Of a stretch of DNA of 64,000 bases, positions 1-64,000 are shown one piece after another (the first letter of the stretch is position 1; the number at the start of each line of letters is the position of its first letter). The stretch covers positions 1 to 64,000 of IMG/VR virus record IMGVR_UViG_3300036985_004421, one strand, 5' to 3'. Source of the DNA: a virus. The notes beneath the pieces are model-generated. The model saw nothing but the letters and a program-made list of their open reading frames with translations, had not been told where the DNA came from and did not search any database. A program made the translations under genes and the position numbers.

Positions 1-679
1 CGGATTCCGCTGCATCATAAGCTTCAATAGCTTGGAGTACTGCTTCCAAATCATTGTGGATATACATACTTTCAAACATACCCATAGGAGTCTTGGCTTC
101 GCGAAGATTATCCTGTTGTGTTTGGAATACAAACCTATCCTCTACATTTTCCTTGTCAGCAAGGATAGTACTCTGCAAAACTATACGCACGTAGCTCACC
201 GGATCGAGGTGGTCAGCCAATAGCTTGCCAAAGATTTTGAACTTGCTATACCCTGACTCATTGATGTCTGTGTGGTGGAAGATTACAATCTTCACATCAG
301 CAGGTAGCATCGCTGCCTTGAGGAAGATGCTCTGCATCACATCGCGTGCAAAGAATTTCCAACGCTCAAAGACTGCATTGCCTGTGCTCTGCGCCATGAA
401 TCCATCAGACAAGATTCTGCCAATGAAGAAGTGACTGAAATCTTCAATGATAAATAGCTTTACGCCTTTCTCACTGAGTGTGTCTAGCTTGATTGGAATC
501 ATATTGATTTCATCAATAAGAAACTTCGTCCTAGCCCACTTAGCATCACCACCACGGAAAGGTAGTGGCTTGGTATTCGGGGTAAGCATTACTGCCTTAC
601 GTGCAATGGGGTCTATGTTCCGTAAGGAAGTAGATTTCCCTGTGCCCGAAGGTCCTTCAATAATTATGACCTCTGCCAT
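1..679 (-). CDS. Sak4-like RecA-fold ATPase (C-terminus cut off)
   Basis: The frame is open from an ATG to the window edge, giving about 226 residues. A Walker A motif, GPSGTGKST, sits at residues 9-17, followed by a conserved stretch containing NTKPLPFRGGDAK near residue 35 and a hydrophobic strand ending in IIED near residue 75 (candidate Walker B). The phrase KPLPFRG after the P-loop is typical of the Sak4/AAA_24 ATPases of Bacteroidota phages. These are RecA-like proteins that act with single-strand annealing proteins and SSB in phage recombination. The gene follows the helicase gene in the same direction and overlaps the small gene between them, so it is probably part of a replication and recombination operon. 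The far C-terminus lies outside the window. Confidence 0.75.
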   Translation of the reverse strand, partial: MAEVIIIEGPSGTGKSTSLRNIDPIARKAVMLTPNTKPLPFRGGDAKWARTKFLIDEINMIPIKLDTLSEKGVKLFIIEDFSHFFIGRILSDGFMAQSTGNAVFERWKFFARDVMQSIFLKAAMLPADVKIVIFHHTDINESGYSKFKIFGKLLADHLDPVSYVRIVLQSTILADKENVEDRFVFQTQQDNLREAKTPMGMFESMYIHNDLEAVLQAIEAYDAAES

Positions 680-918
680 GATGATTGTTTTTTGAACTCT
701 CTAAGTTTTTTCATACTGTAGTGCAATTTACTCTTGCGTTTGAATATAAACGATACAAGTGAACTGACTTTGAAGCGGATATTTTGCGTAAGCAACCGCA
801 ACATTACTGTGCTCATAGCTTTCAAGATAACTCGTACAGTACGCTCAGGGATTTTCCGCTTCGCCATATCTGCAATAGTTCTGTCAAGCTCTTCGCCTTG
901 CTTTCTACTCCTATACAT
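664..918 (-). CDS. small basic protein, possibly HU-like
   Basis: This 84-residue basic protein overlaps the helicase stop by 8 bases and the ATPase start by 16 bases, which suggests translational coupling. An upstream start exists, but it would overlap the helicase by 83 bases, so the internal ATG (MYRSRKQGEEL) was chosen. Its middle (ERTVRVILKAMSTVMLRLL, then IRFKVSSLVSFIFKRKSK) has the helix-then-beta spacing of HU/IHF proteins, but the match is by pattern only. It may bind DNA at replication forks; no function is assigned. Confidence 0.6.
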   Translation of the reverse strand: MYRSRKQGEELDRTIADMAKRKIPERTVRVILKAMSTVMLRLLTQNIRFKVSSLVSFIFKRKSKLHYSMKKLREFKKQSSWQRS

Positions 919-2164
919 CCGACAATACTTGGGTGTACTTGCCTTTCCAAAAGCAATTAACTGTGCCTGCACCAGTACTCCTGCCTTTGCCAATGATTAT
1001 CTCTAAGATTTCAATCTCAGGGTCACTCATTGCTTCGGCACCGAAGTAAGCTGGCCGATAAGGAAAGAACACATAGTCTGCAGCCTGCTCTATCTCACCT
1101 GACTCTCGCAAGTCACTAAGCTTGGGCTTGGTATTAGCACGCTTGGTATTCTCTCTGCTCAATTGGCTAAGAGCAAACACAATCGTACCCGTTTCCATAG
1201 CCACATCCTTAAGCTGTCGTGCAATAGTAGCTATCTCCTGTTCCCTAGATTTTACATTAGGCACAACTACAAGCTGCAAATAGTCCACCACAAAGGCTTT
1301 GTACCCCAAAGCGGCCTTAGCTCTTATCGCATTGCAGATGTCCAGTAAGGTGCGAGCTTTCGTATTGACAAACCAACGATGTGAAGCAAGTCGCTTACGC
1401 AATGCATCAATGTCAGCCTTTTGCTGTAACGTAAGCGTGCCTTGCTTAATGGCATCATGTGGAATTGACAGCAGCATACAGCACCAACGCTGCACAAGCT
1501 GAGTGTCTGGCATTTCTAAACTAAAGAAACCCATAGGCTCGTCATGCAGCGTATTCTGAATACAGATGTGCAACGCTACAGCAGTCTTACCCATACCTGC
1601 ATTGCCAGCTATGATAGCAAAGTCACCGGGTTCAAAGAACCCTATGAAGTCGTCAAGCGGTTTAATATGCGAACGTAGCCCTACAGCTTGTCGCTCTGGT
1701 GATAGCATATCATCGAAAATGCTATCAGTATCTCTCACCCTATCTCCTAGCTGTGGCAACATCAAATTCATGCGAGCTACATCAGCATCGACATAAATGT
1801 TACCGCTATGCTCCGAAGCATAAGTCAATTGATACCCTATCTGCTTGCATATCTCCCTTGATTTGATGTCAAACAAGTCACGTAGTAGTAACTGTACAAC
1901 AGCATCCCGAAAGGGCACAGCAGGGCTGAATAACGACAGCAAAGAGGATTGGCCAGAGTAGAAGCTTGGGTCGATACCTCGTAGCGAAGCTTGTAAGGTT
2001 TCGAAAGCAACAGACTGTGGTGGTATGCGAAGCAAAGCATCAGCAATGAAGTCACGACCATGTGAGAACATGTCAGAACTTAACTGTGAGCTGTATGCAG
2101 CCATACGCACAGGCTCTTGGCACAGTAATGCGAGAACTTGATTTTCGATTTCTGCTCTCGTCAT
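911..2164 (-). CDS. dnaB: DnaB-family replicative helicase
   Basis: This 417-residue protein is a hexameric 5'-3' helicase that would unwind phage DNA at the fork. The RecA-like C-terminal domain starts near residue 165. It contains Walker A GNAGMGKT at 187-194, the FFSLEM motif at 213-218, Walker B FVVDYLQL at 291-298, the SQLSR motif at 333-337 and the LRESGEIEQAAD segment near 352-363. The N-terminal domain (1-140) is weakly conserved, as is usual. The protein is slightly shorter than typical bacterial DnaB (about 450-470). Its ATG overlaps the upstream TGA (ATGA), so translation is probably coupled to the gene that could supply loader or origin-binding activity. Confidence 0.95.
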   Translation of the reverse strand: MTRAEIENQVLALLCQEPVRMAAYSSQLSSDMFSHGRDFIADALLRIPPQSVAFETLQASLRGIDPSFYSGQSSLLSLFSPAVPFRDAVVQLLLRDLFDIKSREICKQIGYQLTYASEHSGNIYVDADVARMNLMLPQLGDRVRDTDSIFDDMLSPERQAVGLRSHIKPLDDFIGFFEPGDFAIIAGNAGMGKTAVALHICIQNTLHDEPMGFFSLEMPDTQLVQRWCCMLLSIPHDAIKQGTLTLQQKADIDALRKRLASHRWFVNTKARTLLDICNAIRAKAALGYKAFVVDYLQLVVVPNVKSREQEIATIARQLKDVAMETGTIVFALSQLSRENTKRANTKPKLSDLRESGEIEQAADYVFFPYRPAYFGAEAMSDPEIEILEIIIGKGRSTGAGTVNCFWKGKYTQVLSDV

Positions 2165-2556
2165 AAGTTTTCTTTGATAATGGTTTGAAGAGTTAATAAC
2201 TGGCTAGGCGACAAGTCTAAACGCTTATCTTGTATGACAGCTTTAAGCAACGCCATGTTGCGTTCAGATGGACCTAACATTTCTTTCATTACTGAATTAG
2301 CTACATTAAGCGCTAATGGAGTGCTTTTATCATGCGAATACATTGAAACATACTCTAACGCTTGGGTGCGTTTCAGATTCAATGGGTCGAAAAACTTGGA
2401 CACTGGGTACTTGAACCACTTGGCATTGATAATGATAGTGGATTCCTTAACGATAGAGCCTAAATAGGAGCGATTAGACAGCAAAGTATCGTAAGGGATT
2501 CCAACATGATTACAGCACGCTTCTATGGTTGTGGTGATGGAATCATTAAACGTCAT
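2161..2556 (-). CDS. possible DnaA domain IV-like helix-turn-helix protein
   Basis: This protein has 131 residues from the ATG of MTFNDSITTTIEACC; an earlier ATG exists but overlaps the preceding gene by 53 bases. The segment CCNHVGIPYDTLLSNRSYLG, followed by IVKES and later LNLKRTQALEYVSMYSHDK, has the order seen in DnaA domain IV: a helix, a 'dlls..R..iv.aR' helix, then a helix-turn-helix ending in an aromatic-rich helix. This is a visual resemblance only. The position immediately before dnaB, with overlapping stop and start codons, fits an origin-recognition or loading role. Otherwise it is an unknown helicase-linked protein. Confidence 0.6.
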   Translation of the reverse strand: MTFNDSITTTIEACCNHVGIPYDTLLSNRSYLGSIVKESTIIINAKWFKYPVSKFFDPLNLKRTQALEYVSMYSHDKSTPLALNVANSVMKEMLGPSERNMALLKAVIQDKRLDLSPSQLLTLQTIIKENL

Positions 2557-2920
2557 TGACGTTAGAGAAACCGATGGCGTTAAAACCTTCTGTAACAATT
2601 TCGGGTCGTACTATGCGGCCACTAGGGGTAGTGACCTTGGTCTGGGTTACGAAGTACAGGCGATTGTGAATGATAATCGGTTTAACCGATTTTCTGCCAG
2701 TTTTCGGAAAGTCCACAGCAATGCGAGCGATACGCCCATTGGGGTTAGACTTGATTGGTAATTGCAACGCTCGTGCAATTTCTTTGATTTTAGCAAAGAT
2801 TTTCCCTGCTTTAGCGAGGTCTGGTTGTTCAGCCAATTTAGGAGAAGCACCGTCAAGCTGTGATTTAAGCTTAGAAAGGTCAGCATTATTGGCAAGTGGG
2901 CGAGAGGTTTTTGTTTTCAT
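2546..2920 (-). CDS. unrecognised protein upstream of helicase operon
   Basis: This 124-residue protein begins MKTKTSRPLANNADLSKLKS; the start 36 bases upstream looks less likely because it falls in a hairpin-rich gap. It is lysine-rich at the N-terminus. A beta-rich C-terminal half contains RIARIAVDFPKTGRKSVKPI and a threonine/serine-rich turn. It overlaps the next gene by 11 bases and heads the helicase gene group. No family was recognised; a small DNA-binding or SSB-like role is possible but not shown. Confidence 0.65.
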   Translation of the reverse strand: MKTKTSRPLANNADLSKLKSQLDGASPKLAEQPDLAKAGKIFAKIKEIARALQLPIKSNPNGRIARIAVDFPKTGRKSVKPIIIHNRLYFVTQTKVTTPSGRIVRPEIVTEGFNAIGFSNVNDV

Positions 2921-2954
2921 GACATTGATTAGGTTAGGGCAACATTGCCGATGC

Positions 2955-2996
2955 AAATAAAGTAAATACTTGAGGGATTCTCCACTCAGTATTTAC
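2955..2996 (-). terminator. hairpin between two leftward genes, likely terminator
   Basis: A 9-bp perfect stem (GTAAATACT pairing AGTATTTAC) with three further pairs above it is followed, on the leftward strand, by TTTATTTG. It lies downstream of one stop codon and upstream of the helicase gene group, so it could end the upstream transcript. The T-run is short, so attenuation or transcript processing is an alternative. Confidence 0.5.
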
Positions 2997-3012
2997 CTGT
3001 GGTAAAAAAAAA

Positions 3013-3720
3013 TTAGTTTTCGAAAGGGTGAACTTGGTCAGTAGCAGGTTTAACAGCAGTCACTTGGAACTTGCATGGTAAGTCATGCTTGTTGATGATT
3101 TGCTTGTCAGCTCTGCGGAACTTCACAGTTTTGCCATAGAACAATACTTCAATCTCAGCTTCACCATTTTGGTAGAAGTCAGTGAGTTTGTCATACTGTT
3201 CTTGTGATACCATGTACGTGCGGCTAGATAATAGCACAGAAGTACATGGAGTGCCAGTATCAGGGCTACTTTTGCCATTGTGCTTGAACGCTGCTGCTCC
3301 CTTTGGGAACAACATTTGCAACATAGGCTTACCGATTATGCCAGCTTTAGACCAAGGTTGGTTAAGCATAGCAACAAGATTCGTTACAAAGAAGTCGCGT
3401 GCTTCTGCATGCTGTAACAAGTTAGCAGGGTATTCCTTTACACCTGCAAGGTGGCACAATGCGCGCAAGCGATTCTCGTTACCTGCTGTAAGCACGTAGC
3501 TTTCATATCTAGGATTGGCATTGGTGGAATTGCGCTGCTTAAAGAAGATTGTAGCTATCGGCAACATTCCTTTAGAGCCATCCTGAAAAGTGTGTTCCTT
3601 GATTTCGTAGGTGACCAACAATGGCAGAACAACATACTCGTATTTCACACGAGCCTTGAAATCTTGGTTAGACTTAGATTTAGAAACAGCAACAACTTGG
3701 GCATTAGATGAATTGTTCAT
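3013..3720 (-). CDS. unrecognised 235-residue early protein
   Basis: The start at MNNSSNAQVVAV was preferred over an upstream in-frame ATG that would run into the preceding gene. The protein opens with a low-complexity Asn/Ser/Lys segment. A globular region around residues 25-70 (YEYVVLPLLVTYEIKEH) and a C-terminal Lys/Arg-rich beta region (VLFYGKTVKFRRADKQ) follow. It ends in an acidic and aromatic tip (VHPFEN). The position between recombination and replication genes suggests a nucleic-acid role, perhaps SSB-like, but no motif proves it. Confidence 0.7.
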   Translation of the reverse strand: MNNSSNAQVVAVSKSKSNQDFKARVKYEYVVLPLLVTYEIKEHTFQDGSKGMLPIATIFFKQRNSTNANPRYESYVLTAGNENRLRALCHLAGVKEYPANLLQHAEARDFFVTNLVAMLNQPWSKAGIIGKPMLQMLFPKGAAAFKHNGKSSPDTGTPCTSVLLSSRTYMVSQEQYDKLTDFYQNGEAEIEVLFYGKTVKFRRADKQIINKHDLPCKFQVTAVKPATDQVHPFEN

Positions 3721-3805
3721 TTTGAATTGGTTTTTAGTGGCATAGTTGCCGGTTGATATAAAACCTATTGGATTCTCCGATAGGGCAAGCGTATTCGTAT
3801 TAGAA

Positions 3806-3997
3806 TTACTGCATTGAGGCAATAAGCTCAATGTTTTCTTCACGAGCGAACGATGCGTTTACATAGTTTGGCTCTGTTGGCAGGGAAATATCGTCCTCGG
3901 TTTTATCAAAGAGAGCAATTGCTTCTTCGAGAGTGTCGGCTTCGATATGGACAGTACCATAGACTTCCCATGTTACTGGGATTTTGAAAATAGTCAT
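3806..3997 (-). CDS. small DpnD/PcfM-like protein
   Basis: This 63-residue protein starts MTIFKIPVTWEVYGTVHIEA, directly after the leader carrying TCACTATC. The pattern 'W.v.g.v.ieAdtleEAi..f....d.slP....YV..Sf' resembles the small DpnD/PcfM-type domain found in many mobile elements, whose function is unknown. A shorter version of the same pattern (GTFIIDANSEEEARTIF) occurs in another early gene near the right end of the window, so the two may be distant paralogs. Confidence 0.65.
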   Translation of the reverse strand: MTIFKIPVTWEVYGTVHIEADTLEEAIALFDKTEDDISLPTEPNYVNASFAREENIELIASMQ

Positions 3998-4012
3998 GAT
4001 GTAGCGATTAGT

Positions 4013-4020
4013 GATAGTGA
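4013..4020 (-). promoter_or_regulatory. TCACTATC early-gene motif, copy 1
   Basis: On the leftward strand TCACTATCA lies 15 bases upstream of the ATG of the DpnD-like gene, and a hairpin with an AGCCC/GGGCT stem sits just before it. The same octamer recurs upstream of other leftward genes, always in the same orientation, so it is a candidate promoter element for a phage-encoded polymerase. Confidence 0.55.
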
Positions 4021-4022
4021 AT

Positions 4023-4055
4023 AGCCCCATGCACAGATTCTCCATGCACAGGGCT
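4023..4055 (-). repeat. leader hairpin with two CCATGCACAG direct repeats
   Basis: Two copies of CCATGCACAG (15 bases apart, start to start) lie inside an AGCCC/GGGCT stem upstream of the small DpnD-like gene. The same nonamer CCATGCACA occurs again in two other leaders, at 7097 and 7921. The function is unknown; a protein-binding RNA or DNA site is possible. Confidence 0.5.
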
Positions 4056-4062
4056 GTAACAA

Positions 4063-4488
4063 TTAAAGGAGCACTTTAAGGGTAGCTTCTACTCTAGGTA
4101 GTACATCAGCACCCCTAACAGTAGATAGGTCAACGTAGAAGTCAGCTATGGGCTGTGGTAAGCCAACGGTTTTGTCCTCGCTTCGTGGAAAGGCAAGAAC
4201 TCTACCCGTGTCGAAATTGGCAGCGTACAGGATATGTATTCCTGGGGCGGCCAATGTATTAACAACTAGGCTTTCTGGCCGTTGTGGTGTTGCTTCTGAT
4301 TCTTGGTCAACAAGCAAGGAAAATACGCGCAAATGAAAGTTGGCGGGCTTTTCTTTGTGTCTACGCAAGTTGCGCTGTGCTTCCTTACGATTGTAAGTAG
4401 GCGAAAGCGGTTGTAGGTTAGCAATAAGGTTGAAAGCATCAGATTTCTCAATGATGCGCAATGCAGGTACTTGGGCTGATTTAGCCAT
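4063..4488 (-). CDS. unrecognised 141-residue early protein
   Basis: The start MAKSAQVPALRIIEKSDAFN was chosen because the longer frame has an odd hydrophobic N-terminus and runs towards the neighbouring small gene. The first half is basic (NRKEAQRNLRRHKEK). The second half is a compact beta-rich region with GRVLAFPRSEDKTVGLPQP and a final strand, VEATLKVLL. No membrane segment and no known catalytic motif were seen. It is followed closely by the leader of the DpnD-like gene. Confidence 0.65.
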   Translation of the reverse strand: MAKSAQVPALRIIEKSDAFNLIANLQPLSPTYNRKEAQRNLRRHKEKPANFHLRVFSLLVDQESEATPQRPESLVVNTLAAPGIHILYAANFDTGRVLAFPRSEDKTVGLPQPIADFYVDLSTVRGADVLPRVEATLKVLL

Positions 4489-4577
4489 TGTAATAGGAAT
4501 TGGTACTGTTAAGGCAATATTGCCAAAAAGGGTCACGGTTGGGGTCAACGCACTCTACCGTGTACTGCGTAAATAGA

Positions 4578-4733
4578 TTATCCTTTGAGCCAAGTTTTGA
4601 GGTGGTTACGCACATTAAGTGCGTGCTCAAGGTGGTAACGTTTGCGCTTTGGTTGCTTGAGTAGGTGCTGAATTTCAGCATCTACAGAAGCTAGCCGTTT
4701 TTCAATTAACATGGTTTCTCGAAGATTTGGCAT
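4578..4733 (-). CDS. 51-residue basic helical protein
   Basis: The reading MPNLRETMLIEKRLASVDAE continues with a Lys/Arg-rich helix (LLKQPKRKRYH) and ends at TAA. It fills a gap that is otherwise empty, and its composition (charged, mostly helical) is protein-like. It is short, so it could be missed by length cut-offs. It is perhaps a DNA-binding or inhibitor-type early microprotein. No family was recognised. Confidence 0.55.
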   Translation of the reverse strand: MPNLRETMLIEKRLASVDAEIQHLLKQPKRKRYHLEHALNVRNHLKTWLKG

Positions 4734-4760
4734 GGCTTTATGAATTTGGGTTAAAAATAA

Positions 4761-5015
4761 TTACAGAACGTCAAAATCAGCATCAGGGTCGCTGACACAG
4801 TTAGTACAGAATACATCGTTATGTGGAATAGGACATCCACAGTCGTTGCATTCACTGGTTTCGTTTGGACAGCCTTTCTCATGGAGTGGTGTGCCATTAA
4901 CTACCATAGTATTACATTGGCTGCATCTAACCACAAGGAAACCACCATTATGCTCGGAGTTATCGAACCCTAATTCAATTAGGCGTTCGATTTTCATGGG
5001 TTGACCGAATTTCAT
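4761..5015 (-). CDS. small protein with two zinc-binding knuckles
   Basis: This 84-residue protein has a first cysteine set C31-x2-C34 ... H45-x3-C49 (within RCSQCNTMVVNG and HEKGCPN) and a second set C56-x2-C59 ... C70-x2-C73. The pattern 'CSQC..lv.nG...He.GCPn....C..Cg......C..C' recurs in many phage small proteins of unknown function. It is probably a structural zinc-ribbon protein interacting with nucleic acid or a host protein. The acidic tail (SDPDADFDVL) is notable. Confidence 0.8.
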   Translation of the reverse strand: MKFGQPMKIERLIELGFDNSEHNGGFLVVRCSQCNTMVVNGTPLHEKGCPNETSECNDCGCPIPHNDVFCTNCVSDPDADFDVL

Positions 5016-5031
5016 GAGTTAAGATTGAGAG

Positions 5032-5280
5032 TTAAACAACACAAGTGAATTGCACATCATTTTTGTCGTTGAAGGGTGATGATAAGTACAGCGACAGAAC
5101 ATTGGTTTTGGAAGCAGGGTTATCATGCAGTACTTGTTTAAGTAACCAAGTAATACGAGCAATTGCTTCTTCTGTAGTGTAAAAAACAGGTAGTCCAGTA
5201 CGTTTCATCTTATACGTTGTATTCATTTTATCAAAAAGGAAGTAACGTAAATCATCGTTTGCGATAGTTTGGCGGTCCAT
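5032..5280 (-). CDS. unrecognised 82-residue early protein
   Basis: This small soluble protein (MDRQTIANDDLRYFLFDKMN) has a helical middle containing TEEAIARITWLLKQVL and a C-terminal beta tail. It sits three bases downstream of the next upstream gene's stop, so the two are co-transcribed. No family or motif was recognised. Confidence 0.65.
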   Translation of the reverse strand: MDRQTIANDDLRYFLFDKMNTTYKMKRTGLPVFYTTEEAIARITWLLKQVLHDNPASKTNVLSLYLSSPFNDKNDVQFTCVV

Positions 5281-5283
5281 GGT

Positions 5284-5478
5284 TTATCCTAAAAAGATTA
5301 CACGTCTGAATGCAAGCTTGCCGAATAAAGGACGTTCGTGACTGTCCTCACAAACCTTTTGGCACCATTTCAATGCCTTGCCAGTTGGCATGTGTTGTTT
5401 CCATATAGCTTGGGCAATTGCCATACGGTGTTTACGTCCGTACCAACGGACTTTTGTGGGTGATAGTGAATTACTCAT
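5284..5478 (-). CDS. unrecognised 64-residue basic protein
   Basis: The internal ATG (MSNSLSPTKVRWYGRKHR) was chosen because the longer frame overlaps the phosphoribosyltransferase-like gene out of frame. The protein is basic and rich in Trp, Lys and Arg, with two cysteines (WCQKVCED). It may bind nucleic acid. No family was recognised. Confidence 0.55.
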   Translation of the reverse strand: MSNSLSPTKVRWYGRKHRMAIAQAIWKQHMPTGKALKWCQKVCEDSHERPLFGKLAFRRVIFLG

Positions 5479-5542
5479 ACTGAACCCGATTCGCTTTCGC
5501 TGTGTTCTTGGCTGCACACGGGTAATGCAGTTGCGTGAAAGA

Positions 5543-6016
5543 TTAAACGAATTTGACCAAGGCAATACTGCTGATACTGGTAGGGTCGAAGTCATAGGAC
5601 AAGGACATGAGAGTATGCAGCGTTATACCACTGGTGGTAGCATCATCGACAAACAAGATGTGCTTATGAGCAAGGCGCTCAGGTTGTGCGAACTTGATTG
5701 TTCGCATAACAGATCCAGGCGTTCTACGTCCACCTAAACAAAAGCTTGCTGCATTACGTGTGCGAACAAGGCAATTTAAGGGCGTGTGAGGGCCTTTGTA
5801 ACTCATAACCAACTTGGTGATGCTGTTGGTAGTGCCGACCTTATGAGGGGGCACAGGAATGAGCAGGTGAGGGTATTCTAAAGAATCAAAGTAGTGGTGC
5901 ATTTCGGTACGAAAGAACTCGTAGTCGAATTGTGAACCATCTTTGAAGTTCAATAGCATACGCCTGATGTGATTAGGCTTAGAGCTAAAAGCGGTATGTA
6001 GGCTATCTATGTGCAT
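5543..6016 (-). CDS. ComF-like phosphoribosyltransferase
   Basis: This 157-residue protein has LIPVPPHK at residues 52-59 and the PRPP-binding loop VDDATTSGITL at 123-133, preceded by a hydrophobic strand (HILF). That pairing is typical of ComF/amidophosphoribosyltransferase-type folds, usually over 200 residues, so this version is compact. It lacks the zinc-binding N-terminus of cellular ComF. The substrate is unknown. A role in nucleotide salvage or a competence-like function during infection is inference. The start lies two bases after the upstream stop. Confidence 0.8.
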   Translation of the reverse strand: MHIDSLHTAFSSKPNHIRRMLLNFKDGSQFDYEFFRTEMHHYFDSLEYPHLLIPVPPHKVGTTNSITKLVMSYKGPHTPLNCLVRTRNAASFCLGGRRTPGSVMRTIKFAQPERLAHKHILFVDDATTSGITLHTLMSLSYDFDPTSISSIALVKFV

Positions 6017-6018
6017 GT

Positions 6019-6621
6019 TTAGAATGGTAAGTCGTCCTCGGTGGATGGTATATAGCCTTTGTAATCAGAAGCCAAAACAGAATCAGCACAGTTGGGTTCA
6101 AAAACATCCAATGGCTTCAAGGCATACATGAGTTTGAATACCTCTTGTTGAGAAGGTTCTAATCGGTGTACTAAGTCGAAGAGCACATGGCCTTGATTAA
6201 GCTTGGAAAGACTGCGTTGGTACTCGTAACGGTGTTTCAGGGCAAGATTATCAGCTTCACGTTCGTATTTACAGCGAGTGATGTAAAGGTCGTTTACTTG
6301 CGTTTGTAAGGATTCAATGTGAGCTTTAGAGCACAGAGCGTGGTAGTTAATGAATAAGGATAGCGCATTAGCCTTATTGTCGATGAACTTAAATTCATGC
6401 ACGTCAAGTTTGGCAAAGCGAATAGCTTTACGGTATTCAGTCGGTGCCATTGACCATACAATCATGTGTTCTTCGCGAATGACGTAAATATCAGTATCAG
6501 GAAGTAAGCCAAGCAGCTTGTCGTCTTTGCTGTATGTGTCTTTAGAGGCACGTAAAACAGCTTGTAATTCATCAGTAACGCCTGACAATACAATAGTTGG
6601 TATGAAAATATCCGTACTCAT
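6019..6621 (-). CDS. coiled-coil protein ending in an SSB-type acidic tip
   Basis: This 200-residue protein has no OB-fold pattern that could be recognised. A probable coiled coil spans residues 100-145 (SLQTQVNDLYITRCKYEREA). The last eight residues, STEDDLPF, match the SSB C-terminal tip (DDIPF/DDLPF) that docks repair and replication proteins. It may be a divergent SSB or a protein that mimics the tip to occupy SSB-binding partners. Its leader holds a pseudoknot and the TCACTATC motif, pointing to special control. Confidence 0.75.
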   Translation of the reverse strand: MSTDIFIPTIVLSGVTDELQAVLRASKDTYSKDDKLLGLLPDTDIYVIREEHMIVWSMAPTEYRKAIRFAKLDVHEFKFIDNKANALSLFINYHALCSKAHIESLQTQVNDLYITRCKYEREADNLALKHRYEYQRSLSKLNQGHVLFDLVHRLEPSQQEVFKLMYALKPLDVFEPNCADSVLASDYKGYIPSTEDDLPF

Positions 6622-6629
6622 AATACTTT

Positions 6630-6675
6630 GCAGCGTTGTGAACCCGTTAGGGCAAGGCCATTACGCTGCGGCCTT
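6630..6675 (-). ncRNA. H-type pseudoknot in the leader of the SSB-tip gene
   Basis: On the leftward strand AAGGCC pairs with GGCCTT (6 bp). The loop segment GCAGCG pairs with CGCTGC further downstream (6 bp), giving the interleaved a-b-a'-b' order of a pseudoknot. A small CCC/GGG hairpin with a TAAC loop lies in the long loop. The structure ends 8 bases before the ATG and starts 13 bases after a TCACTATC motif. It could be a translational operator or riboregulator. Pairing was read by eye. Confidence 0.6.
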
Positions 6676-6688
6676 TGGTTGTTAAGGT

Positions 6689-6696
6689 GATAGTGA
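6689..6696 (-). promoter_or_regulatory. TCACTATC early-gene motif, copy 2
   Basis: TCACTATCA abuts the stop codon of the upstream gene and precedes the pseudoknot leader, 67 bases before the ATG of the SSB-tip gene. If it is a promoter, the transcript would begin just before the pseudoknot. Confidence 0.55.
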
Positions 6697-7056
6697 TTAA
6701 CGTAAACCGTAATCGCATATGAGTACAGTACCGCGCTCACGTGCCATACGCTCCTCGTATTCTTGAACAAATTGTTCAGAGAGTTGAACTAGCTGTACGG
6801 TCACGAAATTGCATGGTATGTGCTCAATTACATGAGTTACGATGCCAGCTTTAATGAGAGCTTGGAGTATGCCCTCGTTTTCGGAGTAGTCCTTGATGAT
6901 GGCGCGGTCTATTGGAACGAATCTATCAATGACAACGGTGGCAGTCATAAAGGGCTCGCCTGTTTCCTCTTCGTAAAGAGTGATGTCTGTCAAGTGCCTG
7001 TTGGTATCACGGTACATGACCGCGATACAATCTGTGTTAAAGAAATTGATTTTCAT
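6697..7056 (-). CDS. unrecognised 119-residue early protein
   Basis: The start MKINFFNTDCIAVMYRDTNR was chosen over one 54 bases upstream, which would include the leader hairpins. The protein looks alpha/beta: an N-terminal beta sheet (IAVMYRDT, LTDITLYEE, MTATVVIDRF) and a C-terminal helix (SEQFVQEYEERMARER). No catalytic motif was recognised. It could belong to the small regulator-type proteins common in phage early regions. Confidence 0.65.
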   Translation of the reverse strand: MKINFFNTDCIAVMYRDTNRHLTDITLYEEETGEPFMTATVVIDRFVPIDRAIIKDYSENEGILQALIKAGIVTHVIEHIPCNFVTVQLVQLSEQFVQEYEERMARERGTVLICDYGLR

Positions 7057-7096
7057 TGTAGTTACCTGATTCCCATCCTTGGTGGGTGATACTTGG

Positions 7097-7115
7097 CCAT
7101 GCACAGGCACATGGT
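7097..7115 (-). repeat. CCATGCACAG leader repeat with CCATG/CATGG stem
   Basis: A CCATG/CATGG hairpin containing the same CCATGCACAG word seen at 4027 and 4042 lies 41 bases upstream of the next start. A second possible hairpin (CCCA/TGGG) follows it. Confidence 0.4.
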
Positions 7116-7130
7116 TGCGGTGAAATAGAA

Positions 7131-7397
7131 TTATTTGTGGTTAGGAAAAAGAACCATGAGGGTGTTCCAACATTCAATTTGGTAAGCATTATCATATCGA
7201 ATTTGCCAATCCTCGTAGTCGTAATAGATGCCACAGTAAAGTGAGTCTAGTTCCTGTAATATCATCTCGTTTGATAGACCTCGTGAAATAAGGTCGTCAA
7301 ATGTGAGGTCACCGAATGTGGTTGTCCAGATATGTATGGGCGGTGGTACATCGGTGATGGTAAGCTTTGTGCGGAAACGCTTGTGTAGTGATGCCAT
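7131..7397 (-). CDS. unrecognised 88-residue early protein
   Basis: The start MASLHKRFRTKLTITDVPPP has TCACTATC directly against the ATG, which decides it over an upstream in-frame ATG inside the neighbouring gene. The protein is acidic and aromatic, with SNEMILQELDSLYCGIYYDY at its centre. No family was recognised. Confidence 0.65.
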   Translation of the reverse strand: MASLHKRFRTKLTITDVPPPIHIWTTTFGDLTFDDLISRGLSNEMILQELDSLYCGIYYDYEDWQIRYDNAYQIECWNTLMVLFPNHK

Positions 7398-7405
7398 GAT
7401 AGTGA
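7398..7405 (-). promoter_or_regulatory. TCACTATC early-gene motif, copy 3
   Basis: TCACTATC touches the ATG (TCACTATCATG) in a 13-base gap between two genes. If it is a promoter, transcripts from here would be leaderless or nearly so. If not, it may act at the level of translation. Confidence 0.55.
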
Positions 7406-7410
7406 CTGGA

Positions 7411-7836
7411 TTAGAAAGTGGAATCGTGTAAATGGTCAACGCGTTTTATGTATTGTTTGCTGAAATCCTCAAAGTCTTTACGGCATTCAGCCATTTTGTC
7501 TTCAAGGCGTTTACGCATAGCGTTGTTGGTCAAAATAATGTTGATGTAGTATTCTTCGCTTTTCCAAACAGGGTTAGTTTGGAGAGAAGGGCGAGATATG
7601 CCCACGCAAAAAGTATCACGAGCTTCGAGAGATTTAGGATTTATGCAAGCAGCATCAATAACATGTTGTCTGTGGAACCGTTGTATGCGTTCTATTTCGA
7701 AGTTACCGTTGGAGTAGTGGCGGAATAGGTAGACAGTGCCGTTATACAATACAACATGGAGAAAAACATCGTAGTTAGTGCCAGTGACAGAAGAGTGGTA
7801 CTGACATAGAAGAGTTAATGAATGTGAAGTTGTCAT
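7411..7836 (-). CDS. unrecognised 141-residue early protein
   Basis: The N-terminal half is beta-rich (YDVFLHVVLYNGTVYLFRHY). A helical C-terminal third (MRKRLEDKMAECRKDFEDF) could form a coiled coil. No signal peptide or catalytic motif was seen. The gene sits behind a leader of about 136 bases with a three-way-junction-like fold. No family was recognised. Confidence 0.65.
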   Translation of the reverse strand: MTTSHSLTLLCQYHSSVTGTNYDVFLHVVLYNGTVYLFRHYSNGNFEIERIQRFHRQHVIDAACINPKSLEARDTFCVGISRPSLQTNPVWKSEEYYINIILTNNAMRKRLEDKMAECRKDFEDFSKQYIKRVDHLHDSTF

Positions 7837-7918
7837 TCGTTACGTTGTTGCTCTGAAACCTACATTGTAGTAGGAACGCCAGCATCTAAGTTTTTGGTTA
7901 GCGGCAAAATTGCCTTGT

Positions 7919-7963
7919 TCCCATGCACATATCGCTATGTGTTACACTCTCAGAGTCATGGGA
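7919..7963 (-). ncRNA. three-way-junction-like leader structure
   Basis: The outer stem TCCCATG/CATGGGA (7 bp) encloses two hairpins: CACATA/TATGTG closed by a four-base loop, and ACTC/GAGT. The leader word CCATGCACA forms part of the structure. It lies between two leftward genes, 82 bases upstream of the next ATG. It may be a regulatory leader or a transcript-end structure. The rest of the gap (7837-7918) shows nothing recognisable. Confidence 0.5.
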
Positions 7964-7972
7964 TTTATTATA

Positions 7973-8293
7973 CTATCTACAAAGTAGGCGGTCTAAATCT
8001 TCATCATTAGGTATGAGTTTGGTAAAAGCCCGAACAGCAAATTCCCATGCAAATACAGTGGGATAGGTTAGGTGCTGATTGGTTGGTGCTATTTTGTGTG
8101 AAATAGCAATGATGCGATATGCAGCAGCATCAGCATCTTTACCTTCAATCTCAACGCCAATCATAAGTTGTGCAATTTGATTGCAGTATTGTTTTTCAAC
8201 ATCTGACAAGCAATTTTCGTTGATGGCATAGTTAGCGTATGCTTCATCGTATGAATGAGCGTGTAGTTGTGATAAATTAGGTACTTGTTGCAT
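7973..8293 (-). CDS. unrecognised 106-residue early protein
   Basis: The start MQQVPNLSQLHAHSYDEAYA was preferred because the longer frame would translate the TCACTATC motif and leader. The protein is mainly helical and acidic, with KQYCNQIAQLMIGVEIEGKD and FAWEFAVRAFTKLIPNDEDL. No family was recognised. It could be a small host-takeover protein, by location only. Confidence 0.65.
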   Translation of the reverse strand: MQQVPNLSQLHAHSYDEAYANYAINENCLSDVEKQYCNQIAQLMIGVEIEGKDADAAAYRIIAISHKIAPTNQHLTYPTVFAWEFAVRAFTKLIPNDEDLDRLLCR

Positions 8294-8319
8294 TGTAATG
8301 GGTATTAGGTACGAGGAAT

Positions 8320-8327
8320 GATAGTGA
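8320..8327 (-). promoter_or_regulatory. TCACTATC early-gene motif, copy 4
   Basis: TCACTATCA lies 26 bases upstream of the ATG chosen for the next gene. Further upstream, on the far side of the motif, are two hairpin-forming stretches (AAGGC/GCCTT and TCCCTA/TAGGGA). Confidence 0.55.
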
Positions 8328-8420
8328 GGTTCCAACACTACATTGGATTGCTCACTGGTGGCTACTGTCACAGCAGTCATAGCTCCCTATGCTTTGTTTC
8401 CGTAGCGTAGGGATAAGGCG

Positions 8421-8744
8421 TTAGCCTTGGTATTTATCAGTTTTAATCAGCAAAGAAATGAGCCAAGTTTTACTATCGTGTTGATACACGAAGTATGTCT
8501 TGGTTTCCCATAGTTTGGACACTTCAAGTACAGGGATTGCGTACTTGTTAGAAATGTGATTCGGAGTGAACACATTACCAACGGTATTAGCAGCCTGTTT
8601 GAAAAAGTCAGACAAAGTTTCGGGTGACACATAACCTTCGAATACAAACTCCTTGTTGTCCATAGGATATACAAGGCTTGATTCGATACTGGTGAGTCCG
8701 AAGCGTACTTGGTAAGCATCGAACAATTGAGTGAGGTTTCTCAT
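8421..8744 (-). CDS. unrecognised 107-residue early protein
   Basis: This soluble alpha/beta protein (MRNLTQLFDAYQVRFG) has a YVSPETLSDFFKQAANTVGN helix and a C-terminal beta hairpin (TYFVYQHDSKTWLISLLI). It overlaps the upstream gene by four bases (ATGA), so translation is coupled. No family was recognised. Confidence 0.65.
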   Translation of the reverse strand: MRNLTQLFDAYQVRFGLTSIESSLVYPMDNKEFVFEGYVSPETLSDFFKQAANTVGNVFTPNHISNKYAIPVLEVSKLWETKTYFVYQHDSKTWLISLLIKTDKYQG

Positions 8745-8953
8745 ATCGCTGTGCTATTAAAGAGGATTCGGTCAAGTCTTGCGAATCTTTCCTCTTTGGT
8801 TAGTAATTCCGTGTTGATCACACGGTCAATGCTCAAACCTGCTGCTTTAGCATCAGCCATAATAGCTGCATGCGTTCTGGGCTTTGCAGGTGGAGTTGTG
8901 AGTGTTCTCCCGTAAAGGATAACTGGCTCAGATATTCTTTGGCGCTTTGCCAT
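8741..8953 (-). CDS. 70-residue basic protein
   Basis: The N-terminal half is basic and Pro/Lys-rich (MAKRQRISEPVILYGRTL then PPAKPRTHAAIMADAKAAGL). The C-terminal half is an amphipathic helix (KEERFARLDRILFNS). It could be a small nucleic-acid-binding or anti-host factor. It is coupled to the downstream gene by an ATGA overlap. Confidence 0.6.
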   Translation of the reverse strand: MAKRQRISEPVILYGRTLTTPPAKPRTHAAIMADAKAAGLSIDRVINTELLTKEERFARLDRILFNSTAI

Positions 8954-9051
8954 CTGAATTGGTATTTGGTTAAATGGTGTCTGCCATCATCAGTAATCAG
9001 GAAACACCCTGACTAGACCCACAATGCTTCACAGCAGGTGGATTTCGGCTA

Positions 9052-9477
9052 TTAGTAAGAGTTTAATTCATCAGCGTATTCAGCATGCCCTATGCAAATA
9101 GGACAGTAGTAGAACCCATTGGTATGTGTGTACAAAGGGGTATGGTTACCATTGCGGTTGCAAGCATAGCAGCGTAGCGGTGCTGGCGTTGTGGGTATGT
9201 GGATATACCCTACCACTCTTGGCATAGGCTTTGGCATAACAACAATAGGCTTTGGTTTAGCCACAGGTGTGTCAAGCTGCCCATCTGCAATGTAGAAAGC
9301 AGATACAGCTGCTACGAAAAGAGCAAGGAAACAGGCAATTCCTAAGCATACTGTTGATTGCACCATAGGTATTAGCTGGAACGAACCAAGTGTTGTTATC
9401 CAAACTAAGGTTAGTGAGAATGTTGGTGCGATAGCTGCGGCTATCACGTTGCGAACAAAGAAATATGTTGCTTTCAT
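9052..9477 (-). CDS. membrane protein with C-terminal zinc knuckle
   Basis: This 141-residue protein has two predicted membrane segments near residues 8-30 and 38-65 (VCLGIACFLALFVAAVSAFY). A Pro/Lys-rich linker and a C-terminal domain with CYAC at about 103-106 and CPIC at about 125-128 follow, a likely four-cysteine zinc site. The combination suggests an inner-membrane-anchored protein with a cytoplasmic zinc domain, possibly a superinfection-exclusion or host-interaction protein. That role is inference. Confidence 0.7.
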   Translation of the reverse strand: MKATYFFVRNVIAAAIAPTFSLTLVWITTLGSFQLIPMVQSTVCLGIACFLALFVAAVSAFYIADGQLDTPVAKPKPIVVMPKPMPRVVGYIHIPTTPAPLRCYACNRNGNHTPLYTHTNGFYYCPICIGHAEYADELNSY

Positions 9478-9518
9478 GCGTACTGTTGACGGTGTTTAGG
9501 CAGTTGTCGGCTGAGAGT

Positions 9519-9526
9519 GATAGTGA
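9519..9526 (-). promoter_or_regulatory. TCACTATC early-gene motif, copy 5
   Basis: TCACTATCA lies 41 bases upstream of the ATG of the membrane/zinc protein and downstream of the three-hairpin RNA element. Confidence 0.55.
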
Positions 9527-9565
9527 GTGTGCTATGACTACGCACTATCGGGTTATGGTCTGAAT

Positions 9566-9635
9566 CACGGACTTGGAACCGTGTCACTCTGAATAGAGTG
9601 AGGCCTTACAAGGGATATTCTCCCCTGTCCTCGGT
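9566..9635 (-). ncRNA. three-hairpin RNA element, copy A
   Basis: In plus-strand order the element is: a CACGG/CCGTG hairpin with loop ACTTGGAA; a 7-bp TCACTCT/AGAGTGA hairpin; the linker GGCCTTACAA; a GGGA/TCCC hairpin; then CTGTCCTCGGT. A second copy at 10034-10101 keeps the loop, linker and end sequences exactly while the stem sequences differ but still pair. On the leftward strand it begins two bases after a stop codon. It may be a terminator, a processing site or a regulatory RNA. It resembles a tRNA only superficially. Confidence 0.65.
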
Positions 9636-9637
9636 CG

Positions 9638-9952
9638 TTACCAAGGGTGTTTACCCGAGGTAACAATAGACTGTACGGATTCGGCTGGCACATAGAATGT
9701 GTCACCAATCCATTTACCTTCAAGCATGCCAACGCACTTTTGCATTGCGGCTACACGTAGCTCGTGCGAAGGAAGCAAGTAGAAATGTTCGTACTGTTTC
9801 CACGTGCCATCCAACAAGCCTTGCTTCATATCATCTGTGTCATAGAAGTCAGGACCAGTGATAGCAGTCGAATCAGGCGTTGTCATATCCAAGTACCACT
9901 TCTTTGGGTCAAGGACTACTTCGCTTGCTTTGATATTTGGTTCGTAATTCAC
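9638..9952 (-). CDS. unrecognised 104-residue early protein, GTG start
   Basis: The start is GTG, with TCACTATC directly against it (TCACTATCGTG), which decides the start. The protein (MNYEPNIKASEVVLDPKKWY) is acidic, with a DFYDTDDMKQGLLDG region and a beta C-terminus (KWIGDTFYVPAESVQSIV). No family was recognised. It is bracketed by the two copies of the three-hairpin RNA element. Confidence 0.65.
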   Translation of the reverse strand: MNYEPNIKASEVVLDPKKWYLDMTTPDSTAITGPDFYDTDDMKQGLLDGTWKQYEHFYLLPSHELRVAAMQKCVGMLEGKWIGDTFYVPAESVQSIVTSGKHPW

Positions 9953-9960
9953 GATAGTGA
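9953..9960 (-). promoter_or_regulatory. TCACTATC early-gene motif, copy 6
   Basis: TCACTATC abuts a GTG start codon, in the same leaderless arrangement as the copies at 7398 and 61634. Confidence 0.55.
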
Positions 9961-10033
9961 TTGCCTATTCTCGGCTCTTAAGGACTTCAAAGAGTTGCAT
10001 ACTGAGTAGTGAAAGCCTCACCATCGGTTGATT

Positions 10034-10101
10034 ACTGGACTTGGAACCAGTCTGCAAATGCAGGGCCTTACAACCCACCACTAAGGTGGGCTGTCCTCGG
10101 T
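10034..10101 (-). ncRNA. three-hairpin RNA element, copy B
   Basis: ACTGG/CCAGT closes the same ACTTGGAA loop as copy A. A CTGC/GCAG hairpin, the identical GGCCTTACAA linker, a CCCACC/GGTGGG hairpin and the identical CTGTCCTCGGT follow. All three stems differ in sequence from copy A yet remain paired, which argues for selection on structure. It begins nine bases after the stop codon of the upstream leftward gene. Confidence 0.65.
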
Positions 10102-10110
10102 ATGAAGCAA

Positions 10111-10482
10111 TTAGCAATAGACAGAGCACAAAGCTTCGTCCATTAACCTTAGCTGCTCGGCAATGTTGGGTGTGCTGGCCTTGATAGCCTCACACTTTTC
10201 GCGGAATAACTCTGCTGCTGTTTTGCGCTCTGGTATCATGCCATCTTGGTAGGCAGCTAATACCTCGTTGCTCAAAGCAAGAGCACGATTCTTACGCTGT
10301 ATCAACGTGTATAACCTGCGTGCTGCTTGTATCGTGTAATTAGCACTAGCTGTGCTGTTCGGCACACCTGACTTATACGACAATACCTTCACTTGGCTGT
10401 AGCGTGGCGTGAACTTGTAAACAAGGGTTTGACCATCTAATGCTACTACTCTCAACTCATGGGTAACTGATGCGTTTGCCAT
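10111..10482 (-). CDS. unrecognised 123-residue early protein
   Basis: The protein starts MANASVTHELRVVALDGQTL. A beta N-terminus is followed by a long helical C-terminus (AARRLYTLIQRKNRALALSN and FREKCEAIKASTPNIAEQL), suggesting a small dimeric regulator. No family was recognised. Its leader is the 550-base stretch to the right, which contains TCACTATC and several hairpins. Confidence 0.65.
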   Translation of the reverse strand: MANASVTHELRVVALDGQTLVYKFTPRYSQVKVLSYKSGVPNSTASANYTIQAARRLYTLIQRKNRALALSNEVLAAYQDGMIPERKTAAELFREKCEAIKASTPNIAEQLRLMDEALCSVYC

Positions 10483-11032
10483 GTCTTACTGGGATGCCGT
10501 AAAAACTCTTGCGAGAGGTCAAGCATCGAAACCTTTTGGGTAAATAGCACAGCCAGACGGTTACTCCACTACAGAGCATTACGCACAAACCATGCAATTA
10601 AATTTGTTTTATCGAAAGGAAAGCTTTAGCTTTCGCACACGCGGATATTTACCACATAAGTAATGATACAACCAACATCAGATTGGTGAATCACCACTAT
10701 GCAAGACATTAACAGCATCAGCATTATCCCCGATTGGTGATAGTGACCCATCGGAAACCCGCGCTATACCTAGGAATAATACAATCAAATGTAATATACC
10801 TAGATACAATTGATAGAATAATAACTACTAATATCTATCTATATATATATATGTGCGCGAGAAAAATAGTTTGAGTTGGATGTGTAAACTATATGCTGAC
10901 TATATATGCAAAAAGATGGGATGGGGGGGATAGACGAGAAGTGCAAAGGGTACGGGGGTTAAGGGGATGTGTCCCTCCACAGGTGATACTCTTATGCCTA
11001 CGGATGATGGTATGGTATCCTTTGTAATGATG
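10483..11032. other. AT-rich intergenic region with hairpins, control region or possible origin
   Basis: No gene is visible. From right to left it holds: a G-rich stretch (near 10920-10975); an AT-rich core with TATATATATATAT (about 10780-10910); the TCACTATC motif; two GATTGGTGA repeats (10670-10745), one within a GGTG/CACC hairpin; and a perfect GAAAGCT/AGCTTTC hairpin near 10619-10634. A CTCT/AGAG hairpin lies close to the downstream gene. An AT-rich core beside a G-rich run fits an origin or a strong control region; neither is proved. Confidence 0.5.
10739..10746 (-). promoter_or_regulatory. TCACTATC early-gene motif, copy 7
   Basis: TCACTATCA sits in the long intergenic region, 256 bases upstream of the next start codon. 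If it is a promoter, this transcript would have a long structured leader. Confidence 0.5.
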
Positions 11033-11356
11033 TCACTCTAATAGGAAATCTTTGAACTCTTCATCAGATATGAGTCCATGTTTGTGCTTGATGAACATTT
11101 CTTTGATGCGATGTTCTTCTGCGATTGCATTTGTTTCTCTTTGCTTGGTACGTTCGTTGAGGTCGTGGATGTAGTCATTGAGTTGAAGTTCTCTATTGGA
11201 CCAATCAACGCATTGGGATGGTATGTCGAAGTGTTTGTAGTGTACCGGTGTAATTTTAGGTTCTGCTTGTTTATGGAAGCGGAGAGCCTTTAGGAATTTA
11301 ATCATATTCTTTAGCTTCTTGGTATGCATCGAATGGGGATAGTCCTCTGGTTTCAT
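11033..11356 (-). CDS. unrecognised 107-residue helical protein
   Basis: This is the last gene of the right-hand leftward operon. It starts MKPEDYPHSMHTKKLKNMIK and is coupled to the upstream gene by an ATGA overlap. It is mostly helical and basic in the middle, ending in an acidic tail (ISDEEFKDFLLE). No family was recognised. Confidence 0.6.
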   Translation of the reverse strand: MKPEDYPHSMHTKKLKNMIKFLKALRFHKQAEPKITPVHYKHFDIPSQCVDWSNRELQLNDYIHDLNERTKQRETNAIAEEHRIKEMFIKHKHGLISDEEFKDFLLE

Positions 11357-11724
11357 TTGGATAGTTTTACTTTACTCATGTCCAGTAGGACAAATGAAGC
11401 TGATACGGATGCAGGTGTGCTTGGCTCGTCAAAGAGTGGGTGAGGTACTAAGGAGATTTCCATTTCATACTCTTCTGTATATCGTCCTGCGGCTTTGAGT
11501 CTTTTGATGTATTCTGCGTTTGTTTTTTTGCGATTGGCAGATTCCTCTTGGATGGCTTTATCGGTTAGGGCGCATGGGAATATGAATGACAGCCAGCCGT
11601 TGGAGTTTTTGAAAGCTTCGATGGAGTTGGTGTGAGTTTCGTCACCTTGGGAATTTCCACAGAATGCGTATTCCGGTAAGAGGTCATCGACCCCACGTTG
11701 TCTTTTGATTGTGTAGGTTTTCAT
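11353..11724 (-). CDS. unrecognised 123-residue protein
   Basis: The start MKTYTIKRQRGVDDLLPEYA forms an ATGA overlap with the upstream stop; an ATG two codons earlier would overlap by ten bases. The protein is alpha/beta, with a helical Lys/Glu segment (SANRKKTNAEYIKRLKAAGR) and a beta C-terminus (VSASFVLLDMSKVKLSK). No motif was recognised. Confidence 0.65.
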   Translation of the reverse strand: MKTYTIKRQRGVDDLLPEYAFCGNSQGDETHTNSIEAFKNSNGWLSFIFPCALTDKAIQEESANRKKTNAEYIKRLKAAGRYTEEYEMEISLVPHPLFDEPSTPASVSASFVLLDMSKVKLSK

Positions 11725-12149
11725 TTGCATTGTTTTGTGAGTGCATCTTCCAAGTTCCTACATGTTTTGCAGTTTGGGTTATTGCACAGGTTAAATTCTA
11801 CGGACGATTGAGTAACGATACCTTTCTCTATGCAGCCAGTTAGCATGACCATAAGTTTGGGTGCATCGGGGCTGGCCATGATGTCTTGGAGGAATGACAT
11901 CAGCTTGTCTACGGTTAGTTCACCAATGGCTGAACCGTATGGTGCTTCTTTATCCTCAATCTGAGGAATGATGCCTTTCCCTAAAAATGGATTCTCTATG
12001 GGATCAGGCATTGGGCCGAACATGTGTAGGAACTGTTCTTTTTCTTTTTCGAGAAAGGCTTGCTCTTGCTCTAAATTGTAAATGTGCTGCTTGAGCGTCA
12101 TTCCATCGGGAACGTCATTAAGGTCGATTACCTTTTTCTTATCTACCAT
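11721..12149 (-). CDS. unrecognised protein with C-terminal cysteine cluster
   Basis: This 142-residue protein has an N-terminal coiled coil (HIYNLEQEQAFLEKEKEQFL), a helical middle, and a C-terminal CNNPNCKTC stretch followed by a final cysteine, which could bind one metal ion. It is the third gene of a tightly spaced operon. It may be an assembly or scaffolding factor, by location only. Confidence 0.65.
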   Translation of the reverse strand: MVDKKKVIDLNDVPDGMTLKQHIYNLEQEQAFLEKEKEQFLHMFGPMPDPIENPFLGKGIIPQIEDKEAPYGSAIGELTVDKLMSFLQDIMASPDAPKLMVMLTGCIEKGIVTQSSVEFNLCNNPNCKTCRNLEDALTKQCK

Positions 12150-12154
12150 GATTT

Positions 12155-12634
12155 CTATTTGTTTCTGCTTCTATACTTTAGTTTGTATTTACGGTAGTGC
12201 TTATTCCAGATACGTTCAAGTTCTGCTTCGCGCTCTTCGCGTTGCTTACGTCTGTCAATCTCGCGTTGAATGAACTCCGTCCAGACCTTCTCATATTCCA
12301 CTTCACCTTGGATTGGCACATATGGCACGACTTTGTTTGACTCGTTGACTAGCTGCTGCATTAGCCCAACACCGGGTTCTATGTCCTTGCCAGCTTCAAT
12401 CCATTGGAATGTATCTGAGTAAGCTTCATCATTGAATGCTTTGTGTACTTCATCAGGAATAGAATCGTACTTGTGTTCCCATGGAAAGTACATGGGATTG
12501 GCCTTAACGATGTTATTCATTTTTTGGTACATGGCAGAGCCAACGTGTGTGCACATAGCTTCTACTGACCACACCCATATAACGTCTGCAGGTACGTCAC
12601 TCAGGTCAAATTTGATTGGATATTCTGTTTTCAT
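12155..12634 (-). CDS. unrecognised 159-residue protein
   Basis: The protein (MKTEYPIKFDLSDVPADVIW) has aromatic-rich N-terminal and central parts and a strongly basic helical C-terminus (EREAELERIWNKHYRKYKLK). The charge layout suggests a nucleic-acid contact at the C-terminal end. It is coupled to its upstream neighbour by an ATGA overlap. No family was recognised. Confidence 0.65.
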   Translation of the reverse strand: MKTEYPIKFDLSDVPADVIWVWSVEAMCTHVGSAMYQKMNNIVKANPMYFPWEHKYDSIPDEVHKAFNDEAYSDTFQWIEAGKDIEPGVGLMQQLVNESNKVVPYVPIQGEVEYEKVWTEFIQREIDRRKQREEREAELERIWNKHYRKYKLKYRSRNK

Positions 12635-12831
12635 GGCTTTTCTAGTTTAACGATGGCTGTATTGATTTCAGCAGCTAAGTACAAATACTTTTCTTGGTCT
12701 GATAGGACGTACACCCCTCTTCGTCCTTCCATTGATGAACGCACTCGCACCTCAATGTTTGTGTGCCCTTTTTCTTTGAGAGCTTTAATCAGCTTGTGAT
12801 TTGGGTGAGTAGATTCTTTGAGGACTTTCAT
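12631..12831 (-). CDS. unrecognised 66-residue protein
   Basis: The start MKVLKESTHPNHKLIKALKE was preferred to an upstream TTG, because the intervening bases form a GCGGAGC/GCTCCGC hairpin. It is an alpha/beta small protein with RVRSSMEGRRGVYVLSDQEK. No family was recognised. Confidence 0.6.
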   Translation of the reverse strand: MKVLKESTHPNHKLIKALKEKGHTNIEVRVRSSMEGRRGVYVLSDQEKYLYLAAEINTAIVKLEKP

Positions 12832-12851
12832 AGCTATTTGGTTTTGTGAAT

Positions 12852-12878
12852 GCGGAGCAGCCAATCTGACCGCTCCGC
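12852..12878 (-). promoter_or_regulatory. 7-bp GC-rich intergenic hairpin
   Basis: A perfect GCGGAGC/GCTCCGC stem with a 13-base loop lies between two genes of the leftward operon. There is no T-run after it, so attenuation or mRNA processing is more likely than termination. Confidence 0.4.
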
Positions 12879-12885
12879 TATCGGG

Positions 12886-13164
12886 TTAAATAATTCTGTT
12901 TAACAATTCAACTACTAAATCAAGTCTGTCCAGAAGGTACCTGAAATCGTCCTGTTGTGATTCAAACTGAACCAGTGCTCCATCGCGCTTCTCTTCACGG
13001 TCAGGTCGTGCACCTTGCTTGATGCTATTAGAACCTTCGAGGACTAGTATTTTTGACTCTAAGCTTCCTACGTTCTCCTGTAATCGCATCAACAATTCAG
13101 CGTTCATCTTGTGGATCCTTTCAAGTTTTGGAACTTCCTGTGATAATAATTTCGATCCTTCCAT
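12886..13164 (-). CDS. 92-residue coiled-coil protein heading the leftward operon
   Basis: This helical protein has heptad-like repeats (ELLMRLQENVGSLESKILVL and FRYLLDRLDLVVELLNRII) split by a Lys/Arg/Glu-rich linker. It is the first gene leftward from the divergent control region. It could be a multimerisation or scaffolding factor. No family was recognised. Confidence 0.6.
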   Translation of the reverse strand: MEGSKLLSQEVPKLERIHKMNAELLMRLQENVGSLESKILVLEGSNSIKQGARPDREEKRDGALVQFESQQDDFRYLLDRLDLVVELLNRII

Positions 13165-13514
13165 TTGTTTACGGGTTCATTAAGCCGCCCAAGGCTGTTA
13201 ATTGTGTATGTGTATAAGCATCCCTTCCCTGTCATGTTAGACAGAGTTGCCAGAAGCTTGATTCGAAAGCCGATGGCGCGCCACATGTATCTCTTGACCT
13301 CCCTGTTGGGGCTTGACTAACTTCTCTTAAACTATCCTTTCGGTAGCATGACGTGACCAAGTTGACGGATGCTAAGTCAGAGCTTGGATTTGTGAGAAAG
13401 CGTGAGAACTGTAACTGGTAACTACTCCGAGGTGGTTTGGACATCTATCGTTTCAGTCCAGGGGTCAGAGTTTTAGAGCCACCCCTATTGTGTCATAGAA
13501 ACTGGTGGAAATGA

Positions 13515-13558
13515 GAATCCCCCTTAGAAGCTACTACTCTTCTTCGGGGGATTTCTTT
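13515..13558 (+). terminator. rightward intrinsic terminator in the divergent region
   Basis: The stem AATCCCCC/GGGGGATT continues, after a small internal bulge, with AGAAG/CTTCT. It is followed by TTTCTTTT. No coding sequence lies upstream in this direction, so it would end a non-coding RNA or block read-through into the late block. Confidence 0.65.
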
Positions 13559-13643
13559 TCGCTTGGGTCTTGTGAACCCGTTGCTAAAGGTCTTTGGTGA
13601 GCAGGTAGTAGTTGACTGCGTGGTGCAAATGTAATAATCTTTT

Positions 13644-13700
13644 TGTTCGTGAATTGCTATCCGCTAAAAAGTCACTTCGCGTGTAATTCTGTTCGTGAAT
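13644..13700 (+). promoter_or_regulatory. two TGTTCGTGAAT operator-like direct repeats
   Basis: Two identical 11-mers start 46 bases apart, the second ending 7 bases before the TATGTTTG box of the first rightward gene. The core GTTCGTGAA is a near-palindrome (GTTC..GAAC). A third copy in inverted form (GTTCACGAAC) lies at 15054-15063 next to another TATGTTTG box, suggesting a shared regulator. Confidence 0.55.
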
Positions 13701-13707
13701 GGTGGGC

Positions 13708-13715
13708 TATGTTTG
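13708..13715 (+). promoter_or_regulatory. TATGTTTG box (-7 element) of the first rightward gene
   Basis: TAnnTTTG is the known -7 consensus of Bacteroidota housekeeping promoters. This one lies 23 bases before the ATG. The -33 position lacks a clear TTG, so an activator bound at the adjacent repeats may be needed. Confidence 0.5.
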
Positions 13716-13738
13716 CGGCCTAACCAATTCAGAACTAA

Positions 13739-14338
13739 ATGGAAGTAGTTAAGGGTGCGGATAAACTGAAAGAGGACTCCGAAAGAAAAATGTTTGAGGA
13801 CAGCCAGCCTGTGCTAAGTCCATCAGAGGTTGAAGCAAAGCAATCTCACGAAGCAGCGAAGCTTGCTATGGAGAAGTACAGGGCTAACCTGATTGAAGTA
13901 GCCAAGGAGTACGGCCAGCTTTATGTCATAGCTAGCAAGTATGGCGAGGAATCCTTGCTAGAGCATGCCTATGGTGTATGGCAGATTCTCCTGTACGTAG
14001 AATGTGTTACTGGTGAAATGACAGCCAAGACTCAAGCCGAAGCGCATGAGCACATTGGAAAGTATATCTCCGACAAGTTTGTGGCGCTATGGCCCGTTGA
14101 CCCAAAAACTAAAAAGCCGATAGCTTCTTTCATCAATGCGGTACGCGGTGACTTGATGGCTTACGAAATGCGGTCAGGCAAAGCCACTGTAACGCTTATG
14201 GAAGTGTACCATAATAGCCCAAAGGTGTTTACTCAGGATGTGGTATTTGCTATTAGCCTTGCTAATCGCTTGACCATAACTGCTGGCAGATTGCACAGAG
14301 AGCGAATGTTAGAGATTAACCCTGAAATTCAAAACTGA
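13739..14338 (+). CDS. unrecognised 199-residue first protein of the late block
   Basis: The N-terminus is acidic and Lys/Glu-rich (MEVVKGADKLKEDSERKMFE). The body is largely helical with EYGQLYVIASKYGEESLLEH and a cysteine/aromatic segment (VWQILLYVECV). It overlaps the next start by one base (TGATG). The position at the head of the late block fits a regulator or packaging accessory protein. No family was recognised. Confidence 0.7.
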   Translation: MEVVKGADKLKEDSERKMFEDSQPVLSPSEVEAKQSHEAAKLAMEKYRANLIEVAKEYGQLYVIASKYGEESLLEHAYGVWQILLYVECVTGEMTAKTQAEAHEHIGKYISDKFVALWPVDPKTKKPIASFINAVRGDLMAYEMRSGKATVTLMEVYHNSPKVFTQDVVFAISLANRLTITAGRLHRERMLEINPEIQN

Positions 14339-14976
14339 TGTTTGACGTAATTCTATCTGGAATACCGCACGACAGCTCTAGTGAGCAAGGTGGTGCGTTG
14401 GTAATTGATACATCCTTGTTGCGCAAGGTTGTGTTGAATAAAAAAGGTGGCCTTGATTTAGAGTACGCAATTGATGTCTACGATGCAGAGCGTCAGGAAA
14501 CCATGACCACCAAGTTTGCATTGGATAGTCCTATACCGGTGCATGAGGATTTGACCAAGGTGTTTGTATTGCTTGGTGCCCACCTTGCGTATGTGACCGA
14601 TCAGGTTACTGACAAGACCAAAGGCTTGAGTAACCGTATTGTAAAGCAAGAGTGCATGGAGTCAGATGATGAAATCTTTGGCGCCATCTATTGCAAGCAA
14701 GTGGTATTAAAAGGCAAGCCTGATGAAGATGCTGCGGTAATGCTCTTTGGTGGCCGTAGGCTTAAAAACAAGCAGCATTTGGCATTGAATGGCAGCTTGG
14801 TTAAGCTTAATGAAGAGGATTCCACGTATTCAGAGGTAGGTCAATTGGAAAATCTGATTGAGGACTTACGCTATGAGATTAGCCTGTATCTAGGAGGTAA
14901 GCGGAAACCGTTTACTCAAATGGAGATAGGCTTTACTTCTGCAGACCAAGGGAAGAGATTGAAGAGATTGATGTAG
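14338..14976 (+). CDS. unrecognised 212-residue protein
   Basis: The protein is beta-rich at the N-terminus (DVILSGIPHDSSSEQGGALV) and mixed towards the C-terminus, ending in a basic helix (SADQGKRLKRLM). It is translationally coupled to the preceding gene and followed by a strong terminator, so the two form a small transcription unit separate from the rest of the late block. The function is unknown. Confidence 0.7.
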   Translation: MFDVILSGIPHDSSSEQGGALVIDTSLLRKVVLNKKGGLDLEYAIDVYDAERQETMTTKFALDSPIPVHEDLTKVFVLLGAHLAYVTDQVTDKTKGLSNRIVKQECMESDDEIFGAIYCKQVVLKGKPDEDAAVMLFGGRRLKNKQHLALNGSLVKLNEEDSTYSEVGQLENLIEDLRYEISLYLGGKRKPFTQMEIGFTSADQGKRLKRLM

Positions 14977-15003
14977 AGTAATTGGCACGTTGCTAAGAGA
15001 TAG

Positions 15004-15038
15004 AATCCCTTGTGGCTTAATTGCTGCAAGGGATTTTT
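15004..15038 (+). terminator. intrinsic terminator after the first two rightward genes
   Basis: A 9-bp perfect stem, AATCCCTTG/CAAGGGATT, is followed directly by a run of T. A new promoter-like box starts six bases beyond it, so this is a boundary between two transcription units. Confidence 0.75.
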
Positions 15039-15051
15039 ATTTCTATGTTTG
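15021..15051 (+). promoter_or_regulatory. TTG-N20-TATGTTTG promoter
   Basis: TTG (in the terminator loop) and TATGTTTG are separated by 20 bases, matching the Bacteroidota -33/-7 promoter pattern. Transcription would start near 15058, inside a GTTCACGAAC operator-like palindrome. The next ATG is 17 bases after the box. Confidence 0.6.
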
Positions 15052-15053
15052 TC

Positions 15054-15063
15054 GTTCACGAAC
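15054..15063 (+). promoter_or_regulatory. GTTCACGAAC operator-like palindrome
   Basis: This is an inverted-orientation match to the TGTTCGTGAAT repeats of the divergent region. It overlaps the expected transcription start of the promoter just upstream, the classic place for a repressor site. Confidence 0.5.
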
Positions 15064-15068
15064 AGCAC

Positions 15069-15347
15069 ATGATTCTATTACAGGTTGATTCTATTGCTAC
15101 TGCAGAACGCATCAGTCAACTTACGGTAAATGGTCTTTTGGCGCTGGCCGTAGTTATGCTTGGAGTCACATGTACTTACCTCTATAAACAACTTCGGGAT
15201 ATGCAGAAGGATGAAGTTAGTCGGGCTGAGGAGCGAACTGAAAAAATGATTGCTATTTCTACCGAAACAAAAAACGCCTTTCAGAACTTAACTGTAACAG
15301 CCACAGAGATTGTGGAAATTGTACGGGAATTGAAATATAAACCATAG
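15069..15347 (+). CDS. membrane protein with coiled-coil tail
   Basis: The start MILLQVDSIATAERISQLTV is chosen because the upstream in-frame starts lie in the terminator or in the promoter box. One membrane segment near residues 20-40 (GLLALAVVMLGVTCTYLY) is followed by a charged coiled coil (QKDEVSRAEERTEKMI). This is a possible holin-like or membrane adaptor protein. It opens the packaging gene group. Confidence 0.65.
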   Translation: MILLQVDSIATAERISQLTVNGLLALAVVMLGVTCTYLYKQLRDMQKDEVSRAEERTEKMIAISTETKNAFQNLTVTATEIVEIVRELKYKP

Positions 15348-15351
15348 TATC

Positions 15352-15603
15352 ATGAAATCAAACGTCAAAGAAATTTATGCTAAGTGCGACCAAGAGTTAG
15401 ACGGGTTGCTCTGTACCATAAAAGATTTTAATCAAAGCTTTCCATCATCAGAACTGAATACTAATAAAAAGCATGAGGTTCACAAAGAGGAACACGATAA
15501 AGCTTACTCAGAATACGTAAGCACACTGCAGCGATTCACGGTTCCAAGATTCATTATCGACTTGATTACCCTTGGGTTATTCTCCAAATACATCTACAGC
15601 TAA
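15352..15603 (+). CDS. unrecognised 83-residue protein
   Basis: The protein (MKSNVKEIYAKCDQELDGLL) is helical with a hydrophobic C-terminal stretch (PRFIIDLITLGLFSKYIYS) that may insert into or lie on the membrane. The stop and the next start share a base (TAATG). The function is unknown. Confidence 0.6.
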   Translation: MKSNVKEIYAKCDQELDGLLCTIKDFNQSFPSSELNTNKKHEVHKEEHDKAYSEYVSTLQRFTVPRFIIDLITLGLFSKYIYS

Positions 15604-16157
15604 TGCGTACAGCGATAGTCCTATCTTCAACCAACACGAAACACATACCTGTAGCCCAAGAGGACGTACAGATATTTTTATTGTCAGAGTCCTATGAAAC
15701 ATTTGAGAAAGCGTATAGCGACATTCATGAAACTGGTAATGCGGTTGTGCCCTGTAGTTCTGAGTGGGGTGGTCTTACTACAGTTTTAACTCATGCGTAT
15801 CAGAATCGGTATCAGTTTCTGAAATGGATTGGCCCAAGTGGGCAGCAAACATTCATTAAAAAAAACGTAGCCATCACCATCTTGATTGATGGGTCGTTTG
15901 GAATTTCATTGTATCAGTTACGCAGACTCATTCAGTTGGCCTACAAACGAACGCTGACCGAAGAGGAAGTGGTCAACTACATTTTTGATTTGAACTACAC
16001 ATCGAACGGCATTATCTACGATATTGCTAAGTGGTCAGGAATAACAGTACCAGAGCACATTGCTCCATTGTCATTGAATGATGCACAGGTGTATATCGCT
16101 CGTTGGGGTGGAGTACCTGGGGCGGAACGATTCAAAACTTCATACGCCATAAAATGA
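15603..16157 (+). CDS. unrecognised 184-residue protein
   Basis: This soluble alpha/beta protein (MRTAIVLSSTNTKHIPVAQE) has NVAITILIDGSFGISLYQLR near the middle and a helical C-terminal third. It overlaps the next start by four bases. It is part of the small-gene run before the terminase and its function is not recognised. Confidence 0.65.
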   Translation: MRTAIVLSSTNTKHIPVAQEDVQIFLLSESYETFEKAYSDIHETGNAVVPCSSEWGGLTTVLTHAYQNRYQFLKWIGPSGQQTFIKKNVAITILIDGSFGISLYQLRRLIQLAYKRTLTEEEVVNYIFDLNYTSNGIIYDIAKWSGITVPEHIAPLSLNDAQVYIARWGGVPGAERFKTSYAIK

Positions 16158-16534
16158 TAATCTACACTTCCTTGTTTGCGTTGATATGCGCTATGGTGGT
16201 AGTGCCAATGTGGTGTCTTGGGCTTCGACTTATTACTGACTATCCTTCGGGTGGTAATTTTGAGTTTCTAAATCAATTTGAGATAGAACAGCGCAGTAAG
16301 TTGTTTTGGAAAGTCAGGAAGTACTTTCTTGAGAACCATCCATTTTGGGGAAAGCCTATCATTACTTGCGTAAGCTGCATGCCATCAATCCATACGTTGT
16401 ACGTGATGATGATACTGTATGTCGGCCTAGAGGTATCATTCACACTTTGGTTTATTCCAAGCTATATCTTTGTGGCTGTATCTTCCAGTTTCGTTACAGG
16501 GTACTGGTGGTCTAAATTCAAGCACAATGGGTGA
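16154..16534 (+). CDS. three-segment membrane protein with CVSCMPS motif
   Basis: The start MIIYTSLFALICAMVVVPMW follows an ATGA overlap. Three hydrophobic segments are visible: residues 2-22, about 80-100 (LYVMMILYVGLEVSFTLWF) and about 100-120. The motif ITCVSCMPSIH before the second segment recurs in membrane proteins of Bacteroidota phages and resembles the DUF1360 layout. It may be involved in membrane modification or superinfection exclusion. Confidence 0.7.
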   Translation: MIIYTSLFALICAMVVVPMWCLGLRLITDYPSGGNFEFLNQFEIEQRSKLFWKVRKYFLENHPFWGKPIITCVSCMPSIHTLYVMMILYVGLEVSFTLWFIPSYIFVAVSSSFVTGYWWSKFKHNG

Positions 16535-16814
16535 TAAATCGAAACGTAATCGACTGGCAGGAACCACTAAGGGTAAAAGTGACTCTGCAAAATTTTACCA
16601 TGACAATCCGGACGCGCGGAAAAAGAAGCAAGAGTATGATAAAGCCTACCACAGCACACCAGAACGAAAGAAGTACAGAACCGAACTCAACAAGGAGAAT
16701 CGAAAGGCGGCACATAAAGTTGGGGACGGAAAAGATGCGAGCCATACCAAATCAGGAAAGATGGTCGTTGAAAGTCAATCTGCAAACAGAGCTAGAAACA
16801 GAGGAAAGAAGTAG
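16527..16814 (+). CDS. small basic phage protein with GDGKDxxH motif
   Basis: This 95-residue protein starts MGDKSKRNRLAGTTKGKSDS, overlapping the previous gene by eight bases. It is very basic and contains YDKAYHSTPERKKYRTELNK, then GDGKDASHTKSGK and SQSANRARNRGK. The order 'GDGKDv.H.....(v)....NR.RNRg' is seen in a conserved phage protein usually next to packaging or structural genes, with an HNH-like look but no proven nuclease activity. It is probably DNA-bound in the virion. Confidence 0.75.
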   Translation: MGDKSKRNRLAGTTKGKSDSAKFYHDNPDARKKKQEYDKAYHSTPERKKYRTELNKENRKAAHKVGDGKDASHTKSGKMVVESQSANRARNRGKK

Positions 16815-17055
16815 GTTCTTTCTCATTCTGCTATCTGACGTTTACATCACCTATCGCCCGTATCAAAGTCGGGAAATCAAGAAAGTACGAGTAAAAGATT
16901 TTATCAGTAATTGGTGGTGCGGCCAGCTGCTCTTGGATATTCCAAAAAAGCAATTCATAGAGCAGGTTGTACGTAGAGCAGGGTTGAAAACCACAGGCTC
17001 GAAACCTATTGATTTGAATCATGTAACACTAGAGTTCAAAAACCTCGTAGGATGA
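16735..17055 (+). CDS. unrecognised 106-residue protein
   Basis: The frame is open much further upstream, but the first plausible ATG (MRAIPNQERWSLKVNLQTEL) gives an 80-base overlap with the preceding gene; a later TTG is also possible. The body contains YITYRPYQSREIKKVRVKDF and a helix, VVRRAGLKTTG. It may be a packaging accessory protein. Confidence in the exact start is low. Confidence 0.5.
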   Translation: MRAIPNQERWSLKVNLQTELETEERSRFFLILLSDVYITYRPYQSREIKKVRVKDFISNWWCGQLLLDIPKKQFIEQVVRRAGLKTTGSKPIDLNHVTLEFKNLVG

Positions 17056-17609
17056 TAGGGCCCATATTTAGTATCAATGCTCAAGGTGACTTTGGAATCA
17101 TAGATGATCGTCTATATCTAGTTCCAGAGTTTCGTGAAATGCTTGCAAAGCCGAATGGCATTAAGCTTATGCAGTACACGTATTGTATCTGTGACTACTA
17201 CTCCCCTTACATACGCATTAGCGACCCTGACGATAGGGTACTGAAAGTATCGAACGACATTCTCAAGGGTACGCTGACGGAGGATGAAAAGGAATTGGTG
17301 CGCAAAGCCACCAAAGCGTATAAGGATCTGCAGGAGCATCCTCTCATGGAGCAGTACGATGTAATGAAGCGTATGCGTACCTTGATGCAGAATAAAATCG
17401 ACACGCTTGGTCAAAATGATGGGTCAAAAGCATCTGACATCATGGCCTTGTCACAGCAACTTGTAAAGTACACGATGGACATGGAGAAGGTGGAAGAGCA
17501 AATTCGCGTTAAGAACAACAAGATTGGTGGTCTATCGAATATCAAGCGTTCCTTATCAATCTATGAGGAACGGGTATTCAAGAAACAAAGGTCAAATGAA
17601 TCTGAATGA
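17052..17609 (+). CDS. candidate small terminase subunit
   Basis: This 185-residue protein lies immediately upstream of the large terminase with an ATGA overlap on both sides. It has a helical N-terminal region, EKELVRKATKAYKDLQEHPL, and a long probable coiled coil (LVKYTMDMEKVEEQIRVKNN) near the C-terminus, followed by a basic tail. Position and helical make-up fit a DNA-recognition packaging subunit, but no helix-turn-helix was identified. Confidence 0.6.
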   Translation: MIGPIFSINAQGDFGIIDDRLYLVPEFREMLAKPNGIKLMQYTYCICDYYSPYIRISDPDDRVLKVSNDILKGTLTEDEKELVRKATKAYKDLQEHPLMEQYDVMKRMRTLMQNKIDTLGQNDGSKASDIMALSQQLVKYTMDMEKVEEQIRVKNNKIGGLSNIKRSLSIYEERVFKKQRSNESE

Positions 17610-19549
17610 TTTACGGAATAGACTATGCTCCTGTTGTTCGCTATGGCATTCCAAATAGAAGGGATGGCGAAGGAGCGTATGAGTTGTTCTGGGATGAAGA
17701 AACCAATCGCATAGAGAACGGCTACAAGCCACCATTAGGAACATGGATTCCTGGGAATTATTATTTCTATCTAAACTACGGAACCATACGTGGATTTCCA
17801 GAAGGGCCGAACGGCAAACGTGCCGCCAAGCCAATACCAATGAAACCCATTTACCGTGATGGCGACCATCATGTGTTTCAGCATCTGCATCAGTGCAAGG
17901 TAGATGGGTGGGGTGCTATCTTGCCCAAAGGCCGTAGACGGGGGTACTCATGGATGATTGACCATGTGGTGCTACATGAGTTCATCACATCGGAATCTGC
18001 ACAGATGGCCGTAGGTTCTCAAGGAGAGCCAAACAAGGGGTACGTCAAAGAATTTAGAAACAAGTTCGACCTATCGTTATCACGCCTACCAGACGAGTTG
18101 CGCCCAAGCTTGGGCCTAGAGGACAATATGGAGTTGCTTCGCACAGGATGGTCCGACACGGTGAATGGCGAGAAACGAGAGTATGGCCTGATGAATATCA
18201 TTCATTGGGTGAACTTTGCAAACCCTGACAAGCTTCGTGGTCTGCAGTTATCGTTATGCGTATGGGAAGAAGCAGGTGAGATTGACCACTTACTTTCATC
18301 ATTCCTTGCTACTCTGGAATGTTTTAAGGAAGGTGACTGGATGTTTGGCCTACCAATTATCGGTGGTACATCGAATAAGATTCGCCATGATTCCATGGAC
18401 TTCCAAGAAATGTGTGAAAACGCAGAGGACAAGTACCATCTACGTCCGTTGTTTTTGGATGCCACTACATGCTACTTTCCAATGTACGACACCAAGACGG
18501 GTATTAGTGACCGCGAAGGAGCGAAAGCTTTGCATGAGGCCAATCTAAAACGATTGAAAAAGACGGACGGAAACGGCAACAATACTGCGTACTGGACATA
18601 CCGCCAAGAATATCCACAAGAATGGTCCGACCTATGGCTGACCTATGGCTCTACAACATTTGACTTAGAGATAATCAACAATCAGATTGCTTACCTCTCC
18701 ACAAGTGAATCTTCAATGCAAGGGGTGGAGTATGGAGAGCTTGAGTGGCCAAAGGATAAAGACGGTAATGAGATAGAGGGTGGTATGCCTATTTGGGTGC
18801 CGAAATTGGATGGCAAGCTTCTCAAGTGTGCCGACAATCTACCTCACTTGCAGAACGCGCACAGCGCGGGATATGACCCGTACTTCATTGATGATTCGGT
18901 AAACGGTGGTAACCGTAATGCTGACCCCGACAATTCAAAAGCAGCATGTGTGGTGCGCAGAAGATACATTGATGGCAATACGCTAGGAGATATGCCATCT
19001 ATGCTCTACTTTGACAGGCCGTATCTAAAAGAGGAAAGCTACATGTACACATGGAAAATGTGTGTGTACTACAACACGCAGGTCTTGGCTGAAACTGGTG
19101 ACGACATGTTCTTTAAGTTCTTCATCGATCGCAAAATTGCACGATTCCTAAAGCCAAGGCCAATAGCTGCAGAAAGCCCAAACAGCGAAGCGCAGAACCG
19201 GTATGGTGTAAACATGAAAGGCTATCAAAAAGCATTGGCCGAAGGATTAGCTGATAATGATTTGAAACGCAATATTTCTAACCACAGGATGATACCATTG
19301 CTCAAGCAATTGGCGGTGTACGGAACTAAGAATACGGACATTGCAATGGCCTATATGATTGCGCTTATCCATGACTATGACATGAGTAGAATCATGGTCA
19401 CTGACCAAGCTGATGAAGTAGAGAAATTGAAGCTGCCATCATTCAGTGAAGTGAATGGTAGAATTGTATCTAATTTTGGAGCAACCAGTAGAGAGAGGTT
19501 AAGCAGTACAGGCAATTCATTTTCAGAACGTTTTAACTACGGATACTAA
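17606..19549 (+). CDS. terL: large terminase subunit (packaging ATPase-nuclease)
   Basis: This 647-residue protein drives DNA into the procapsid and cuts the concatemer. The ATPase has a Walker A-like LPKGRRRGYSW at about 106-116 and Walker B LCVWEEAGE at about 217-225, in which the acidic pair is preceded by Trp. The RNase H-like nuclease has GYDPYFIDD near 422-430 and a late acidic residue in NTDIAMAYM near residue 578. The NYYFYLNYG segment before Walker A is typical of Bacteroidota crAss-like terminases. It overlaps the portal start by one base. Confidence 0.92.
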   Translation: MIYGIDYAPVVRYGIPNRRDGEGAYELFWDEETNRIENGYKPPLGTWIPGNYYFYLNYGTIRGFPEGPNGKRAAKPIPMKPIYRDGDHHVFQHLHQCKVDGWGAILPKGRRRGYSWMIDHVVLHEFITSESAQMAVGSQGEPNKGYVKEFRNKFDLSLSRLPDELRPSLGLEDNMELLRTGWSDTVNGEKREYGLMNIIHWVNFANPDKLRGLQLSLCVWEEAGEIDHLLSSFLATLECFKEGDWMFGLPIIGGTSNKIRHDSMDFQEMCENAEDKYHLRPLFLDATTCYFPMYDTKTGISDREGAKALHEANLKRLKKTDGNGNNTAYWTYRQEYPQEWSDLWLTYGSTTFDLEIINNQIAYLSTSESSMQGVEYGELEWPKDKDGNEIEGGMPIWVPKLDGKLLKCADNLPHLQNAHSAGYDPYFIDDSVNGGNRNADPDNSKAACVVRRRYIDGNTLGDMPSMLYFDRPYLKEESYMYTWKMCVYYNTQVLAETGDDMFFKFFIDRKIARFLKPRPIAAESPNSEAQNRYGVNMKGYQKALAEGLADNDLKRNISNHRMIPLLKQLAVYGTKNTDIAMAYMIALIHDYDMSRIMVTDQADEVEKLKLPSFSEVNGRIVSNFGATSRERLSSTGNSFSERFNYGY

Positions 19550-21777
19550 TGTTTCCATCTACACTTGTACCACGCAACAAAGCCGCTAAGGAAGAGTGGC
19601 TAACCAATTGGGGCAATGCCATCAGCAATGCTACCGGATCCAATTATACAAGACGTTTACATAGACTGCACTCCAATTGGCAGCATTACTATGGAAATAC
19701 AAACACCGAGGATTTCAGATACATGACTGAAATGTATGGCCTAAGAACGCCAGCTCGTTTTGTTGGATATCCATTCCTCTACAAATTGGTAGAAGCGTTG
19801 GTCGGAGAGTCAAGCGGAGATACATTGGAGTTCTCTGTAGAGTGCGTAGATAGCGACATCATATCCTCAAAACTTGAGAAACGAATAGAAGCCGGCACCA
19901 ATGTTCTAACTGCAGGACTACGAAAAATACTAGGCAATGTGAGTAAGCAAGACTTATTCCAACAGGAAGGTGTAGTAGATGAATTACCCGACAACATTGC
20001 TGCACTGGACGAAATGAGTTTTCATGATAATGTGGAAGTGGGTATGATGTATGTCATGCGCCACCTGCAGCAGAAGTATGACCTGGATCTCATCTTTGAG
20101 GAAGGTATGCGCGAAATGGCCATCAGCTATTCGCCTACCTATCGTGTGTATGTAAAGAACGGTGACCCATTTGCCGAAGTAGTCAGCCCGTCAAGAATAA
20201 CCTATGGCGCTCACGAAAGTTTGAAATGGTTACAGTACGCTCCATGGGTACGTGACGAACAGGAGATACCATTGGCTCATGTCATAGACGAATACCGCCA
20301 CGTATTAACGCCAGAGGATATTCGAAAGTTTGAAGGATGGATGTCAGGTGGTGAAATTAAATCTTCTGATGGTGCTATTCCTTGGGCCAAGTGGGGGCGT
20401 TACGATACAGAGAACAAACAGATACTGCTTCGTGTAGTGCGGTGGGAGTTCATGGCTATAGAGGAAATTGCGATGCGCCAAAGCGCGAATAAGTATGCTC
20501 CTAATATGCCATTCCTAAAAATAGTTGCAGGTGATACAGACTCTAAGGATGTGAAGCGCAAGCCTATCAATATGGTGTATCAGGGTGTGATGATAGCTGG
20601 AAAGCATTATGACAAGCGATTACGCAATGACCAAGTACGTCACAATGAAGATTACGCTCAAACACATTTGAGCTACTTCGGCTGCGTAAAGAATGGCATC
20701 AGCATTATTGATGCTACCAAGGAACTATCGAACATGATGTGTATCGTGATGTTCCACATAGAATCGATGCTGAATAGGGCAGGTGGTCGTGCGGTGGTAT
20801 ATGACCTTGCACAGAAGCCAAAGAACATACCGTTGGAAGATATTTTCTACCATGCCAAGGAAGGGGGTATCATCTTCATCAATACCAAAGAAGAGGGTAG
20901 TCAGCTTTCGCGAGGATTCAATCAGTTCCAACAAATTGACTTCACCTTATCCAGTTCTATTGAACAACTGTTTCGTTTGAAAGCAATGTTGGAAGACACC
21001 ATGTCTAGCATTACCGGCATCAATCCAAACAGAACTGGTGAAGGTCACCATGACGAAACGGCCAAGAACAATAGCAGCAAAATTCAGCAGTCTACTTACA
21101 TCACCCAAGCGATGTATGACGACCACTACAAGGTAGTACAGGATGTGTTTAATGAGTTGTTGAACTTGGTGAAAATTGCATGGAATGACGACAACGAAAG
21201 GCTCGTCACAGTATTTGGAGATAGAGGACGGGAAATAATCAAATTGATGAAAGACTGGTTGGGTCACCATTACGGTCTGTATATCAAGAACTCTCAAAAG
21301 GAGAAAGCCAAAAAGCAAAACATTATGGACCTTGGGCGCCAAGCCCTTGCTTCGGGCCAAATAGGGTTTGAGCAAATCCTAATGATGGGCAATAAATCGA
21401 ACTCTAAAGAAATAGAGCGCGTATTCAAAAAGTCCATGGCAATTATGAAAAAGGAATCTGCAGCAAGTCAAAATGCTAAGATGCAATCAGAGGAAGCTGA
21501 TAGGCAGTTAAAGCGCGAAGAGATACAGTCACGCATTGTAGCTGCACGTATTGAAGCTGGTGCCTACGTGGAAACGAAACGTCTGGAAATATCTGCGCAG
21601 TACGGATTAGCCGACAGTCAGAACATGACCAAGCTTGCACAAGTAGCCGCTGAGAGCACGAACTCACTTGATAAGATAGTCGAAGAGGCTAAGGTAAAAT
21701 CAGGCGAGGAAATGGCTGCTATGCAACCACAACAACTACAAAATACAAATCCGCAACAGCCTGTTGCAACTGAATAA
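19549..21777 (+). CDS. portal protein
   Basis: This 742-residue protein directly follows the terminase. It forms the dodecameric DNA channel at one capsid vertex. The N-terminal third contains RTPARFVGYPFLYKLVEALV, typical of crAss-like portals. The C-terminal 150 residues are helical and Gln/Ala-rich (KREEIQSRIVAARIEAGAYV), the barrel or tunnel-extension region expected for portals. The tail ends in a low-complexity Gln/Pro segment. Function is assigned from position, length and fold pattern. Confidence 0.85.
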   Translation: MFPSTLVPRNKAAKEEWLTNWGNAISNATGSNYTRRLHRLHSNWQHYYGNTNTEDFRYMTEMYGLRTPARFVGYPFLYKLVEALVGESSGDTLEFSVECVDSDIISSKLEKRIEAGTNVLTAGLRKILGNVSKQDLFQQEGVVDELPDNIAALDEMSFHDNVEVGMMYVMRHLQQKYDLDLIFEEGMREMAISYSPTYRVYVKNGDPFAEVVSPSRITYGAHESLKWLQYAPWVRDEQEIPLAHVIDEYRHVLTPEDIRKFEGWMSGGEIKSSDGAIPWAKWGRYDTENKQILLRVVRWEFMAIEEIAMRQSANKYAPNMPFLKIVAGDTDSKDVKRKPINMVYQGVMIAGKHYDKRLRNDQVRHNEDYAQTHLSYFGCVKNGISIIDATKELSNMMCIVMFHIESMLNRAGGRAVVYDLAQKPKNIPLEDIFYHAKEGGIIFINTKEEGSQLSRGFNQFQQIDFTLSSSIEQLFRLKAMLEDTMSSITGINPNRTGEGHHDETAKNNSSKIQQSTYITQAMYDDHYKVVQDVFNELLNLVKIAWNDDNERLVTVFGDRGREIIKLMKDWLGHHYGLYIKNSQKEKAKKQNIMDLGRQALASGQIGFEQILMMGNKSNSKEIERVFKKSMAIMKKESAASQNAKMQSEEADRQLKREEIQSRIVAARIEAGAYVETKRLEISAQYGLADSQNMTKLAQVAAESTNSLDKIVEEAKVKSGEEMAAMQPQQLQNTNPQQPVATE

Positions 21778-21795
21778 GGTTTCTCTCTATATTTG
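21764..21795 (+). promoter_or_regulatory. TTG-N21-TATATTTG promoter before the scaffold and capsid genes
   Basis: TATATTTG matches TAnnTTTG exactly, with a TTG 21 bases before it inside the portal 3' end. Transcription would start about 7 bases downstream. The ATG of the scaffold-like protein is 21 bases after the box. It provides extra expression for capsid genes. Confidence 0.6.
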
Positions 21796-21816
21796 AGCGC
21801 ACCTAAAACTAATGAT

Positions 21817-22842
21817 ATGGTAGTTGACGCACAAGGTAATGTAGTGGCCGCAGAACCCCAAGGGTTCGATGCAAATGCTTTCTTGACAGGAAGGAATACA
21901 GAGGTACTTGGAGGTAAGCCAGAAGGGGCTGCTGCTCCGATTGTACAACAACAAGTTCAAGTAGATACGCCAGCGCCAGTATCGGCTGCTAGTGTAGCTC
22001 AAGCAGAAGCAGAAGCCGCTTTCAACCTTACGCTCTCTCAACATGCGGCAAGTCGTTTGACTGAACGCTTAGGTGTTACGGACGAAAATCCATTAACAGA
22101 GGATCGATTACTCGAATACTTTGACAACATAGAGCGTAATGAATCAACCCTACGCGCTCAATTGGTGGAGAGTGGAGTGTACGATAGCGAAGTTATCAAG
22201 GACATTGAAAAAACTAAGGCGCTATCAAAAGAGGATGCTGTAAAGCAGCACCTAATTGCTTTAGGTTTGGATGAAGAGGATGCAGCCACTCGCGTGGAAA
22301 TCCTAGAGAGCACTGGTGGAATTGACAGCATTTACAACAAGTATGTCGCTTCATTGGATGCTAAAAAACAAGTAGAAATTGACCGCCTTAAAGCAGAAAA
22401 TGCACAGGCGATAGATAAACGTTCCCGTGGTTTGAACGGCTCAATGAGTCAGGAAGAAGCGGGAAAGCTCACCACTCTGCTCAATGAGCAACTACAGGAC
22501 GTGAGCACGATTGCTGGTGTGAGTTTTGGCTCTACACCAGAAGAAGCCCAAGCAAACAAAGCTGCTCATGTGGAGTACTTAGTTTCTGGCAAGTTTGAAA
22601 AAGACCTTAGAGAAAACCCGACTGTGTATGCACAGATGGCGTTTGTCTTTAAGAACCTCAAGACCATTCAGAGCGTTGCTATTAGCAAGGGCGCTGAGTT
22701 GGGTAAGGCTGCGATTCTAAGCAAGATTCAAAATCCAACGACACCAAAATCAGGGCAACCCCCTGTGCCGATGGGTAATGGAGCTGCTTTTGATCCAGTA
22801 GCATTTAATCAAGGACGACAAGCGGCTCAATCTCAAAAATAA
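21817..22842 (+). CDS. probable capsid scaffolding protein
   Basis: The ATG of MVVDAQGNVVAAEPQGFDAN is chosen; the TTG eight codons upstream is part of the promoter box. The protein has 341 residues, an acidic and Gln/Ala-rich N-terminus, a helical middle with several Glu/Lys clusters (DIEKTKALSKEDAVKQHLIA) and a Gly/Pro/Gln-rich C-terminus. This make-up and the position between portal and major capsid protein are typical of scaffolds. It would help shape the procapsid and leave before DNA packaging. Confidence 0.75.
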   Translation: MVVDAQGNVVAAEPQGFDANAFLTGRNTEVLGGKPEGAAAPIVQQQVQVDTPAPVSAASVAQAEAEAAFNLTLSQHAASRLTERLGVTDENPLTEDRLLEYFDNIERNESTLRAQLVESGVYDSEVIKDIEKTKALSKEDAVKQHLIALGLDEEDAATRVEILESTGGIDSIYNKYVASLDAKKQVEIDRLKAENAQAIDKRSRGLNGSMSQEEAGKLTTLLNEQLQDVSTIAGVSFGSTPEEAQANKAAHVEYLVSGKFEKDLRENPTVYAQMAFVFKNLKTIQSVAISKGAELGKAAILSKIQNPTTPKSGQPPVPMGNGAAFDPVAFNQGRQAAQSQK

Positions 22843-22872
22843 AGCCTACTTCGTCCTTAAATCCCATTTGTT

Positions 22873-24255
22873 ATGATTGTAAATACAGGTAATTCTAGCA
22901 CTTCGGCTACAGAAGCCAATTCGCTGATCACCAATTTGCTCAAGTACCCAGAAATCAGTCCAGTAGTAACGGACTTGTTTCCTCAGTATTCTTTGAACTA
23001 CTTTATGGAGAACACCAAAAAGTATGCGAAGGAAGTTGAGTACGGGTCAAACAGCGTAAGTTGGTTCCTAAAAGGACGTAGGTCACGTCCAAGTATCATT
23101 GACCCTGCCTACACTGGTTCGGCTACTGCAGGTGCTGGTAACACAGCTTTTGTGGTTGACTTTGCCCCAGGTGAATTGCATCTTTACCCTAAAGCGGTTG
23201 TTCGCTTTCCGGGCGAAGTGAATGCATGGGTAGAAAGTATCTCTGGCCTACAGGTTACTTTCCGTTTACAGGACAATAGCTCAACGCCTGCCACTGTAGA
23301 CTTGTCTGCACCGGGCGGTATGACTGTTGGTATTATCGGCAACATGAACGAAGAAGGTTCTGCTCGTGGTTACGGCAACCAAACGTTCCCCGATCAATAC
23401 ACCAACTACATGGGCATTTACCGCCAAGAAATGGAGATCACAGGCGATGCCTTGACCGACAAGCTTTGGATTGAGTACAATGGTCAAGCGTTATGGTATC
23501 ACCGTCAGTTCGCTGAATGGATGGAAGAGATTGAGTACGAGCGCGAGCTTGCACGTATCTACATGCACGCTACTATGAACAATGCTGGTGTTGCGTTCCA
23601 ATACGAGCCTGTGAGTGGCAAGCCGTTGATTCATGGTGATGGTCTGTTGAAGCAGATTGGTTTGAACAACGTTGACACCTACTCAGGTGCTTCTTTGAGC
23701 GAATCGCAAATCACTACGTTCCTTGCTGCTTTGTCTATGAATACAGGACAAGGTCAAGAGTACTTGGTACTTGGAGGAACTGCAGGTATCTTGGCATTCG
23801 AGAATGCGATGAAAGCTTACGCTCCATCATTCGGTGCTCAGTTCGCAATGTCAGGTGGTGGTAATGTGACCCTTGGTGCAAACTATCGTTCATTCGTAGG
23901 TTTCAATACCAAGTTGACTATCGCTCACAACCCATGTTTTGACGATGTGAACATTCACGGTAACGATATGGTGACTAACGCTTTTGGTGTATATCCAAGA
24001 GAGAGCTACCGTTTGTTGTTCTTGAATGTGGGCAAGCAAGGAGTGAGCAACTTCAACTTGGAAATGGCTGTGAAGTCTGCAGGAGGAATCAATCGTGGAC
24101 GTGTTATCAAATACGTGAACGGTATGATTGACCCAATGAACCCAAGCAGCATGTATGCCGCAAGCGGTGATGACAAATTCAAAATTGAATACTTGTCACA
24201 CACTGCATTGGTATTGCGCAACCCATGGAGTTGCGGTATGTTAGTACACGCCTAG
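22873..24255 (+). CDS. major capsid protein
   Basis: This 460-residue protein begins MIVNTGNSSTSATEANSLIT. N-terminal acidic/aromatic segments are followed by YGSNSVSWFLKGRRSRPSII, a beta-rich core rich in Gly and Asn, and a C-terminal SHTALVLRNPWSCGMLVHA. Length, composition and position after the scaffold match the HK97-fold capsid proteins of crAss-like phages. The N-terminal arm and E-loop cannot be placed without a structure model. Confidence 0.85.
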   Translation: MIVNTGNSSTSATEANSLITNLLKYPEISPVVTDLFPQYSLNYFMENTKKYAKEVEYGSNSVSWFLKGRRSRPSIIDPAYTGSATAGAGNTAFVVDFAPGELHLYPKAVVRFPGEVNAWVESISGLQVTFRLQDNSSTPATVDLSAPGGMTVGIIGNMNEEGSARGYGNQTFPDQYTNYMGIYRQEMEITGDALTDKLWIEYNGQALWYHRQFAEWMEEIEYERELARIYMHATMNNAGVAFQYEPVSGKPLIHGDGLLKQIGLNNVDTYSGASLSESQITTFLAALSMNTGQGQEYLVLGGTAGILAFENAMKAYAPSFGAQFAMSGGGNVTLGANYRSFVGFNTKLTIAHNPCFDDVNIHGNDMVTNAFGVYPRESYRLLFLNVGKQGVSNFNLEMAVKSAGGINRGRVIKYVNGMIDPMNPSSMYAASGDDKFKIEYLSHTALVLRNPWSCGMLVHA

Positions 24256-24290
24256 ATTTTAATTATTAACCATTCTAAAACCATAGCACC

Positions 24291-24935
24291 ATGAGTACTG
24301 CAGTGCAAGCAAAAAACCTAGTAACTATCAGCTTTAAGGATAAGCCGGGTAAGATTACTTTACGTGACCACACCAACATTAAGGGTGATGACTTCTTTCT
24401 AAAAAATAAACGTGGAGAATCTACGTCATATACCTTAGACAGAACTCAACAATTCAACTTGGAAGATGCTTTCGACAAGCAGATAGTTGAAGGGTTCCGT
24501 AATCATCCTGTATTTGGTAAGGCTCTGATAATTAAATCAAGAACCGAGGAAGCCAAGAAGGTGGTAGTAACCTATGACTTGATGGAAGCCGCTGGCACAT
24601 TCATTAAGAAAATGGGTGCAGGTGTAGGAAGTTTCGCACGAGTACTTGGGGTGCATGTGAATGGTTTGGATGCTATTGAAATCAAGGCTCGCTTGTTGGA
24701 GATTGCCATGAAAGACCCACAAAGAATCTTAGATTTGAAGGAGGATCCGAACTTCTCTCTAAGAGTGCTTTTAATTGAAGGTTTGTCTGTGAATGTGTTT
24801 ACCCGAAGAGAAGGTATCTACATGTATGGAACGACATCATTAGGTTCAACGGAACCATTGGCTATTGAGTGGTTAAGCAAAAACACAGACCTTACGCCAG
24901 CTCTCCGAAAGGAAGTTGACGGTAAACTCAAATAG
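24291..24935 (+). CDS. unrecognised 214-residue head-region protein
   Basis: The protein (MSTAVQAKNLVTISFKDKPG) has a beta-rich first half and a helical middle (EEAKKVVVTYDLMEAAGTFI). It lies immediately after the capsid gene and six bases before the first ring protein. It may be a head decoration, stabilising or auxiliary protein. No family was recognised. Confidence 0.7.
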   Translation: MSTAVQAKNLVTISFKDKPGKITLRDHTNIKGDDFFLKNKRGESTSYTLDRTQQFNLEDAFDKQIVEGFRNHPVFGKALIIKSRTEEAKKVVVTYDLMEAAGTFIKKMGAGVGSFARVLGVHVNGLDAIEIKARLLEIAMKDPQRILDLKEDPNFSLRVLLIEGLSVNVFTRREGIYMYGTTSLGSTEPLAIEWLSKNTDLTPALRKEVDGKLK

Positions 24936-24937
24936 GA

Positions 24938-25633
24938 ATGACTATTGCCCAAATGCACGACCAGTTTGACTTGGGTGTAGACGAGAGAAACAACGCTCGT
25001 TTTACGCCACCTGAGAAAGACGAAATATTGAATCGTGCATGTTGGGCATTAGCCAGAGAGTACTCTAAAGAGTTTGAGAGCAATGAAGAGTTCAGGCAGT
25101 CCTTGGCTAAATTAGTCGAGGTACTGCCTGTGACTTTTACACAAACCTTGAATACTGCAGTTGCAGACCTTGACAGTTTGGTAGTTCCATTTGCATCGAC
25201 AGGTAGTGAAATAATGTTCATCTTATCGCTGAACGTACAGATTACTGATAACTGTGGTAGAATCAATCGGAGAGCAGTGCGGCCTCACATGAGCAATGAT
25301 GAAGTGCACGTTACTAATGACCCATTCAATCAACCAAGTGCCAGAGAGCCTAAGCTTCACATGGAACATAATGGCACGCAATTTCGTAGAAGAATGAGGT
25401 TGTATGTAGATGGGGATAATGGTACAGCACCGTTTCCTGTTGTTGGTCCAGCCACAGTAAGAGTACTCCGTACACCACGTTTGATGAATATTTCATCGTC
25501 ACCTGCGATTGATTGCGAATTACCCGCATATTTGCATCAGGAAATTGTGAATAAGGCAGTAAGCTTTGCCTTAGAAAATGTAAGCTCAGACCGCTTGGCG
25601 GAACATTCACTTCTCAGCAATGAGAAACCCTAA
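24938..25633 (+). CDS. neck ring protein 1 (head-tail adaptor)
   Basis: This 231-residue protein starts MTIAQMHDQFDLGVDERNNA. It has the helical N-terminus with 'fT..E....Ln.A...' (RFTPPEKDEILNRACWALAR) and the C-terminal PAYLHQEIVNKAVSFALENV pattern seen in crAss-like ring or adaptor proteins. It would bind below the portal in the connector. Assignment rests on pattern and position. Confidence 0.7.
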   Translation: MTIAQMHDQFDLGVDERNNARFTPPEKDEILNRACWALAREYSKEFESNEEFRQSLAKLVEVLPVTFTQTLNTAVADLDSLVVPFASTGSEIMFILSLNVQITDNCGRINRRAVRPHMSNDEVHVTNDPFNQPSAREPKLHMEHNGTQFRRRMRLYVDGDNGTAPFPVVGPATVRVLRTPRLMNISSSPAIDCELPAYLHQEIVNKAVSFALENVSSDRLAEHSLLSNEKP

Positions 25634-25645
25634 TACCTTATTATC

Positions 25646-26392
25646 ATGGCTATTGTAAAATATCCTCACGAAGAAGTAAACATGCTTGTAGATGCTGCTG
25701 CTGTACCTGCTGCTGCAGCTGGTGTGTTTGCCGTATCCTCTACCATCAGCTTTCCAATGAAAAGCATTGATTCGGTAGAAGCATTTACGAATAGTGCTGG
25801 TGTGGCTCGCGTGGTTACGCTTACTCCGTCTGCAGGTGCTTGGACTGCCGGCAGCACTATTAAAATTGGCGTTCATGGTTTTAATGATGGCACCAATGGA
25901 TTTGGACCACAGTACTGCACCGTAATTGTGCCTGTTGGTGGATTTGCGAATGCTACTGCATGGTGTAATGCTGTTCGTTCTGCGGTTGCTGCAAAATTCC
26001 CATTCCTAACTGGTTCGGGAACTGCTACTGTAATTCTTACAGGAGCATCTACAGGTTCCGACATTGGTAAGCCTTTCAAGATTACCACGTACACTGACGA
26101 CCCTGCACGTACCATTGCCACAGTAGTTACTACTGCAGGTACAGCGCCATTGGGAACTGTTGCTCAAGTAGCAGCATTGCTTCCTGCGGAAACCATCAGT
26201 GTAGCGCACAACTTGGTAAAAGTGAAGCGCACATTGACTGGTGATGATGGAACATCACGCAAGCAGTTGGTTAACCTTTGGGTTGACTTTTCAACTACTG
26301 CTACGTTGGCCGCTGACATCGTTGCTGCATTGACAATCGTTACTACTCAGACTACAGACGAGAGCGGCCCTGCTCAAATCATCGCAGTCTAG
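25646..26392 (+). CDS. Ala/Thr-rich head or fibre-type structural protein
   Basis: This 248-residue protein has low-complexity Ala/Val/Thr-rich stretches (PAAAAGVFAVSSTISFP and VTTAGTAPLGTVAQVAALLP), Gly-rich turns and little charge, like decoration or head-fibre proteins. It is followed by a strong terminator with a GNRA loop, which suggests a highly expressed gene. The exact role is not known. Confidence 0.65.
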   Translation: MAIVKYPHEEVNMLVDAAAVPAAAAGVFAVSSTISFPMKSIDSVEAFTNSAGVARVVTLTPSAGAWTAGSTIKIGVHGFNDGTNGFGPQYCTVIVPVGGFANATAWCNAVRSAVAAKFPFLTGSGTATVILTGASTGSDIGKPFKITTYTDDPARTIATVVTTAGTAPLGTVAQVAALLPAETISVAHNLVKVKRTLTGDDGTSRKQLVNLWVDFSTTATLAADIVAALTIVTTQTTDESGPAQIIAV

Positions 26393-26415
26393 TACTTCGA
26401 ATTGGTTTAGAATTG

Positions 26416-26450
26416 GAAAGGGGGGTACGCAAGTATCTCCCTTTCTTTTT
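26416..26450 (+). terminator. intrinsic terminator with GCAA tetraloop
   Basis: The stem GAAAGGG/CCCTTTC extends through a GGGTAC/GTATCT section closed by a GCAA loop. It is followed by CTTTTTG. It would trim read-through from the abundant capsid-side transcripts. Confidence 0.75.
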
Positions 26451-26453
26451 GTT

Positions 26454-26461
26454 TAGATTTG
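26454..26461 (+). promoter_or_regulatory. TAGATTTG box before ring protein 2
   Basis: TAnnTTTG lies seven bases before the ATG, directly after a terminator. It would restart transcription with almost no leader. There is no clear -33 TTG. Confidence 0.4.
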
Positions 26462-26468
26462 AACCATC

Positions 26469-27269
26469 ATGGCAACACTACTTCAAGACATCTACAACAT
26501 CAAGAATATCGCGGTACATGGCAAAACATCCACGACAGATGCATTGCGTGAATCGCAGGTAAAGCATTGGATTCAATACTATCGTCCTTTGGCTATTGAA
26601 CAGTTATTCAAAACTGTAGACAGGACTACTCACATGCTATGGCAAAAGACAGGATGCCTAGAGCTTACTGCTGTAGATATGGCTGAGTGCCCGTGTGAGG
26701 ATATTATGTGGGGGTGTAGCATCTTCAAAGTTGACATTCCTAAAGCGATAGACTTAGGCAGTCGTCCTGCAGTATCGGTTACAGCAGTTGATGGACTTCA
26801 TCACATTGACCTAGTGAATCCATCGGCAATGCTTATTGCAAGTCACGCTAAATGGACGGGGGTAAAGGACAGAGCCTATTTGGATAGGTCAACCACCGAA
26901 GGAATGATGTCGCTCTACATCGGTAGTGCCAATGAGGATTTACAATACATTAAAGTGCGTTTAATCGCAGACGACCCCACTCTAGTTACTACAATGATTG
27001 GCTCCCCTGGGTCGTGTACTGAGCGTTGCTTTGACATCGATAAAGATGATTATCCAATGACTGGCCAAGTGAGGGCATTGGTTTACGATATGATTTTCAA
27101 GAAGGAATTAGCCTTGACGAATCAGGCCATTGAGGATATTTTGAATAACAACAATGAGGATAGGCAGTACCTATCTGTCAAACAAGTTTTAGAATCCCTT
27201 GGCGAAAATGGAAGAAGGAGCAACAACCAAGTGGGTACATCCACTGGGGGTAGAAGAAGTAGAGGTTAA
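26469..27269 (+). CDS. neck ring protein 2 (tail-stabilisation type)
   Basis: This 266-residue protein (MATLLQDIYNIKNIAVHGKT) has the pattern 'ly.i.n.....k.s....ls..qi.y.i..yRp.li' followed by GCLELTAVDMAECPC and a C-terminal half with several Asp/Asn turns. This matches crAss-like ring/adaptor proteins related to P22 gp4-type factors. It is probably part of the neck ring stack. It overlaps the IHF-like gene by 62 bases. Confidence 0.7.
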   Translation: MATLLQDIYNIKNIAVHGKTSTTDALRESQVKHWIQYYRPLAIEQLFKTVDRTTHMLWQKTGCLELTAVDMAECPCEDIMWGCSIFKVDIPKAIDLGSRPAVSVTAVDGLHHIDLVNPSAMLIASHAKWTGVKDRAYLDRSTTEGMMSLYIGSANEDLQYIKVRLIADDPTLVTTMIGSPGSCTERCFDIDKDDYPMTGQVRALVYDMIFKKELALTNQAIEDILNNNNEDRQYLSVKQVLESLGENGRRSNNQVGTSTGGRRSRG

Positions 27270-27618
27270 CCATAAGGCATTTGCACAACTTGTAGCAGAT
27301 GAATGTGGGTACTCAGCCAGTACGTGTGAGCGCGTAATGGACTGTTACTGGAAAAACGTATTGGACGTTTTAGAGGAAAGCAAAATGGTCAGTGTATACA
27401 ACATTGGCATACAATTGATTTTAGCGGTGATTCCAGCACCTATAGAGCAACGCTTAAGATATCCTCGTGAAGAGAACTTGGCCGTCATTAAAACCAAGCC
27501 TAAAAAGAAGTATCTAAGGTATCAGGTACGTGTGGCTAAGTATCGATATTACAAATGGCTCTGGATGAAAAACCAAGGGCATCAATTCATTAAACTTAAA
27601 GGCGATGATTCAGAATAA
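27208..27618 (+). CDS. IHF/HU-like DNA-binding protein
   Basis: This 136-residue protein has a helical pair (HKAFAQLVADECGYSASTCE and VMDCYWKNVLDVLEES), then a beta strand, VSVYNIGIQL. That order is the HU/IHF fold, in which helices dimerise and a beta arm grips DNA. The C-terminal extension is basic (KTKPKKKYLRYQVRVAKYR), unusual for HU. It starts inside the ring gene. crAss-like phages are known to encode IHF-like proteins in this neighbourhood, so a packaging or DNA-bending role in the virion is likely. Confidence 0.8.
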   Translation: MEEGATTKWVHPLGVEEVEVNHKAFAQLVADECGYSASTCERVMDCYWKNVLDVLEESKMVSVYNIGIQLILAVIPAPIEQRLRYPREENLAVIKTKPKKKYLRYQVRVAKYRYYKWLWMKNQGHQFIKLKGDDSE

Positions 27619-28324
27619 AGCTTCAATTTATCAAGCCATTGACATGGCCAGACGTTTACTAGAAATAGAGCAGATGGGTTCTATCATGTCCGACTTCATA
27701 GAGTGGGCATGGGATGGTGAAAAGAAAATAGGTTCGTCCGTTACGTTCACCCGTAAGGAATGCTTTGTCGATATAGATGAAAATGGTGTGGGATGCTTGG
27801 AAAAAGATACGCTCTATATCCTAGGCATTGGCAAGACAGGCATGAAGATGGAGCAGTCTACTGCAGACTTTCAATTGTTCAATAAGAAATTGGTGAACAA
27901 CAATACTGGCTTTGCAATGGCCTCTACTGCATCAGCAAGTCAATACCTAGATGCATTGTATGGGTTCTACAACAACAGCCCAATGAAGTTCTCTGTGCAC
28001 AATGGACACATTTACATGGCTGGATATAAATCAGGTCAGGTGGCTATTGCATACAAAGGGGTATGCCTTGACGAAGAGGGTTATCCATTGGTAAATGAAC
28101 TGCATGTGGAAGCGTTAGCAGCGTTCCTAATCTATATGTACATACAGCGTGAATATCTGCGTGGCAGAGCGCCTAAATACCTGCATGACGATATGAAGCT
28201 TCGCTGGCTAGAGTTATGCGTACAGGCACGCTCTGAGGACGAAATGCCAAACCCACTAGACTTACGCATACTTAATGGCATCTGGAACAATATGCTACCA
28301 TTGGCCGACCTAAATAATTTCTGA
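27605..28324 (+). CDS. neck ring protein 3 (tail hub-side adaptor)
   Basis: This 239-residue protein (MIQNKASIYQAIDMARRLLE) contains SGQVAIAYKGVCLDEEGYPL, then a helical C-terminus. The phrase 'i.Y.g...DE.GyPlv.e.h.eAl..yi' is the usual signature of the third ring protein in crAss-like tails. It sits between the IHF-like gene and the muzzle gene and overlaps its predecessor by 14 bases. Confidence 0.7.
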   Translation: MIQNKASIYQAIDMARRLLEIEQMGSIMSDFIEWAWDGEKKIGSSVTFTRKECFVDIDENGVGCLEKDTLYILGIGKTGMKMEQSTADFQLFNKKLVNNNTGFAMASTASASQYLDALYGFYNNSPMKFSVHNGHIYMAGYKSGQVAIAYKGVCLDEEGYPLVNELHVEALAAFLIYMYIQREYLRGRAPKYLHDDMKLRWLELCVQARSEDEMPNPLDLRILNGIWNNMLPLADLNNF

Positions 28325-28326
28325 TT

Positions 28327-31300
28327 ATGGAACATCAAAACGAATTTTCTGGCGGCTTAGACCGTGGAACGAATGAGCGCACACAGATGGAGAAAACCAT
28401 CTTTGACAGCGTAAACGGTCAGTTGTACTTTGATTCTACGGGCAATGTGATATGGCGACCATACAATGGAAATACCCAAATGTTGGTATTCGATTGTGAG
28501 CAAGACGATCCGGTAACGCTGGCTGCTGTCGATACAGGCATGAGCGCATTGCATACTCCCATAGGGGGATGTGCATTTGCTGATTGCTTCATCGTGATAA
28601 CAGTACGCCAAACAGCAGGTGTGTATGATCCGATGATTATTTGGTTGTTCCAAGAAAACATTGATGGAGAAGTTTATGGTCAGGTGCTTTTATCTGACGT
28701 TGCTTCCACAGATAAATTCAATCAGAAGATATCGAACAACATTCGAATGCGACCTGTTTACGAAAACGATGAACTGTATCGTATCAAGTGGGTGGATGGT
28801 GTGGAAACCAACAGCAATCCACCGAGGTCACTGACTTTTAGCAAGACAGGAACAGTAACAGGCCCAACATACAACGGAGCGACTGTCACAGGTCGCTTTT
28901 CTGTTTTTACAGTTTTGGGTGTTGTGACACCTACATTGACCAATCTGATGGCTCCATTCAAGATGGGAGTTATCCATTTTCTAAAGCGTGTAAAAGGTCA
29001 ATTAGCTTCGGGCCGATTCATATATCTCTACAGGGAAATTTTGGAAGATGGATATCGTAGTCCATGGAGTCACCATAGCAATCCTGTTTTCGTAACTACG
29101 GACATACAGGATGGCACCAACATGCACTTGTTTGAAATGGAAGGTAGTAATGAAACTACTGTACATGGTAACCGTGTAGGTATATGGGGTGTGGATATAG
29201 CGTATGAAACGTTGGAAGTAGCCTATGTGTATATCCCTGATGATACGAATATACCTACAGTGGCCGCTTCATTTGCATTCGTAGAAATCAATGGTAATGG
29301 CTACATCGAAGTTGACCATACTACGATGTCAGGAGAGCTGTTGAACGTAGCTGAGATTATCGCATTACGATTGAATCTGACAGCTGCTCAAACTGTAGAA
29401 GTAAAAGACGAACACTTGTGGCATGGCAACTATAAGGTTGGTAATTTATTGCTTACTGATAATGAGATAGAAGATGCTTTGGCTGGATTGAAAGTCATTC
29501 ACATTTTCCGTGATATGCCTATTGATAGAAAAGGTAAAACCGACAAGTTCACAACTGCAGACCCTATAAATTTATTCAATCTACTATTAGAAACTAGAGA
29601 TACTAAGTTTGCACTAAATGATGTGCAAGAGTTCACATTTCCAATTGATGATGATTACTGTGGGTATCGTGGTCAGCAAATCGATCACACGTATGTAGGT
29701 TATCCTCGTGATGAAACAGAACGCTTTGGTATAGTGTTCTATGACCTAGTGGGTAACCCAACCAATGTAGAGCACCTTGGTGATTACTATTTTCCTAAAA
29801 TGTTTTTAGGTGGTGATGGAACTAGCGACCCTGCAGGTACACCAGTAGCCGTAGCTGATGCTGCTCTCATAGCAAAAGCTTTCAGAATCCGTAGAGATGA
29901 TACCACTACAGGTACAGGTGCATTAGACCTTGATAATATCCTAGACTTAACTGCACTGTCGTTGCATAAGCGTTCATGGCTTACTACTGGTGGAGCTGAT
30001 GTGCACAGCATAAGCGACCCAACACTTGAGCGTGCTGTGGCAGATGGTGACGACCCATTGACAGACACAATGCAGCTGTATACAAATATGCCACAGTCTT
30101 ATGCGCGTATACAGGGCATTAAGTTTTCTGGTATTGACATAACCGATATTCGCGATAAAATCAGTGGGTATGCTATTGTGCGTTGCCCTATTGAGTACTC
30201 AACTATTGCTCAAGGATTAGTTTCTCCTACTTCAATAACAGACGACCAAGGTGACCAAGAAAGATTAGGCCCTTGGCCAAGACCTAATTTGGCATTCAGA
30301 GATTATGGTGTAGGTTCATTTGGTGCAGCACCATCAGATAATGATGGAGAGTTTCGAGCAACAGGATGGGCGCCAATACGCTTATGGGATAGGCAAAATG
30401 GGTTTGGTGTATATTTGAATGGTACATCGGACTTTTTCTCTATGTATATTCCAGAGATAATGTTTGGCTCACCTATGCCTACTTACAACCAAGGACAAAA
30501 ATTTGAGTTGGTGCAAGTGTGTTGGGAAGAGTATAACTGTGGTCAGGAAGATGCAGATACGCTTTATCCAACTGGTATATTAGCTCCACTTGGTCCATGG
30601 CTATCGAACAACTTTGACCTTTCTAAGCACTCATGGCATTTGCTTGTGAATACTCGAATACATCATTTCAATATTCCGCCATTACCTGCATCACAACCTT
30701 ATTCATGGAATTTCCATTCTGAGGATCAAGGAATACCATTTGATGCTACGAATATAATGCCAGCAGCTTTATATGCCTCATCTTATGGCGTGTCATGGGG
30801 AACGTTAGGACAAGCAGAAGCTTTGTTCCCAACATACGGCACCACATTTACTCCTGATTGGTTGCGAAAAATAGGAATGAATGAAAAAGAGTATGGCATT
30901 GACCCGTCATATCCATCTCGTTTCTTTCACAATATGAAATGGTATTATCATCCAGAAAATTACGACCCATTTACAACAACTCCGGATCAAGATAGGCATG
31001 ATGATTATTATGGAGGAACACGAGATACCGCCAATTTATTAGCATACTATTTTGACGAATCAAAACGTCAAGCTGTAGGCCACGATAATACGATTCTATT
31101 TCGCAATACAATTGCTATGAAATATTGGAATGACACTCCTTCTCCATGCACACACTTTATGGCATTTCCTATGCCTACATGGGCGCATGAAACATTAGGT
31201 GGTTCTGCAGTTCCAGCCGCTAATGCTTATGCGCATGATGCTAAGAGAGGTGCTACTGCTCGGTGGATGGTAAACTGGAAGCGTGAGCTTGGCTCACCTT

Positions 31301-33516
31301 ATGGCGGTAATACGCAAAACACATTGCAGTTCAATATCTTCATTGGCACTGGTCACTTTCAACCTGTAGGGAATGATGAATTTGACACATTGATGGGTGC
31401 TGCTACTCCTGACATAATTGATGATGCAGAAGTATGGGGCGGTGAATGCTGGCTCGACTTACATGCAGGAACGTTTATGTACCCTAGCTATTCGCATGAT
31501 ACAATCGCTGACCAAGATGGTACCGGCTACAAGATTGATTCATTTGGATTCATACTTGCATTTCCACACGAAGCAAAACTCAATCTTGCTTTAAGGAATG
31601 CACCATCACCTGGGAATCCTATGTCGCCAAACGCAGGGTTGCGCTCATGGAAAATGTACAACAACTTTGCTGGTGCAGGTTCCTCACCTTGGACAGACAA
31701 AGGCCTGTTCCATTATAGTGGATTAAATGGTGATGCAGAAGATGCTTCCAAGCACTTGATTGAAGAGTTCTTCATCAATGAGGTAATGGGCTATCGGGAT
31801 AAATTCAAGGGCTTCACAACGCTTCCTAGAGGATTTAGAGCGATTAAACATTGGCCGCAACGGTGGGCGTATAGCAATCGTAAAATCTACGGTGAATTGG
31901 TTGATGTGTTCAGAGAGTTTCTTGTCGCCAATTACCGCGACCTCGATGGTTCGTTTGGTGCAATCATGGCCAGTGCAAATCATTCGGACAAAATCATTTC
32001 ATTCCAAGAATTGGCCTATGGTCAATTGAGAATCTATGAGCGCACGATTATCCCATCAACCGAAGGTCAGATTACTACAGGCGATGCAAGCGTAATTGAT
32101 GGCATCAAGTATTCCACAGACCAAATTGGTTGTCAGCACCCCGAATCTGTGGTGATTACACCAGAGGGTGTATATTGGGTTGACTGCTTTGCATACTCCA
32201 TTTTTATGTCGCAAGGAGAGAATGCTGTCAATCTTTCCGACAAAGCTGGAATGAATCAATACCTCCGCGAATTACTATGGAGATACATTGGCGGCCGTAG
32301 CATTTATGGTGAAAAAGGTGTGGCCATTGTCGGTGGGTACGACCAACGCACTAAGCGTGTGACCATGAGCTTTCCTTCGATTATGAAGTATCAGGTTCAC
32401 AGTCGTGGTACTGCTCCATACGACAGCAATCGTTACAATTGGTTTGGGCCCGTGTATACTACAGTGACTATTAGCGGTAACTCACATCAACGAGCTCGAT
32501 TAAAGCCGTTGGATAAAGGAAGTGATGTCGCACAGGACGTTACGGCTGGATATGTGCATATCAGCAATCAGGATATCCTTGTGATACATACATTGGGTTA
32601 TGGTGCGGTGCCAGCTTATCTGTATATCGACTTGTATCAAGGAATTTATGGCAGCGATACGGTTACGCCATTAAGCAATACTGTGACTGAATTTTATTTG
32701 GTGTTGCCGGGCAAGACGGGAACGGCACCAAATCAAGGATGGGTGGTAGAGTTTGCGAATTACCGTGAAGGAAGCCCTGACTTGGTAACCCCTGCTATTG
32801 TAACTCCATTGGCTACATCAGTAACCGAAAAGGAAGGGTATATCTATCACAATGCGATATATCCGCACACACCACCAAGTCAGTCTATAGCAACTGATTC
32901 TGATGCAGCTGTGTTCCACTTGTACCGCGCAGAAAAGGATAGTCCTTTTCAAGTTCGATTGGTACAATCTAGCAGTTCCTTTGAGGATGTAGGACTAGGA
33001 ATACAGATGCGTAATCGCATGGTGTACAACGAAGAGTTCAAAGCTTTCGAACCATTTATATCTGCAGGAGATATCTTCAACATCAATTTCAGAAAGAAGC
33101 GATATGCTGCTGTAGAAACTAGCGTAACTGATGGGATGTTCGTAGATGATTTAAGAAGTCCAGAGGTTCCGCGTTTGTATGGAAAGGAGTACGAAGCTTT
33201 CCTAGAGTTCATTGCAAATACAGGGTCAGCATTAGATAAGATATTCGATGCATTACGCCTTGACTCAAGCGACTTGGGCGATGTTAAGAGCGTGCGTTAC
33301 TCCAACGAGAACAATTCAGTATTGATTATCATTGCAACTGATTCTAGCGTTCGGTACATTCGTAGAATAGGGCGAATACCAATTAGAAGGAAATGGCAAT
33401 TGAGTAGGGTTACGGGTCATTACCTTCGCGTTATGGTTGAGATAAATGGTAAGCGAAACAAATTAGCGTACGTGAGTACTGCTAGAACTCTTTTTAGATT
33501 AAGCAATAAAAACTAA
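28327..33516 (+). CDS. giant muzzle-like tail tube protein
   Basis: This 1729-residue protein begins MEHQNEFSGGLDRGTNERTQ, similar to the starts of crAss-like muzzle/P22 gp10-like proteins ('f.gGl..d......').  It is a beta-rich chain with many Gly/Asp/Tyr turns and long Trp-rich stretches such as RKIYGELVDVFREFLVANYR. The extreme C-terminus is basic. It would form the long tail tube below the rings. Length agrees with the giant muzzle proteins of this group (over 1400 residues). Confidence 0.8.
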   Translation: MEHQNEFSGGLDRGTNERTQMEKTIFDSVNGQLYFDSTGNVIWRPYNGNTQMLVFDCEQDDPVTLAAVDTGMSALHTPIGGCAFADCFIVITVRQTAGVYDPMIIWLFQENIDGEVYGQVLLSDVASTDKFNQKISNNIRMRPVYENDELYRIKWVDGVETNSNPPRSLTFSKTGTVTGPTYNGATVTGRFSVFTVLGVVTPTLTNLMAPFKMGVIHFLKRVKGQLASGRFIYLYREILEDGYRSPWSHHSNPVFVTTDIQDGTNMHLFEMEGSNETTVHGNRVGIWGVDIAYETLEVAYVYIPDDTNIPTVAASFAFVEINGNGYIEVDHTTMSGELLNVAEIIALRLNLTAAQTVEVKDEHLWHGNYKVGNLLLTDNEIEDALAGLKVIHIFRDMPIDRKGKTDKFTTADPINLFNLLLETRDTKFALNDVQEFTFPIDDDYCGYRGQQIDHTYVGYPRDETERFGIVFYDLVGNPTNVEHLGDYYFPKMFLGGDGTSDPAGTPVAVADAALIAKAFRIRRDDTTTGTGALDLDNILDLTALSLHKRSWLTTGGADVHSISDPTLERAVADGDDPLTDTMQLYTNMPQSYARIQGIKFSGIDITDIRDKISGYAIVRCPIEYSTIAQGLVSPTSITDDQGDQERLGPWPRPNLAFRDYGVGSFGAAPSDNDGEFRATGWAPIRLWDRQNGFGVYLNGTSDFFSMYIPEIMFGSPMPTYNQGQKFELVQVCWEEYNCGQEDADTLYPTGILAPLGPWLSNNFDLSKHSWHLLVNTRIHHFNIPPLPASQPYSWNFHSEDQGIPFDATNIMPAALYASSYGVSWGTLGQAEALFPTYGTTFTPDWLRKIGMNEKEYGIDPSYPSRFFHNMKWYYHPENYDPFTTTPDQDRHDDYYGGTRDTANLLAYYFDESKRQAVGHDNTILFRNTIAMKYWNDTPSPCTHFMAFPMPTWAHETLGGSAVPAANAYAHDAKRGATARWMVNWKRELGSPYGGNTQNTLQFNIFIGTGHFQPVGNDEFDTLMGAATPDIIDDAEVWGGECWLDLHAGTFMYPSYSHDTIADQDGTGYKIDSFGFILAFPHEAKLNLALRNAPSPGNPMSPNAGLRSWKMYNNFAGAGSSPWTDKGLFHYSGLNGDAEDASKHLIEEFFINEVMGYRDKFKGFTTLPRGFRAIKHWPQRWAYSNRKIYGELVDVFREFLVANYRDLDGSFGAIMASANHSDKIISFQELAYGQLRIYERTIIPSTEGQITTGDASVIDGIKYSTDQIGCQHPESVVITPEGVYWVDCFAYSIFMSQGENAVNLSDKAGMNQYLRELLWRYIGGRSIYGEKGVAIVGGYDQRTKRVTMSFPSIMKYQVHSRGTAPYDSNRYNWFGPVYTTVTISGNSHQRARLKPLDKGSDVAQDVTAGYVHISNQDILVIHTLGYGAVPAYLYIDLYQGIYGSDTVTPLSNTVTEFYLVLPGKTGTAPNQGWVVEFANYREGSPDLVTPAIVTPLATSVTEKEGYIYHNAIYPHTPPSQSIATDSDAAVFHLYRAEKDSPFQVRLVQSSSSFEDVGLGIQMRNRMVYNEEFKAFEPFISAGDIFNINFRKKRYAAVETSVTDGMFVDDLRSPEVPRLYGKEYEAFLEFIANTGSALDKIFDALRLDSSDLGDVKSVRYSNENNSVLIIIATDSSVRYIRRIGRIPIRRKWQLSRVTGHYLRVMVEINGKRNKLAYVSTARTLFRLSNKN

Positions 33517-33521
33517 ATCAG

Positions 33522-34424
33522 ATGGCATACGGAGGTAAGTTTTCATCAAAAGAAGATCTGAGCGGTAACCGTCAGGCATTACAAGTAGGGCGTGATTTCA
33601 AGCCATTGTCGGGAACTGATAAGGTATGGGCCGACCTAGCAGGGATGAATGAAGATGGCTCATGGAATGATTGGGGAAAAGCTAGAACCCAAATCATGAG
33701 TTGGTTTACAGGTGGAGCTCCTGTCGATACATTTCATAATATGCAAGCTGCACAAATCATGCGTAATCGCAATGATGATTATGGCAGGGCGTATGACCAA
33801 CATGGAGAAACGCTTGAGAGCAATCGGCAGTCTGCATTATGGAATAGAGATATTCAAGGTGGATTGGCAACTGCAGAGATTGTCAGCATGGGTAGCTCTA
33901 GTCCTATCACAACCACCGTAGCTAAAGGTTTGAGTGAAGGTGATGTATTTACCGACGCACTAGGTACAGAGGGTAAAGTCACAGCTGACGACATGACGCA
34001 AAAAGCCGATGAACTAGAGGGCTACACCACGCATGACGATATAAACGTAGTAGATGCTACTGGCTATGGTTTGAGTGAACAGGATAGGAAAGCATTGTCG
34101 GAGCGTACTCAAGCAGATAAGATTTTGAATAAAGCAGGTGGCTCACTTGTGAATAAAGTTGACCCTGTAAATCTAGCGTTGCAACAAAACCAACGTAATA
34201 CACAGAATAGCTTTGCGAATAATCAATCATCTGCTACTATGGCAGAGATAGAAGCAAAACAACAGGCAGGAGATTTTGCAGATAAAATTCCTGTGGTTGG
34301 AGAATTTGCAGCTTCAATTTACAATCAGGACATTCAGAACGATGTATGGTCGGCTACCATGAATGATGCAATCAATAGACTAGATAGAAGTTTCATGCTC
34401 GATTCGGGCGAATACATGTCATAA
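33522..34424 (+). CDS. probable ejected virion protein 1
   Basis: This 300-residue protein (MAYGGKFSSKEDLSGNRQAL) is Gln/Asn/Ala-rich and helical (NLALQQNQRNTQNSFANNQS). It directly follows the muzzle gene and precedes two similarly low-complexity proteins, the arrangement of crAss-like cargo proteins that are packed inside the tail or capsid and released on infection. Assignment is by position and composition. Confidence 0.6.
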   Translation: MAYGGKFSSKEDLSGNRQALQVGRDFKPLSGTDKVWADLAGMNEDGSWNDWGKARTQIMSWFTGGAPVDTFHNMQAAQIMRNRNDDYGRAYDQHGETLESNRQSALWNRDIQGGLATAEIVSMGSSSPITTTVAKGLSEGDVFTDALGTEGKVTADDMTQKADELEGYTTHDDINVVDATGYGLSEQDRKALSERTQADKILNKAGGSLVNKVDPVNLALQQNQRNTQNSFANNQSSATMAEIEAKQQAGDFADKIPVVGEFAASIYNQDIQNDVWSATMNDAINRLDRSFMLDSGEYMS

Positions 34425-36541
34425 TGATACAAGGACCTACCCCCAAAGAACGCTATGCTACATTACTAGCCAAGGCTAGAAATGGTCAACTACCATTTAA
34501 CCAACAGCAGTTAGTTGATATTTTCCAAAAGCTGATTATTAAAGCCGATAATACACCTGCTCAAGCAGTAGCTAGTGTAGACCTTGGCTTTAATCATTTG
34601 GATAAGATGCTTGAGAATTATCAGGGGTCTATCGACAAGCTTGGCACTAGTGTAGGCTCTAATCATTCTGCAGATGCTATTAAAAACAGCTATCAACTGA
34701 ACGATAAATGGGCCAAGTATTTTGATGAAAATGACATCAACTCGGAAGCGTTTACTACTGACGTTCTTAGAGAACTAACGATAGGCAAGCTAGAAGCGTA
34801 TGTTAATCACGCAAGTGACCTCAATGCTTATGGTAAATCAAAAGGTGTTACTGCTCAATTTGAGATAGGCAAAGGGCAAGTAATTGCGAAGTCTGTACCT
34901 AGCATGCCACAGGTAGAACGATTGGCTGCTGTATCTGATTTTAAGTTGATAGAAGCTGAAAGAAAGGATGCAGCACGCAAAGCATTGAAACCCGGCATTA
35001 TTTCAGATGCAAGAGCGTGGTTAAGCGACAACTACAATGTTGCTCAATCAATAGAGGAAGCTAAAGAGTCTGGCTTTAAGGCTTTGAATATTCAAAAGCA
35101 ATCAAAGGTTATTACAGCGAATCAGGCTGCAGACCAATATCATGAACTCAATGCACTCAAAATTGGTGAAGATGGTTCACTTGATGCTGTTAAAGCGTAC
35201 AGAGAAAAGCCCGTAACGCAGCGTATTAAGAGTGGTGGTCAGAAGCTTGCGGAAGCTGTCGCACAAGAAGAGGAAGCACAAGCGCAATCACCTTTAACTA
35301 TTAAGCCAAGACCTGCCGCGGCATCTACGCAGACAGCTACTGCGCCAGTAGCCAAACCAAGTGCACCAGTAGCTAGTGCACCAGTTATTGACCCATTGCC
35401 AAAAGGAGTTCCTACAGGGCCATACGATGCTCAAGCCCCAACGGGTGCTACTGACCAACAGGGTTTGCCAAGTGCCCCACAAGTACAAGGCTCATTAAAA
35501 CCAACTGACCCCAGTGCTCCGTTAATTCCAAAGCAACCACTTACCTCAGGAGTGGCTTCTCGTCAAGCGGCAATAGCAGAAGCTAAGAATGCTGCAGGTC
35601 AAGTACAGGATAAAGTCACAGGACAATGGCATGATAAAAACTCTCCCGAAGGGCAGAAAATTATGGCTGCATACAATACTGCTATAGCGGCTAATACTGC
35701 ACAGACAGCAGCGCAAACAGCAGCACAGACTCCATCGCCACAAGGGAGTGGGCAACCACAACCTGATCCAGAAAAAATGACTGGACAATTCCAAGAGGTA
35801 CTGGATGCGATGAAGCGTGGTGATACCAAAGGAAGTATTCTGAATGCTGCATCATTCCTACAGGACTTTACAGGCATGGTAGCAGGGCTGAATCAGATGG
35901 GCGACTCACAGCTTGAGGACTATGCTCCATCGAAGTATCTGAATGAAATGGTGCGTGTCACGCGCAACATGGCTGAAACAGGTACACCAGAAATTGTAGA
36001 GGAACAGCAAAGAGCTGATGTAAGAAGAGGGCTGGATGTTGATTTGGGCGTTGTTAAACAAGCTGCAGGTGGAAGTGGTGGTGCAGTTCTCGGAACAAGG
36101 TTTCAATCTATCAGAGATTACAATGATGCATTGGCTAAAGTGTCAGTACAGGATATGGAAGCTAAGTTTCGTGCTATGCCTATGTACATGGATGCCTTGG
36201 GTCAAATGGAAGCCGCACACAAAGAGCGTTATGCCAAGCGTTACGAAATGGAATTGGCTAGGCAGAATGCTGCTGCAGACTTGGTAAGTGGTAGTATCAA
36301 GAATATGCATAACGCAGCGCAGATGGAACAGTACTATGGTGCTGGTAGTGTCAACGCAGTTCTAAAATGGGCAGATGCTACCAAAATAGCCAAAGAGCGT
36401 GACAATATGGTAGTAGGTGGTAACGCATTGGCAGAAAATTTAGATACAACTAGCGGTGTAGGTCAAGGAGTAATGCCCACTTACACAGGAGGGTCAGGTG
36501 TAGGTCAAAGTCCTATTGTGAATAAAGTCGGAGGTAAATAA
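34424..36541 (+). CDS. probable ejected virion protein 2 with Ala/Pro-rich linker
   Basis: This 705-residue protein has a helical N-terminal region and a Pro/Ala/Thr-rich, likely disordered, linker near residues 290-365 (TATAPVAKPSAPVASAPVI). A helical C-terminal half ends in a glycine-rich tail. Long disordered linkers are common in proteins that must pass through the tail. It overlaps the preceding gene by one base. Confidence 0.6.
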   Translation: MIQGPTPKERYATLLAKARNGQLPFNQQQLVDIFQKLIIKADNTPAQAVASVDLGFNHLDKMLENYQGSIDKLGTSVGSNHSADAIKNSYQLNDKWAKYFDENDINSEAFTTDVLRELTIGKLEAYVNHASDLNAYGKSKGVTAQFEIGKGQVIAKSVPSMPQVERLAAVSDFKLIEAERKDAARKALKPGIISDARAWLSDNYNVAQSIEEAKESGFKALNIQKQSKVITANQAADQYHELNALKIGEDGSLDAVKAYREKPVTQRIKSGGQKLAEAVAQEEEAQAQSPLTIKPRPAAASTQTATAPVAKPSAPVASAPVIDPLPKGVPTGPYDAQAPTGATDQQGLPSAPQVQGSLKPTDPSAPLIPKQPLTSGVASRQAAIAEAKNAAGQVQDKVTGQWHDKNSPEGQKIMAAYNTAIAANTAQTAAQTAAQTPSPQGSGQPQPDPEKMTGQFQEVLDAMKRGDTKGSILNAASFLQDFTGMVAGLNQMGDSQLEDYAPSKYLNEMVRVTRNMAETGTPEIVEEQQRADVRRGLDVDLGVVKQAAGGSGGAVLGTRFQSIRDYNDALAKVSVQDMEAKFRAMPMYMDALGQMEAAHKERYAKRYEMELARQNAAADLVSGSIKNMHNAAQMEQYYGAGSVNAVLKWADATKIAKERDNMVVGGNALAENLDTTSGVGQGVMPTYTGGSGVGQSPIVNKVGGK

Positions 36542-36555
36542 TAAATCAAGCAGTC

Positions 36556-38031
36556 ATGATAAATCAAGGAGCTAGAACTCGTGCAATGAATGTGGAAAAG
36601 GATTTCTCCATTGCACTACAAGGTCAACGTGACCAACGTGAAGCACTCAATCGTGCTCAAGATGAAACCAGAAAAGACAATTTGGAATACGATGCTTTCT
36701 CCAAAGAGATAGCTGACCAAATGGGTCAATTCGGTAAGCTTGATATGCTTGAAAATGATGTGGCCGCGATACGTGGCGTAGAGCAAAGTGCTAGAAGTAA
36801 AGTTGCTGAATTGCTCCGTAAGCATGGTGGTGATGTACGTGCATTTATGCGTGCAGGTGGAGGTAAAAGTGCATTGGCCAATTATGCCAATACAATCAAG
36901 AACAGTAAAGAATACGGTAGTGGTGTATTCAATGCGCAAACATTTGACCTGATAAACAAGGCTGTAGAAAAAGGAGAAATACCTAATTATGTGGACATAG
37001 GCACACCCGATATGCCAAACCTAATTCCCATGCAAGAAGCTGTGAAACTCAAGGCGATGGGCAAGATAGATAGGGTGGCATGGAATGGTTCGTTTAAGCC
37101 TATGCAAATTTCCGACATCGCAGACATGACTAGGAACATTGTAAATCAAAGTGCTGATGCTAGAGAAGCTACTCCAAATGAAGTAAGAGCGATGTTCCGC
37201 GCTAAGAACCTACCTGATTGGTTTGTGGAGCAACAAGTAAACCAATATGAAAAAGAGTTTTTTGGAAAAGGTGGAGCCAAAAATCCTCTATGGATAGATG
37301 GCAATCAGGGCTTACGTCAGATACGTGAGAACAAATTGAATCGTGATGCTAGTGCTGATGCATTAGATAAAAAGTATGCAAATCAAACTATGCCAATAGC
37401 TCCAAGTGCTGAGGCATTACGCAATCCAAATAATTGGATGCAGCATCCAGTAGAACGTAAAGTTGCAGCACCTACAACGATGGGTCTGTATCAAACAAAA
37501 TTTTATGAAGAAGAAGATCCTCAAATGGCTACTGGCATTATGGTAGGTGGTAGGCCAAACAACGTATTGATAGAAGCTAAAAATGGTTCATTGACTGGCG
37601 TAAACATATCTGGTGACCCACAAATATTACCTGGGCGAATAGGTGGAACTGTAGCATCAATAGAGCAAACTTCTAATAACGCTTTTAAACGTAAAGACAT
37701 GATGCATAAAGCCACAAATACAATTGATAGATATACTGGCGATGTAATGAAAGCTATTGTTCCTATTGGTAGTGGAGGAACACCAACGGCTGATGGTAAA
37801 AACGAAGAGGTTTATTACGCAAAAGCAATTATGAAAACTCCATTAGATGAATTAGAGGATGATGTATGGTTTAAGCATACAGGAAGCACTGGACATACAG
37901 AATCTACCAAAGGTGTATTTGAGGAATACGAAGCGTGGATTCCTTGCACTGGCAATGTGATTGAACGTTTAACGCAATCCAACCAATTAGGTAAGAAGCA
38001 AGACGAGGCTGCTGGACGGCAAATACAGTGA
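36556..38031 (+). CDS. probable ejected virion protein 3
   Basis: This 491-residue protein (MINQGARTRAMNVEKDFSIA) has a long helical, charged N-terminus (DQREALNRAQDETRKDNLEY) and a mixed C-terminal part with SGGTPTADGKNEEVYYAKAI. It lies just before the giant polymerase-like protein, so it probably travels with it into the host. No motif was recognised. Confidence 0.6.
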   Translation: MINQGARTRAMNVEKDFSIALQGQRDQREALNRAQDETRKDNLEYDAFSKEIADQMGQFGKLDMLENDVAAIRGVEQSARSKVAELLRKHGGDVRAFMRAGGGKSALANYANTIKNSKEYGSGVFNAQTFDLINKAVEKGEIPNYVDIGTPDMPNLIPMQEAVKLKAMGKIDRVAWNGSFKPMQISDIADMTRNIVNQSADAREATPNEVRAMFRAKNLPDWFVEQQVNQYEKEFFGKGGAKNPLWIDGNQGLRQIRENKLNRDASADALDKKYANQTMPIAPSAEALRNPNNWMQHPVERKVAAPTTMGLYQTKFYEEEDPQMATGIMVGGRPNNVLIEAKNGSLTGVNISGDPQILPGRIGGTVASIEQTSNNAFKRKDMMHKATNTIDRYTGDVMKAIVPIGSGGTPTADGKNEEVYYAKAIMKTPLDELEDDVWFKHTGSTGHTESTKGVFEEYEAWIPCTGNVIERLTQSNQLGKKQDEAAGRQIQ

Positions 38032-38043
38032 TAATTTTCATCT

Positions 38044-38051
38044 TAGCTTTG
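38044..38051 (+). promoter_or_regulatory. TAGCTTTG box before the giant polymerase gene
   Basis: TAnnTTTG lies in the only sizeable gap in this part of the block, 23 bases before the ATG of the 4138-residue protein. A -33 TTG is not evident. Confidence 0.4.
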
Positions 38052-38074
38052 GGGCACACTAAGACCTTAAAGCT

Positions 38075-41000
38075 ATGGATGAAGAATTGTTGCAACAGTT
38101 ACTTGACGAGCAAGCTGCTCAAGAAGGACAAGTACAAACTCAAACGGCAACCGCACCTGTGCAAGCCGAAGTTCCCACCCAACAAGTAGGAACTCAAATT
38201 AGCCCTATGAGAAACCCATTCATTACGCAACAGCGTAGGGATAGGGTTCCAACCAATAGCTGGATGGATGTAGTGATAGATGATCCAGTATCATCTGTGA
38301 AAGATTCCCCTGATGCCAAACATGTAGAAACGTTGAGTGATGAAGAAATCGCTCAGCGTTTGGAGTTTTTCGCCAACCCATCTAGCAATCCACAATGGAT
38401 GAAAGAAATGGAGCAAGACTCTGCAGGGTTTTTCAATGCGCGTAATGCCACCATTGAAGAAGCTGCAAAGCGTGAGAAAGAAATTAGTGGCAAGGAAAAA
38501 GACCCTAATGACTTCTGGAAGGAATACAATGGCCAGTTTGATGATGGCTCTGTTGGTAAAAAAGAACAGGACAAACGCAAGCTTGATACCTACTCTGCCA
38601 AAATGAAAGAGCAAGGTTCCTCTGATGAAGAAGTCGGAAACTTGGAATCTATTTGGAATGAATTGAAGAAAGCGAAAACAGGCGTGGAGTTAATACCACA
38701 CGCTTTGGTCAATGCTGTAACTGGTGTGCAAGAAACCATACACGACATGTCTATGGATGTAGTGTCGATAATGTATGGTTTAACTCCAAAAGAAACATTG
38801 ACGTTCAAGGCTGTGATGATGGACGGTGCTACGGCAAAGTTCATGGCTACAGGAGAGCGCAAAGATTTGAAAGCAGACATATATGACCGTTTCAGAGCAG
38901 GCTTGACGGAATATATGAATCAAGAAAATGATACTGTAGGAGCATTACCTACTAAGACATTCAATAAATCATGGGGTGAGGGTGATTATGTTGGGTCTTT
39001 AGTTGCAGGTTTTGGTGGTACAATGGGCCTTGTTCCTTCGGCTGTTGTGGGTGTAGGTACAATGGGATATGGTATGGTGCCATACATGGCAGGTATGGCG
39101 GAATCTGATAAGGCTGTCAATTCTCGTTTAGCTACTGGAAAAGAATTAGCTGACGCTTATCGCGATGGCGATAATGACCAACTAATGTCCTGGACGACCA
39201 GCTCTATTGTTGGTTATATTGAAAAACTAGGGTTAAAAAAGTTAGGCAAAGGAATCGAAGAAGCATTTAATGGTAAAGCATTAAAGGATAAAGCAGTTCG
39301 ATTCTTAAGCGACTCTGGCATTCAAGGTGCAACTGAAACATTCCAAGGTGGTATAGAGCACGTTGGTACTGCGTACAATAAAATCAAATTAGCCAATCCC
39401 GAAATGAGTGATGCCGAAGCTATGGCCAAGGCTGTCAAGGAAGGTGTATTATGGTATGGTTCTGGTGAAGCGTTCGAAACATTTGCTACTACAGCTCTAG
39501 GTGTGTCATACATGACGGGTGCTTCTCATGCTGCAGGTAAAGTATGGAGAAAGGCTACTGAAACTCAAGAGCAAAAGCTGGCCGCTAAACTGGATGACCC
39601 AAATGTTTCAGAAGCTAGTAAGACTATTCTCCGTGACAAGTTCAATCAGTTAAGGCAACAAGCATCTGCTGAGTACCAACAAGAGCGTACAATCTTCAAA
39701 TCGTTATCAGAAGAAGAGCAGTCAGAGTTAGGTTCTTTGGCTAGAAAAGTAAAAGATGCGGGTCTAACATTAGCTGTACTTGACCCAGAGGTTGACCAAG
39801 ATGCTATTCAAATTGCAGAACAAACCAAAGGAGAGTTATTGGCTCGTATTGATGCAATTAAAGCGCCTGTAAAAAAACAACTGTTAGAGAAGGATAAGGA
39901 GAAGCTTCGTAGTATGGGAGTTTATACTGTACCAATGGTTGATGGTGTTGTAAATCTTAATGCTAAAACGCAGCTTCATACAGAAGAGGAACAGAAGATT
40001 GCTGCAAAAGCTATTGACGAGATTATACAGACGGGGGTTAAAGAGAAGTTGCCTATACCTCAAATTGCAGCAAACATAGAGGCCTCTGGTCACATGGTAG
40101 GCGATGGGATATTGTTCACTACTCAAGAGTATGTGGAAATGGCTACTACTAAAGCATTGCCATCACTGATAGAAGCATTTGGAGATAAGACCAGTGCTAA
40201 GAATGTAGCAGTAGCAACTACAGAACTGCCTATTGAAGTGTCAACTGAAACTGCACCAGTAGAAGAAGTTGCTTCAACTACAGCTGTAACTGAACCAATT
40301 TCAAATGAAGCTGTAATTGCTGATATCGAACAAAGGAGAAGTGAGGAATTGGAATCAAATGGTTTGAATCGATTACTACCACTGAATATAGATGATGATC
40401 CTGTTTTGCAAAAAAAAATTGACCTTCAAAAAGAAATTGAAACTAAGTATGCTACTGAACTTTCTCAAGTTAAAGTACAAGCAGTAAAAACTCCAAGTAC
40501 TAATGCACTAGTACCGCCCACAACATCCAAAGCTGATGAAGTAATGGCTGCTGCTAAAGCTGCTATCGAAGGAGAGCGTGAAGTAGATGATTTACCCTTT
40601 GGCGTGAGTTCCGAAGCAAATAAAGAAAATGAGGCTGTGGCTACTGCCAGTGAGGAAATACAGGCTGAATCCGAATCTGAGTTAAATAAAGAAGAGGAAC
40701 CCGTTGCTGTAAAAAAAGCACCTGCTAAAAAGATTTCCAAACCTAAAGCACCTGCCAAACCAAAAGCCACCAAGAAACCAAAGGCCACTACTAAAAAGCC
40801 TGTAGCCAAGGAAAAGGAAAGTGCCCCAACTGTAACAAAGGAAGTTGCACCAGTAGCCGAATTACCAACCGACCCCGAAGCACGTAAAGAAGCAATTAAA
40901 GCGCGGAAAGCGGAGCTTATGAAGGGTATAGCAGAGCGATGGACAAGCAACAAATCTGGCATTGCTTCCTTGCCTGAGAACCAATCAGATGAAATGCGTC

Positions 41001-44000
41001 AGGACGTTGATGCTATTATTGAATTGGCCAAGTTGAGCATAGAGGAAATGGGCCAGTCACTCCAAGAGTTCGTGGACGAAATGGTAGTTGCCTTTGGAAA
41101 GAAGCACCCAAACATTACACAGCTCGCTACTGATGTTTACAATAGTGTAAGTCTAGGTGCTGATACAGCTACCAATGAAGTAAACGTATGGGTGAATGAA
41201 TTTTTGAATGCTGAACCTACTATTGAAAGTAGTCAAGCAATGCCTGTAGCAGAAAATGAAGAGCAACGGAAATTACGTAACTCTATTCTAGCTGTAGTCG
41301 ATAAAGCAATGCTTGCCGGTGGTGAATGGCTGCGTGAAAAAGACTTTAAGACTATCGGAGTAAACAGCCGTATGCGCAACTTTTTCAATAACCCTCATGC
41401 GTATATCATGATGAATGCGATTGATGGTTATTCAAGGAATTTGAAAGGCTACTCATTCATGAAAACTCTTCTGACCAAAGACGAAGCAATGAACATCATG
41501 CAGAATTTCGTTGAGGAAATTGACAAGATGGAAGAGCGTACTGGATTTAAGCTAGATAGTAAACGCATTAAAGCTCCATCGCACAATGATGTCAATGCAA
41601 TAGTAGAAGGGTTCTTTAAGCAATTCCAAGATGCATGGATAAATAAAGACCCTGAGAGTTATGCCATCTTTGACCAGTATGCACAATTAGTTAGGGGTAT
41701 TCCATCCATTAAGCCATCATTCCAAATGGCAGGACCAAATGAATGGTCAGACATAGGATTGAAGAGATTGGTTACAGGCCTATTCACAGAGTCAGGATTG
41801 ATGCTAGATCCAGAGGACATTACTCAAACCTTACAAAGCATAGCTGCTAGTGTGCCGAGAGAAGGTGGTAATAAAGAATGGATCAAGCTCATGCGCTCTA
41901 TAGCCAACGGTAAAAAAAGCCTAGAGCAAGATATAGCTGAACGTATGCTTAATCGTATTTCTGCACTGGTTGACCTTAATGCACAGAATGTAAACGATAG
42001 CGGAGAGCTTAAAGCTATCATCAACACATTGGCTAATATGGGTACTGACCAAGTAGTGGCCAGTGTCATAGGCACAGACGGAGTAGTACGCAGAGAAGTA
42101 ATGAATGTATCTATGGCGCCAAAGGAGATTGCTTCTAATGTGCTAGGTATGATTGAGAAGTACATGAGCCAATCACGGGCTATAAGCGCATTCAATTCGC
42201 TCATTACTGAATACAAAAATATCAGTATGGAAATTACAGCACAGATTAAAGCTGGTCGTCCATTAACCGTAGCGCAAGACGTTGCTTATTCACGAAGATT
42301 GCTTGAACTGTACCATCAGCGTATCATCCAACCTTACGGTGGTAAGATGGATATTAAGGGTGACTATGTAGGCGAAGTGATTAAGTCTATACAAGAAAAA
42401 GAATCAACCACACCTACGTGGATTCGCGTAGCTGGCATGCTTCAAATTTTGGATAATGCACAAGCGAAACAGAGAATCAATAGCAACAATACAATTGATG
42501 TACTGGAAAGCACTCGCCCGTATTATGAGTTGCTAGGCAAGGTAATGGTAGAAGCAGAGCCTAATGCTACATCATGGAGAAATGCAGATGGCGAAAACGT
42601 CACAGCACAAGGCCCTAGAACCCACGTAGACTTGGTATCTGATAGCATGAACATCCCTACGGAAAAGGGTGGTACTACACCTGCAGAGAAGATGCTCAAA
42701 GTGGGCTTCTTTCAAAACAATCCAATACTCAAGTTTTGGAATAAGACTAAAGCTGTAGGTCGCCAAAAATGGAACGAAGGAAGTTTCAAGAAGGAGTTTG
42801 GTATGTCCATAGATAAAATGCGATCGGATGGAATACTTGCGGATAACCTAGTTGCATTCTTTGAAGGAACTAAAGACGGATATCAGCACATGTATATGCT
42901 GAATGGTGACCGTGACACGCGCTATATGTTCAATGCACCACTAATGAATGTGGACCAACTTGCGGAGCAATATGGCATAATCAACGGAAAATTCGATTCT
43001 AACTCACCCATAGTAAAGGCATTTGAAAAGCGTGCTGCAGATGCCGTGGCTCTAGGTGTAAGTAAAAAAGACGGATTGCTATTGAATGAGGAAGGGCTAA
43101 AGAGATTGAATGCAACATACTACATTCAATTCAAAATAGCAGATGGCAAATTTGTGGCTGATGGCGATTTGACTTTGAAGCATAGGTTAAATGCGACCAA
43201 TACGTTGCTAAAAAAATTCGAAGAGTTGAATAAACAATGGGTGCAATATGATGGTATGTCATTGCGCTATGTGGATGCTGTTCAAGTTATGGCACGTAAA
43301 AATCCAGAGCTGGCTGAATTATTCAATCAAAACGTAGATGCCAATACACGTATGCGAAGATTAGCTGCGTTGTATGAGGGTAATAATACCATCAATGAGT
43401 TGGCGCTAACTGATGTGTTTGTAGGTGACCCAATCTATTTGCGCCCAGGGGCAAAAGCTTTGAAGGATGCAAAGAGTCAATCTACACGAGGTATGAACGT
43501 AGCATCTACAGTCGGTCCAGTTTATGTAGTTACGTTGAATGAATTACCTGCTACTGATTCTGGCGGATTCATGAACTCGTATATGAGTGAGCGTGCAAGC
43601 AATGGTGTAATCAATGGACTTGGGCCTAATATGAAGATAGGGTTCTTTGGAGTAGAACGCCATGGTAAAAATGCTGGACATGGCATGTCATTAAAAATGG
43701 CTACCATGAATGCGGTGCGAGGTAAAGATGGTAAGAACAAAATGGAATACGACCACGGAACTTCTGACCAGTACGCAAAGATGGCAGAGCTGATGGATAA
43801 ACTCGAAGCTCACATTATGGCCACTACTAAAAGTGATGTACGTCCGAATATATTGATTATTCCACCTTCATCACAAAAGGTTTCCTCGCTTAGATTAAAG
43901 CCAATCAATTTGAATGAGCTTAGTTCTTTGAGTTTCAATGAAAGCAACTTCAAAAAGATTACACCGGAAACAGCTACGGTGAACTTTAACATCAACCATG

Positions 44001-47000
44001 ATATGACTGATGGCGCTTATGCTAAACGCCAATTGGTACAGATGCTTTCCATTATACAGGAAGCGGTAGAAGGTAAAGAGCTACCTGACCGTAAGCAATT
44101 CATTGACAAGTTTCAAAACTTGATGGTGGATGTAATGAAGGAGCAAATGCGTAAGGAGTTTGGTAGCACTACCAATATCGGCCAAGTAGATGCACTAGCT
44201 AAAAAGTTAATTGAGCAAGTGTTTGGAAATGATATGTCATTCAGTACGAAAGCTGCACTACAGCATCTAAAGAACTTGTATGAGAATGAGAACGTTGACC
44301 ACCACATAGAGGACGAGAATATCTATGGTACAGCATTAGGTAAGCTAACTCAAACGTTTAATCAAGTAGCCACTACAATGCAGCTTGACGGTGGCTCACT
44401 TCAAACATTTGCCGACCTTGAAACCGACCCTGATAAAAAATTGAAATGGGATGGCCTGACTACACCAGAGGTAATGGTTCCACCTGCAATGGGTAATGTC
44501 GGTGATACGATTATTCTTGCGCGTGTACCATCATCAGGTTCTGAATCGATGTTTGTTGGTAAGATAGTAGGACACTTACCTGCTAATATGAATGGAGCTA
44601 AAGTACCTGCAGAGTTTTTGCTGTACTCTAACTCTGACCACGATGGAGATATGCTTCATGGCTTCCTAAAAAATCAATCAGGACCAGCCAAGCAAGCATT
44701 TGTAGACTTCATGATGTCAGATGAAGCAATGCTTTCACAGACCTTCTTACGCAAGCGCGACCACCCATTGACCCTAGATGCATTGGGAACAGCCTTGAAG
44801 CAGGCAGGGTTAGCAGAAGTGCCCGTAAATCTGAATAGTGTAACAGGAAGGATGGCAGTTCTGGACAGCATGAATGCATCTACTTCTGCTATTGGGGTGT
44901 TTGCCAATGCTAAAAAGATATTCACCAACTTAACTGCTTCGGGCAAGAGTACTGTGGAGGAAACGCACATTCTCCTAAATGGAGTAATGGTTCCAGCGAG
45001 AAAGTACAGCCATAAAAACCTGACCATGATGGGTGAATTGCTACAGGCTGCACTAGATAAGTTTGACAAGCTTCTTCTCTCTCGAATGGGAATTGATATG
45101 TCAAACATCAATGAAATATCATTGCTTGCCAATTTGGAAACGATAGATGGGGATGTAATGTCGTATGCTGATGTCATTCAGTTACTGCAGACACCCGAAA
45201 TGAAAGCCTATGTAGCTGGCATCAATGAATTGATTGGTCCATTTGAAGGAAAAGATACTGCATGGCCAGGTGATAAGACCACAATACTAGACGAGTTAAT
45301 TGCTAGTGCTCAAGCTAAAGGCAATGATTTGAATGTGGATATCCTCAGCTTGATTCGCACAGCAGTAGTTGAGGGCGCTGCATTAACCTCTGTGGCATCT
45401 ATGACTAGCATGGATAAGGGCATCAAATATGGCATGGGCCATGTGCTTCATTTGATGGATATGTATAACTCATTGAAAGCAGGTGGTAAGGGTTACCTTG
45501 AGTTATTTGATAACCCATTAGGAGAACACCATCACAAGGCTCTTGATATGTTTATCAAGACTATGCAAAAGCTTACGCTATCGTATGGTGAAGTAGCTAT
45601 TGGTACTGCAAAAAATCTTTGGAACGCAATCGGGTTTCAAGAAAGAAGCCCAAGGCATTGGGATAAGCTTCTGACCATTAACAATAAGATGCTGAATGCC
45701 TCTGTGACGTTGGGTAAGTACGACAATCCATCAGCGTTTGTTAATTCATTTGGAGAGTTTCTGTATGGGTTAAAGCATGGTAGCGATGTGATGTACCCAA
45801 TTAACTCAACTACAGCAGAAGAGATTGACAGCAGGGCTACTCTACAAGCTATGGAAATTGATGCTATCAATGCGCGTGAATCGTTGAAAGACAATCCAGT
45901 TCCTGTAATGCGTGAAGCTTATTTGAAAAAGATTCAAGACTATGTGATAGCACAGAACATGGTCAATAAGCTCACGAACAATCCTTTCATACGCAACATG
46001 TCCGTGTACAAGGATAAGGCAACAGGTAAAATCAATGTCGGCTTAAACAAAACAGCTAGAGGAATGAATGGCATTGATAAGCAAACCTTGCTTGATTCCT
46101 TTTCAGAGTTACCTACGGAATTTCAAGATAGGCTGCATGACTACTTGCTACTAAACTCAAACTCTAAGATTACCCCATCTTCCTTATGGTCACTATTGCC
46201 TAACAGTTCTGTAGAGCGATACAATACTGCAAGTAGATTGATGGAACAAAACAAAGGTCAGGTTACACCTACTGTTCGTCAAAACGTAGCTGCGTTCATC
46301 GAAGCTGTAATGTTGGATAGCCTGGACATGATAAAGGCTATTCGTATCAGAGCAGGTAGAGCATTTGAAAACACTTTCGTTTATGAAAAACCTCAATTAT
46401 CAGAGGACGAAAAAACTTCTTTGCTCAACCGATTGGAAACATACTTCCCATTGTCAGCTCAATCTATACTCGATCAGTCGGGTGCAGTGTTTAAGGTAAC
46501 ACATCCTTCCACAAGCTTTGGAACAAAATTACTTGGAAAGATGATGTTTAATGGAACTCCATTGATACGTGTAGCGAATGCTAATGGTGATGGACATCGC
46601 TATTTTGTACTGGCTAAATCAGATGGAGCATTGACTACTGCAGGTGGAGTATTCACGAAAGGTGTTGCTCAAACGTATGTGGAAATCACGGCAGGCGTAA
46701 ATGCTGCTGCAGCAAAAGGTACCAATGGATTTGTCATGGACGGAGATACCCGTTCACAGTACAATGCAGATGCTGTTTCAGAGGATATGCGTACACTATT
46801 CAAAGACCGTTTCAAAAATGTAAATGCAGATTTGAAAGAAGGAGTGCGCATGGAAACAGGAAATCACATGGGCACGATGAATGCGCCAGCTTCTGCTACA
46901 CGAACTATCGCAAGTGACCCTAAGCTATACAATAAAATACTTAAGCGATTACAGGAGAAGTTTCCGAACATTCAAGTCATGGAGTGGGAAGCCTATCAAG

Positions 47001-50000
47001 CAAAGTATGGTGCTGCTCCGGGTATTGGTCAAGCGCGTCAAGCTACTATGCTAGATGGTATCGAACGTGCCGTTGCTTGGTCAATGTCAGAAGGACATAT
47101 TGATACACCACCACACGAGTTTGCTCACCATTATGTATGGATGTTTAAGAATCACCCATTGATACAAAGGGGTATTGAATTGTATGGTTCAGAAGAAGCT
47201 TTGGTAGACGCGATTGGCAAAGACTATGTACGTCAGATAAACGGTAATGCAGTACAGCAAGCCTACTCTAAATTAGTAGCTGGCATGAAGGGCTTTGTTG
47301 AAAACCAAGCGGCTAAAGAAGGGTATGCGCAAGCGTTCTGGACATACATCAGGTCAATCTTTGGTTCTAATGACATTGCTCAGGTACTGGCATCAAATAT
47401 GCTTGAGGGTAAAGAGCTAGAAGGTGGAGGTACATTAGCTAATGAAGTAGGCAACATGGTTGGTCGTACACAGCTACGTTCTAATGCTCGGCAGTTTATG
47501 GATAGCGATGTAATTCCTCATAAGGTCAACAGGGCTGATGCTGATGTGAATAATTCTACTCTTCAATTTCGAATTGCATCATTAAACATTCTAGGTAAGT
47601 TGATTCAAAACGACATCCAAGCTCAACGATTACAGCAGGGTATTGGTAGCAGTTTCTTATTCGATGTAATTCAGAATGTTCCTGGGGTGAGTTCTACAGA
47701 TATGTGGAACACAGAGCAATTCTCAAAAGAGATAACAGCTGCTTTAAAACAGATGGTTTTCAAACCTGCAGACGAGTATTGTAAATCATCAATACTTTCT
47801 GGTGACATCAAAAACATTGACCCGTTGTTTATGGCAAATAGCTTTGAAGCTGACGTAGCCAAGTTGCTAAACTTGAATACTAACATGGGTGCTAATTCTG
47901 GTATGGTAAACGGATTGATCGCTTTGATGTACAATCCTAGCGACCCATTGAATAGTGCATCTATGATGGGCAAAGGTCTAAGTGCAATGGAGCAAGCAGA
48001 AGTACGTCAAGCTTACAATGCCATTATTCGCACGCATGCCATGATTGAGCATCAAAAAGTTGCATCTACTCAATTGAACATTGCCGAAGGGGAAGTAGCG
48101 GAAACCTCTAAGGTGCTAACTACAATCAATGATTCTATTGCAAGCAAAGCGTCCATACTCAAAAAGATATGGTTGGCCAGCTCTACTGGCGATGGATTTG
48201 TAAGCAGCATTGGTAAAGGATTCAGAGAAGCTTACAAGTTTTATCAGGATAAGTTTGACCGACTTGATGTGAAGGTTTTTGCGATCACAGGCGATGAAAG
48301 TGCTCCGTTGTATCAAGTGCTTGTGCAATCATTCAAAACAGCACAGAATAGGTACAACATGCTTTATCTAGGCACTACTTCTAACAAAGGAGCAGGGTTC
48401 ATGTGGCAAGATGGTATCAAGAACATCAAAGGACTAGGTGATATTACGTATGACACAGCAGGTCAAGGTGTGGTATGGAAATTAAAAGATACCACTCCTG
48501 TGGAAATGATGGTAGCTGATGTCACTAATGGCATTACTACTTACGTTCCGGTTACACAACCAATGAGTGTAGGTGAGAAAGTGTGGTTGTCCGTAATGGC
48601 CCAACAAGTAGATGCTAAAACAGGCACCAGTTTCCGTGATGTATTGAAAGATGGTGGCATAGGGTTTGGCACTAAGCGTAATGCTACAGACACCATGGAA
48701 ACTAAGTATCGTTTTACCGAAGCACAGATTGTGGCCATAGAAAACGAAGTCGCAGCTTATCAAGGCGGTGTACTTAATAGAGAGCTAGTTCCTGCAATAC
48801 GTCAAGTGTTTGATAAGATGGTACCGTACATCAACCAAACTTACAAGGAACTGACAGGACTAGATATGGAAATCGACCCTGACTACTTCCCAAAAACCAT
48901 GTTTAATTCAGAAAAACTATTAGGGTCGGGTGAGCACGTGACTGGTGAGTGGGATAGAGTTATTTCTCCATTGGGTATTATTGGTTCATCAGTAACGCTA
49001 CAAGCTCAAGATATCTTTAGCATGATGCATGACTACACTAAAAAAGGTGCGGAGTTTCATGCCTACGCTATTCCTATTCGTAATGCTGGAAAACTATTGA
49101 AAGGCAAAGATGCCGAAGGAGTTTCCTTGCACAATGCATTGATGAAAGTAGGAATGGGAGAGCACTTGACTGATGTTACCAAACACTTGATGGGAGTAGT
49201 CAATCATGCACATACGTTAGGTAGTGGTGACCGCAAGTTAAATGAGCAAAATGAAATTGAGTTTCAACACAAAATGCTTCATAAACTCCATGCACGCTTG
49301 ACCACATTTGCATTAGGTCACAATATGGTGGTAAACGCTACTCAGTTACTAGGTGGACCTATGGCCAGTCAACGCATTCCATGGAAGTACTTACAGTCGG
49401 ATGTATTAAGGCTTGACAAAACAATCATGTCACTAGGCGAAACCTTAAACATGAATAAGCTATTTACGATGGATAGCGTATTTGATTATGCGAACACTAC
49501 CATGCCAGAGTATCATGAAATGTTAGCGCATAGTGCCGACTTGTACGCTCGATTCAAAACCAAGTTGATTGACAGCTCACAGGAAGCCACCATGCAATCC
49601 GTATCAGGTGGTAAGGAAGATAAGATTCTATGGATGATAAAACCTTCAACGTTATTGGCAGGTATTACCTACATGGACTTACAAGTTCAAAGAACCATCT
49701 GGAATGCAGCTAAGAAAATGACAGCAGATTTGCAGCCACAATTAGCTGTAGGTAGCACAGAGTATTGGGAACACGTAGCTGCTGTAGCAGAGGATGTAAC
49801 TCGTGAAACTCAAGCTTCGTTTGATAATGTGAATCGAACTAGAGCACAGAACAATCCAGGATATAACTTCTGGTCATACTTCCAACGGTTCTCTTCTCAA
49901 TCTGTAGCTATGGCATCACAGATGAAAAAGGCACATTACCAATCGGTTCACAATCCTACTCCCGCAAATAGAATGCATGAGTATAGAGCTGCCGCTGCAT

Positions 50001-50491
50001 TTCTTTTAGTAAACTCAGCTGGTTATGCTGCTATACGAATGCTAAAAGATGAAGCAATGTTCCATGCAGCTCTTGAATTGTTTGGCTATGCTACTTTAGA
50101 TTATCCAGAAGCAGACGACCCTGATATGACGGACGATGAAAAGAAAGCTTTATTTTTCATAATGAAAACCATCAATTCAGCTTTGAATATAGCGCCAATA
50201 GTAGGTGAGCTTGGAGCTGCTGCATCAACATTCTTTTTTAATTACTTGATAACCAAAGATGCAGCACAAGCAGGTAGTAAAGTTGTAAGTCATGCAGCTA
50301 TAACCTTTCCTCAACTAGAAGTACCTGGCTTAGTTGCTTCTGGTGTAAAGAAAATATCAGAAGATGATTTGGTGCATGGCTATTGGGATTTATGGAAAGC
50401 TGGTGTTACTGGTTCAGGTCTGTCGGGTTCTTATTTTAGGGAAGCCGATGCTTTTAACAAAATTGCTGTGCCACAAAAATTCGATAAATAA
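38075..50491 (+). CDS. giant fusion: crAss-type virion RNA polymerase plus zincin-like domain
   Basis: This is a 4138-residue single open frame. Visible regions in order: a Gln/Thr-rich N-terminus; a Gly-rich hydrophobic stretch near 305-350 (FGGTMGLVPSAVVGVGTMGY); a Lys/Ala/Pro-rich linker near 883-920; and GVERHGKNAGHG near 1859-1870, reminiscent of the RNA polymerase beta double-psi barrel. Next come SDHDGD at 2187-2192, matching the beta-prime DxDGD catalytic triad, and HEFAHH at 3014-3019, a HExxH zinc-protease motif. Hydrophobic helices lie near 3972-4075. crAss-like phages are known to carry a virion RNA polymerase with this DxDGD signature, which injects and transcribes early genes. 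Here it appears fused to much extra sequence, perhaps for membrane passage and self-cleavage. Confidence 0.85.
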   Translation: MDEELLQQLLDEQAAQEGQVQTQTATAPVQAEVPTQQVGTQISPMRNPFITQQRRDRVPTNSWMDVVIDDPVSSVKDSPDAKHVETLSDEEIAQRLEFFANPSSNPQWMKEMEQDSAGFFNARNATIEEAAKREKEISGKEKDPNDFWKEYNGQFDDGSVGKKEQDKRKLDTYSAKMKEQGSSDEEVGNLESIWNELKKAKTGVELIPHALVNAVTGVQETIHDMSMDVVSIMYGLTPKETLTFKAVMMDGATAKFMATGERKDLKADIYDRFRAGLTEYMNQENDTVGALPTKTFNKSWGEGDYVGSLVAGFGGTMGLVPSAVVGVGTMGYGMVPYMAGMAESDKAVNSRLATGKELADAYRDGDNDQLMSWTTSSIVGYIEKLGLKKLGKGIEEAFNGKALKDKAVRFLSDSGIQGATETFQGGIEHVGTAYNKIKLANPEMSDAEAMAKAVKEGVLWYGSGEAFETFATTALGVSYMTGASHAAGKVWRKATETQEQKLAAKLDDPNVSEASKTILRDKFNQLRQQASAEYQQERTIFKSLSEEEQSELGSLARKVKDAGLTLAVLDPEVDQDAIQIAEQTKGELLARIDAIKAPVKKQLLEKDKEKLRSMGVYTVPMVDGVVNLNAKTQLHTEEEQKIAAKAIDEIIQTGVKEKLPIPQIAANIEASGHMVGDGILFTTQEYVEMATTKALPSLIEAFGDKTSAKNVAVATTELPIEVSTETAPVEEVASTTAVTEPISNEAVIADIEQRRSEELESNGLNRLLPLNIDDDPVLQKKIDLQKEIETKYATELSQVKVQAVKTPSTNALVPPTTSKADEVMAAAKAAIEGEREVDDLPFGVSSEANKENEAVATASEEIQAESESELNKEEEPVAVKKAPAKKISKPKAPAKPKATKKPKATTKKPVAKEKESAPTVTKEVAPVAELPTDPEARKEAIKARKAELMKGIAERWTSNKSGIASLPENQSDEMRQDVDAIIELAKLSIEEMGQSLQEFVDEMVVAFGKKHPNITQLATDVYNSVSLGADTATNEVNVWVNEFLNAEPTIESSQAMPVAENEEQRKLRNSILAVVDKAMLAGGEWLREKDFKTIGVNSRMRNFFNNPHAYIMMNAIDGYSRNLKGYSFMKTLLTKDEAMNIMQNFVEEIDKMEERTGFKLDSKRIKAPSHNDVNAIVEGFFKQFQDAWINKDPESYAIFDQYAQLVRGIPSIKPSFQMAGPNEWSDIGLKRLVTGLFTESGLMLDPEDITQTLQSIAASVPREGGNKEWIKLMRSIANGKKSLEQDIAERMLNRISALVDLNAQNVNDSGELKAIINTLANMGTDQVVASVIGTDGVVRREVMNVSMAPKEIASNVLGMIEKYMSQSRAISAFNSLITEYKNISMEITAQIKAGRPLTVAQDVAYSRRLLELYHQRIIQPYGGKMDIKGDYVGEVIKSIQEKESTTPTWIRVAGMLQILDNAQAKQRINSNNTIDVLESTRPYYELLGKVMVEAEPNATSWRNADGENVTAQGPRTHVDLVSDSMNIPTEKGGTTPAEKMLKVGFFQNNPILKFWNKTKAVGRQKWNEGSFKKEFGMSIDKMRSDGILADNLVAFFEGTKDGYQHMYMLNGDRDTRYMFNAPLMNVDQLAEQYGIINGKFDSNSPIVKAFEKRAADAVALGVSKKDGLLLNEEGLKRLNATYYIQFKIADGKFVADGDLTLKHRLNATNTLLKKFEELNKQWVQYDGMSLRYVDAVQVMARKNPELAELFNQNVDANTRMRRLAALYEGNNTINELALTDVFVGDPIYLRPGAKALKDAKSQSTRGMNVASTVGPVYVVTLNELPATDSGGFMNSYMSERASNGVINGLGPNMKIGFFGVERHGKNAGHGMSLKMATMNAVRGKDGKNKMEYDHGTSDQYAKMAELMDKLEAHIMATTKSDVRPNILIIPPSSQKVSSLRLKPINLNELSSLSFNESNFKKITPETATVNFNINHDMTDGAYAKRQLVQMLSIIQEAVEGKELPDRKQFIDKFQNLMVDVMKEQMRKEFGSTTNIGQVDALAKKLIEQVFGNDMSFSTKAALQHLKNLYENENVDHHIEDENIYGTALGKLTQTFNQVATTMQLDGGSLQTFADLETDPDKKLKWDGLTTPEVMVPPAMGNVGDTIILARVPSSGSESMFVGKIVGHLPANMNGAKVPAEFLLYSNSDHDGDMLHGFLKNQSGPAKQAFVDFMMSDEAMLSQTFLRKRDHPLTLDALGTALKQAGLAEVPVNLNSVTGRMAVLDSMNASTSAIGVFANAKKIFTNLTASGKSTVEETHILLNGVMVPARKYSHKNLTMMGELLQAALDKFDKLLLSRMGIDMSNINEISLLANLETIDGDVMSYADVIQLLQTPEMKAYVAGINELIGPFEGKDTAWPGDKTTILDELIASAQAKGNDLNVDILSLIRTAVVEGAALTSVASMTSMDKGIKYGMGHVLHLMDMYNSLKAGGKGYLELFDNPLGEHHHKALDMFIKTMQKLTLSYGEVAIGTAKNLWNAIGFQERSPRHWDKLLTINNKMLNASVTLGKYDNPSAFVNSFGEFLYGLKHGSDVMYPINSTTAEEIDSRATLQAMEIDAINARESLKDNPVPVMREAYLKKIQDYVIAQNMVNKLTNNPFIRNMSVYKDKATGKINVGLNKTARGMNGIDKQTLLDSFSELPTEFQDRLHDYLLLNSNSKITPSSLWSLLPNSSVERYNTASRLMEQNKGQVTPTVRQNVAAFIEAVMLDSLDMIKAIRIRAGRAFENTFVYEKPQLSEDEKTSLLNRLETYFPLSAQSILDQSGAVFKVTHPSTSFGTKLLGKMMFNGTPLIRVANANGDGHRYFVLAKSDGALTTAGGVFTKGVAQTYVEITAGVNAAAAKGTNGFVMDGDTRSQYNADAVSEDMRTLFKDRFKNVNADLKEGVRMETGNHMGTMNAPASATRTIASDPKLYNKILKRLQEKFPNIQVMEWEAYQAKYGAAPGIGQARQATMLDGIERAVAWSMSEGHIDTPPHEFAHHYVWMFKNHPLIQRGIELYGSEEALVDAIGKDYVRQINGNAVQQAYSKLVAGMKGFVENQAAKEGYAQAFWTYIRSIFGSNDIAQVLASNMLEGKELEGGGTLANEVGNMVGRTQLRSNARQFMDSDVIPHKVNRADADVNNSTLQFRIASLNILGKLIQNDIQAQRLQQGIGSSFLFDVIQNVPGVSSTDMWNTEQFSKEITAALKQMVFKPADEYCKSSILSGDIKNIDPLFMANSFEADVAKLLNLNTNMGANSGMVNGLIALMYNPSDPLNSASMMGKGLSAMEQAEVRQAYNAIIRTHAMIEHQKVASTQLNIAEGEVAETSKVLTTINDSIASKASILKKIWLASSTGDGFVSSIGKGFREAYKFYQDKFDRLDVKVFAITGDESAPLYQVLVQSFKTAQNRYNMLYLGTTSNKGAGFMWQDGIKNIKGLGDITYDTAGQGVVWKLKDTTPVEMMVADVTNGITTYVPVTQPMSVGEKVWLSVMAQQVDAKTGTSFRDVLKDGGIGFGTKRNATDTMETKYRFTEAQIVAIENEVAAYQGGVLNRELVPAIRQVFDKMVPYINQTYKELTGLDMEIDPDYFPKTMFNSEKLLGSGEHVTGEWDRVISPLGIIGSSVTLQAQDIFSMMHDYTKKGAEFHAYAIPIRNAGKLLKGKDAEGVSLHNALMKVGMGEHLTDVTKHLMGVVNHAHTLGSGDRKLNEQNEIEFQHKMLHKLHARLTTFALGHNMVVNATQLLGGPMASQRIPWKYLQSDVLRLDKTIMSLGETLNMNKLFTMDSVFDYANTTMPEYHEMLAHSADLYARFKTKLIDSSQEATMQSVSGGKEDKILWMIKPSTLLAGITYMDLQVQRTIWNAAKKMTADLQPQLAVGSTEYWEHVAAVAEDVTRETQASFDNVNRTRAQNNPGYNFWSYFQRFSSQSVAMASQMKKAHYQSVHNPTPANRMHEYRAAAAFLLVNSAGYAAIRMLKDEAMFHAALELFGYATLDYPEADDPDMTDDEKKALFFIMKTINSALNIAPIVGELGAAASTFFFNYLITKDAAQAGSKVVSHAAITFPQLEVPGLVASGVKKISEDDLVHGYWDLWKAGVTGSGLSGSYFREADAFNKIAVPQKFDK

Positions 50492-50493
50492 TT

Positions 50494-50501
50494 TACTTTT
50501 G
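50494..50501 (+). promoter_or_regulatory. TACTTTTG box before the tail-fibre-region genes
   Basis: TAnnTTTG lies four bases before an ATG, in the first gap after the giant gene. A transcript from here would be nearly leaderless, and there is no clear -33 element, so this is a weak call. Confidence 0.35.
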
Positions 50502-50505
50502 AGCC

Positions 50506-51075
50506 ATGGCAACAATCCTTATCCCTCAATTAGACACTACCTCACAGTGCGGTAGCTTGATATTCACAGATGCAACTGCAGTAGGTACTGGCACAGGCTA
50601 CGATGTAGCAGGTGGCATAGACCTGTCTACCGTGACAGATGCTTCGCTGTCCTACACAAACCTAGCAGGTACATCATCAGGTTACTTGTGGGCTACGGGT
50701 GATTGGATTCCAGCAACGGGTGACATGTCGTACACGATTGATTATCCATCATTGCTTGGGGTATATGAATTGACCTATAAGGTAACGGGTCTAATTGACG
50801 GAGTAGGTGAACCCGTGACTATTGAAACATCGTTTATGGTGTTGTTTGACTGTGCTGTAATCGCTTGTCTAAAGTCTAAGGTACTTGCACTTGCTAAGCA
50901 GGGTTGTGGATGCTGTGGAGGCTGTGGAAATGGCCTTGACCAAGCTAAAGTGAATTGGATGTACGCTCAATTGTCTGCTGTGCAGATAGCATTTGCAGAA
51001 GGGTACTACGATTGCCTTGATGGAATACTTCAATCAGTACTTGCTAAATGCGATAATGCCTGTAGCTCATGCTAG
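50506..51075 (+). CDS. cysteine-rich tail-region protein
   Basis: This 189-residue protein (MATILIPQLDTTSQCGSLIF) has a Thr/Gly/Asp-rich beta N-terminus. A cysteine cluster, GCGCCGGCGNG, sits near residue 145, and a last stretch CDNACSSC closes the chain. Such clusters are common in proteins near tail fibres of Bacteroidota phages and may bind metal or form disulfides outside the cell. It overlaps the next gene by seven bases. Confidence 0.65.
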   Translation: MATILIPQLDTTSQCGSLIFTDATAVGTGTGYDVAGGIDLSTVTDASLSYTNLAGTSSGYLWATGDWIPATGDMSYTIDYPSLLGVYELTYKVTGLIDGVGEPVTIETSFMVLFDCAVIACLKSKVLALAKQGCGCCGGCGNGLDQAKVNWMYAQLSAVQIAFAEGYYDCLDGILQSVLAKCDNACSSC

Positions 51076-52577
51076 ACTTCACTATTGTTCGTGACCAGAA
51101 TGCTAAGAAAACCAACATGGAATTGTTGGCTACTACCAAAGAAGCTATTGGTAAATGCTTGAATGCACACCTATGTCGGCACATGAAGTATGCGCGTATG
51201 GGTCGCATCAATAAGAACGAACAATGCAGCGTTTATGAGTTGACCAATTTGTACAATGCACTTAGCTCTCCGTTATCATTTGCCGATGGAGTAGGTATGC
51301 AAGGTGTATGGGATCTAGTCAGCTATAGTGAGGATGGTATAGTTACTACCGACATTCCAGACGGTTGGGTAACGCTTGTAATTGGTGAAACTCAAATGCT
51401 TCCAAATCTTGGAAGTGATGGTTTGTGGGCCAATTACACACAAGTAGATTTCAATACCATTACACAGGACAATCTAGTGGATGGTTACACGATTACTATT
51501 GTGTATAATGCTGATGGTTCTCTTACAGCCACATGGACTAATCCAAATACTGGATATGCATACATACTGATTTTTGAGAGAGTAATTGAGGAAGCCAAGG
51601 ACTGCTGTGTTACCCGTGAGGACATCATTGCTGCTTACTGCCATGTGATAAACTACTGTGGTTGCACTCCCGTAGCACATGGCGAGTTCCCTGACCTTCC
51701 AGACTTACCTCAAGAGTGTACTTGTGCTGATGGAATTACTTTTTGGATGCCCTACGATTGGGATGTAGTGCCTACGATATACTTGGGTTTGTTTTTTGCT
51801 TACAGCAGCACTGTACGTAATCACTGTGTGTTTACTGCTTTGATTAACGGAGCGATAATTACTTTAAGCTATAATGAAACATTGTTGCAATGGGAAATTA
51901 CACATCCTGAATTGGGATTGCTTGCCGCGTCACCAGACTTGATTGGTTCTGCATGGACTGTAAATAATTGGGGTGGTGAGGCACCAACGGATTTAGGTAT
52001 CTCCGAATGTGGAAGTACTGTAGCAAATCTATGTGTGAGTGTAATTACTGTGGATGGAAGTGTTCAACATACGTTTTATCCAACTCGATATGCTGATACG
52101 CTATTGATAGCAGGGTATGGCGCATTTAGTGGTGGCACATTAGTTCCTACTGTAGCTGGCCCTGACTACTGGTTGCTAACAGTATTGGATATCAATGGCG
52201 ATTATTGCTTAGCTGCTAATGATAAAATTTATATGACATTAGATGCGGCTCCATTAGGAACGCACGTAGATGCTTGCCATAGAAGTATCATCATAGCAAC
52301 TGGCGTGTGTACTGAACTCACAGCTTGTCAATTGCTTTATGTGCAGTCAGCACAGAAGCTAGGGGTAGAAGATGGACTTCATGAAATAGAGCTTGCTGTA
52401 ACAGGTGGAACTGCACCATATACCTATGAGTGGTTTAGCGATGTGTTAATGACGGTTCCTGTTGGAACGGGTACTGATACGCTGTCAAATCTTAGTTGTG
52501 GTAATCAAAGATGGTTTAGAGTGACTGACTCATTAGGTTGTACTTTTGAGGACTCACGAACCATTATATGCACATGA
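51069..52577 (+). CDS. probable tail-fibre protein with SprB-like C-terminal repeat
   Basis: This 502-residue protein has a conserved N-terminus (CLNAHLCRHMKYARMG), several CxxC-type cysteines and Gly/Thr-rich beta sequence. It ends in GGTAPYTYEWFSDVLMTVPV followed by SNLSCGNQRWFRVTDSLGC. The ending matches the SprB/PKD-like repeats that Bacteroidota use for gliding adhesins. A phage protein carrying this host-like repeat could be an adsorption protein. The N-terminal segment may dock to the virion. Confidence 0.7.
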   Translation: MLDFTIVRDQNAKKTNMELLATTKEAIGKCLNAHLCRHMKYARMGRINKNEQCSVYELTNLYNALSSPLSFADGVGMQGVWDLVSYSEDGIVTTDIPDGWVTLVIGETQMLPNLGSDGLWANYTQVDFNTITQDNLVDGYTITIVYNADGSLTATWTNPNTGYAYILIFERVIEEAKDCCVTREDIIAAYCHVINYCGCTPVAHGEFPDLPDLPQECTCADGITFWMPYDWDVVPTIYLGLFFAYSSTVRNHCVFTALINGAIITLSYNETLLQWEITHPELGLLAASPDLIGSAWTVNNWGGEAPTDLGISECGSTVANLCVSVITVDGSVQHTFYPTRYADTLLIAGYGAFSGGTLVPTVAGPDYWLLTVLDINGDYCLAANDKIYMTLDAAPLGTHVDACHRSIIIATGVCTELTACQLLYVQSAQKLGVEDGLHEIELAVTGGTAPYTYEWFSDVLMTVPVGTGTDTLSNLSCGNQRWFRVTDSLGCTFEDSRTIICT

Positions 52578-53140
52578 CATTTGACATAGCTTACTCGAAG
52601 GTATTAGGCCACGAAGGTGAATACAGTAACGATACTGATGATCGAGGTGGAGAAACGTACAAAGGAATCTCTAGGAAGTATTGGCCTGTATGGAATGGCT
52701 GGCCAATCATTGATACCCTAAAATCGGATGTGTCCTTTCCTAAGAACATCAAGAACGATATGCGCGTACAAGCTTATGTAAAAGACTTTTATCGCATAGA
52801 GTTCTGGAACAAGCTTCTGTGTGATGACATGCCTGATGAAATCAAGTTTGAGTTATTCGATACTGCCGTCAATCAAGGACACAAGGCAGCAGGGGAACAC
52901 TTACAGAATGCACTCAATTTACTCAATGTTAACGGCACTAAATGGCCTGACCTTGTAGTTGATGGTGGCATAGGTCAAAAGACCTTGGCTATTGCTCGTG
53001 GCTGCTTGTATAAAAAAGAGTTGGCCAATACCATGAACATTTTGCAGGGTGCATATTATATTGAACTTTGCAAGCGAGATAAGTCACAAGAAAAATTCTT
53101 CAGAGGATGGTTAATCAACCGAGTAACTTGGATAGTCTAA
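52574..53140 (+). CDS. GH108 lysozyme-type endolysin
   Basis: The ATGA overlap with the previous stop decides the start (MTFDIAYSKVLGHEGEYSND). The protein has 188 residues. HEGEY at residues 13-17 supplies the GH108 catalytic glutamate (E14), followed by DDRGGETYKGISRKYW, the family signature. The C-terminal half is helical. It hydrolyses glycan strands of host peptidoglycan at lysis. No signal peptide was seen, so it needs the neighbouring holin and spanin-like proteins. Confidence 0.85.
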   Translation: MTFDIAYSKVLGHEGEYSNDTDDRGGETYKGISRKYWPVWNGWPIIDTLKSDVSFPKNIKNDMRVQAYVKDFYRIEFWNKLLCDDMPDEIKFELFDTAVNQGHKAAGEHLQNALNLLNVNGTKWPDLVVDGGIGQKTLAIARGCLYKKELANTMNILQGAYYIELCKRDKSQEKFFRGWLINRVTWIV

Positions 53141-53526
53141 GGAGTAAAGAACCTGATCCAGTCAAAGAAATCGCTACGATTCTAATTGTCTTTGTGGTGT
53201 TGGTATTGTTCATTTGCGGAATAGTTTACGCAATAATCAAGAGGGATGAACTTGTAGTGGTTCACAAGCCAGTGGTGGTGGACCTTACAATTCCTAATGC
53301 TAAAATCGCAGACTTGGAAGTTGCTATTCAAGAAAAGGATGTTATCATTGAGCAATTAACCAAAGCCATCAAATACCTACGAGAAAATGAAAGCAGTGAT
53401 ATTATTGATTATGTTGATGTGCAGTACTTGGATAGCACAGGCATCGACAATAGAGCCAGAGAAATCATCTTGCTTGCTGACAGCCTTAGAAGGGCCGGAC
53501 ACTCTTGGTACGAGCCTATCCCTTGA
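53107..53526 (+). CDS. inner-membrane spanin-like protein
   Basis: This 139-residue protein has a short cytoplasmic N-terminus, one membrane segment near residues 22-42 (ATILIVFVVLVLFICGIVYA) and a periplasmic coiled coil (QEKDVIIEQLTKAIKYLREN). The layout is like phage i-spanins. It overlaps the endolysin 3' end and the following gene by 140 bases. Confidence 0.65.
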   Translation: MVNQPSNLDSLRSKEPDPVKEIATILIVFVVLVLFICGIVYAIIKRDELVVVHKPVVVDLTIPNAKIADLEVAIQEKDVIIEQLTKAIKYLRENESSDIIDYVDVQYLDSTGIDNRAREIILLADSLRRAGHSWYEPIP

Positions 53527-53884
53527 TGGTGATAGCTTAATTTGCTTCACTCCATTTGAGTGGGAAGCAATCAAGTATGGATTGGTAGGATGGGTGGCTA
53601 TGTCTAGGATGGCTACCATTCGAATGAATGTTATTCTCCATCAAGACAGTTTGATTCAAGCACAAGTTGAGCAACGAGCAAAATGCGATAGCGTTATAGA
53701 ACAGGAACGATTCAAGGCTGATGAATTGACTTTCGGATTGAGGCGTTCTAATGCACGATTAGCTGTGAGTGAAAGCAAACTAGCCAAGACGGAGAAACGT
53801 AGGAACACATGGCGTCTAGTGGCCGTTATGAGTATTGCTTTTAATCTCATTGGAATTGCTTTAGGAGCAGCTTTGATTAAATAG
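53387..53884 (+). CDS. overlapping lysis-cassette protein with signal peptide
   Basis: This 165-residue protein starts in another frame inside the i-spanin-like gene, like nested Rz/Rz1 genes. It has an N-terminal signal sequence (MKAVILLIMLMCSTWIAQAS), a charged coiled coil (EQRAKCDSVIEQERFKADEL) and a C-terminal membrane segment (LVAVMSIAFNLIGIALGAAL). There is no typical lipobox, so it is not a standard o-spanin. It could be a second spanin partner or a holin-type regulator. Confidence 0.65.
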   Translation: MKAVILLIMLMCSTWIAQASTIEPEKSSCLLTALEGPDTLGTSLSLDGDSLICFTPFEWEAIKYGLVGWVAMSRMATIRMNVILHQDSLIQAQVEQRAKCDSVIEQERFKADELTFGLRRSNARLAVSESKLAKTEKRRNTWRLVAVMSIAFNLIGIALGAALIK

Positions 53885-53907
53885 TATTTCTCGATTTTCT
53901 TTTTCTA

Positions 53908-53915
53908 TACATTTG
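53908..53915 (+). promoter_or_regulatory. TACATTTG box before the post-lysis genes
   Basis: TAnnTTTG lies 16 bases before an ATG in the 47-base gap after the lysis cassette. TTTC at about -33 is a near match. It could drive the last structural-type genes. Confidence 0.45.
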
Positions 53916-53931
53916 TGAAAACAATAAACCA

Positions 53932-54222
53932 ATGACAACACAAGAAGATTTACTGTTAAAAATTGAGCGCCATCTTGCTAACACACGTGGTATAGCTGGA
54001 AGTCAAATCATTGTAGGTGGTGGTACTCCTGATGTAGCTACTGGAAACATAGTTGCTATTGAGTGTATTGGAACTACGTATGAATTAGGAGCTGTGACAG
54101 GGAATTGTGACGGTCTAAGTGGATATACATTTCTTGTTCCTAAATCAGTATACGGCATGTTTACTTCCGTAGAAGCAGGACCAAATGCAACAGATGTATT
54201 TTTAGTTTATTACGCAAGATAA
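53932..54222 (+). CDS. 96-residue Gly-rich probable virion protein
   Basis: The protein starts MTTQEDLLLKIERHLANTRG, then has a beta-rich Gly/Thr domain (GSQIIVGGGTPDVATGNIVA) with two cysteines. It resembles small head-fibre or tail-fibre trimerisation proteins. The stop overlaps the next start. Confidence 0.55.
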   Translation: MTTQEDLLLKIERHLANTRGIAGSQIIVGGGTPDVATGNIVAIECIGTTYELGAVTGNCDGLSGYTFLVPKSVYGMFTSVEAGPNATDVFLVYYAR

Positions 54223-54857
54223 TGCTACACATTGGAGATAGTAATCTAGCTCAAATACCTGCACCAGTAGTGGTCATTCGCTCTAGTGCTTTATGGATAA
54301 AGTCGGGCGAGACAACGGATACTCATGGTCAGGGTTCTGATGGTTTCCATGAGATAGGTCGTGGTGGTGGATGGGGCATATTGTCGGAGCTTAATGTGTT
54401 TGGCACTTATGACAGATTTACAAACACCACAGGGGGCACCTCATTTGCTACAGATAAAATCATGCTAGACCATGAGTGCCGTGACCAGATAACCAAACTT
54501 ATACCCGGGTATGATATTGCAGATGTATTAACAGCTCGAACATGGGACGCTCATAGAACCTATGGTAACTCTAAAGTGAAAGATGGATTTACTGGATGGA
54601 TGGGATTGACTGACCCTGTAATCAATTCATTAAGAAAGCAAGGTTCTACTTATTCTTTGAATTGGTTTCCATTAAATTGGGCAGGTGGTACTATGGATTA
54701 TTTCTATTCGTTCAGCACGAATAATGGAGCGCCAGCAGAGGCATGGTTGTTTTACAACTATTCTACTGTGCCAGTGCAATCCCGCGCTAAAGTGGGGTCT
54801 TATTTTGCGATGTTCTATCGCATGTTCACATTAACCGATGATGGTGTTTTAAGCTAA
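54222..54857 (+). CDS. 211-residue probable tail-associated protein
   Basis: The protein is beta-rich with Gly/Asp/Trp turns (SDGFHEIGRGGGWGILSELN) and mainly aromatic surface stretches (FYSFSTNNGAPAEAWLFYNY). There is no signal peptide. Composition fits a host-contact or tail-tip protein. No family was recognised. Confidence 0.55.
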   Translation: MLHIGDSNLAQIPAPVVVIRSSALWIKSGETTDTHGQGSDGFHEIGRGGGWGILSELNVFGTYDRFTNTTGGTSFATDKIMLDHECRDQITKLIPGYDIADVLTARTWDAHRTYGNSKVKDGFTGWMGLTDPVINSLRKQGSTYSLNWFPLNWAGGTMDYFYSFSTNNGAPAEAWLFYNYSTVPVQSRAKVGSYFAMFYRMFTLTDDGVLS

Positions 54858-54862
54858 TCAAG

Positions 54863-55069
54863 ATGGACTATATAATTCAAGGAGTACAGATAACCAATCC
54901 AACATTTGATGTATACACCGATGGTGATATCGGAGAGTTCACTACAGTAAAAACCAATATTATTTTTAGTGGTGGTCGTATTGATGCTTATTTGATAGGT
55001 GCGATGCCTAAGAATGAGAATGTAAATGCTTGGGCGACCATTCAATTAGCTACGTATGAAGTACCATAG
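54863..55069 (+). CDS. 68-residue small virion-region protein
   Basis: The protein (MDYIIQGVQITNPTFDVYTD) is beta-rich and acidic. It sits five bases behind the previous gene and two before the next. No family was recognised. It could be a small tail or fibre cofactor. Confidence 0.5.
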   Translation: MDYIIQGVQITNPTFDVYTDGDIGEFTTVKTNIIFSGGRIDAYLIGAMPKNENVNAWATIQLATYEVP

Positions 55070-55071
55070 CC

Positions 55072-55290
55072 ATGACAAAGCAGAACTTTAAGAACGCTGT
55101 AGGTGGATTCATTCTTGGGTCAGGACTACTGTACTTGTTTACTTGCACATTTGTTAAAATCCCGAAGGAGAATCAAAGGAATGCAGATACAGGCTTGATT
55201 GCTGTGATACAGTTAATCACAATGGTAGCAGCAGCTTCGTATAGAACGAACAATACAGAAGTTGATAAGGGTAAGTCTGGTGAGAGTTAA
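55072..55290 (+). CDS. holin-like two-segment membrane protein
   Basis: This 72-residue protein has two hydrophobic segments near residues 8-26 (VGGFILGSGLLYLFTCTFV) and 40-57 (LIAVIQLITMVAAASY) and a charged C-terminus, the class II holin pattern. It sits two genes behind the lysis cassette rather than next to the endolysin. A pore-forming role is likely but unproved. Confidence 0.6.
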   Translation: MTKQNFKNAVGGFILGSGLLYLFTCTFVKIPKENQRNADTGLIAVIQLITMVAAASYRTNNTEVDKGKSGES

Positions 55291-55341
55291 ATTAAAACAT
55301 ACATTTACAACCTCATTTAACCAATCCTAAAAACTATTGTC

Positions 55342-55452
55342 ATGGCTGCTTCCAAGAAACCAACAACATCAAAAAAACCTGCAACCAAAAAAGGTGCTGC
55401 AGAAAAAGACTCTAAGAAACCTGCTTGGATGGACAAGTTCAAGAAGAAGTAA
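55342..55452 (+). CDS. 36-residue Lys-rich microprotein
   Basis: The sequence MAASKKPTTSKKPATKKGAA continues to a Lys-rich end (KPAWMDKFKKK). It resembles histone-like tails: about 40% Lys, with Ala, Pro and Thr. It is followed by a terminator. It may bind DNA or RNA in the packaged genome. Confidence 0.5.
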   Translation: MAASKKPTTSKKPATKKGAAEKDSKKPAWMDKFKKK

Positions 55453-55493
55453 AGTTCTGGCTCCCGCCTGTTATTGAATTTATTCAATGACTT

Positions 55494-55525
55494 AACCCTG
55501 ATGCAGCAATGTGTCAGGGTTTTTT
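55494..55525 (+). terminator. intrinsic terminator after the Lys-rich microprotein
   Basis: The 8-bp stem AACCCTGA/TCAGGGTT is followed by a T-run. It separates the microprotein from the final rightward gene. Confidence 0.7.
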
Positions 55526-55540
55526 ATGTAGTATTGTGAC

Positions 55541-55924
55541 ATGAAAAACATCTTGTTTCTCGGTGCTTGTCTGGCCATGAGCCTTTCAGCATCCGCTTGT
55601 GTCACTACAAGTGTTAGCGCCAAAGTGACAATCGTTGATGATGTGGGTATTGAACTTGCGGTATTTGAGCGACAGTTTGAAACCATTGTGATTTCAAATC
55701 CATTTGTGCTTGAAGAAGGTCACACCTTCATTGAAGCTGCTGGAATAGGCAGTGGATATGAGTTTGAAGACACAAGCATCATGTGTGCGTATTGCGATGT
55801 GAATTGGCTAGATTTTCGAATAAAGCGTTGGAGTTACTACTTACCACTAACTATAGGGAAAGCTGACTCAATTGCCAAGCTCACCATCTGTAAGAGGGCT
55901 AGAGACGGATTGACAAATAGTTGA
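55541..55924 (+). CDS. 127-residue exported protein
   Basis: The protein has a hydrophobic signal sequence (MKNILFLGACLAMSLSASAC) followed by a beta/alpha mature part with SIMCAYCDVNWLDFRIKRWS. The cysteine at the end of the signal region does not match a standard lipobox well (ASAC). It is probably exported to the periplasm or outer membrane and might act in exclusion or lysis control. It is the last gene of the rightward block. Confidence 0.6.
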   Translation: MKNILFLGACLAMSLSASACVTTSVSAKVTIVDDVGIELAVFERQFETIVISNPFVLEEGHTFIEAAGIGSGYEFEDTSIMCAYCDVNWLDFRIKRWSYYLPLTIGKADSIAKLTICKRARDGLTNS

Positions 55925-55952
55925 GCAACGTTTAGGGCTAAGCGATAAAAAG

Positions 55953-55986
55953 AACCCACCCTGTATCTTCGGACGCAGGGTGGGTT
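55953..55986. terminator. bidirectional terminator between convergent gene blocks
   Basis: A perfect 11-bp stem, AACCCACCCTG/CAGGGTGGGTT, has a loop containing TTCG. T-rich sequence occurs on one side and the reverse complement on the other, so it can stop transcription from both directions. It lies between the last rightward and last leftward genes. Confidence 0.8.
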
Positions 55987-56002
55987 TCTGTTTTATAGCA
56001 CA

Positions 56003-56293
56003 TTAGTAGTGCTCATTATGCCATTTAATAAATTCTATGCAGTGAGCGAAGATTTGCTCCATGTCATAGGTGTACGGGTTAAGGTGGAACTGCAGACCTT
56101 TCCTCAATTCCTCTTTTTCGGTTACTACGGTTTTGATTTTACGGATTACAGGTATCAGCCAATCCCATGATTCACGGTATAGCATACAATCTACTGTGCC
56201 AGCTTTCTTGAGGTCGTGCATAAGCACTTCTGGTTCCTCTGACATGAACATAGCTATCAGTATGTTCCCTTCACGGATTTGTTTCTCAGTCAT
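56003..56293 (-). CDS. 96-residue conserved small phage protein
   Basis: The protein (MTEKQIREGNILIAMFMSEE) contains ESWDWLIPVIRKIKTVVTEK and QFHLNPYTYDMEQIFAHCIE. The 'eGN.LIA.FM....' and 'W.WLipVi.kI' patterns recur in small proteins of Bacteroidota phages with no assigned role. It is the last gene of the leftward right-hand operon. Confidence 0.65.
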   Translation of the reverse strand: MTEKQIREGNILIAMFMSEEPEVLMHDLKKAGTVDCMLYRESWDWLIPVIRKIKTVVTEKEELRKGLQFHLNPYTYDMEQIFAHCIEFIKWHNEHY

Positions 56294-56298
56294 GTTTT

Positions 56299-56517
56299 CT
56301 AGAGTTCGCTTACAATATCTAATCGGTGGTCTATGTCATTGTGTAAGTATCGACCATTAACTTTCCAACTACAACCAGTACGTGATTCGTATTCGGGTTC
56401 TTTAACCCATCCGTAAAATTTGTAGTTGGTGCCATTTGTCGAATCTTCAAGTGGTTCTGTTACAAGTCCTGAACGGGTAACGTATTGTATTCCTTTTTTG
56501 AGAATTATTGGGTCCAT
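56299..56517 (-). CDS. 72-residue conserved small phage protein
   Basis: The protein (MDPIILKKGIQYVTRSGLVT) has a 'YVTR.G.v' start, then FYGWVKEPE and W..NGRY....DHRLDIVSEL. This sequence pattern is frequent in small phage proteins of unknown function. It is close to its upstream and downstream neighbours (5 bases each). Confidence 0.65.
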   Translation of the reverse strand: MDPIILKKGIQYVTRSGLVTEPLEDSTNGTNYKFYGWVKEPEYESRTGCSWKVNGRYLHNDIDHRLDIVSEL

Positions 56518-56522
56518 GATTT

Positions 56523-57014
56523 CTAAGTATTGGATTTAAGTAATTGTTGTACGGTGATTTCGGCAGCTTGTAACTCGTTTTTGAGCCTTGATGTTTTTAT
56601 TATCACTTTGGGCCAAAGAACTGTGTCCTCTATTGAGGTTAACCCCATAGGGTCGCTAATACGCCATTGCTCACGTGCCTTGTCTACTTTGTTCAAATGC
56701 TTAGTAAGAGTACTCCGACAGGCAGTTAAGCGATTCTGTGCGATGTTTAACGCTGTACGGGTGTCAGCTTCGATCTTGAGAATGGTCATTCGAACTTGCG
56801 CTCTAGGATATTGCACTTGAATCAAGCAAGCGCGATAGTCAAAGTACCAACGCCATTTGGTTAGTTGTTTCAAGGATAGCCCTGTCCATTCTAAATGTGC
56901 GGCTGATTGTTCGTCACGGTCAGACATTCTGTGCTTGGCTCTGATGCGAACAGCATACATAGCCATCATGTCTGGACCATGTTTAAACGACCCGTAATCA
57001 TAGTCTATTTCCAT
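56523..57014 (-). CDS. unrecognised 163-residue protein
   Basis: The N-terminal region is acidic and aromatic. The middle is basic and helical (TILKIEADTRTALNIAQNRL, then TACRSTLTKHLNKVDKARE), probably a coiled coil, followed by a second helix (SRLKNELQAAEITVQQLL). No catalytic motif was seen. It may be a scaffolding or regulatory early protein. Confidence 0.6.
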   Translation of the reverse strand: MEIDYDYGSFKHGPDMMAMYAVRIRAKHRMSDRDEQSAAHLEWTGLSLKQLTKWRWYFDYRACLIQVQYPRAQVRMTILKIEADTRTALNIAQNRLTACRSTLTKHLNKVDKAREQWRISDPMGLTSIEDTVLWPKVIIKTSRLKNELQAAEITVQQLLKSNT

Positions 57015-57018
57015 GTGA

Positions 57019-57321
57019 TTAAAGATTATCTCTAGCTGTTTTTACCAATTGCTTGACTTCATCAAGGTCGATGTAGTCAAGGTGGAGGTCAGCTAAATGG
57101 TGTACGATTTTACGGAGTACTGGTGCATTAGCTATCAGCTCAGCATATCGCTTAACCTCGTCAGGGTCTTGCTTAAAGTACGGTTGTACGGATGCGATAC
57201 AGGTTAAGCCACCTTTATTTTCACAGATAACAAATCCAGGGGCATCGCCATGAGAAGCTTTGTGATTTTCTCCCCAACTGGAATTTGGAACTGCTGTCCA
57301 TGCACTATTGATTTTAGCCAT
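57019..57321 (-). CDS. unrecognised 100-residue early protein
   Basis: The N-terminus carries Trp/Asn/His-rich sequence (SAWTAVPNSSWGENHKASHG). A helical segment follows with RYAELIANAPVLRKIVHHLA, similar to the repeated helical proteins called 'ead/Ea22-like' in many phages. The match is weak. The stop overlaps the upstream gene's stop region by one base. Confidence 0.55.
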   Translation of the reverse strand: MAKINSAWTAVPNSSWGENHKASHGDAPGFVICENKGGLTCIASVQPYFKQDPDEVKRYAELIANAPVLRKIVHHLADLHLDYIDLDEVKQLVKTARDNL

Positions 57322-57785
57322 TACGCTTCGAATGTATAAATATTGAACATTACGTCATACGCATTGGGGTACTTGGTCTGTCTACGGGAGCCTTTCATGT
57401 AGTAAGAGCCACAAGTAATTATACCTGTGATGGCGTTCACATCATGAATAATATCCATCGTGCCTATTCGAGCAAAACGGAATGGAGTAGGTTTGTCAAA
57501 CTCCAATGTGCATATCTCTTCGTTTGGCTTCCAGTGCAAGGTAAATCCATCGCCTTTATACTCGCGATTGAATACGCTGGTCTTTACGGTAGCCCACTTG
57601 AGCCATGCAGTTGCACCATCGTTCTCAATAGCTTTAGCAAGCTTCTGGAAGCTCATTACGTTTGGGAACGTAGCACCTTCATCATCGCTAAAAGTATCAA
57701 GCGATAGCAAATCATCATTGGGGTCCATTACCATGTCCTCGGTGCATTGCCATAATAGGCTGGTGTATTCTTTAGATTCACTCAT
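57321..57785 (-). CDS. unrecognised 154-residue early protein
   Basis: The N-terminus is acidic (MSESKEYTSLLWQCTEDMVM), followed by a beta-rich middle (YKGDGFTLHWKPNEEICTLE) and a C-terminal basic/aromatic part. No family was recognised. It is co-transcribed with the small genes around it. Confidence 0.6.
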   Translation of the reverse strand: MSESKEYTSLLWQCTEDMVMDPNDDLLSLDTFSDDEGATFPNVMSFQKLAKAIENDGATAWLKWATVKTSVFNREYKGDGFTLHWKPNEEICTLEFDKPTPFRFARIGTMDIIHDVNAITGIITCGSYYMKGSRRQTKYPNAYDVMFNIYTFEA

Positions 57786-57788
57786 GGT

Positions 57789-58067
57789 CTAAGTATTTGG
57801 AGTTGGTTCACAGATAGCTACACGGTAGCCAGCTTTTACGAGTTTAGGTAAGTACGTATCTAATCGGTGCGAAGGAAACCCTGCCAAATTCTGCAGGGTT
57901 CCATTTTTGTCAGCTCTCTTAGTAAGCACTATACCAAGTACGGATGATGTAGTCACAGCATCTACATCAAAGGTTTCGTAGAAATCTTCTACACGAAACC
58001 AAAGTACAGCATCAGGGTATTTTTCCTTGATTTTACGATACTGAACTATCAAAGGTGTATTAGTCAT
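57789..58067 (-). CDS. isolated MutS domain I (mismatch-recognition domain)
   Basis: This 92-residue protein matches only the N-terminal domain of MutS. It has TPLIVQYRKIKEKYPDAVLW and FRVEDFYETF, with the mismatch-stacking Phe and following Glu of the F-x-E motif (F29, E31). LGIVLTKRADK, LAGFPSHRLDTYLPKLVKAG and YRVAICEP follow. The remaining MutS domains, including the ATPase, are absent, so it cannot be a functional repair protein by itself. It may bind mismatches or interfere with host MutS. The intact, undamaged domain ends close to a normal stop. Confidence 0.85.
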   Translation of the reverse strand: MTNTPLIVQYRKIKEKYPDAVLWFRVEDFYETFDVDAVTTSSVLGIVLTKRADKNGTLQNLAGFPSHRLDTYLPKLVKAGYRVAICEPTPNT

Positions 58068-58492
58068 TAGGATGCAGCTTTAAGTAATTGTAAGTGCTCT
58101 CCTTTATCAAGGTCTAAGCTTTCAAAGTACTCAGTCGCAATTCTTGCTGACAAGTCTTGATTATCAAAATCAAACCCTTCACACGCATTGGCCCATTCCC
58201 AGAAAGCAATATGCTTATCCATGTCATAGGCTTCATCATCTTCATCATTCCATGTTTCTACAAGGTCGCGGTCATAGATGATAACTATTTCGCGATACCT
58301 TCCAAAGTCATGGTCAAACGATTTAGAAGTGATCCAGGCAATTCCATTAAACGCTTCTGGTACGGGGTGAGCTTTCTCAATGAACTCTTCACATACTCTC
58401 ATTTCAACTGATGCTTTAGCAGAGTAATCAGGTTTGCCTAATTGAGCAAAGCCAGCACAGCCAATGTTTAGGTAATCGTAACGGCTATTCAT
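58067..58492 (-). CDS. unrecognised 141-residue early protein
   Basis: The N-terminal part is beta-rich (MNSRYDYLNIGCAGFAQLG), followed by acidic segments (ETWNDEDDEAYDMDKHIAFW). It ends LDKGEHLQLLKAAS. No family was recognised. It overlaps the MutS-domain gene by one base and may work with it. Confidence 0.6.
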   Translation of the reverse strand: MNSRYDYLNIGCAGFAQLGKPDYSAKASVEMRVCEEFIEKAHPVPEAFNGIAWITSKSFDHDFGRYREIVIIYDRDLVETWNDEDDEAYDMDKHIAFWEWANACEGFDFDNQDLSARIATEYFESLDLDKGEHLQLLKAAS

Positions 58493-58494
58493 GA

Positions 58495-58848
58495 TTAGTG
58501 TGTATAATCGAATGAGAACTGTTTGTTCTTAAGAATTACGGAGAAAGGCTCGCTTTCAATTTGCACAGATGAATCATACTTGGACTGTGCATAATAGTAG
58601 CATCTGTTACCGCTGATGCGAATATCCTCTACGTCACTTCTGAAATCAGATTCAATTGTTTCGTCATCAAAGTATTCGATGTCACCATGTGGCATAGATA
58701 CTTCCACTCCATGACGAATAGAGTATTGCACATGCTTACGAATGCGGTGTAATTGTTCATCCGTAAATTCAATGCTTACGTACTGTGGAGTGTCAACGGA
58801 ATCGTTGCTATTCGATGCAATGTTCAAAGAGATTTGATGTGTCGCCAT
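58495..58848 (-). CDS. unrecognised 117-residue early protein
   Basis: The protein (MATHQISLNIASNSNDSVDT) is acidic, beta-rich and contains IRISGNRCYYYAQSKYDSS. No motif was recognised. It lies two bases upstream of its downstream neighbour. Confidence 0.6.
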   Translation of the reverse strand: MATHQISLNIASNSNDSVDTPQYVSIEFTDEQLHRIRKHVQYSIRHGVEVSMPHGDIEYFDDETIESDFRSDVEDIRISGNRCYYYAQSKYDSSVQIESEPFSVILKNKQFSFDYTH

Positions 58849-58859
58849 AATGTTTCAGA

Positions 58860-59009
58860 TTAAAAATTATATTCTCCTGATTCATCTTCGGACCAGTATT
58901 CGAATGGCATGTTACCGAAGATTGATTGTACGTGGTCAATAAGCTGTGGCAGATTCTCACATCCACAGTTATTGTCAATAATGCTAGAGCCAATTATCCT
59001 AAAGGACAT
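58860..59009 (-). CDS. 49-residue acidic microprotein
   Basis: The reading MSFRIIGSSIIDNNCGCENL continues to a GEYNF end. It begins 11 bases inside the 3' end of the methyltransferase gene and fills the gap before the next gene. The composition (acidic, with CGC) is protein-like, but it is short, and it would be missed by many length limits. Confidence 0.5.
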   Translation of the reverse strand: MSFRIIGSSIIDNNCGCENLPQLIDHVQSIFGNMPFEYWSEDESGEYNF

Positions 59010-60513
59010 TGTGTAGTATTGGATATTTACCAGTAGGCTTGTACTTATTGGAATACCTATCAGGCAACCAATTACGCTTAGATGCTACATGCATATTGAA
59101 TTGCTCCCATACCCACGGGTCACGAAACGTCATGTGCAATGTTCCTTTCTTCCAGAATTTGAAATCAAAGAAGTGAGAGCTGCATGTATTGTCGAATGAA
59201 TCACCTAGGCGAATGGTTCCAAGTCTTTCGAATTTGGTTTCAAGTACTTCTATGGATGTGTAAATGGATTCATGTCTATCACCTGTAATTAAGCATAGTG
59301 CTTTGTCAATATCTTCAAATTGAGATTTGCGATGATAGCCTATGCGAAACTTACCGGACTTGTCTTGATTGTATTTGTTATCGAACTCAATAAACCATGG
59401 AACGATAACCTTACGGTTGACTTTGAATGCATCGTTTGTTTTCCATCCCTCTACATGCACACGATTATCATCATGGTACTTAGTCATGGTTTCGAACACA
59501 TCAAGCAAGGCTGTTTCCAAAATACTGATACGATTAACGAATAGCATTTCAAACACGGCCTTGATATTATCTTCCGTGAATGCCATCTGCCCTTGAGAGG
59601 AAGTGTAATTGTGGAAGTTAGCACGTACAGTACTGGTCATGTACTTCTCAAGCTTAGTCTTACTAAAGATGTTGTTCCATGCGCGAGCACTAAGCTTTTT
59701 TGATACGCTATTGAACATCTTTTTAGGATTGCTAGATATTTCATCTTTGAGAAAGTGTTCAAGATGAAACGAATCAGATAGCAATGGCTTGGTAAGCATG
59801 TCAAGCTTGGCCAATGATTTGCACAGAACAATAAGCTCTGCTCTGGAACGTTGATACATAGCCACGTAATCACGGATAGCATCAGGTATCATCAATCCCG
59901 TTTCAATGGAGTTTTCATCGAAGTCAGTGAATGCTTCTTCCTTATCTAAACCGATAAAGAATGGGTCCTCATTAGCAGCCAGTTTTTTCTTAAGCCGTAC
60001 AATAGCTATCTCAACGCCTGTCTTGCGCTCTGCTTGCGTAAAAGTATCTGAGTGATACTCTACTGTGCCATGCTCACAGATAATCGAATACAGAAGCTGT
60101 CTGCGCTTAGTGTTTGCATTGCGGATTGTATTCGCATTTAATATGCAAACGATGTCCGTGTTCCCTGCAATATCCCATGCGTGTAGTAAATGCTCGTCAC
60201 CATTGGAAAAAGGTGGATTCATTAGAATCAAATCGTAATTAGCATCAGGAACAAACTTGAGAAAGTCGGTGCCTACAACAGATAGTCTTTTCCCACGAAG
60301 TACATTCTGTAAGTCAGGGTCAATCTCTATGCAGTCAATTTGAACACGACTTTCCTTGTCTGTAATGAATTCAGCTATGTCACCTTTGCCAGCAGAAGGC
60401 TCAAGGATAGTTAGGTCGCGCAAACCGTAGTCATTATAGCGGCCTGTTCTATAGGGCGCAAGCATAAGCTCAATCACCCCTTCGGGCGTTGGGTAAAACT
60501 GTTCTCCAAACAT
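58999..60513 (-). CDS. N6-adenine DNA methyltransferase with DUF4942-like C-terminus
   Basis: This 504-residue protein has SAM-binding motif I EPSAGKGDI at about 38-46, an acidic strand (IDCIEIDPD) and the catalytic NPPF at 99-102, which marks adenine or cytosine N4/N6 methylation. The long C-terminal part with SKAKL/Trp-rich stretches and DDNRVHVEGWKTND resembles the DUF4942 extension. No restriction partner lies beside it, so it is probably an orphan methylase that protects phage DNA or changes gene expression. Confidence 0.85.
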   Translation of the reverse strand: MFGEQFYPTPEGVIELMLAPYRTGRYNDYGLRDLTILEPSAGKGDIAEFITDKESRVQIDCIEIDPDLQNVLRGKRLSVVGTDFLKFVPDANYDLILMNPPFSNGDEHLLHAWDIAGNTDIVCILNANTIRNANTKRRQLLYSIICEHGTVEYHSDTFTQAERKTGVEIAIVRLKKKLAANEDPFFIGLDKEEAFTDFDENSIETGLMIPDAIRDYVAMYQRSRAELIVLCKSLAKLDMLTKPLLSDSFHLEHFLKDEISSNPKKMFNSVSKKLSARAWNNIFSKTKLEKYMTSTVRANFHNYTSSQGQMAFTEDNIKAVFEMLFVNRISILETALLDVFETMTKYHDDNRVHVEGWKTNDAFKVNRKVIVPWFIEFDNKYNQDKSGKFRIGYHRKSQFEDIDKALCLITGDRHESIYTSIEVLETKFERLGTIRLGDSFDNTCSSHFFDFKFWKKGTLHMTFRDPWVWEQFNMHVASKRNWLPDRYSNKYKPTGKYPILHNVL

Positions 60514-60518
60514 GGTCG

Positions 60519-60770
60519 TTAGGATAAAGGTTTAAATGGTTGACAGATAAAAATGTAATTACTGTCTGTATCAGCGCGAGCAATAGGATTGTGGCCACGT
60601 AGCGTAAGCCACTCAAGTATTTGCTCGTTGGGCGTGGTACTGGTATCAACATCAAGTCGAACTTTCTGTTGATAACGTTCGGAAGTAATTTCAAGAAAGC
60701 AGTCGCCAAGTTTGCCAGCAATATGCTTTCCCGTAATTATGTGACCTTCGGGAATAGATTGTATGTCCAT
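60519..60770 (-). CDS. unrecognised 83-residue early protein
   Basis: The protein (MDIQSIPEGHIITGKHIAGK) has the 'G..I.GKhI.gklgd.fleI' look of a small regulator and an acidic middle region. No family was recognised. It sits five bases upstream of the methyltransferase start. Confidence 0.6.
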   Translation of the reverse strand: MDIQSIPEGHIITGKHIAGKLGDCFLEITSERYQQKVRLDVDTSTTPNEQILEWLTLRGHNPIARADTDSNYIFICQPFKPLS

Positions 60771-60772
60771 CG

Positions 60773-61018
60773 TTATTTAACTATGAAGTTCTGAACGATT
60801 TTACTGTGGGTTTTGGTCAAAGGAATGCGCTTCGCGACACTCTTAGAACTCTGTGGAATGACTAGATACTTAGCATCCCAATCAGTACCACTCAGATTAC
60901 CCGATTTAGCCATACGCTGTAACGCATGGTCGGTATCTCTTCCTACGTAATTACCCATAGGCGATAGGTCGCCAGAGGATAATAATTTATATACACAGTA
61001 TTTGCGGTCTTTACTCAC
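60773..61018 (-). CDS. unrecognised 81-residue early protein
   Basis: The protein (MSKDRKYCVYKLLSSGDLSP) is basic, with KSVAKRIPLTKTHSKIVQNF at the C-terminus. A DNA- or RNA-binding role is possible. It overlaps the next gene by four bases (ATGA). Confidence 0.6.
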   Translation of the reverse strand: MSKDRKYCVYKLLSSGDLSPMGNYVGRDTDHALQRMAKSGNLSGTDWDAKYLVIPQSSKSVAKRIPLTKTHSKIVQNFIVK

Positions 61019-61236
61019 GATTTAGGCAGTATGGAAACAGAAACTACTTCTTCTTTACTTGGATGCATATCAACAGAGTAGTCGAATACAGCATCATCAT
61101 CATCAGTCATAGGGTCACGAAGCATGCCCATACGACAATTCTTGTCGAAGATGGTGCGTGCTTCTTCCTCACTATTGGCATCAATAATGAATGTGCCCTC
61201 GAATGTGGCGAGGGTCTTTAACTCAAATCGTTTCAA
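61015..61236 (-). CDS. 73-residue early protein, probable TTG start
   Basis: The reading MKRFELKTLATFEGTFIIDA from a TTG is preferred over an upstream GTG that would overlap the preceding gene by 26 bases. The protein contains GTFIIDANSEEEARTIFDKN and an acidic TDDDDAVFD, the same short pattern as the DpnD-like protein near 3806. No ATG is available, so the start codon is unusual. Confidence 0.55.
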   Translation of the reverse strand: MKRFELKTLATFEGTFIIDANSEEEARTIFDKNCRMGMLRDPMTDDDDAVFDYSVDMHPSKEEVVSVSILPKS

Positions 61237-61237
61237 G

Positions 61238-61633
61238 TCAGTACAGTTCTGGCCACGTAGCACGAGCTTTAATTACGCTGTGGTCACGGGCTAATTCACG
61301 TTGCTTGTAATTGGTACTGGAACCTCTACCGAAAAATTCTTCTCTGGTGGTGGTTGCTCCACGCTTCTCACCTGCAATGAAGCCTTCACGGTAACGGTCT
61401 TTGACCATTTCGTTCAACTCTTCAGTGCTGTCAAGTAACGCATTAAGCGTCTGCTCCAACGTATCGAAGTCAGCTTCCTTGATAAGATACTGCTTGTGAG
61501 CATTACTGAACTCAAGTGAGTTAGCCCCATACTTGGTACGCTGCCTATTGTCATAAGCAAGGTTACGCGAACGCATGGCGCTGATGATTGCTAAGGATTG
61601 CTTAACATGGACTTCAAGTGATGTGCTTTGCAT
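61238..61633 (-). CDS. unrecognised 131-residue early protein
   Basis: The ATG is directly preceded by TCACTATC, which supports it. The protein (MQSTSLEVHVKQSLAIISAM) has a helical middle (IKEADFDTLEQTLNALLDST) and a basic C-terminus with several Arg. No family was recognised. It heads a small leftward gene group. Confidence 0.65.
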   Translation of the reverse strand: MQSTSLEVHVKQSLAIISAMRSRNLAYDNRQRTKYGANSLEFSNAHKQYLIKEADFDTLEQTLNALLDSTEELNEMVKDRYREGFIAGEKRGATTTREEFFGRGSSTNYKQRELARDHSVIKARATWPELY

Positions 61634-61641
61634 GATAGTGA
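61634..61641 (-). promoter_or_regulatory. TCACTATC early-gene motif, copy 8
   Basis: This is the only copy in the right-hand leftward block. It is directly adjacent to the ATG (TCACTATCATG), the same arrangement as copy 3. Confidence 0.55.
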
Positions 61642-61686
61642 CTAACCTTAGTTATTCGTTTAGGTGTGTTGTTATTGGTACTGTGG

Positions 61687-61806
61687 TCAGAGGCAAGGGT
61701 CAGCATCGCTGTAGCATATATCGCCATGACCTGTTGGGCTGTCGTCTATTTCGTCATACTCTTCCCAACCATCATCTTCATCAGGGTCAAATTGATTGTT
61801 GTGCAT
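61687..61806 (-). CDS. 39-residue acidic microprotein
   Basis: The reading MHNNQFDPDEDDGWEEYDEI continues to SDADPCL. About a third of the residues are Asp or Glu. It starts three bases after the RadC-like gene and stops before the next gene's leader. Such acidic microproteins can mimic DNA, but this is inference. Confidence 0.45.
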   Translation of the reverse strand: MHNNQFDPDEDDGWEEYDEIDDSPTGHGDICYSDADPCL

Positions 61807-61808
61807 GG

Positions 61809-62264
61809 CTATGGCATAGTACCGTTGTCTCCGAAAGAGTAGTAGTTATCTTCGGTAAGGATGATGTGGTCTAATACTGATATGTCAAACAGAGCAAGGC
61901 CGTGTTTGATTTTTCGTGTAAGGTCGATGTCGTCCTGACTTGGGTGTATGTTTCCACTAGGGTGATTGTGACATAGCACCACAGCAGATGCAAGCGATTC
62001 GATTGCATACTTGGCTACTATGCTTGCATCACATACAGTACTAGCTACACCACCCTGTGAAATCTTCACGTAGCCTATGGTGTTATTAGCGCGATTCAGC
62101 AGTATAAGAAAGAAACTTTCGTAGATACTGATGTCGTCATAAAAGAACTGTCTACAAAATTCAGAAGCAATTATGCTCGACTGAATCTTCACTTTTTTGA
62201 ATTCGGAATCTCCTTTTTCAGATACAATGGTCAACTTACGTGATACTGTTTTGTAGGTAGTCAT
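61809..62264 (-). CDS. radC: RadC-like JAB-domain protein
   Basis: This 151-residue protein has HNHPSG at 99-104 and an Asp at 112, the H-x-H...D zinc motif of the JAB/MPN domain in RadC. The family's closing pattern, LDHIILTEDNYYSFGDNG, is also present. RadC-like proteins accompany phages and mobile elements. A nuclease or anti-restriction role has been proposed for such relatives but is unsettled. The N-terminal helix-hairpin-helix of full-length RadC is missing. Confidence 0.9.
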   Translation of the reverse strand: MTTYKTVSRKLTIVSEKGDSEFKKVKIQSSIIASEFCRQFFYDDISIYESFFLILLNRANNTIGYVKISQGGVASTVCDASIVAKYAIESLASAVVLCHNHPSGNIHPSQDDIDLTRKIKHGLALFDISVLDHIILTEDNYYSFGDNGTMP

Positions 62265-62363
62265 GTGGTCGTTGTATTAGTAATTGATTAGTACGGTACG
62301 GTGATAACGTTGGCTTGGCGCAATGCGGGATAATAAATTCTCGCACTAGCGCAAAGCAGGGCG
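62265..62363. other. short intergenic gap without recognisable signals
   Basis: The sequence contains a small inverted repeat (GCGCAATGCGGGA near 62318-62330) and short GC-rich palindromes. I saw no promoter box, tRNA or clear terminator. It might hold a control site for the RadC-like gene. Confidence 0.4.
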
Positions 62364-62546
62364 TTATGCTCTGTGGTCAATGAGTTTGTATTCTGATACG
62401 GTCATAGCTTGGCATGAACCTGCTTGCCAGCCTATGTGGTCAGGGTCAATGGCTAGATACTCTTCGACATCATCGTAGATGGTATCATCATAGCTGCATA
62501 CGTGCACAATCGCTGTGCTAAAATCTAAAACAATAATCGTTTTCAT
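62364..62546 (-). CDS. 60-residue conserved small protein
   Basis: The protein (MKTIIVLDFSTAIVHVCSYD) has the compact 'MK.IIVLdf.T..V.....d..iy.d.e.f' look of small proteins in Bacteroidota phages. An ATGA overlap joins it to the upstream gene. The function is unknown. Confidence 0.6.
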   Translation of the reverse strand: MKTIIVLDFSTAIVHVCSYDDTIYDDVEEYLAIDPDHIGWQAGSCQAMTVSEYKLIDHRA

Positions 62547-62785
62547 CTCTTGGTATAGTCTTTAACTAATTCGATATATACGGATTGGCGTATTACGGTA
62601 AGCTGTGTACCGTCTTTGTCAGCACTAAACTTGCATGAGAGCACTTCATTCGTCAGGGTGTTGTAGACTTGGGTGACGTATGCTATACGTCTACCCCAAG
62701 CTACTTCATATACCTTTACTCCTATTACGCCAACGGTAACAGAACTGATTTCTTTATGCTCTATTGGAATACCTGAGTTAGACAT
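62543..62785 (-). CDS. unrecognised 80-residue protein
   Basis: The protein (MSNSGIPIEHKEISSVTVGV) has a beta-rich middle (IGVKVYEVAWGRRIAYVTQV). An extra ATG one codon upstream is also possible. It overlaps the nucleotidyltransferase-like gene. No family was recognised. Confidence 0.6.
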   Translation of the reverse strand: MSNSGIPIEHKEISSVTVGVIGVKVYEVAWGRRIAYVTQVYNTLTNEVLSCKFSADKDGTQLTVIRQSVYIELVKDYTKR

Positions 62786-63656
62786 CATCGATGTCCGAAT
62801 CTCCGAACACCTTGTCGATTATTTCATTAAGGTATACGGTAGTCATATCTTTAGCTTCATTGGAGCGTAGAATCTCTACGAGCTTACCAAAGTAGGCTAC
62901 ATCAACTCCAATCAATTGTTCCTCTAGCACATCAGGGTCAGTCAAGTCCAGCAAGGATATCTGGAACATAATCTTTAACTGCTCTCCTGCATTCACATTC
63001 CAGTTACGCTTAAGGAATTTCTTTAGGCGTATGATGGATGTCAATGGGTATAGGCTACCCTGATACTTAAGTTGCTTGGTAAGGATAGAAGTAAGTGCAT
63101 CAACGTTGAGCACCAATCCAGCTTTGAATGTCCAGTAGTTGGTAGCATGGATGAAGTCAAACGTTTTGTGAATCTGCTCCGCATTACCGTGGAAGCGGCA
63201 AACTATCTGCACATCATCGGATAGGCTGATTGCGTTTGGAGAAAAGAAGTTCACGCGATATGGTACTTGGAGCTGATCTTCTTTGTGCTCCACAGGATAA
63301 CCCCACCCAACGTATAACTTGATTTGGTCAGGCTTGAGAGTGCGTACAGCTACGTCATACTCTGCAACTGATAAGCCGCCATATTCTTTGCGGATAAGCT
63401 CGTCTTTGTAGCGCCCGTCAAATATTTGTACATCGTACTTTTTACAGTAGTATTCACATAGGCGTTTGAGTACGTCCATGTCCATGATGTAAACGTCATA
63501 GTCGTTTACCTGTTCATTGGTTAGCATGGATGCTATACAGCCGCCAGTCACTAGGATGTTGTCACGTACTGCATCGCGTAGTGAGTCGTCCTTGATAGAC
63601 TTTAGCCATTCGTTCATCTTGGCCTTGATGTTTTTGCTGATGGTTTTTGTTTGCAT
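62778..63656 (-). CDS. nucleotidyltransferase-like protein
   Basis: This 292-residue protein has the beta-strand/Gly pair LVTGGCIASML at 36-45 and NDYDVYI at 51-57. These match the G-G/S and D-x-D metal sites of the polymerase beta-like nucleotidyltransferase fold. The C-terminal part carries 'TNYWTF..GL......L' and 'GSLYP..S..RlkKFlkR'. Related proteins are common in large phages. The target (tRNA, protein or nucleotide) is unknown. Confidence 0.75.
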   Translation of the reverse strand: MQTKTISKNIKAKMNEWLKSIKDDSLRDAVRDNILVTGGCIASMLTNEQVNDYDVYIMDMDVLKRLCEYYCKKYDVQIFDGRYKDELIRKEYGGLSVAEYDVAVRTLKPDQIKLYVGWGYPVEHKEDQLQVPYRVNFFSPNAISLSDDVQIVCRFHGNAEQIHKTFDFIHATNYWTFKAGLVLNVDALTSILTKQLKYQGSLYPLTSIIRLKKFLKRNWNVNAGEQLKIMFQISLLDLTDPDVLEEQLIGVDVAYFGKLVEILRSNEAKDMTTVYLNEIIDKVFGDSDIDDV

Positions 63657-63670
63657 GGTATTGATTTAGA

Positions 63671-63961
63671 TTATCTTCCGTAATACTGCCACAATACAGC
63701 ATTGCAATAGCTATGAACGGCACCTTCGGTCATACCCGTTTCATGGTCATGCTGTAAGTGAATAGGGTACTGTAGAAAATTAGGTGGAAACAAGTTCCAA
63801 TTGATTTTCTTTGATGTGATGTGAGTGGGTGCAGCCTCACTTAAGCTACACCCACAATGGTGACAAAGATTCGATTGCTCTTCAATATACTGCAAACGTA
63901 CCTCTTTCCTTTCACGCCAATCCAGCTTCGTGTAATCTACAGGAAGTGTTCGCTTGGTCAT
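63671..63961 (-). CDS. HNH-type endonuclease-like protein
   Basis: This 96-residue protein (start MTKRTLPVDYTKLDWRERKE, chosen over an upstream ATG) has a C-x2-C pair at 33-36 (CHHC), HDHETG at 71-76 and HSYCN near 83-87. This order matches HNH/endonuclease VII-type nucleases, in which the first His activates water and the cysteines bind zinc. It could resolve branched DNA or be a homing-type nuclease. The last bases of the window (after 63961) show nothing further. Confidence 0.8.
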   Translation of the reverse strand: MTKRTLPVDYTKLDWRERKEVRLQYIEEQSNLCHHCGCSLSEAAPTHITSKKINWNLFPPNFLQYPIHLQHDHETGMTEGAVHSYCNAVLWQYYGR

Positions 63962-64000
63962 TAGAATGGAAGTAAGCACTGTATGTTTTCCCACCGTACC

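What the first reader, a model, noticed from the sequence alone, without database searches (positions are those of the whole stretch)
38075..50491. 4138-residue single protein joining an RNA polymerase-type DxDGD active site to a HExxH protease motif
SDHDGD at residues 2187-2192 and GVERHGKNAGHG near 1859-1870 resemble the beta-prime and beta double-psi barrel signatures of cellular-type RNA polymerases. HEFAHH at 3014-3019 is a zincin motif, and hydrophobic segments lie at both ends. crAss-like phages are known to use a virion-packaged polymerase of this type, but the fused metalloprotease-like domain and the size here are striking. A plausible inference is an injected polymerase that passes through the tail, anchors at the membrane and is cut by its own protease.
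Basis: partly seen in the sequence, partly recalled or inferred. Interest (0 to 1): 0.92.

Follow-up and report, generated by a model that had tools for sequence, protein, structure and literature searches.

The report
Fused, injected crAss-like phage RNA polymerase
A distant relative of the common gut crAss phages packs its injected RNA polymerase and a protease-like partner into one giant protein; its relatives keep these parts separate and appear to link them end to end through single terminal cysteines, which would be a new way to deliver proteins into a cell in order.

Summary
The 4138-residue ORF is real, lies under strong purifying selection, and belongs to a crassvirus-like phage (crass capsid, ring and muzzle proteins). 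Residues 1520-2560 are a two-barrel RNA polymerase: the AlphaFold model's best solved match is the phi14:2 virion RNA polymerase 6VR4 (E 1.4e-18). SDHDGD is the beta'-type active site. The cited GVERHGKNAGHG is not conserved; the likely beta-barrel signature is two lysines flanking it (K1854, K1874). HEFAHH belongs to a conserved HExxH...E zincin-like domain. In most relatives the polymerase and zincin halves are two adjacent genes, so the window protein is a gene fusion. Zincins near crass polymerases are already annotated, and P23-45 has a polymerase-metallopeptidase tape protein, so this is a new variant of a known kind. The zincin persists where the parts are separate, which argues against self-cutting as its main role. 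New and striking: across Crassvirales, separate cargo proteins share one rule: a cysteine at the C-terminus of each upstream protein and one at residues 2-8 of the next, often their only cysteines (52 of 71 adjacent pairs; 0.012 expected). Fused versions lack both. I propose disulfide-linked, head-to-tail cargo chains. The bond itself is untested.

The parts
38075..50491 (+). Giant cargo ORF, 4138 aa: N-terminal module, linker, two-barrel RNA polymerase, zincin-like domain, C-terminal helical module in one polypeptide
   Evidence: sister homologue of 4309 aa at 62% identity; purifying selection
40172..40909 (+). Variable K/P/A-rich linker (about residues 700-945) between the N-terminal module and the polymerase part
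   Evidence: identity to the sister falls to 32% at residues 701-800, with about 130 extra residues in the sister
42632..45754 (+). RNA polymerase module, residues 1520-2560
   Evidence: AlphaFold2 pLDDT 76.9, pTM 0.78; Foldseek best PDB match 6vr4_A, E 1.4e-18, TMq 0.67
43634..43696 (+). Conserved lysines K1854 and K1874, the likely beta-type barrel lysines, flanking the non-conserved GVERHGKNAGHG
   Evidence: K355 of alignment A7 invariant and K335 nearly invariant in 18 sequences; role assigned by analogy with two-barrel RNAPs
44636..44650 (+). DHDGD catalytic motif (2188-2192), beta'-type barrel
   Evidence: invariant in 18 sequences apart from the variable second residue; aligned with crass DFDxD by hhalign, E 2.9e-10
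46712..46816 (+). Approximate fusion junction (residues about 2880-2914), where relatives have a stop and the start of a second gene
   Evidence: ORF ends and starts of 11 relatives relative to the motifs
46883..47404 (+). Zincin-like domain; HEFAH 3014-3018 (47114-47128), third ligand candidate E3041 (47195-47197)
   Evidence: H, E, H and E invariant in 15 sequences; domain shared by about 40 other phage contigs
47780..47782 (+). The only cysteine of the 4138-aa protein (C3236); none near the junction or either terminus
   Evidence: cargo ORFs have 0.37 Cys per 1000 aa versus 11.2 in other window ORFs, Fisher p 1e-17
48692..50044 (+). Conserved C-terminal helical module, residues about 3540-3990
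   Evidence: 24% identity to the second ORF of L020 over 451 residues, E 5e-19
34424..36541 (+). Cargo protein C1 by gene order (705 aa, no Cys)
   Evidence: position between muzzle and polymerase as in crAss001 gp45; no sequence match found
36556..38031 (+). Cargo protein C2 by gene order (491 aa)
   Evidence: position as in crAss001 gp46; no sequence match found
28327..33516 (+). Muzzle protein (tail tip)
   Evidence: Pfam crAss_MUZ, E 1.6e-73
27605..28324 (+). Tail ring protein 1
   Evidence: Pfam CrAss_Ring_1, E 4e-18
26469..27269 (+). Tail ring protein 2
   Evidence: Pfam CrAss_Ring_2, E 1.5e-20
24938..25633 (+). Tail ring protein 3/4
   Evidence: Pfam CrAss_Ring_3_4, E 8e-10
22873..24255 (+). 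Major capsid protein
   Evidence: Pfam Crass_capsid, E 1.9e-22
19549..21777 (+). Portal protein
   Evidence: phrog_6547, E 1.9e-54
17606..19549 (+). Terminase large subunit
   Evidence: phrog_6681; about 21-25% identity to crass terminases

Best explanation
The ORF encodes the virion-packaged RNA polymerase of a deep-branching crassvirus-like phage, with proteins that are separate in relatives fused into one chain: an N-terminal cargo module, the two-barrel polymerase (phi14:2 g066 type), and a zincin-bearing C-terminal module that occupies the place of g065. Shown by sequence and model: the polymerase fold and active site, the zincin signature, the fusion, and the crass virion context. Inferred: late expression, packing in the capsid, extrusion in a partly unfolded state through the tail, refolding in the host, and transcription of early phage genes. 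I further propose that the cargo must leave as one continuous chain. Where the modules are separate proteins, the upstream protein's C-terminal cysteine and the next protein's N-terminal cysteine form a disulfide in the virion that is broken in the reducing cytoplasm; in the window a peptide bond replaces it. The cysteine pattern is shown; the bond and its role are inferred. The zincin is probably an active peptidase acting during entry on envelope, host or cargo proteins; its target is unknown.
For: Polymerase: crass DFDxD profile finds 6VR4 at E 1e-31; window clade versus that profile P 96.8, E 2.9e-10; AF2 model matches 6VR4 at E 1.4e-18, then P32 gp64, P74 gp62 and P23-45 gp96 phage RNAPs. 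Virion context: crass capsid, rings, muzzle and cargo order. Fusion: 11 relatives have two ORFs overlapping or within 26 nt where the window has one; L063 and L066 are also fused. Cysteine pattern: derived from IMG/VR loci, then met in phi14:2 (g067 C1797; g066 C3 and C2179; g065 C3) and in crAss001 (gp47 C2339; gp50 C5 and C2404; gp49 C5), where gp47 and gp50 are encoded on opposite strands, in further Crassvirales genomes, and in four more fetched afterwards. Of 71 non-redundant adjacent pairs, 52 have both cysteines versus 0.012 expected; other CDS 1 of 49 at each end. Fused giants lack the pair. Disulfides are seen elsewhere in the crAss001 virion (PMC10172136).
Against: No experiment on this phage or protein; no isolate of its clade was found in the phage collection. 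No disulfide has been seen between cargo proteins. The zincin half was modelled poorly (pLDDT 53.7), so its fold rests on conserved residues. That the N-terminal module equals g067 rests on position, not sequence. Two adjacent pairs (L034, L038) lack the cysteines, with an extra ORF inserted there, unexplained. The pairs are related by descent, so 71 is not 71 independent trials.
Confidence: 0.72

Rival explanations
1. Self-processing polyprotein: the zincin cuts the giant chain, for example near residue 2900, to give separate polymerase and C-terminal proteins in the virion or after injection.
For: The zincin lies just after the place where relatives have separate genes, and its zinc ligands are conserved. 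Zincins recur in crass cargo proteins.
Against: The zincin is just as conserved where the halves are already separate ORFs, and relatives often carry a second zincin upstream of the polymerase. No cleavage site is recognisable.
Confidence: 0.2
2. The terminal cysteines serve another purpose: homodimerisation of like ends, shared metal binding, or attachment to portal or membrane proteins rather than linking successive cargo proteins.
For: No bond has been observed; some Intestiviridae C1 proteins also end in a cysteine without a partner at the next N-terminus.
Against: The pattern is directional: the first protein of a chain lacks the N-terminal cysteine and the last lacks the C-terminal one; middle proteins have both; fusion removes the pair. 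Homodimers or metal sites predict none of this.
Confidence: 0.25
3. Non-virion or inactive polymerase: the enzyme is made late and acts inside the producing cell, or is a decayed remnant kept for structural reasons.
For: Nothing here shows packaging or activity; the beta-like barrel is very divergent.
Against: Catalytic aspartates and one lysine are invariant across 18 sequences; cysteine depletion matches injected proteins, including N4 vRNAP with none in 3500 aa; the crAss001 and phi14:2 counterparts are found in virions (PMC10172136; annotation).
Confidence: 0.07

Closest known systems
Virion RNA polymerase g066 of Cellulophaga phage phi14:2 (PDB 6VR4), with g067 and g065
   Same: Two-barrel single-chain polymerase fold, DxDxD active site, late cargo position; HExxH motif in the following protein g065
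   Different: Three separate proteins there, bounded by the terminal-cysteine pattern; one chain without junction cysteines here; catalytic motif DHDGD instead of DFDID
crAss001 cargo proteins gp45-gp50 and p-crAssphage gp44/gp45
   Same: Same gene order after the muzzle; gp45 of p-crAssphage is annotated as RNAP-associated protein fused to zincin, gp44 as RNAP fused to another subunit
   Different: Not all modules are in one ORF in those; all in one ORF here
P23-45 gp96 tape measure protein (5002 aa)
   Same: Virion RNAP, metallopeptidase and membrane segments in one giant protein (PMC10770324)
   Different: Tape measure protein of a long-tailed phage with RNAP at the N-terminus; weaker structural match (8h2m, E 5.5e-3)
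Phage N4 gp50 virion RNA polymerase (3500 aa)
   Same: Giant injected single-chain polymerase, no cysteines
   Different: Unrelated T7-type polymerase fold (general knowledge)

Membership tests
crAss-like two-barrel virion RNA polymerase | Two double-psi barrels in one chain with the crass RNAP fold | tested here: met
   AF2 model to 6VR4, E 1.4e-18, TMq 0.67; barrels were not inspected one by one
crAss-like two-barrel virion RNA polymerase | DxDxD catalytic motif preceded by R(I/V)P and P-x-E | tested here: met
crAss-like two-barrel virion RNA polymerase | Conserved barrel lysines | tested here: met
   K1874 invariant, K1854 nearly invariant in 18 sequences
crAss-like two-barrel virion RNA polymerase | Packaged in the virion and active | not testable with these tools
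   no isolate; inferred from gene order
Crassvirales virion | Crass capsid, ring and muzzle proteins, portal and terminase | tested here: met
Crassvirales virion | IHF-like gene in the structural block | not tested
   listed as a signature in PMC7886860; small ORFs were not scanned
Zincin metallopeptidase (gluzincin-like) | HExxH plus downstream Glu ligand | tested here: met
   H3014, E3015, H3018, E3041 invariant in 15 sequences
Zincin metallopeptidase (gluzincin-like) | Zincin fold | tested here: inconclusive
   model pLDDT 53.7; no convincing Pfam or PDB match
Terminal-cysteine cargo chain (proposed here) | C-terminal Cys in the upstream and N-terminal Cys in the downstream protein | tested here: not met
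   the window protein is the fused form and has neither; its split relatives meet it

The most novel reading that the evidence does not exclude
Crass-type phages string their giant injected proteins head to tail by disulfides between a C-terminal cysteine of one and an N-terminal cysteine of the next, so that polymerase and partner proteins are pulled through the tail in a fixed order and released in the reducing cytoplasm; gene fusion, as in the window, is the interchangeable alternative to each link.
Probability: 0.55. Interest if true: 0.9.

Novelty: new variant of a known kind. Interest (0 to 1): 0.74.

Why it matters
How megadalton polymerase cargo passes a tail channel with constrictions under 50 angstroms (PMC10172136), in what order, and how it is let go is open. 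The window protein shows that cargo proteins otherwise separate can be one chain. Comparing it with its split relatives exposed a cysteine rule that holds across crassviruses, including cultured ones, and predicts exact linked peptides. That makes ordered, covalent cargo delivery directly testable with existing isolates and possibly existing mass spectrometry data. I found no report of it in the papers I could search, though the phi14:2 polymerase paper and the 2018 crass genome paper were not readable here.

Tried and rejected
Family and structure searches with the whole protein gave nothing useful; DNA and protein searches of isolate phages with the window polymerase gave no match. Find-related scans with one or two sequences found only the sister phage; a three-sequence zincin alignment opened the wider set. 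A DNA pattern for SDHDGDML mostly hit an unrelated 538-aa protein family. GVERHGKNAGHG as a polymerase signature was rejected. The zincin AlphaFold model was too weak to search with, so that fold search was not run. The genome collection scan returned contigs binned under bacterial names, judged likely to be misplaced phage contigs and not used for host assignment. Considered and dropped: a split-intein or trans-splicing origin of the terminal cysteines, because the ORFs abut with no room for intein halves; lipidation, because the N-terminal cysteines follow no signal peptide.

Full report
Observation. The ORF 38075-50491 (+) is a single open frame of 4138 codons. Shuffled versions of the protein contain DxDGD in 5.2% and HExxH in 6.7% of cases, so conservation matters more than presence. 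A sister phage, IMGVR_UViG_3300044655_001189, encodes a 4309-aa homologue with 62% identity, although its portal is 95% identical. dN/dS between the two ORFs is about 0.08-0.26 in every block where dS is not saturated, so the chain, including the stretch across the junction described below, is maintained.

The phage. The window lies in a 69,830-base virus record. It carries a crass capsid protein, ring proteins 1, 2 and 3/4 and a muzzle protein by Pfam, and portal and terminase by PHROGs. Its terminase is only about 21-25% identical to those of known crass phages. Two ORFs just upstream of the giant gene occupy the places of crAss001 cargo proteins gp45 and gp46.

The polymerase. Whole-protein searches found nothing useful. 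A zincin alignment of three sequences retrieved 41 IMG/VR loci, and a second alignment around DxDGD retrieved 24, partly the same contigs. Crass-type DFDxD regions from these loci form a profile that matches the solved phi14:2 polymerase 6VR4 at E 1.1e-31. The window clade aligns to that profile with probability 96.8, E 2.9e-10, placing RVPSSG...PAEF...SNSDHDGD on RIPxQG...PxEI...SGxDFDxD. In an 18-sequence alignment D2188, D2190, G2191, D2192 and K1874 are invariant, and K1854, R2150 and K1797 nearly so. The AlphaFold2 model of residues 1520-2560 (pLDDT 76.9, pTM 0.78) has 6VR4 as its best PDB match at E 1.4e-18 and TM 0.67, followed by the P32, P74 and P23-45 phage polymerases. I did not inspect each barrel in the model.

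The zincin. HExxH plus a glutamate 23 residues after the second histidine (E3041) are invariant in 15 sequences. The domain is shared by many phage giant proteins. The model of this half is poor (pLDDT 53.7), so activity and fold are inferred from the residues. Zincins next to crass polymerases are already annotated: p-crAssphage gp45, and Rudgehvirus jaberico carries a ZnMc note. P23-45 gp96 combines virion RNAP and metallopeptidase (PMC10770324).

Fusion. In eleven relatives the polymerase ORF (about 2800-3600 aa, often with its own upstream zincin) is followed, overlapping or within 26 nt, by an ORF of 1090-1203 aa where complete that carries the zincin about 130-160 residues from its start. 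The window, its sister, L063 and L066 have both in one ORF. The junction in the window is near residues 2880-2914. Because the zincin is retained in split relatives, freeing the halves from each other cannot be its general role.

The cysteine rule. In the split relatives the polymerase protein usually has a single cysteine, in its last few residues, and the next protein a single cysteine near its start. Chains of three or four proteins have middle members with both (L026, L028, L056). The first member lacks the N-terminal one and the last lacks the C-terminal one, with rare exceptions such as L033, whose cluster may extend upstream. Fused giants lack the pair: the window protein has one cysteine in 4138 residues, at 3236, and the sister none. 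I then looked at genomes not used to see the pattern. In phi14:2, g067 has only C1797 (its last residue), g066 only C3 and C2179, g065 only C3. In crAss001, gp47 has only C2339 of 2341, gp50 has C5, C1334 and C2404, gp49 only C5; gp47 is encoded on the opposite strand from gp50 and gp49, so this is not an effect of gene adjacency. The pairs in the further genomes follow it, and so do four genomes fetched afterwards (cr8_1, cr108_1, ctbg_1, Dulem 42). In several gut crassviruses the proteins also hold a few internal cysteines, but the terminal ones are still there. Two apparent exceptions are start-site choices: crAss002 has an in-frame ATG giving MSC and the annotated start of cr11_1 gives MSC.

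Counting. Among 71 non-redundant adjacent pairs of ORFs of at least 700 aa, 52 have a cysteine within the last 11 residues upstream and the first 8 downstream, against 0.012 expected from each protein's length and cysteine count. Pairs without both are mostly the C2-to-first-cargo boundary, where the rule has no link, plus L034 and L038, where an extra ORF intervenes and which I cannot explain. Among 49 other proteins of crAss001 and phi14:2 only one has a cysteine in each terminal range. The pairs share ancestry, so they are not independent trials; the different breakpoints and unlike flanking sequences argue that selection acts on the cysteines themselves. N4 vRNAP, a single injected 3500-aa chain, has no cysteines.

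Mechanism proposed. Cargo proteins must be partly unfolded to pass the tail (PMC10172136). A chain joined end to end would thread in a fixed order. Disulfides exist elsewhere in crAss001 virions and would be reduced in the cytoplasm. A fused gene, as here, does the same with a peptide bond. The sequence pattern is shown; bond formation, order of threading and release are inferred. Published crAss001 mass spectrometry compared reduced and non-reduced virions, and the linked peptides predicted are given in the next steps.

Novelty. The window protein is a new variant of the crass virion polymerase: all modules in one ORF. The cysteine rule was found in no paper I could search, but two key papers could not be read, so I treat its novelty as likely, not established.

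Noticed in passing
L089, L091, L092-L103, L106-L109 and IMG/VR loci L020-L083: C-terminal and N-terminal cysteines at the boundaries of successive giant crass cargo proteins, often the only cysteines they have; treated in the report as the main new observation.
   Followed up: yes
L049:2-17977: A cargo ORF of at least 5992 aa with two crass-type DxDxD motifs, at 1945 (DFDGD) and 5291 (DFDID), with a zincin between them and a single cysteine at its last residue; possibly two polymerase cores in one chain.
   Followed up: no
L108:4238-15828 (cr108_1): The polymerase frame is broken between AGSD and YDIDKMY, inside the DxDxD motif itself, by about 290 bases, consistent with an intron at the active-site codons.
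   Followed up: no
L100:11621 (crAss002 gp33): The annotated start of the polymerase gene is probably 32 codons too early; the in-frame ATG at 11717 gives MSC like other crass polymerases.
   Followed up: partly
L034:11592-13748 and L038:11331-13628: ORFs of 719 and 766 aa sit between cargo proteins that lack the expected junction cysteines.
   Followed up: no
window:51069-52577: 502-aa protein with 20 cysteines and a weak SprB or Hoc-like C-terminal match, just after the cysteine-poor cargo genes.
   Followed up: no
L005 (MT835645.1): Unannotated human fecal contig, apparently with TAG read as Gln, with a 5334-aa polymerase ORF ending in KKC followed by a zincin protein starting MFCPN.
   Followed up: partly
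L061-L080, polymerase ORFs about 1100-1300 residues before DxDGD: Many relatives have a second HExxH domain upstream of the polymerase that the window protein lacks.
   Followed up: partly
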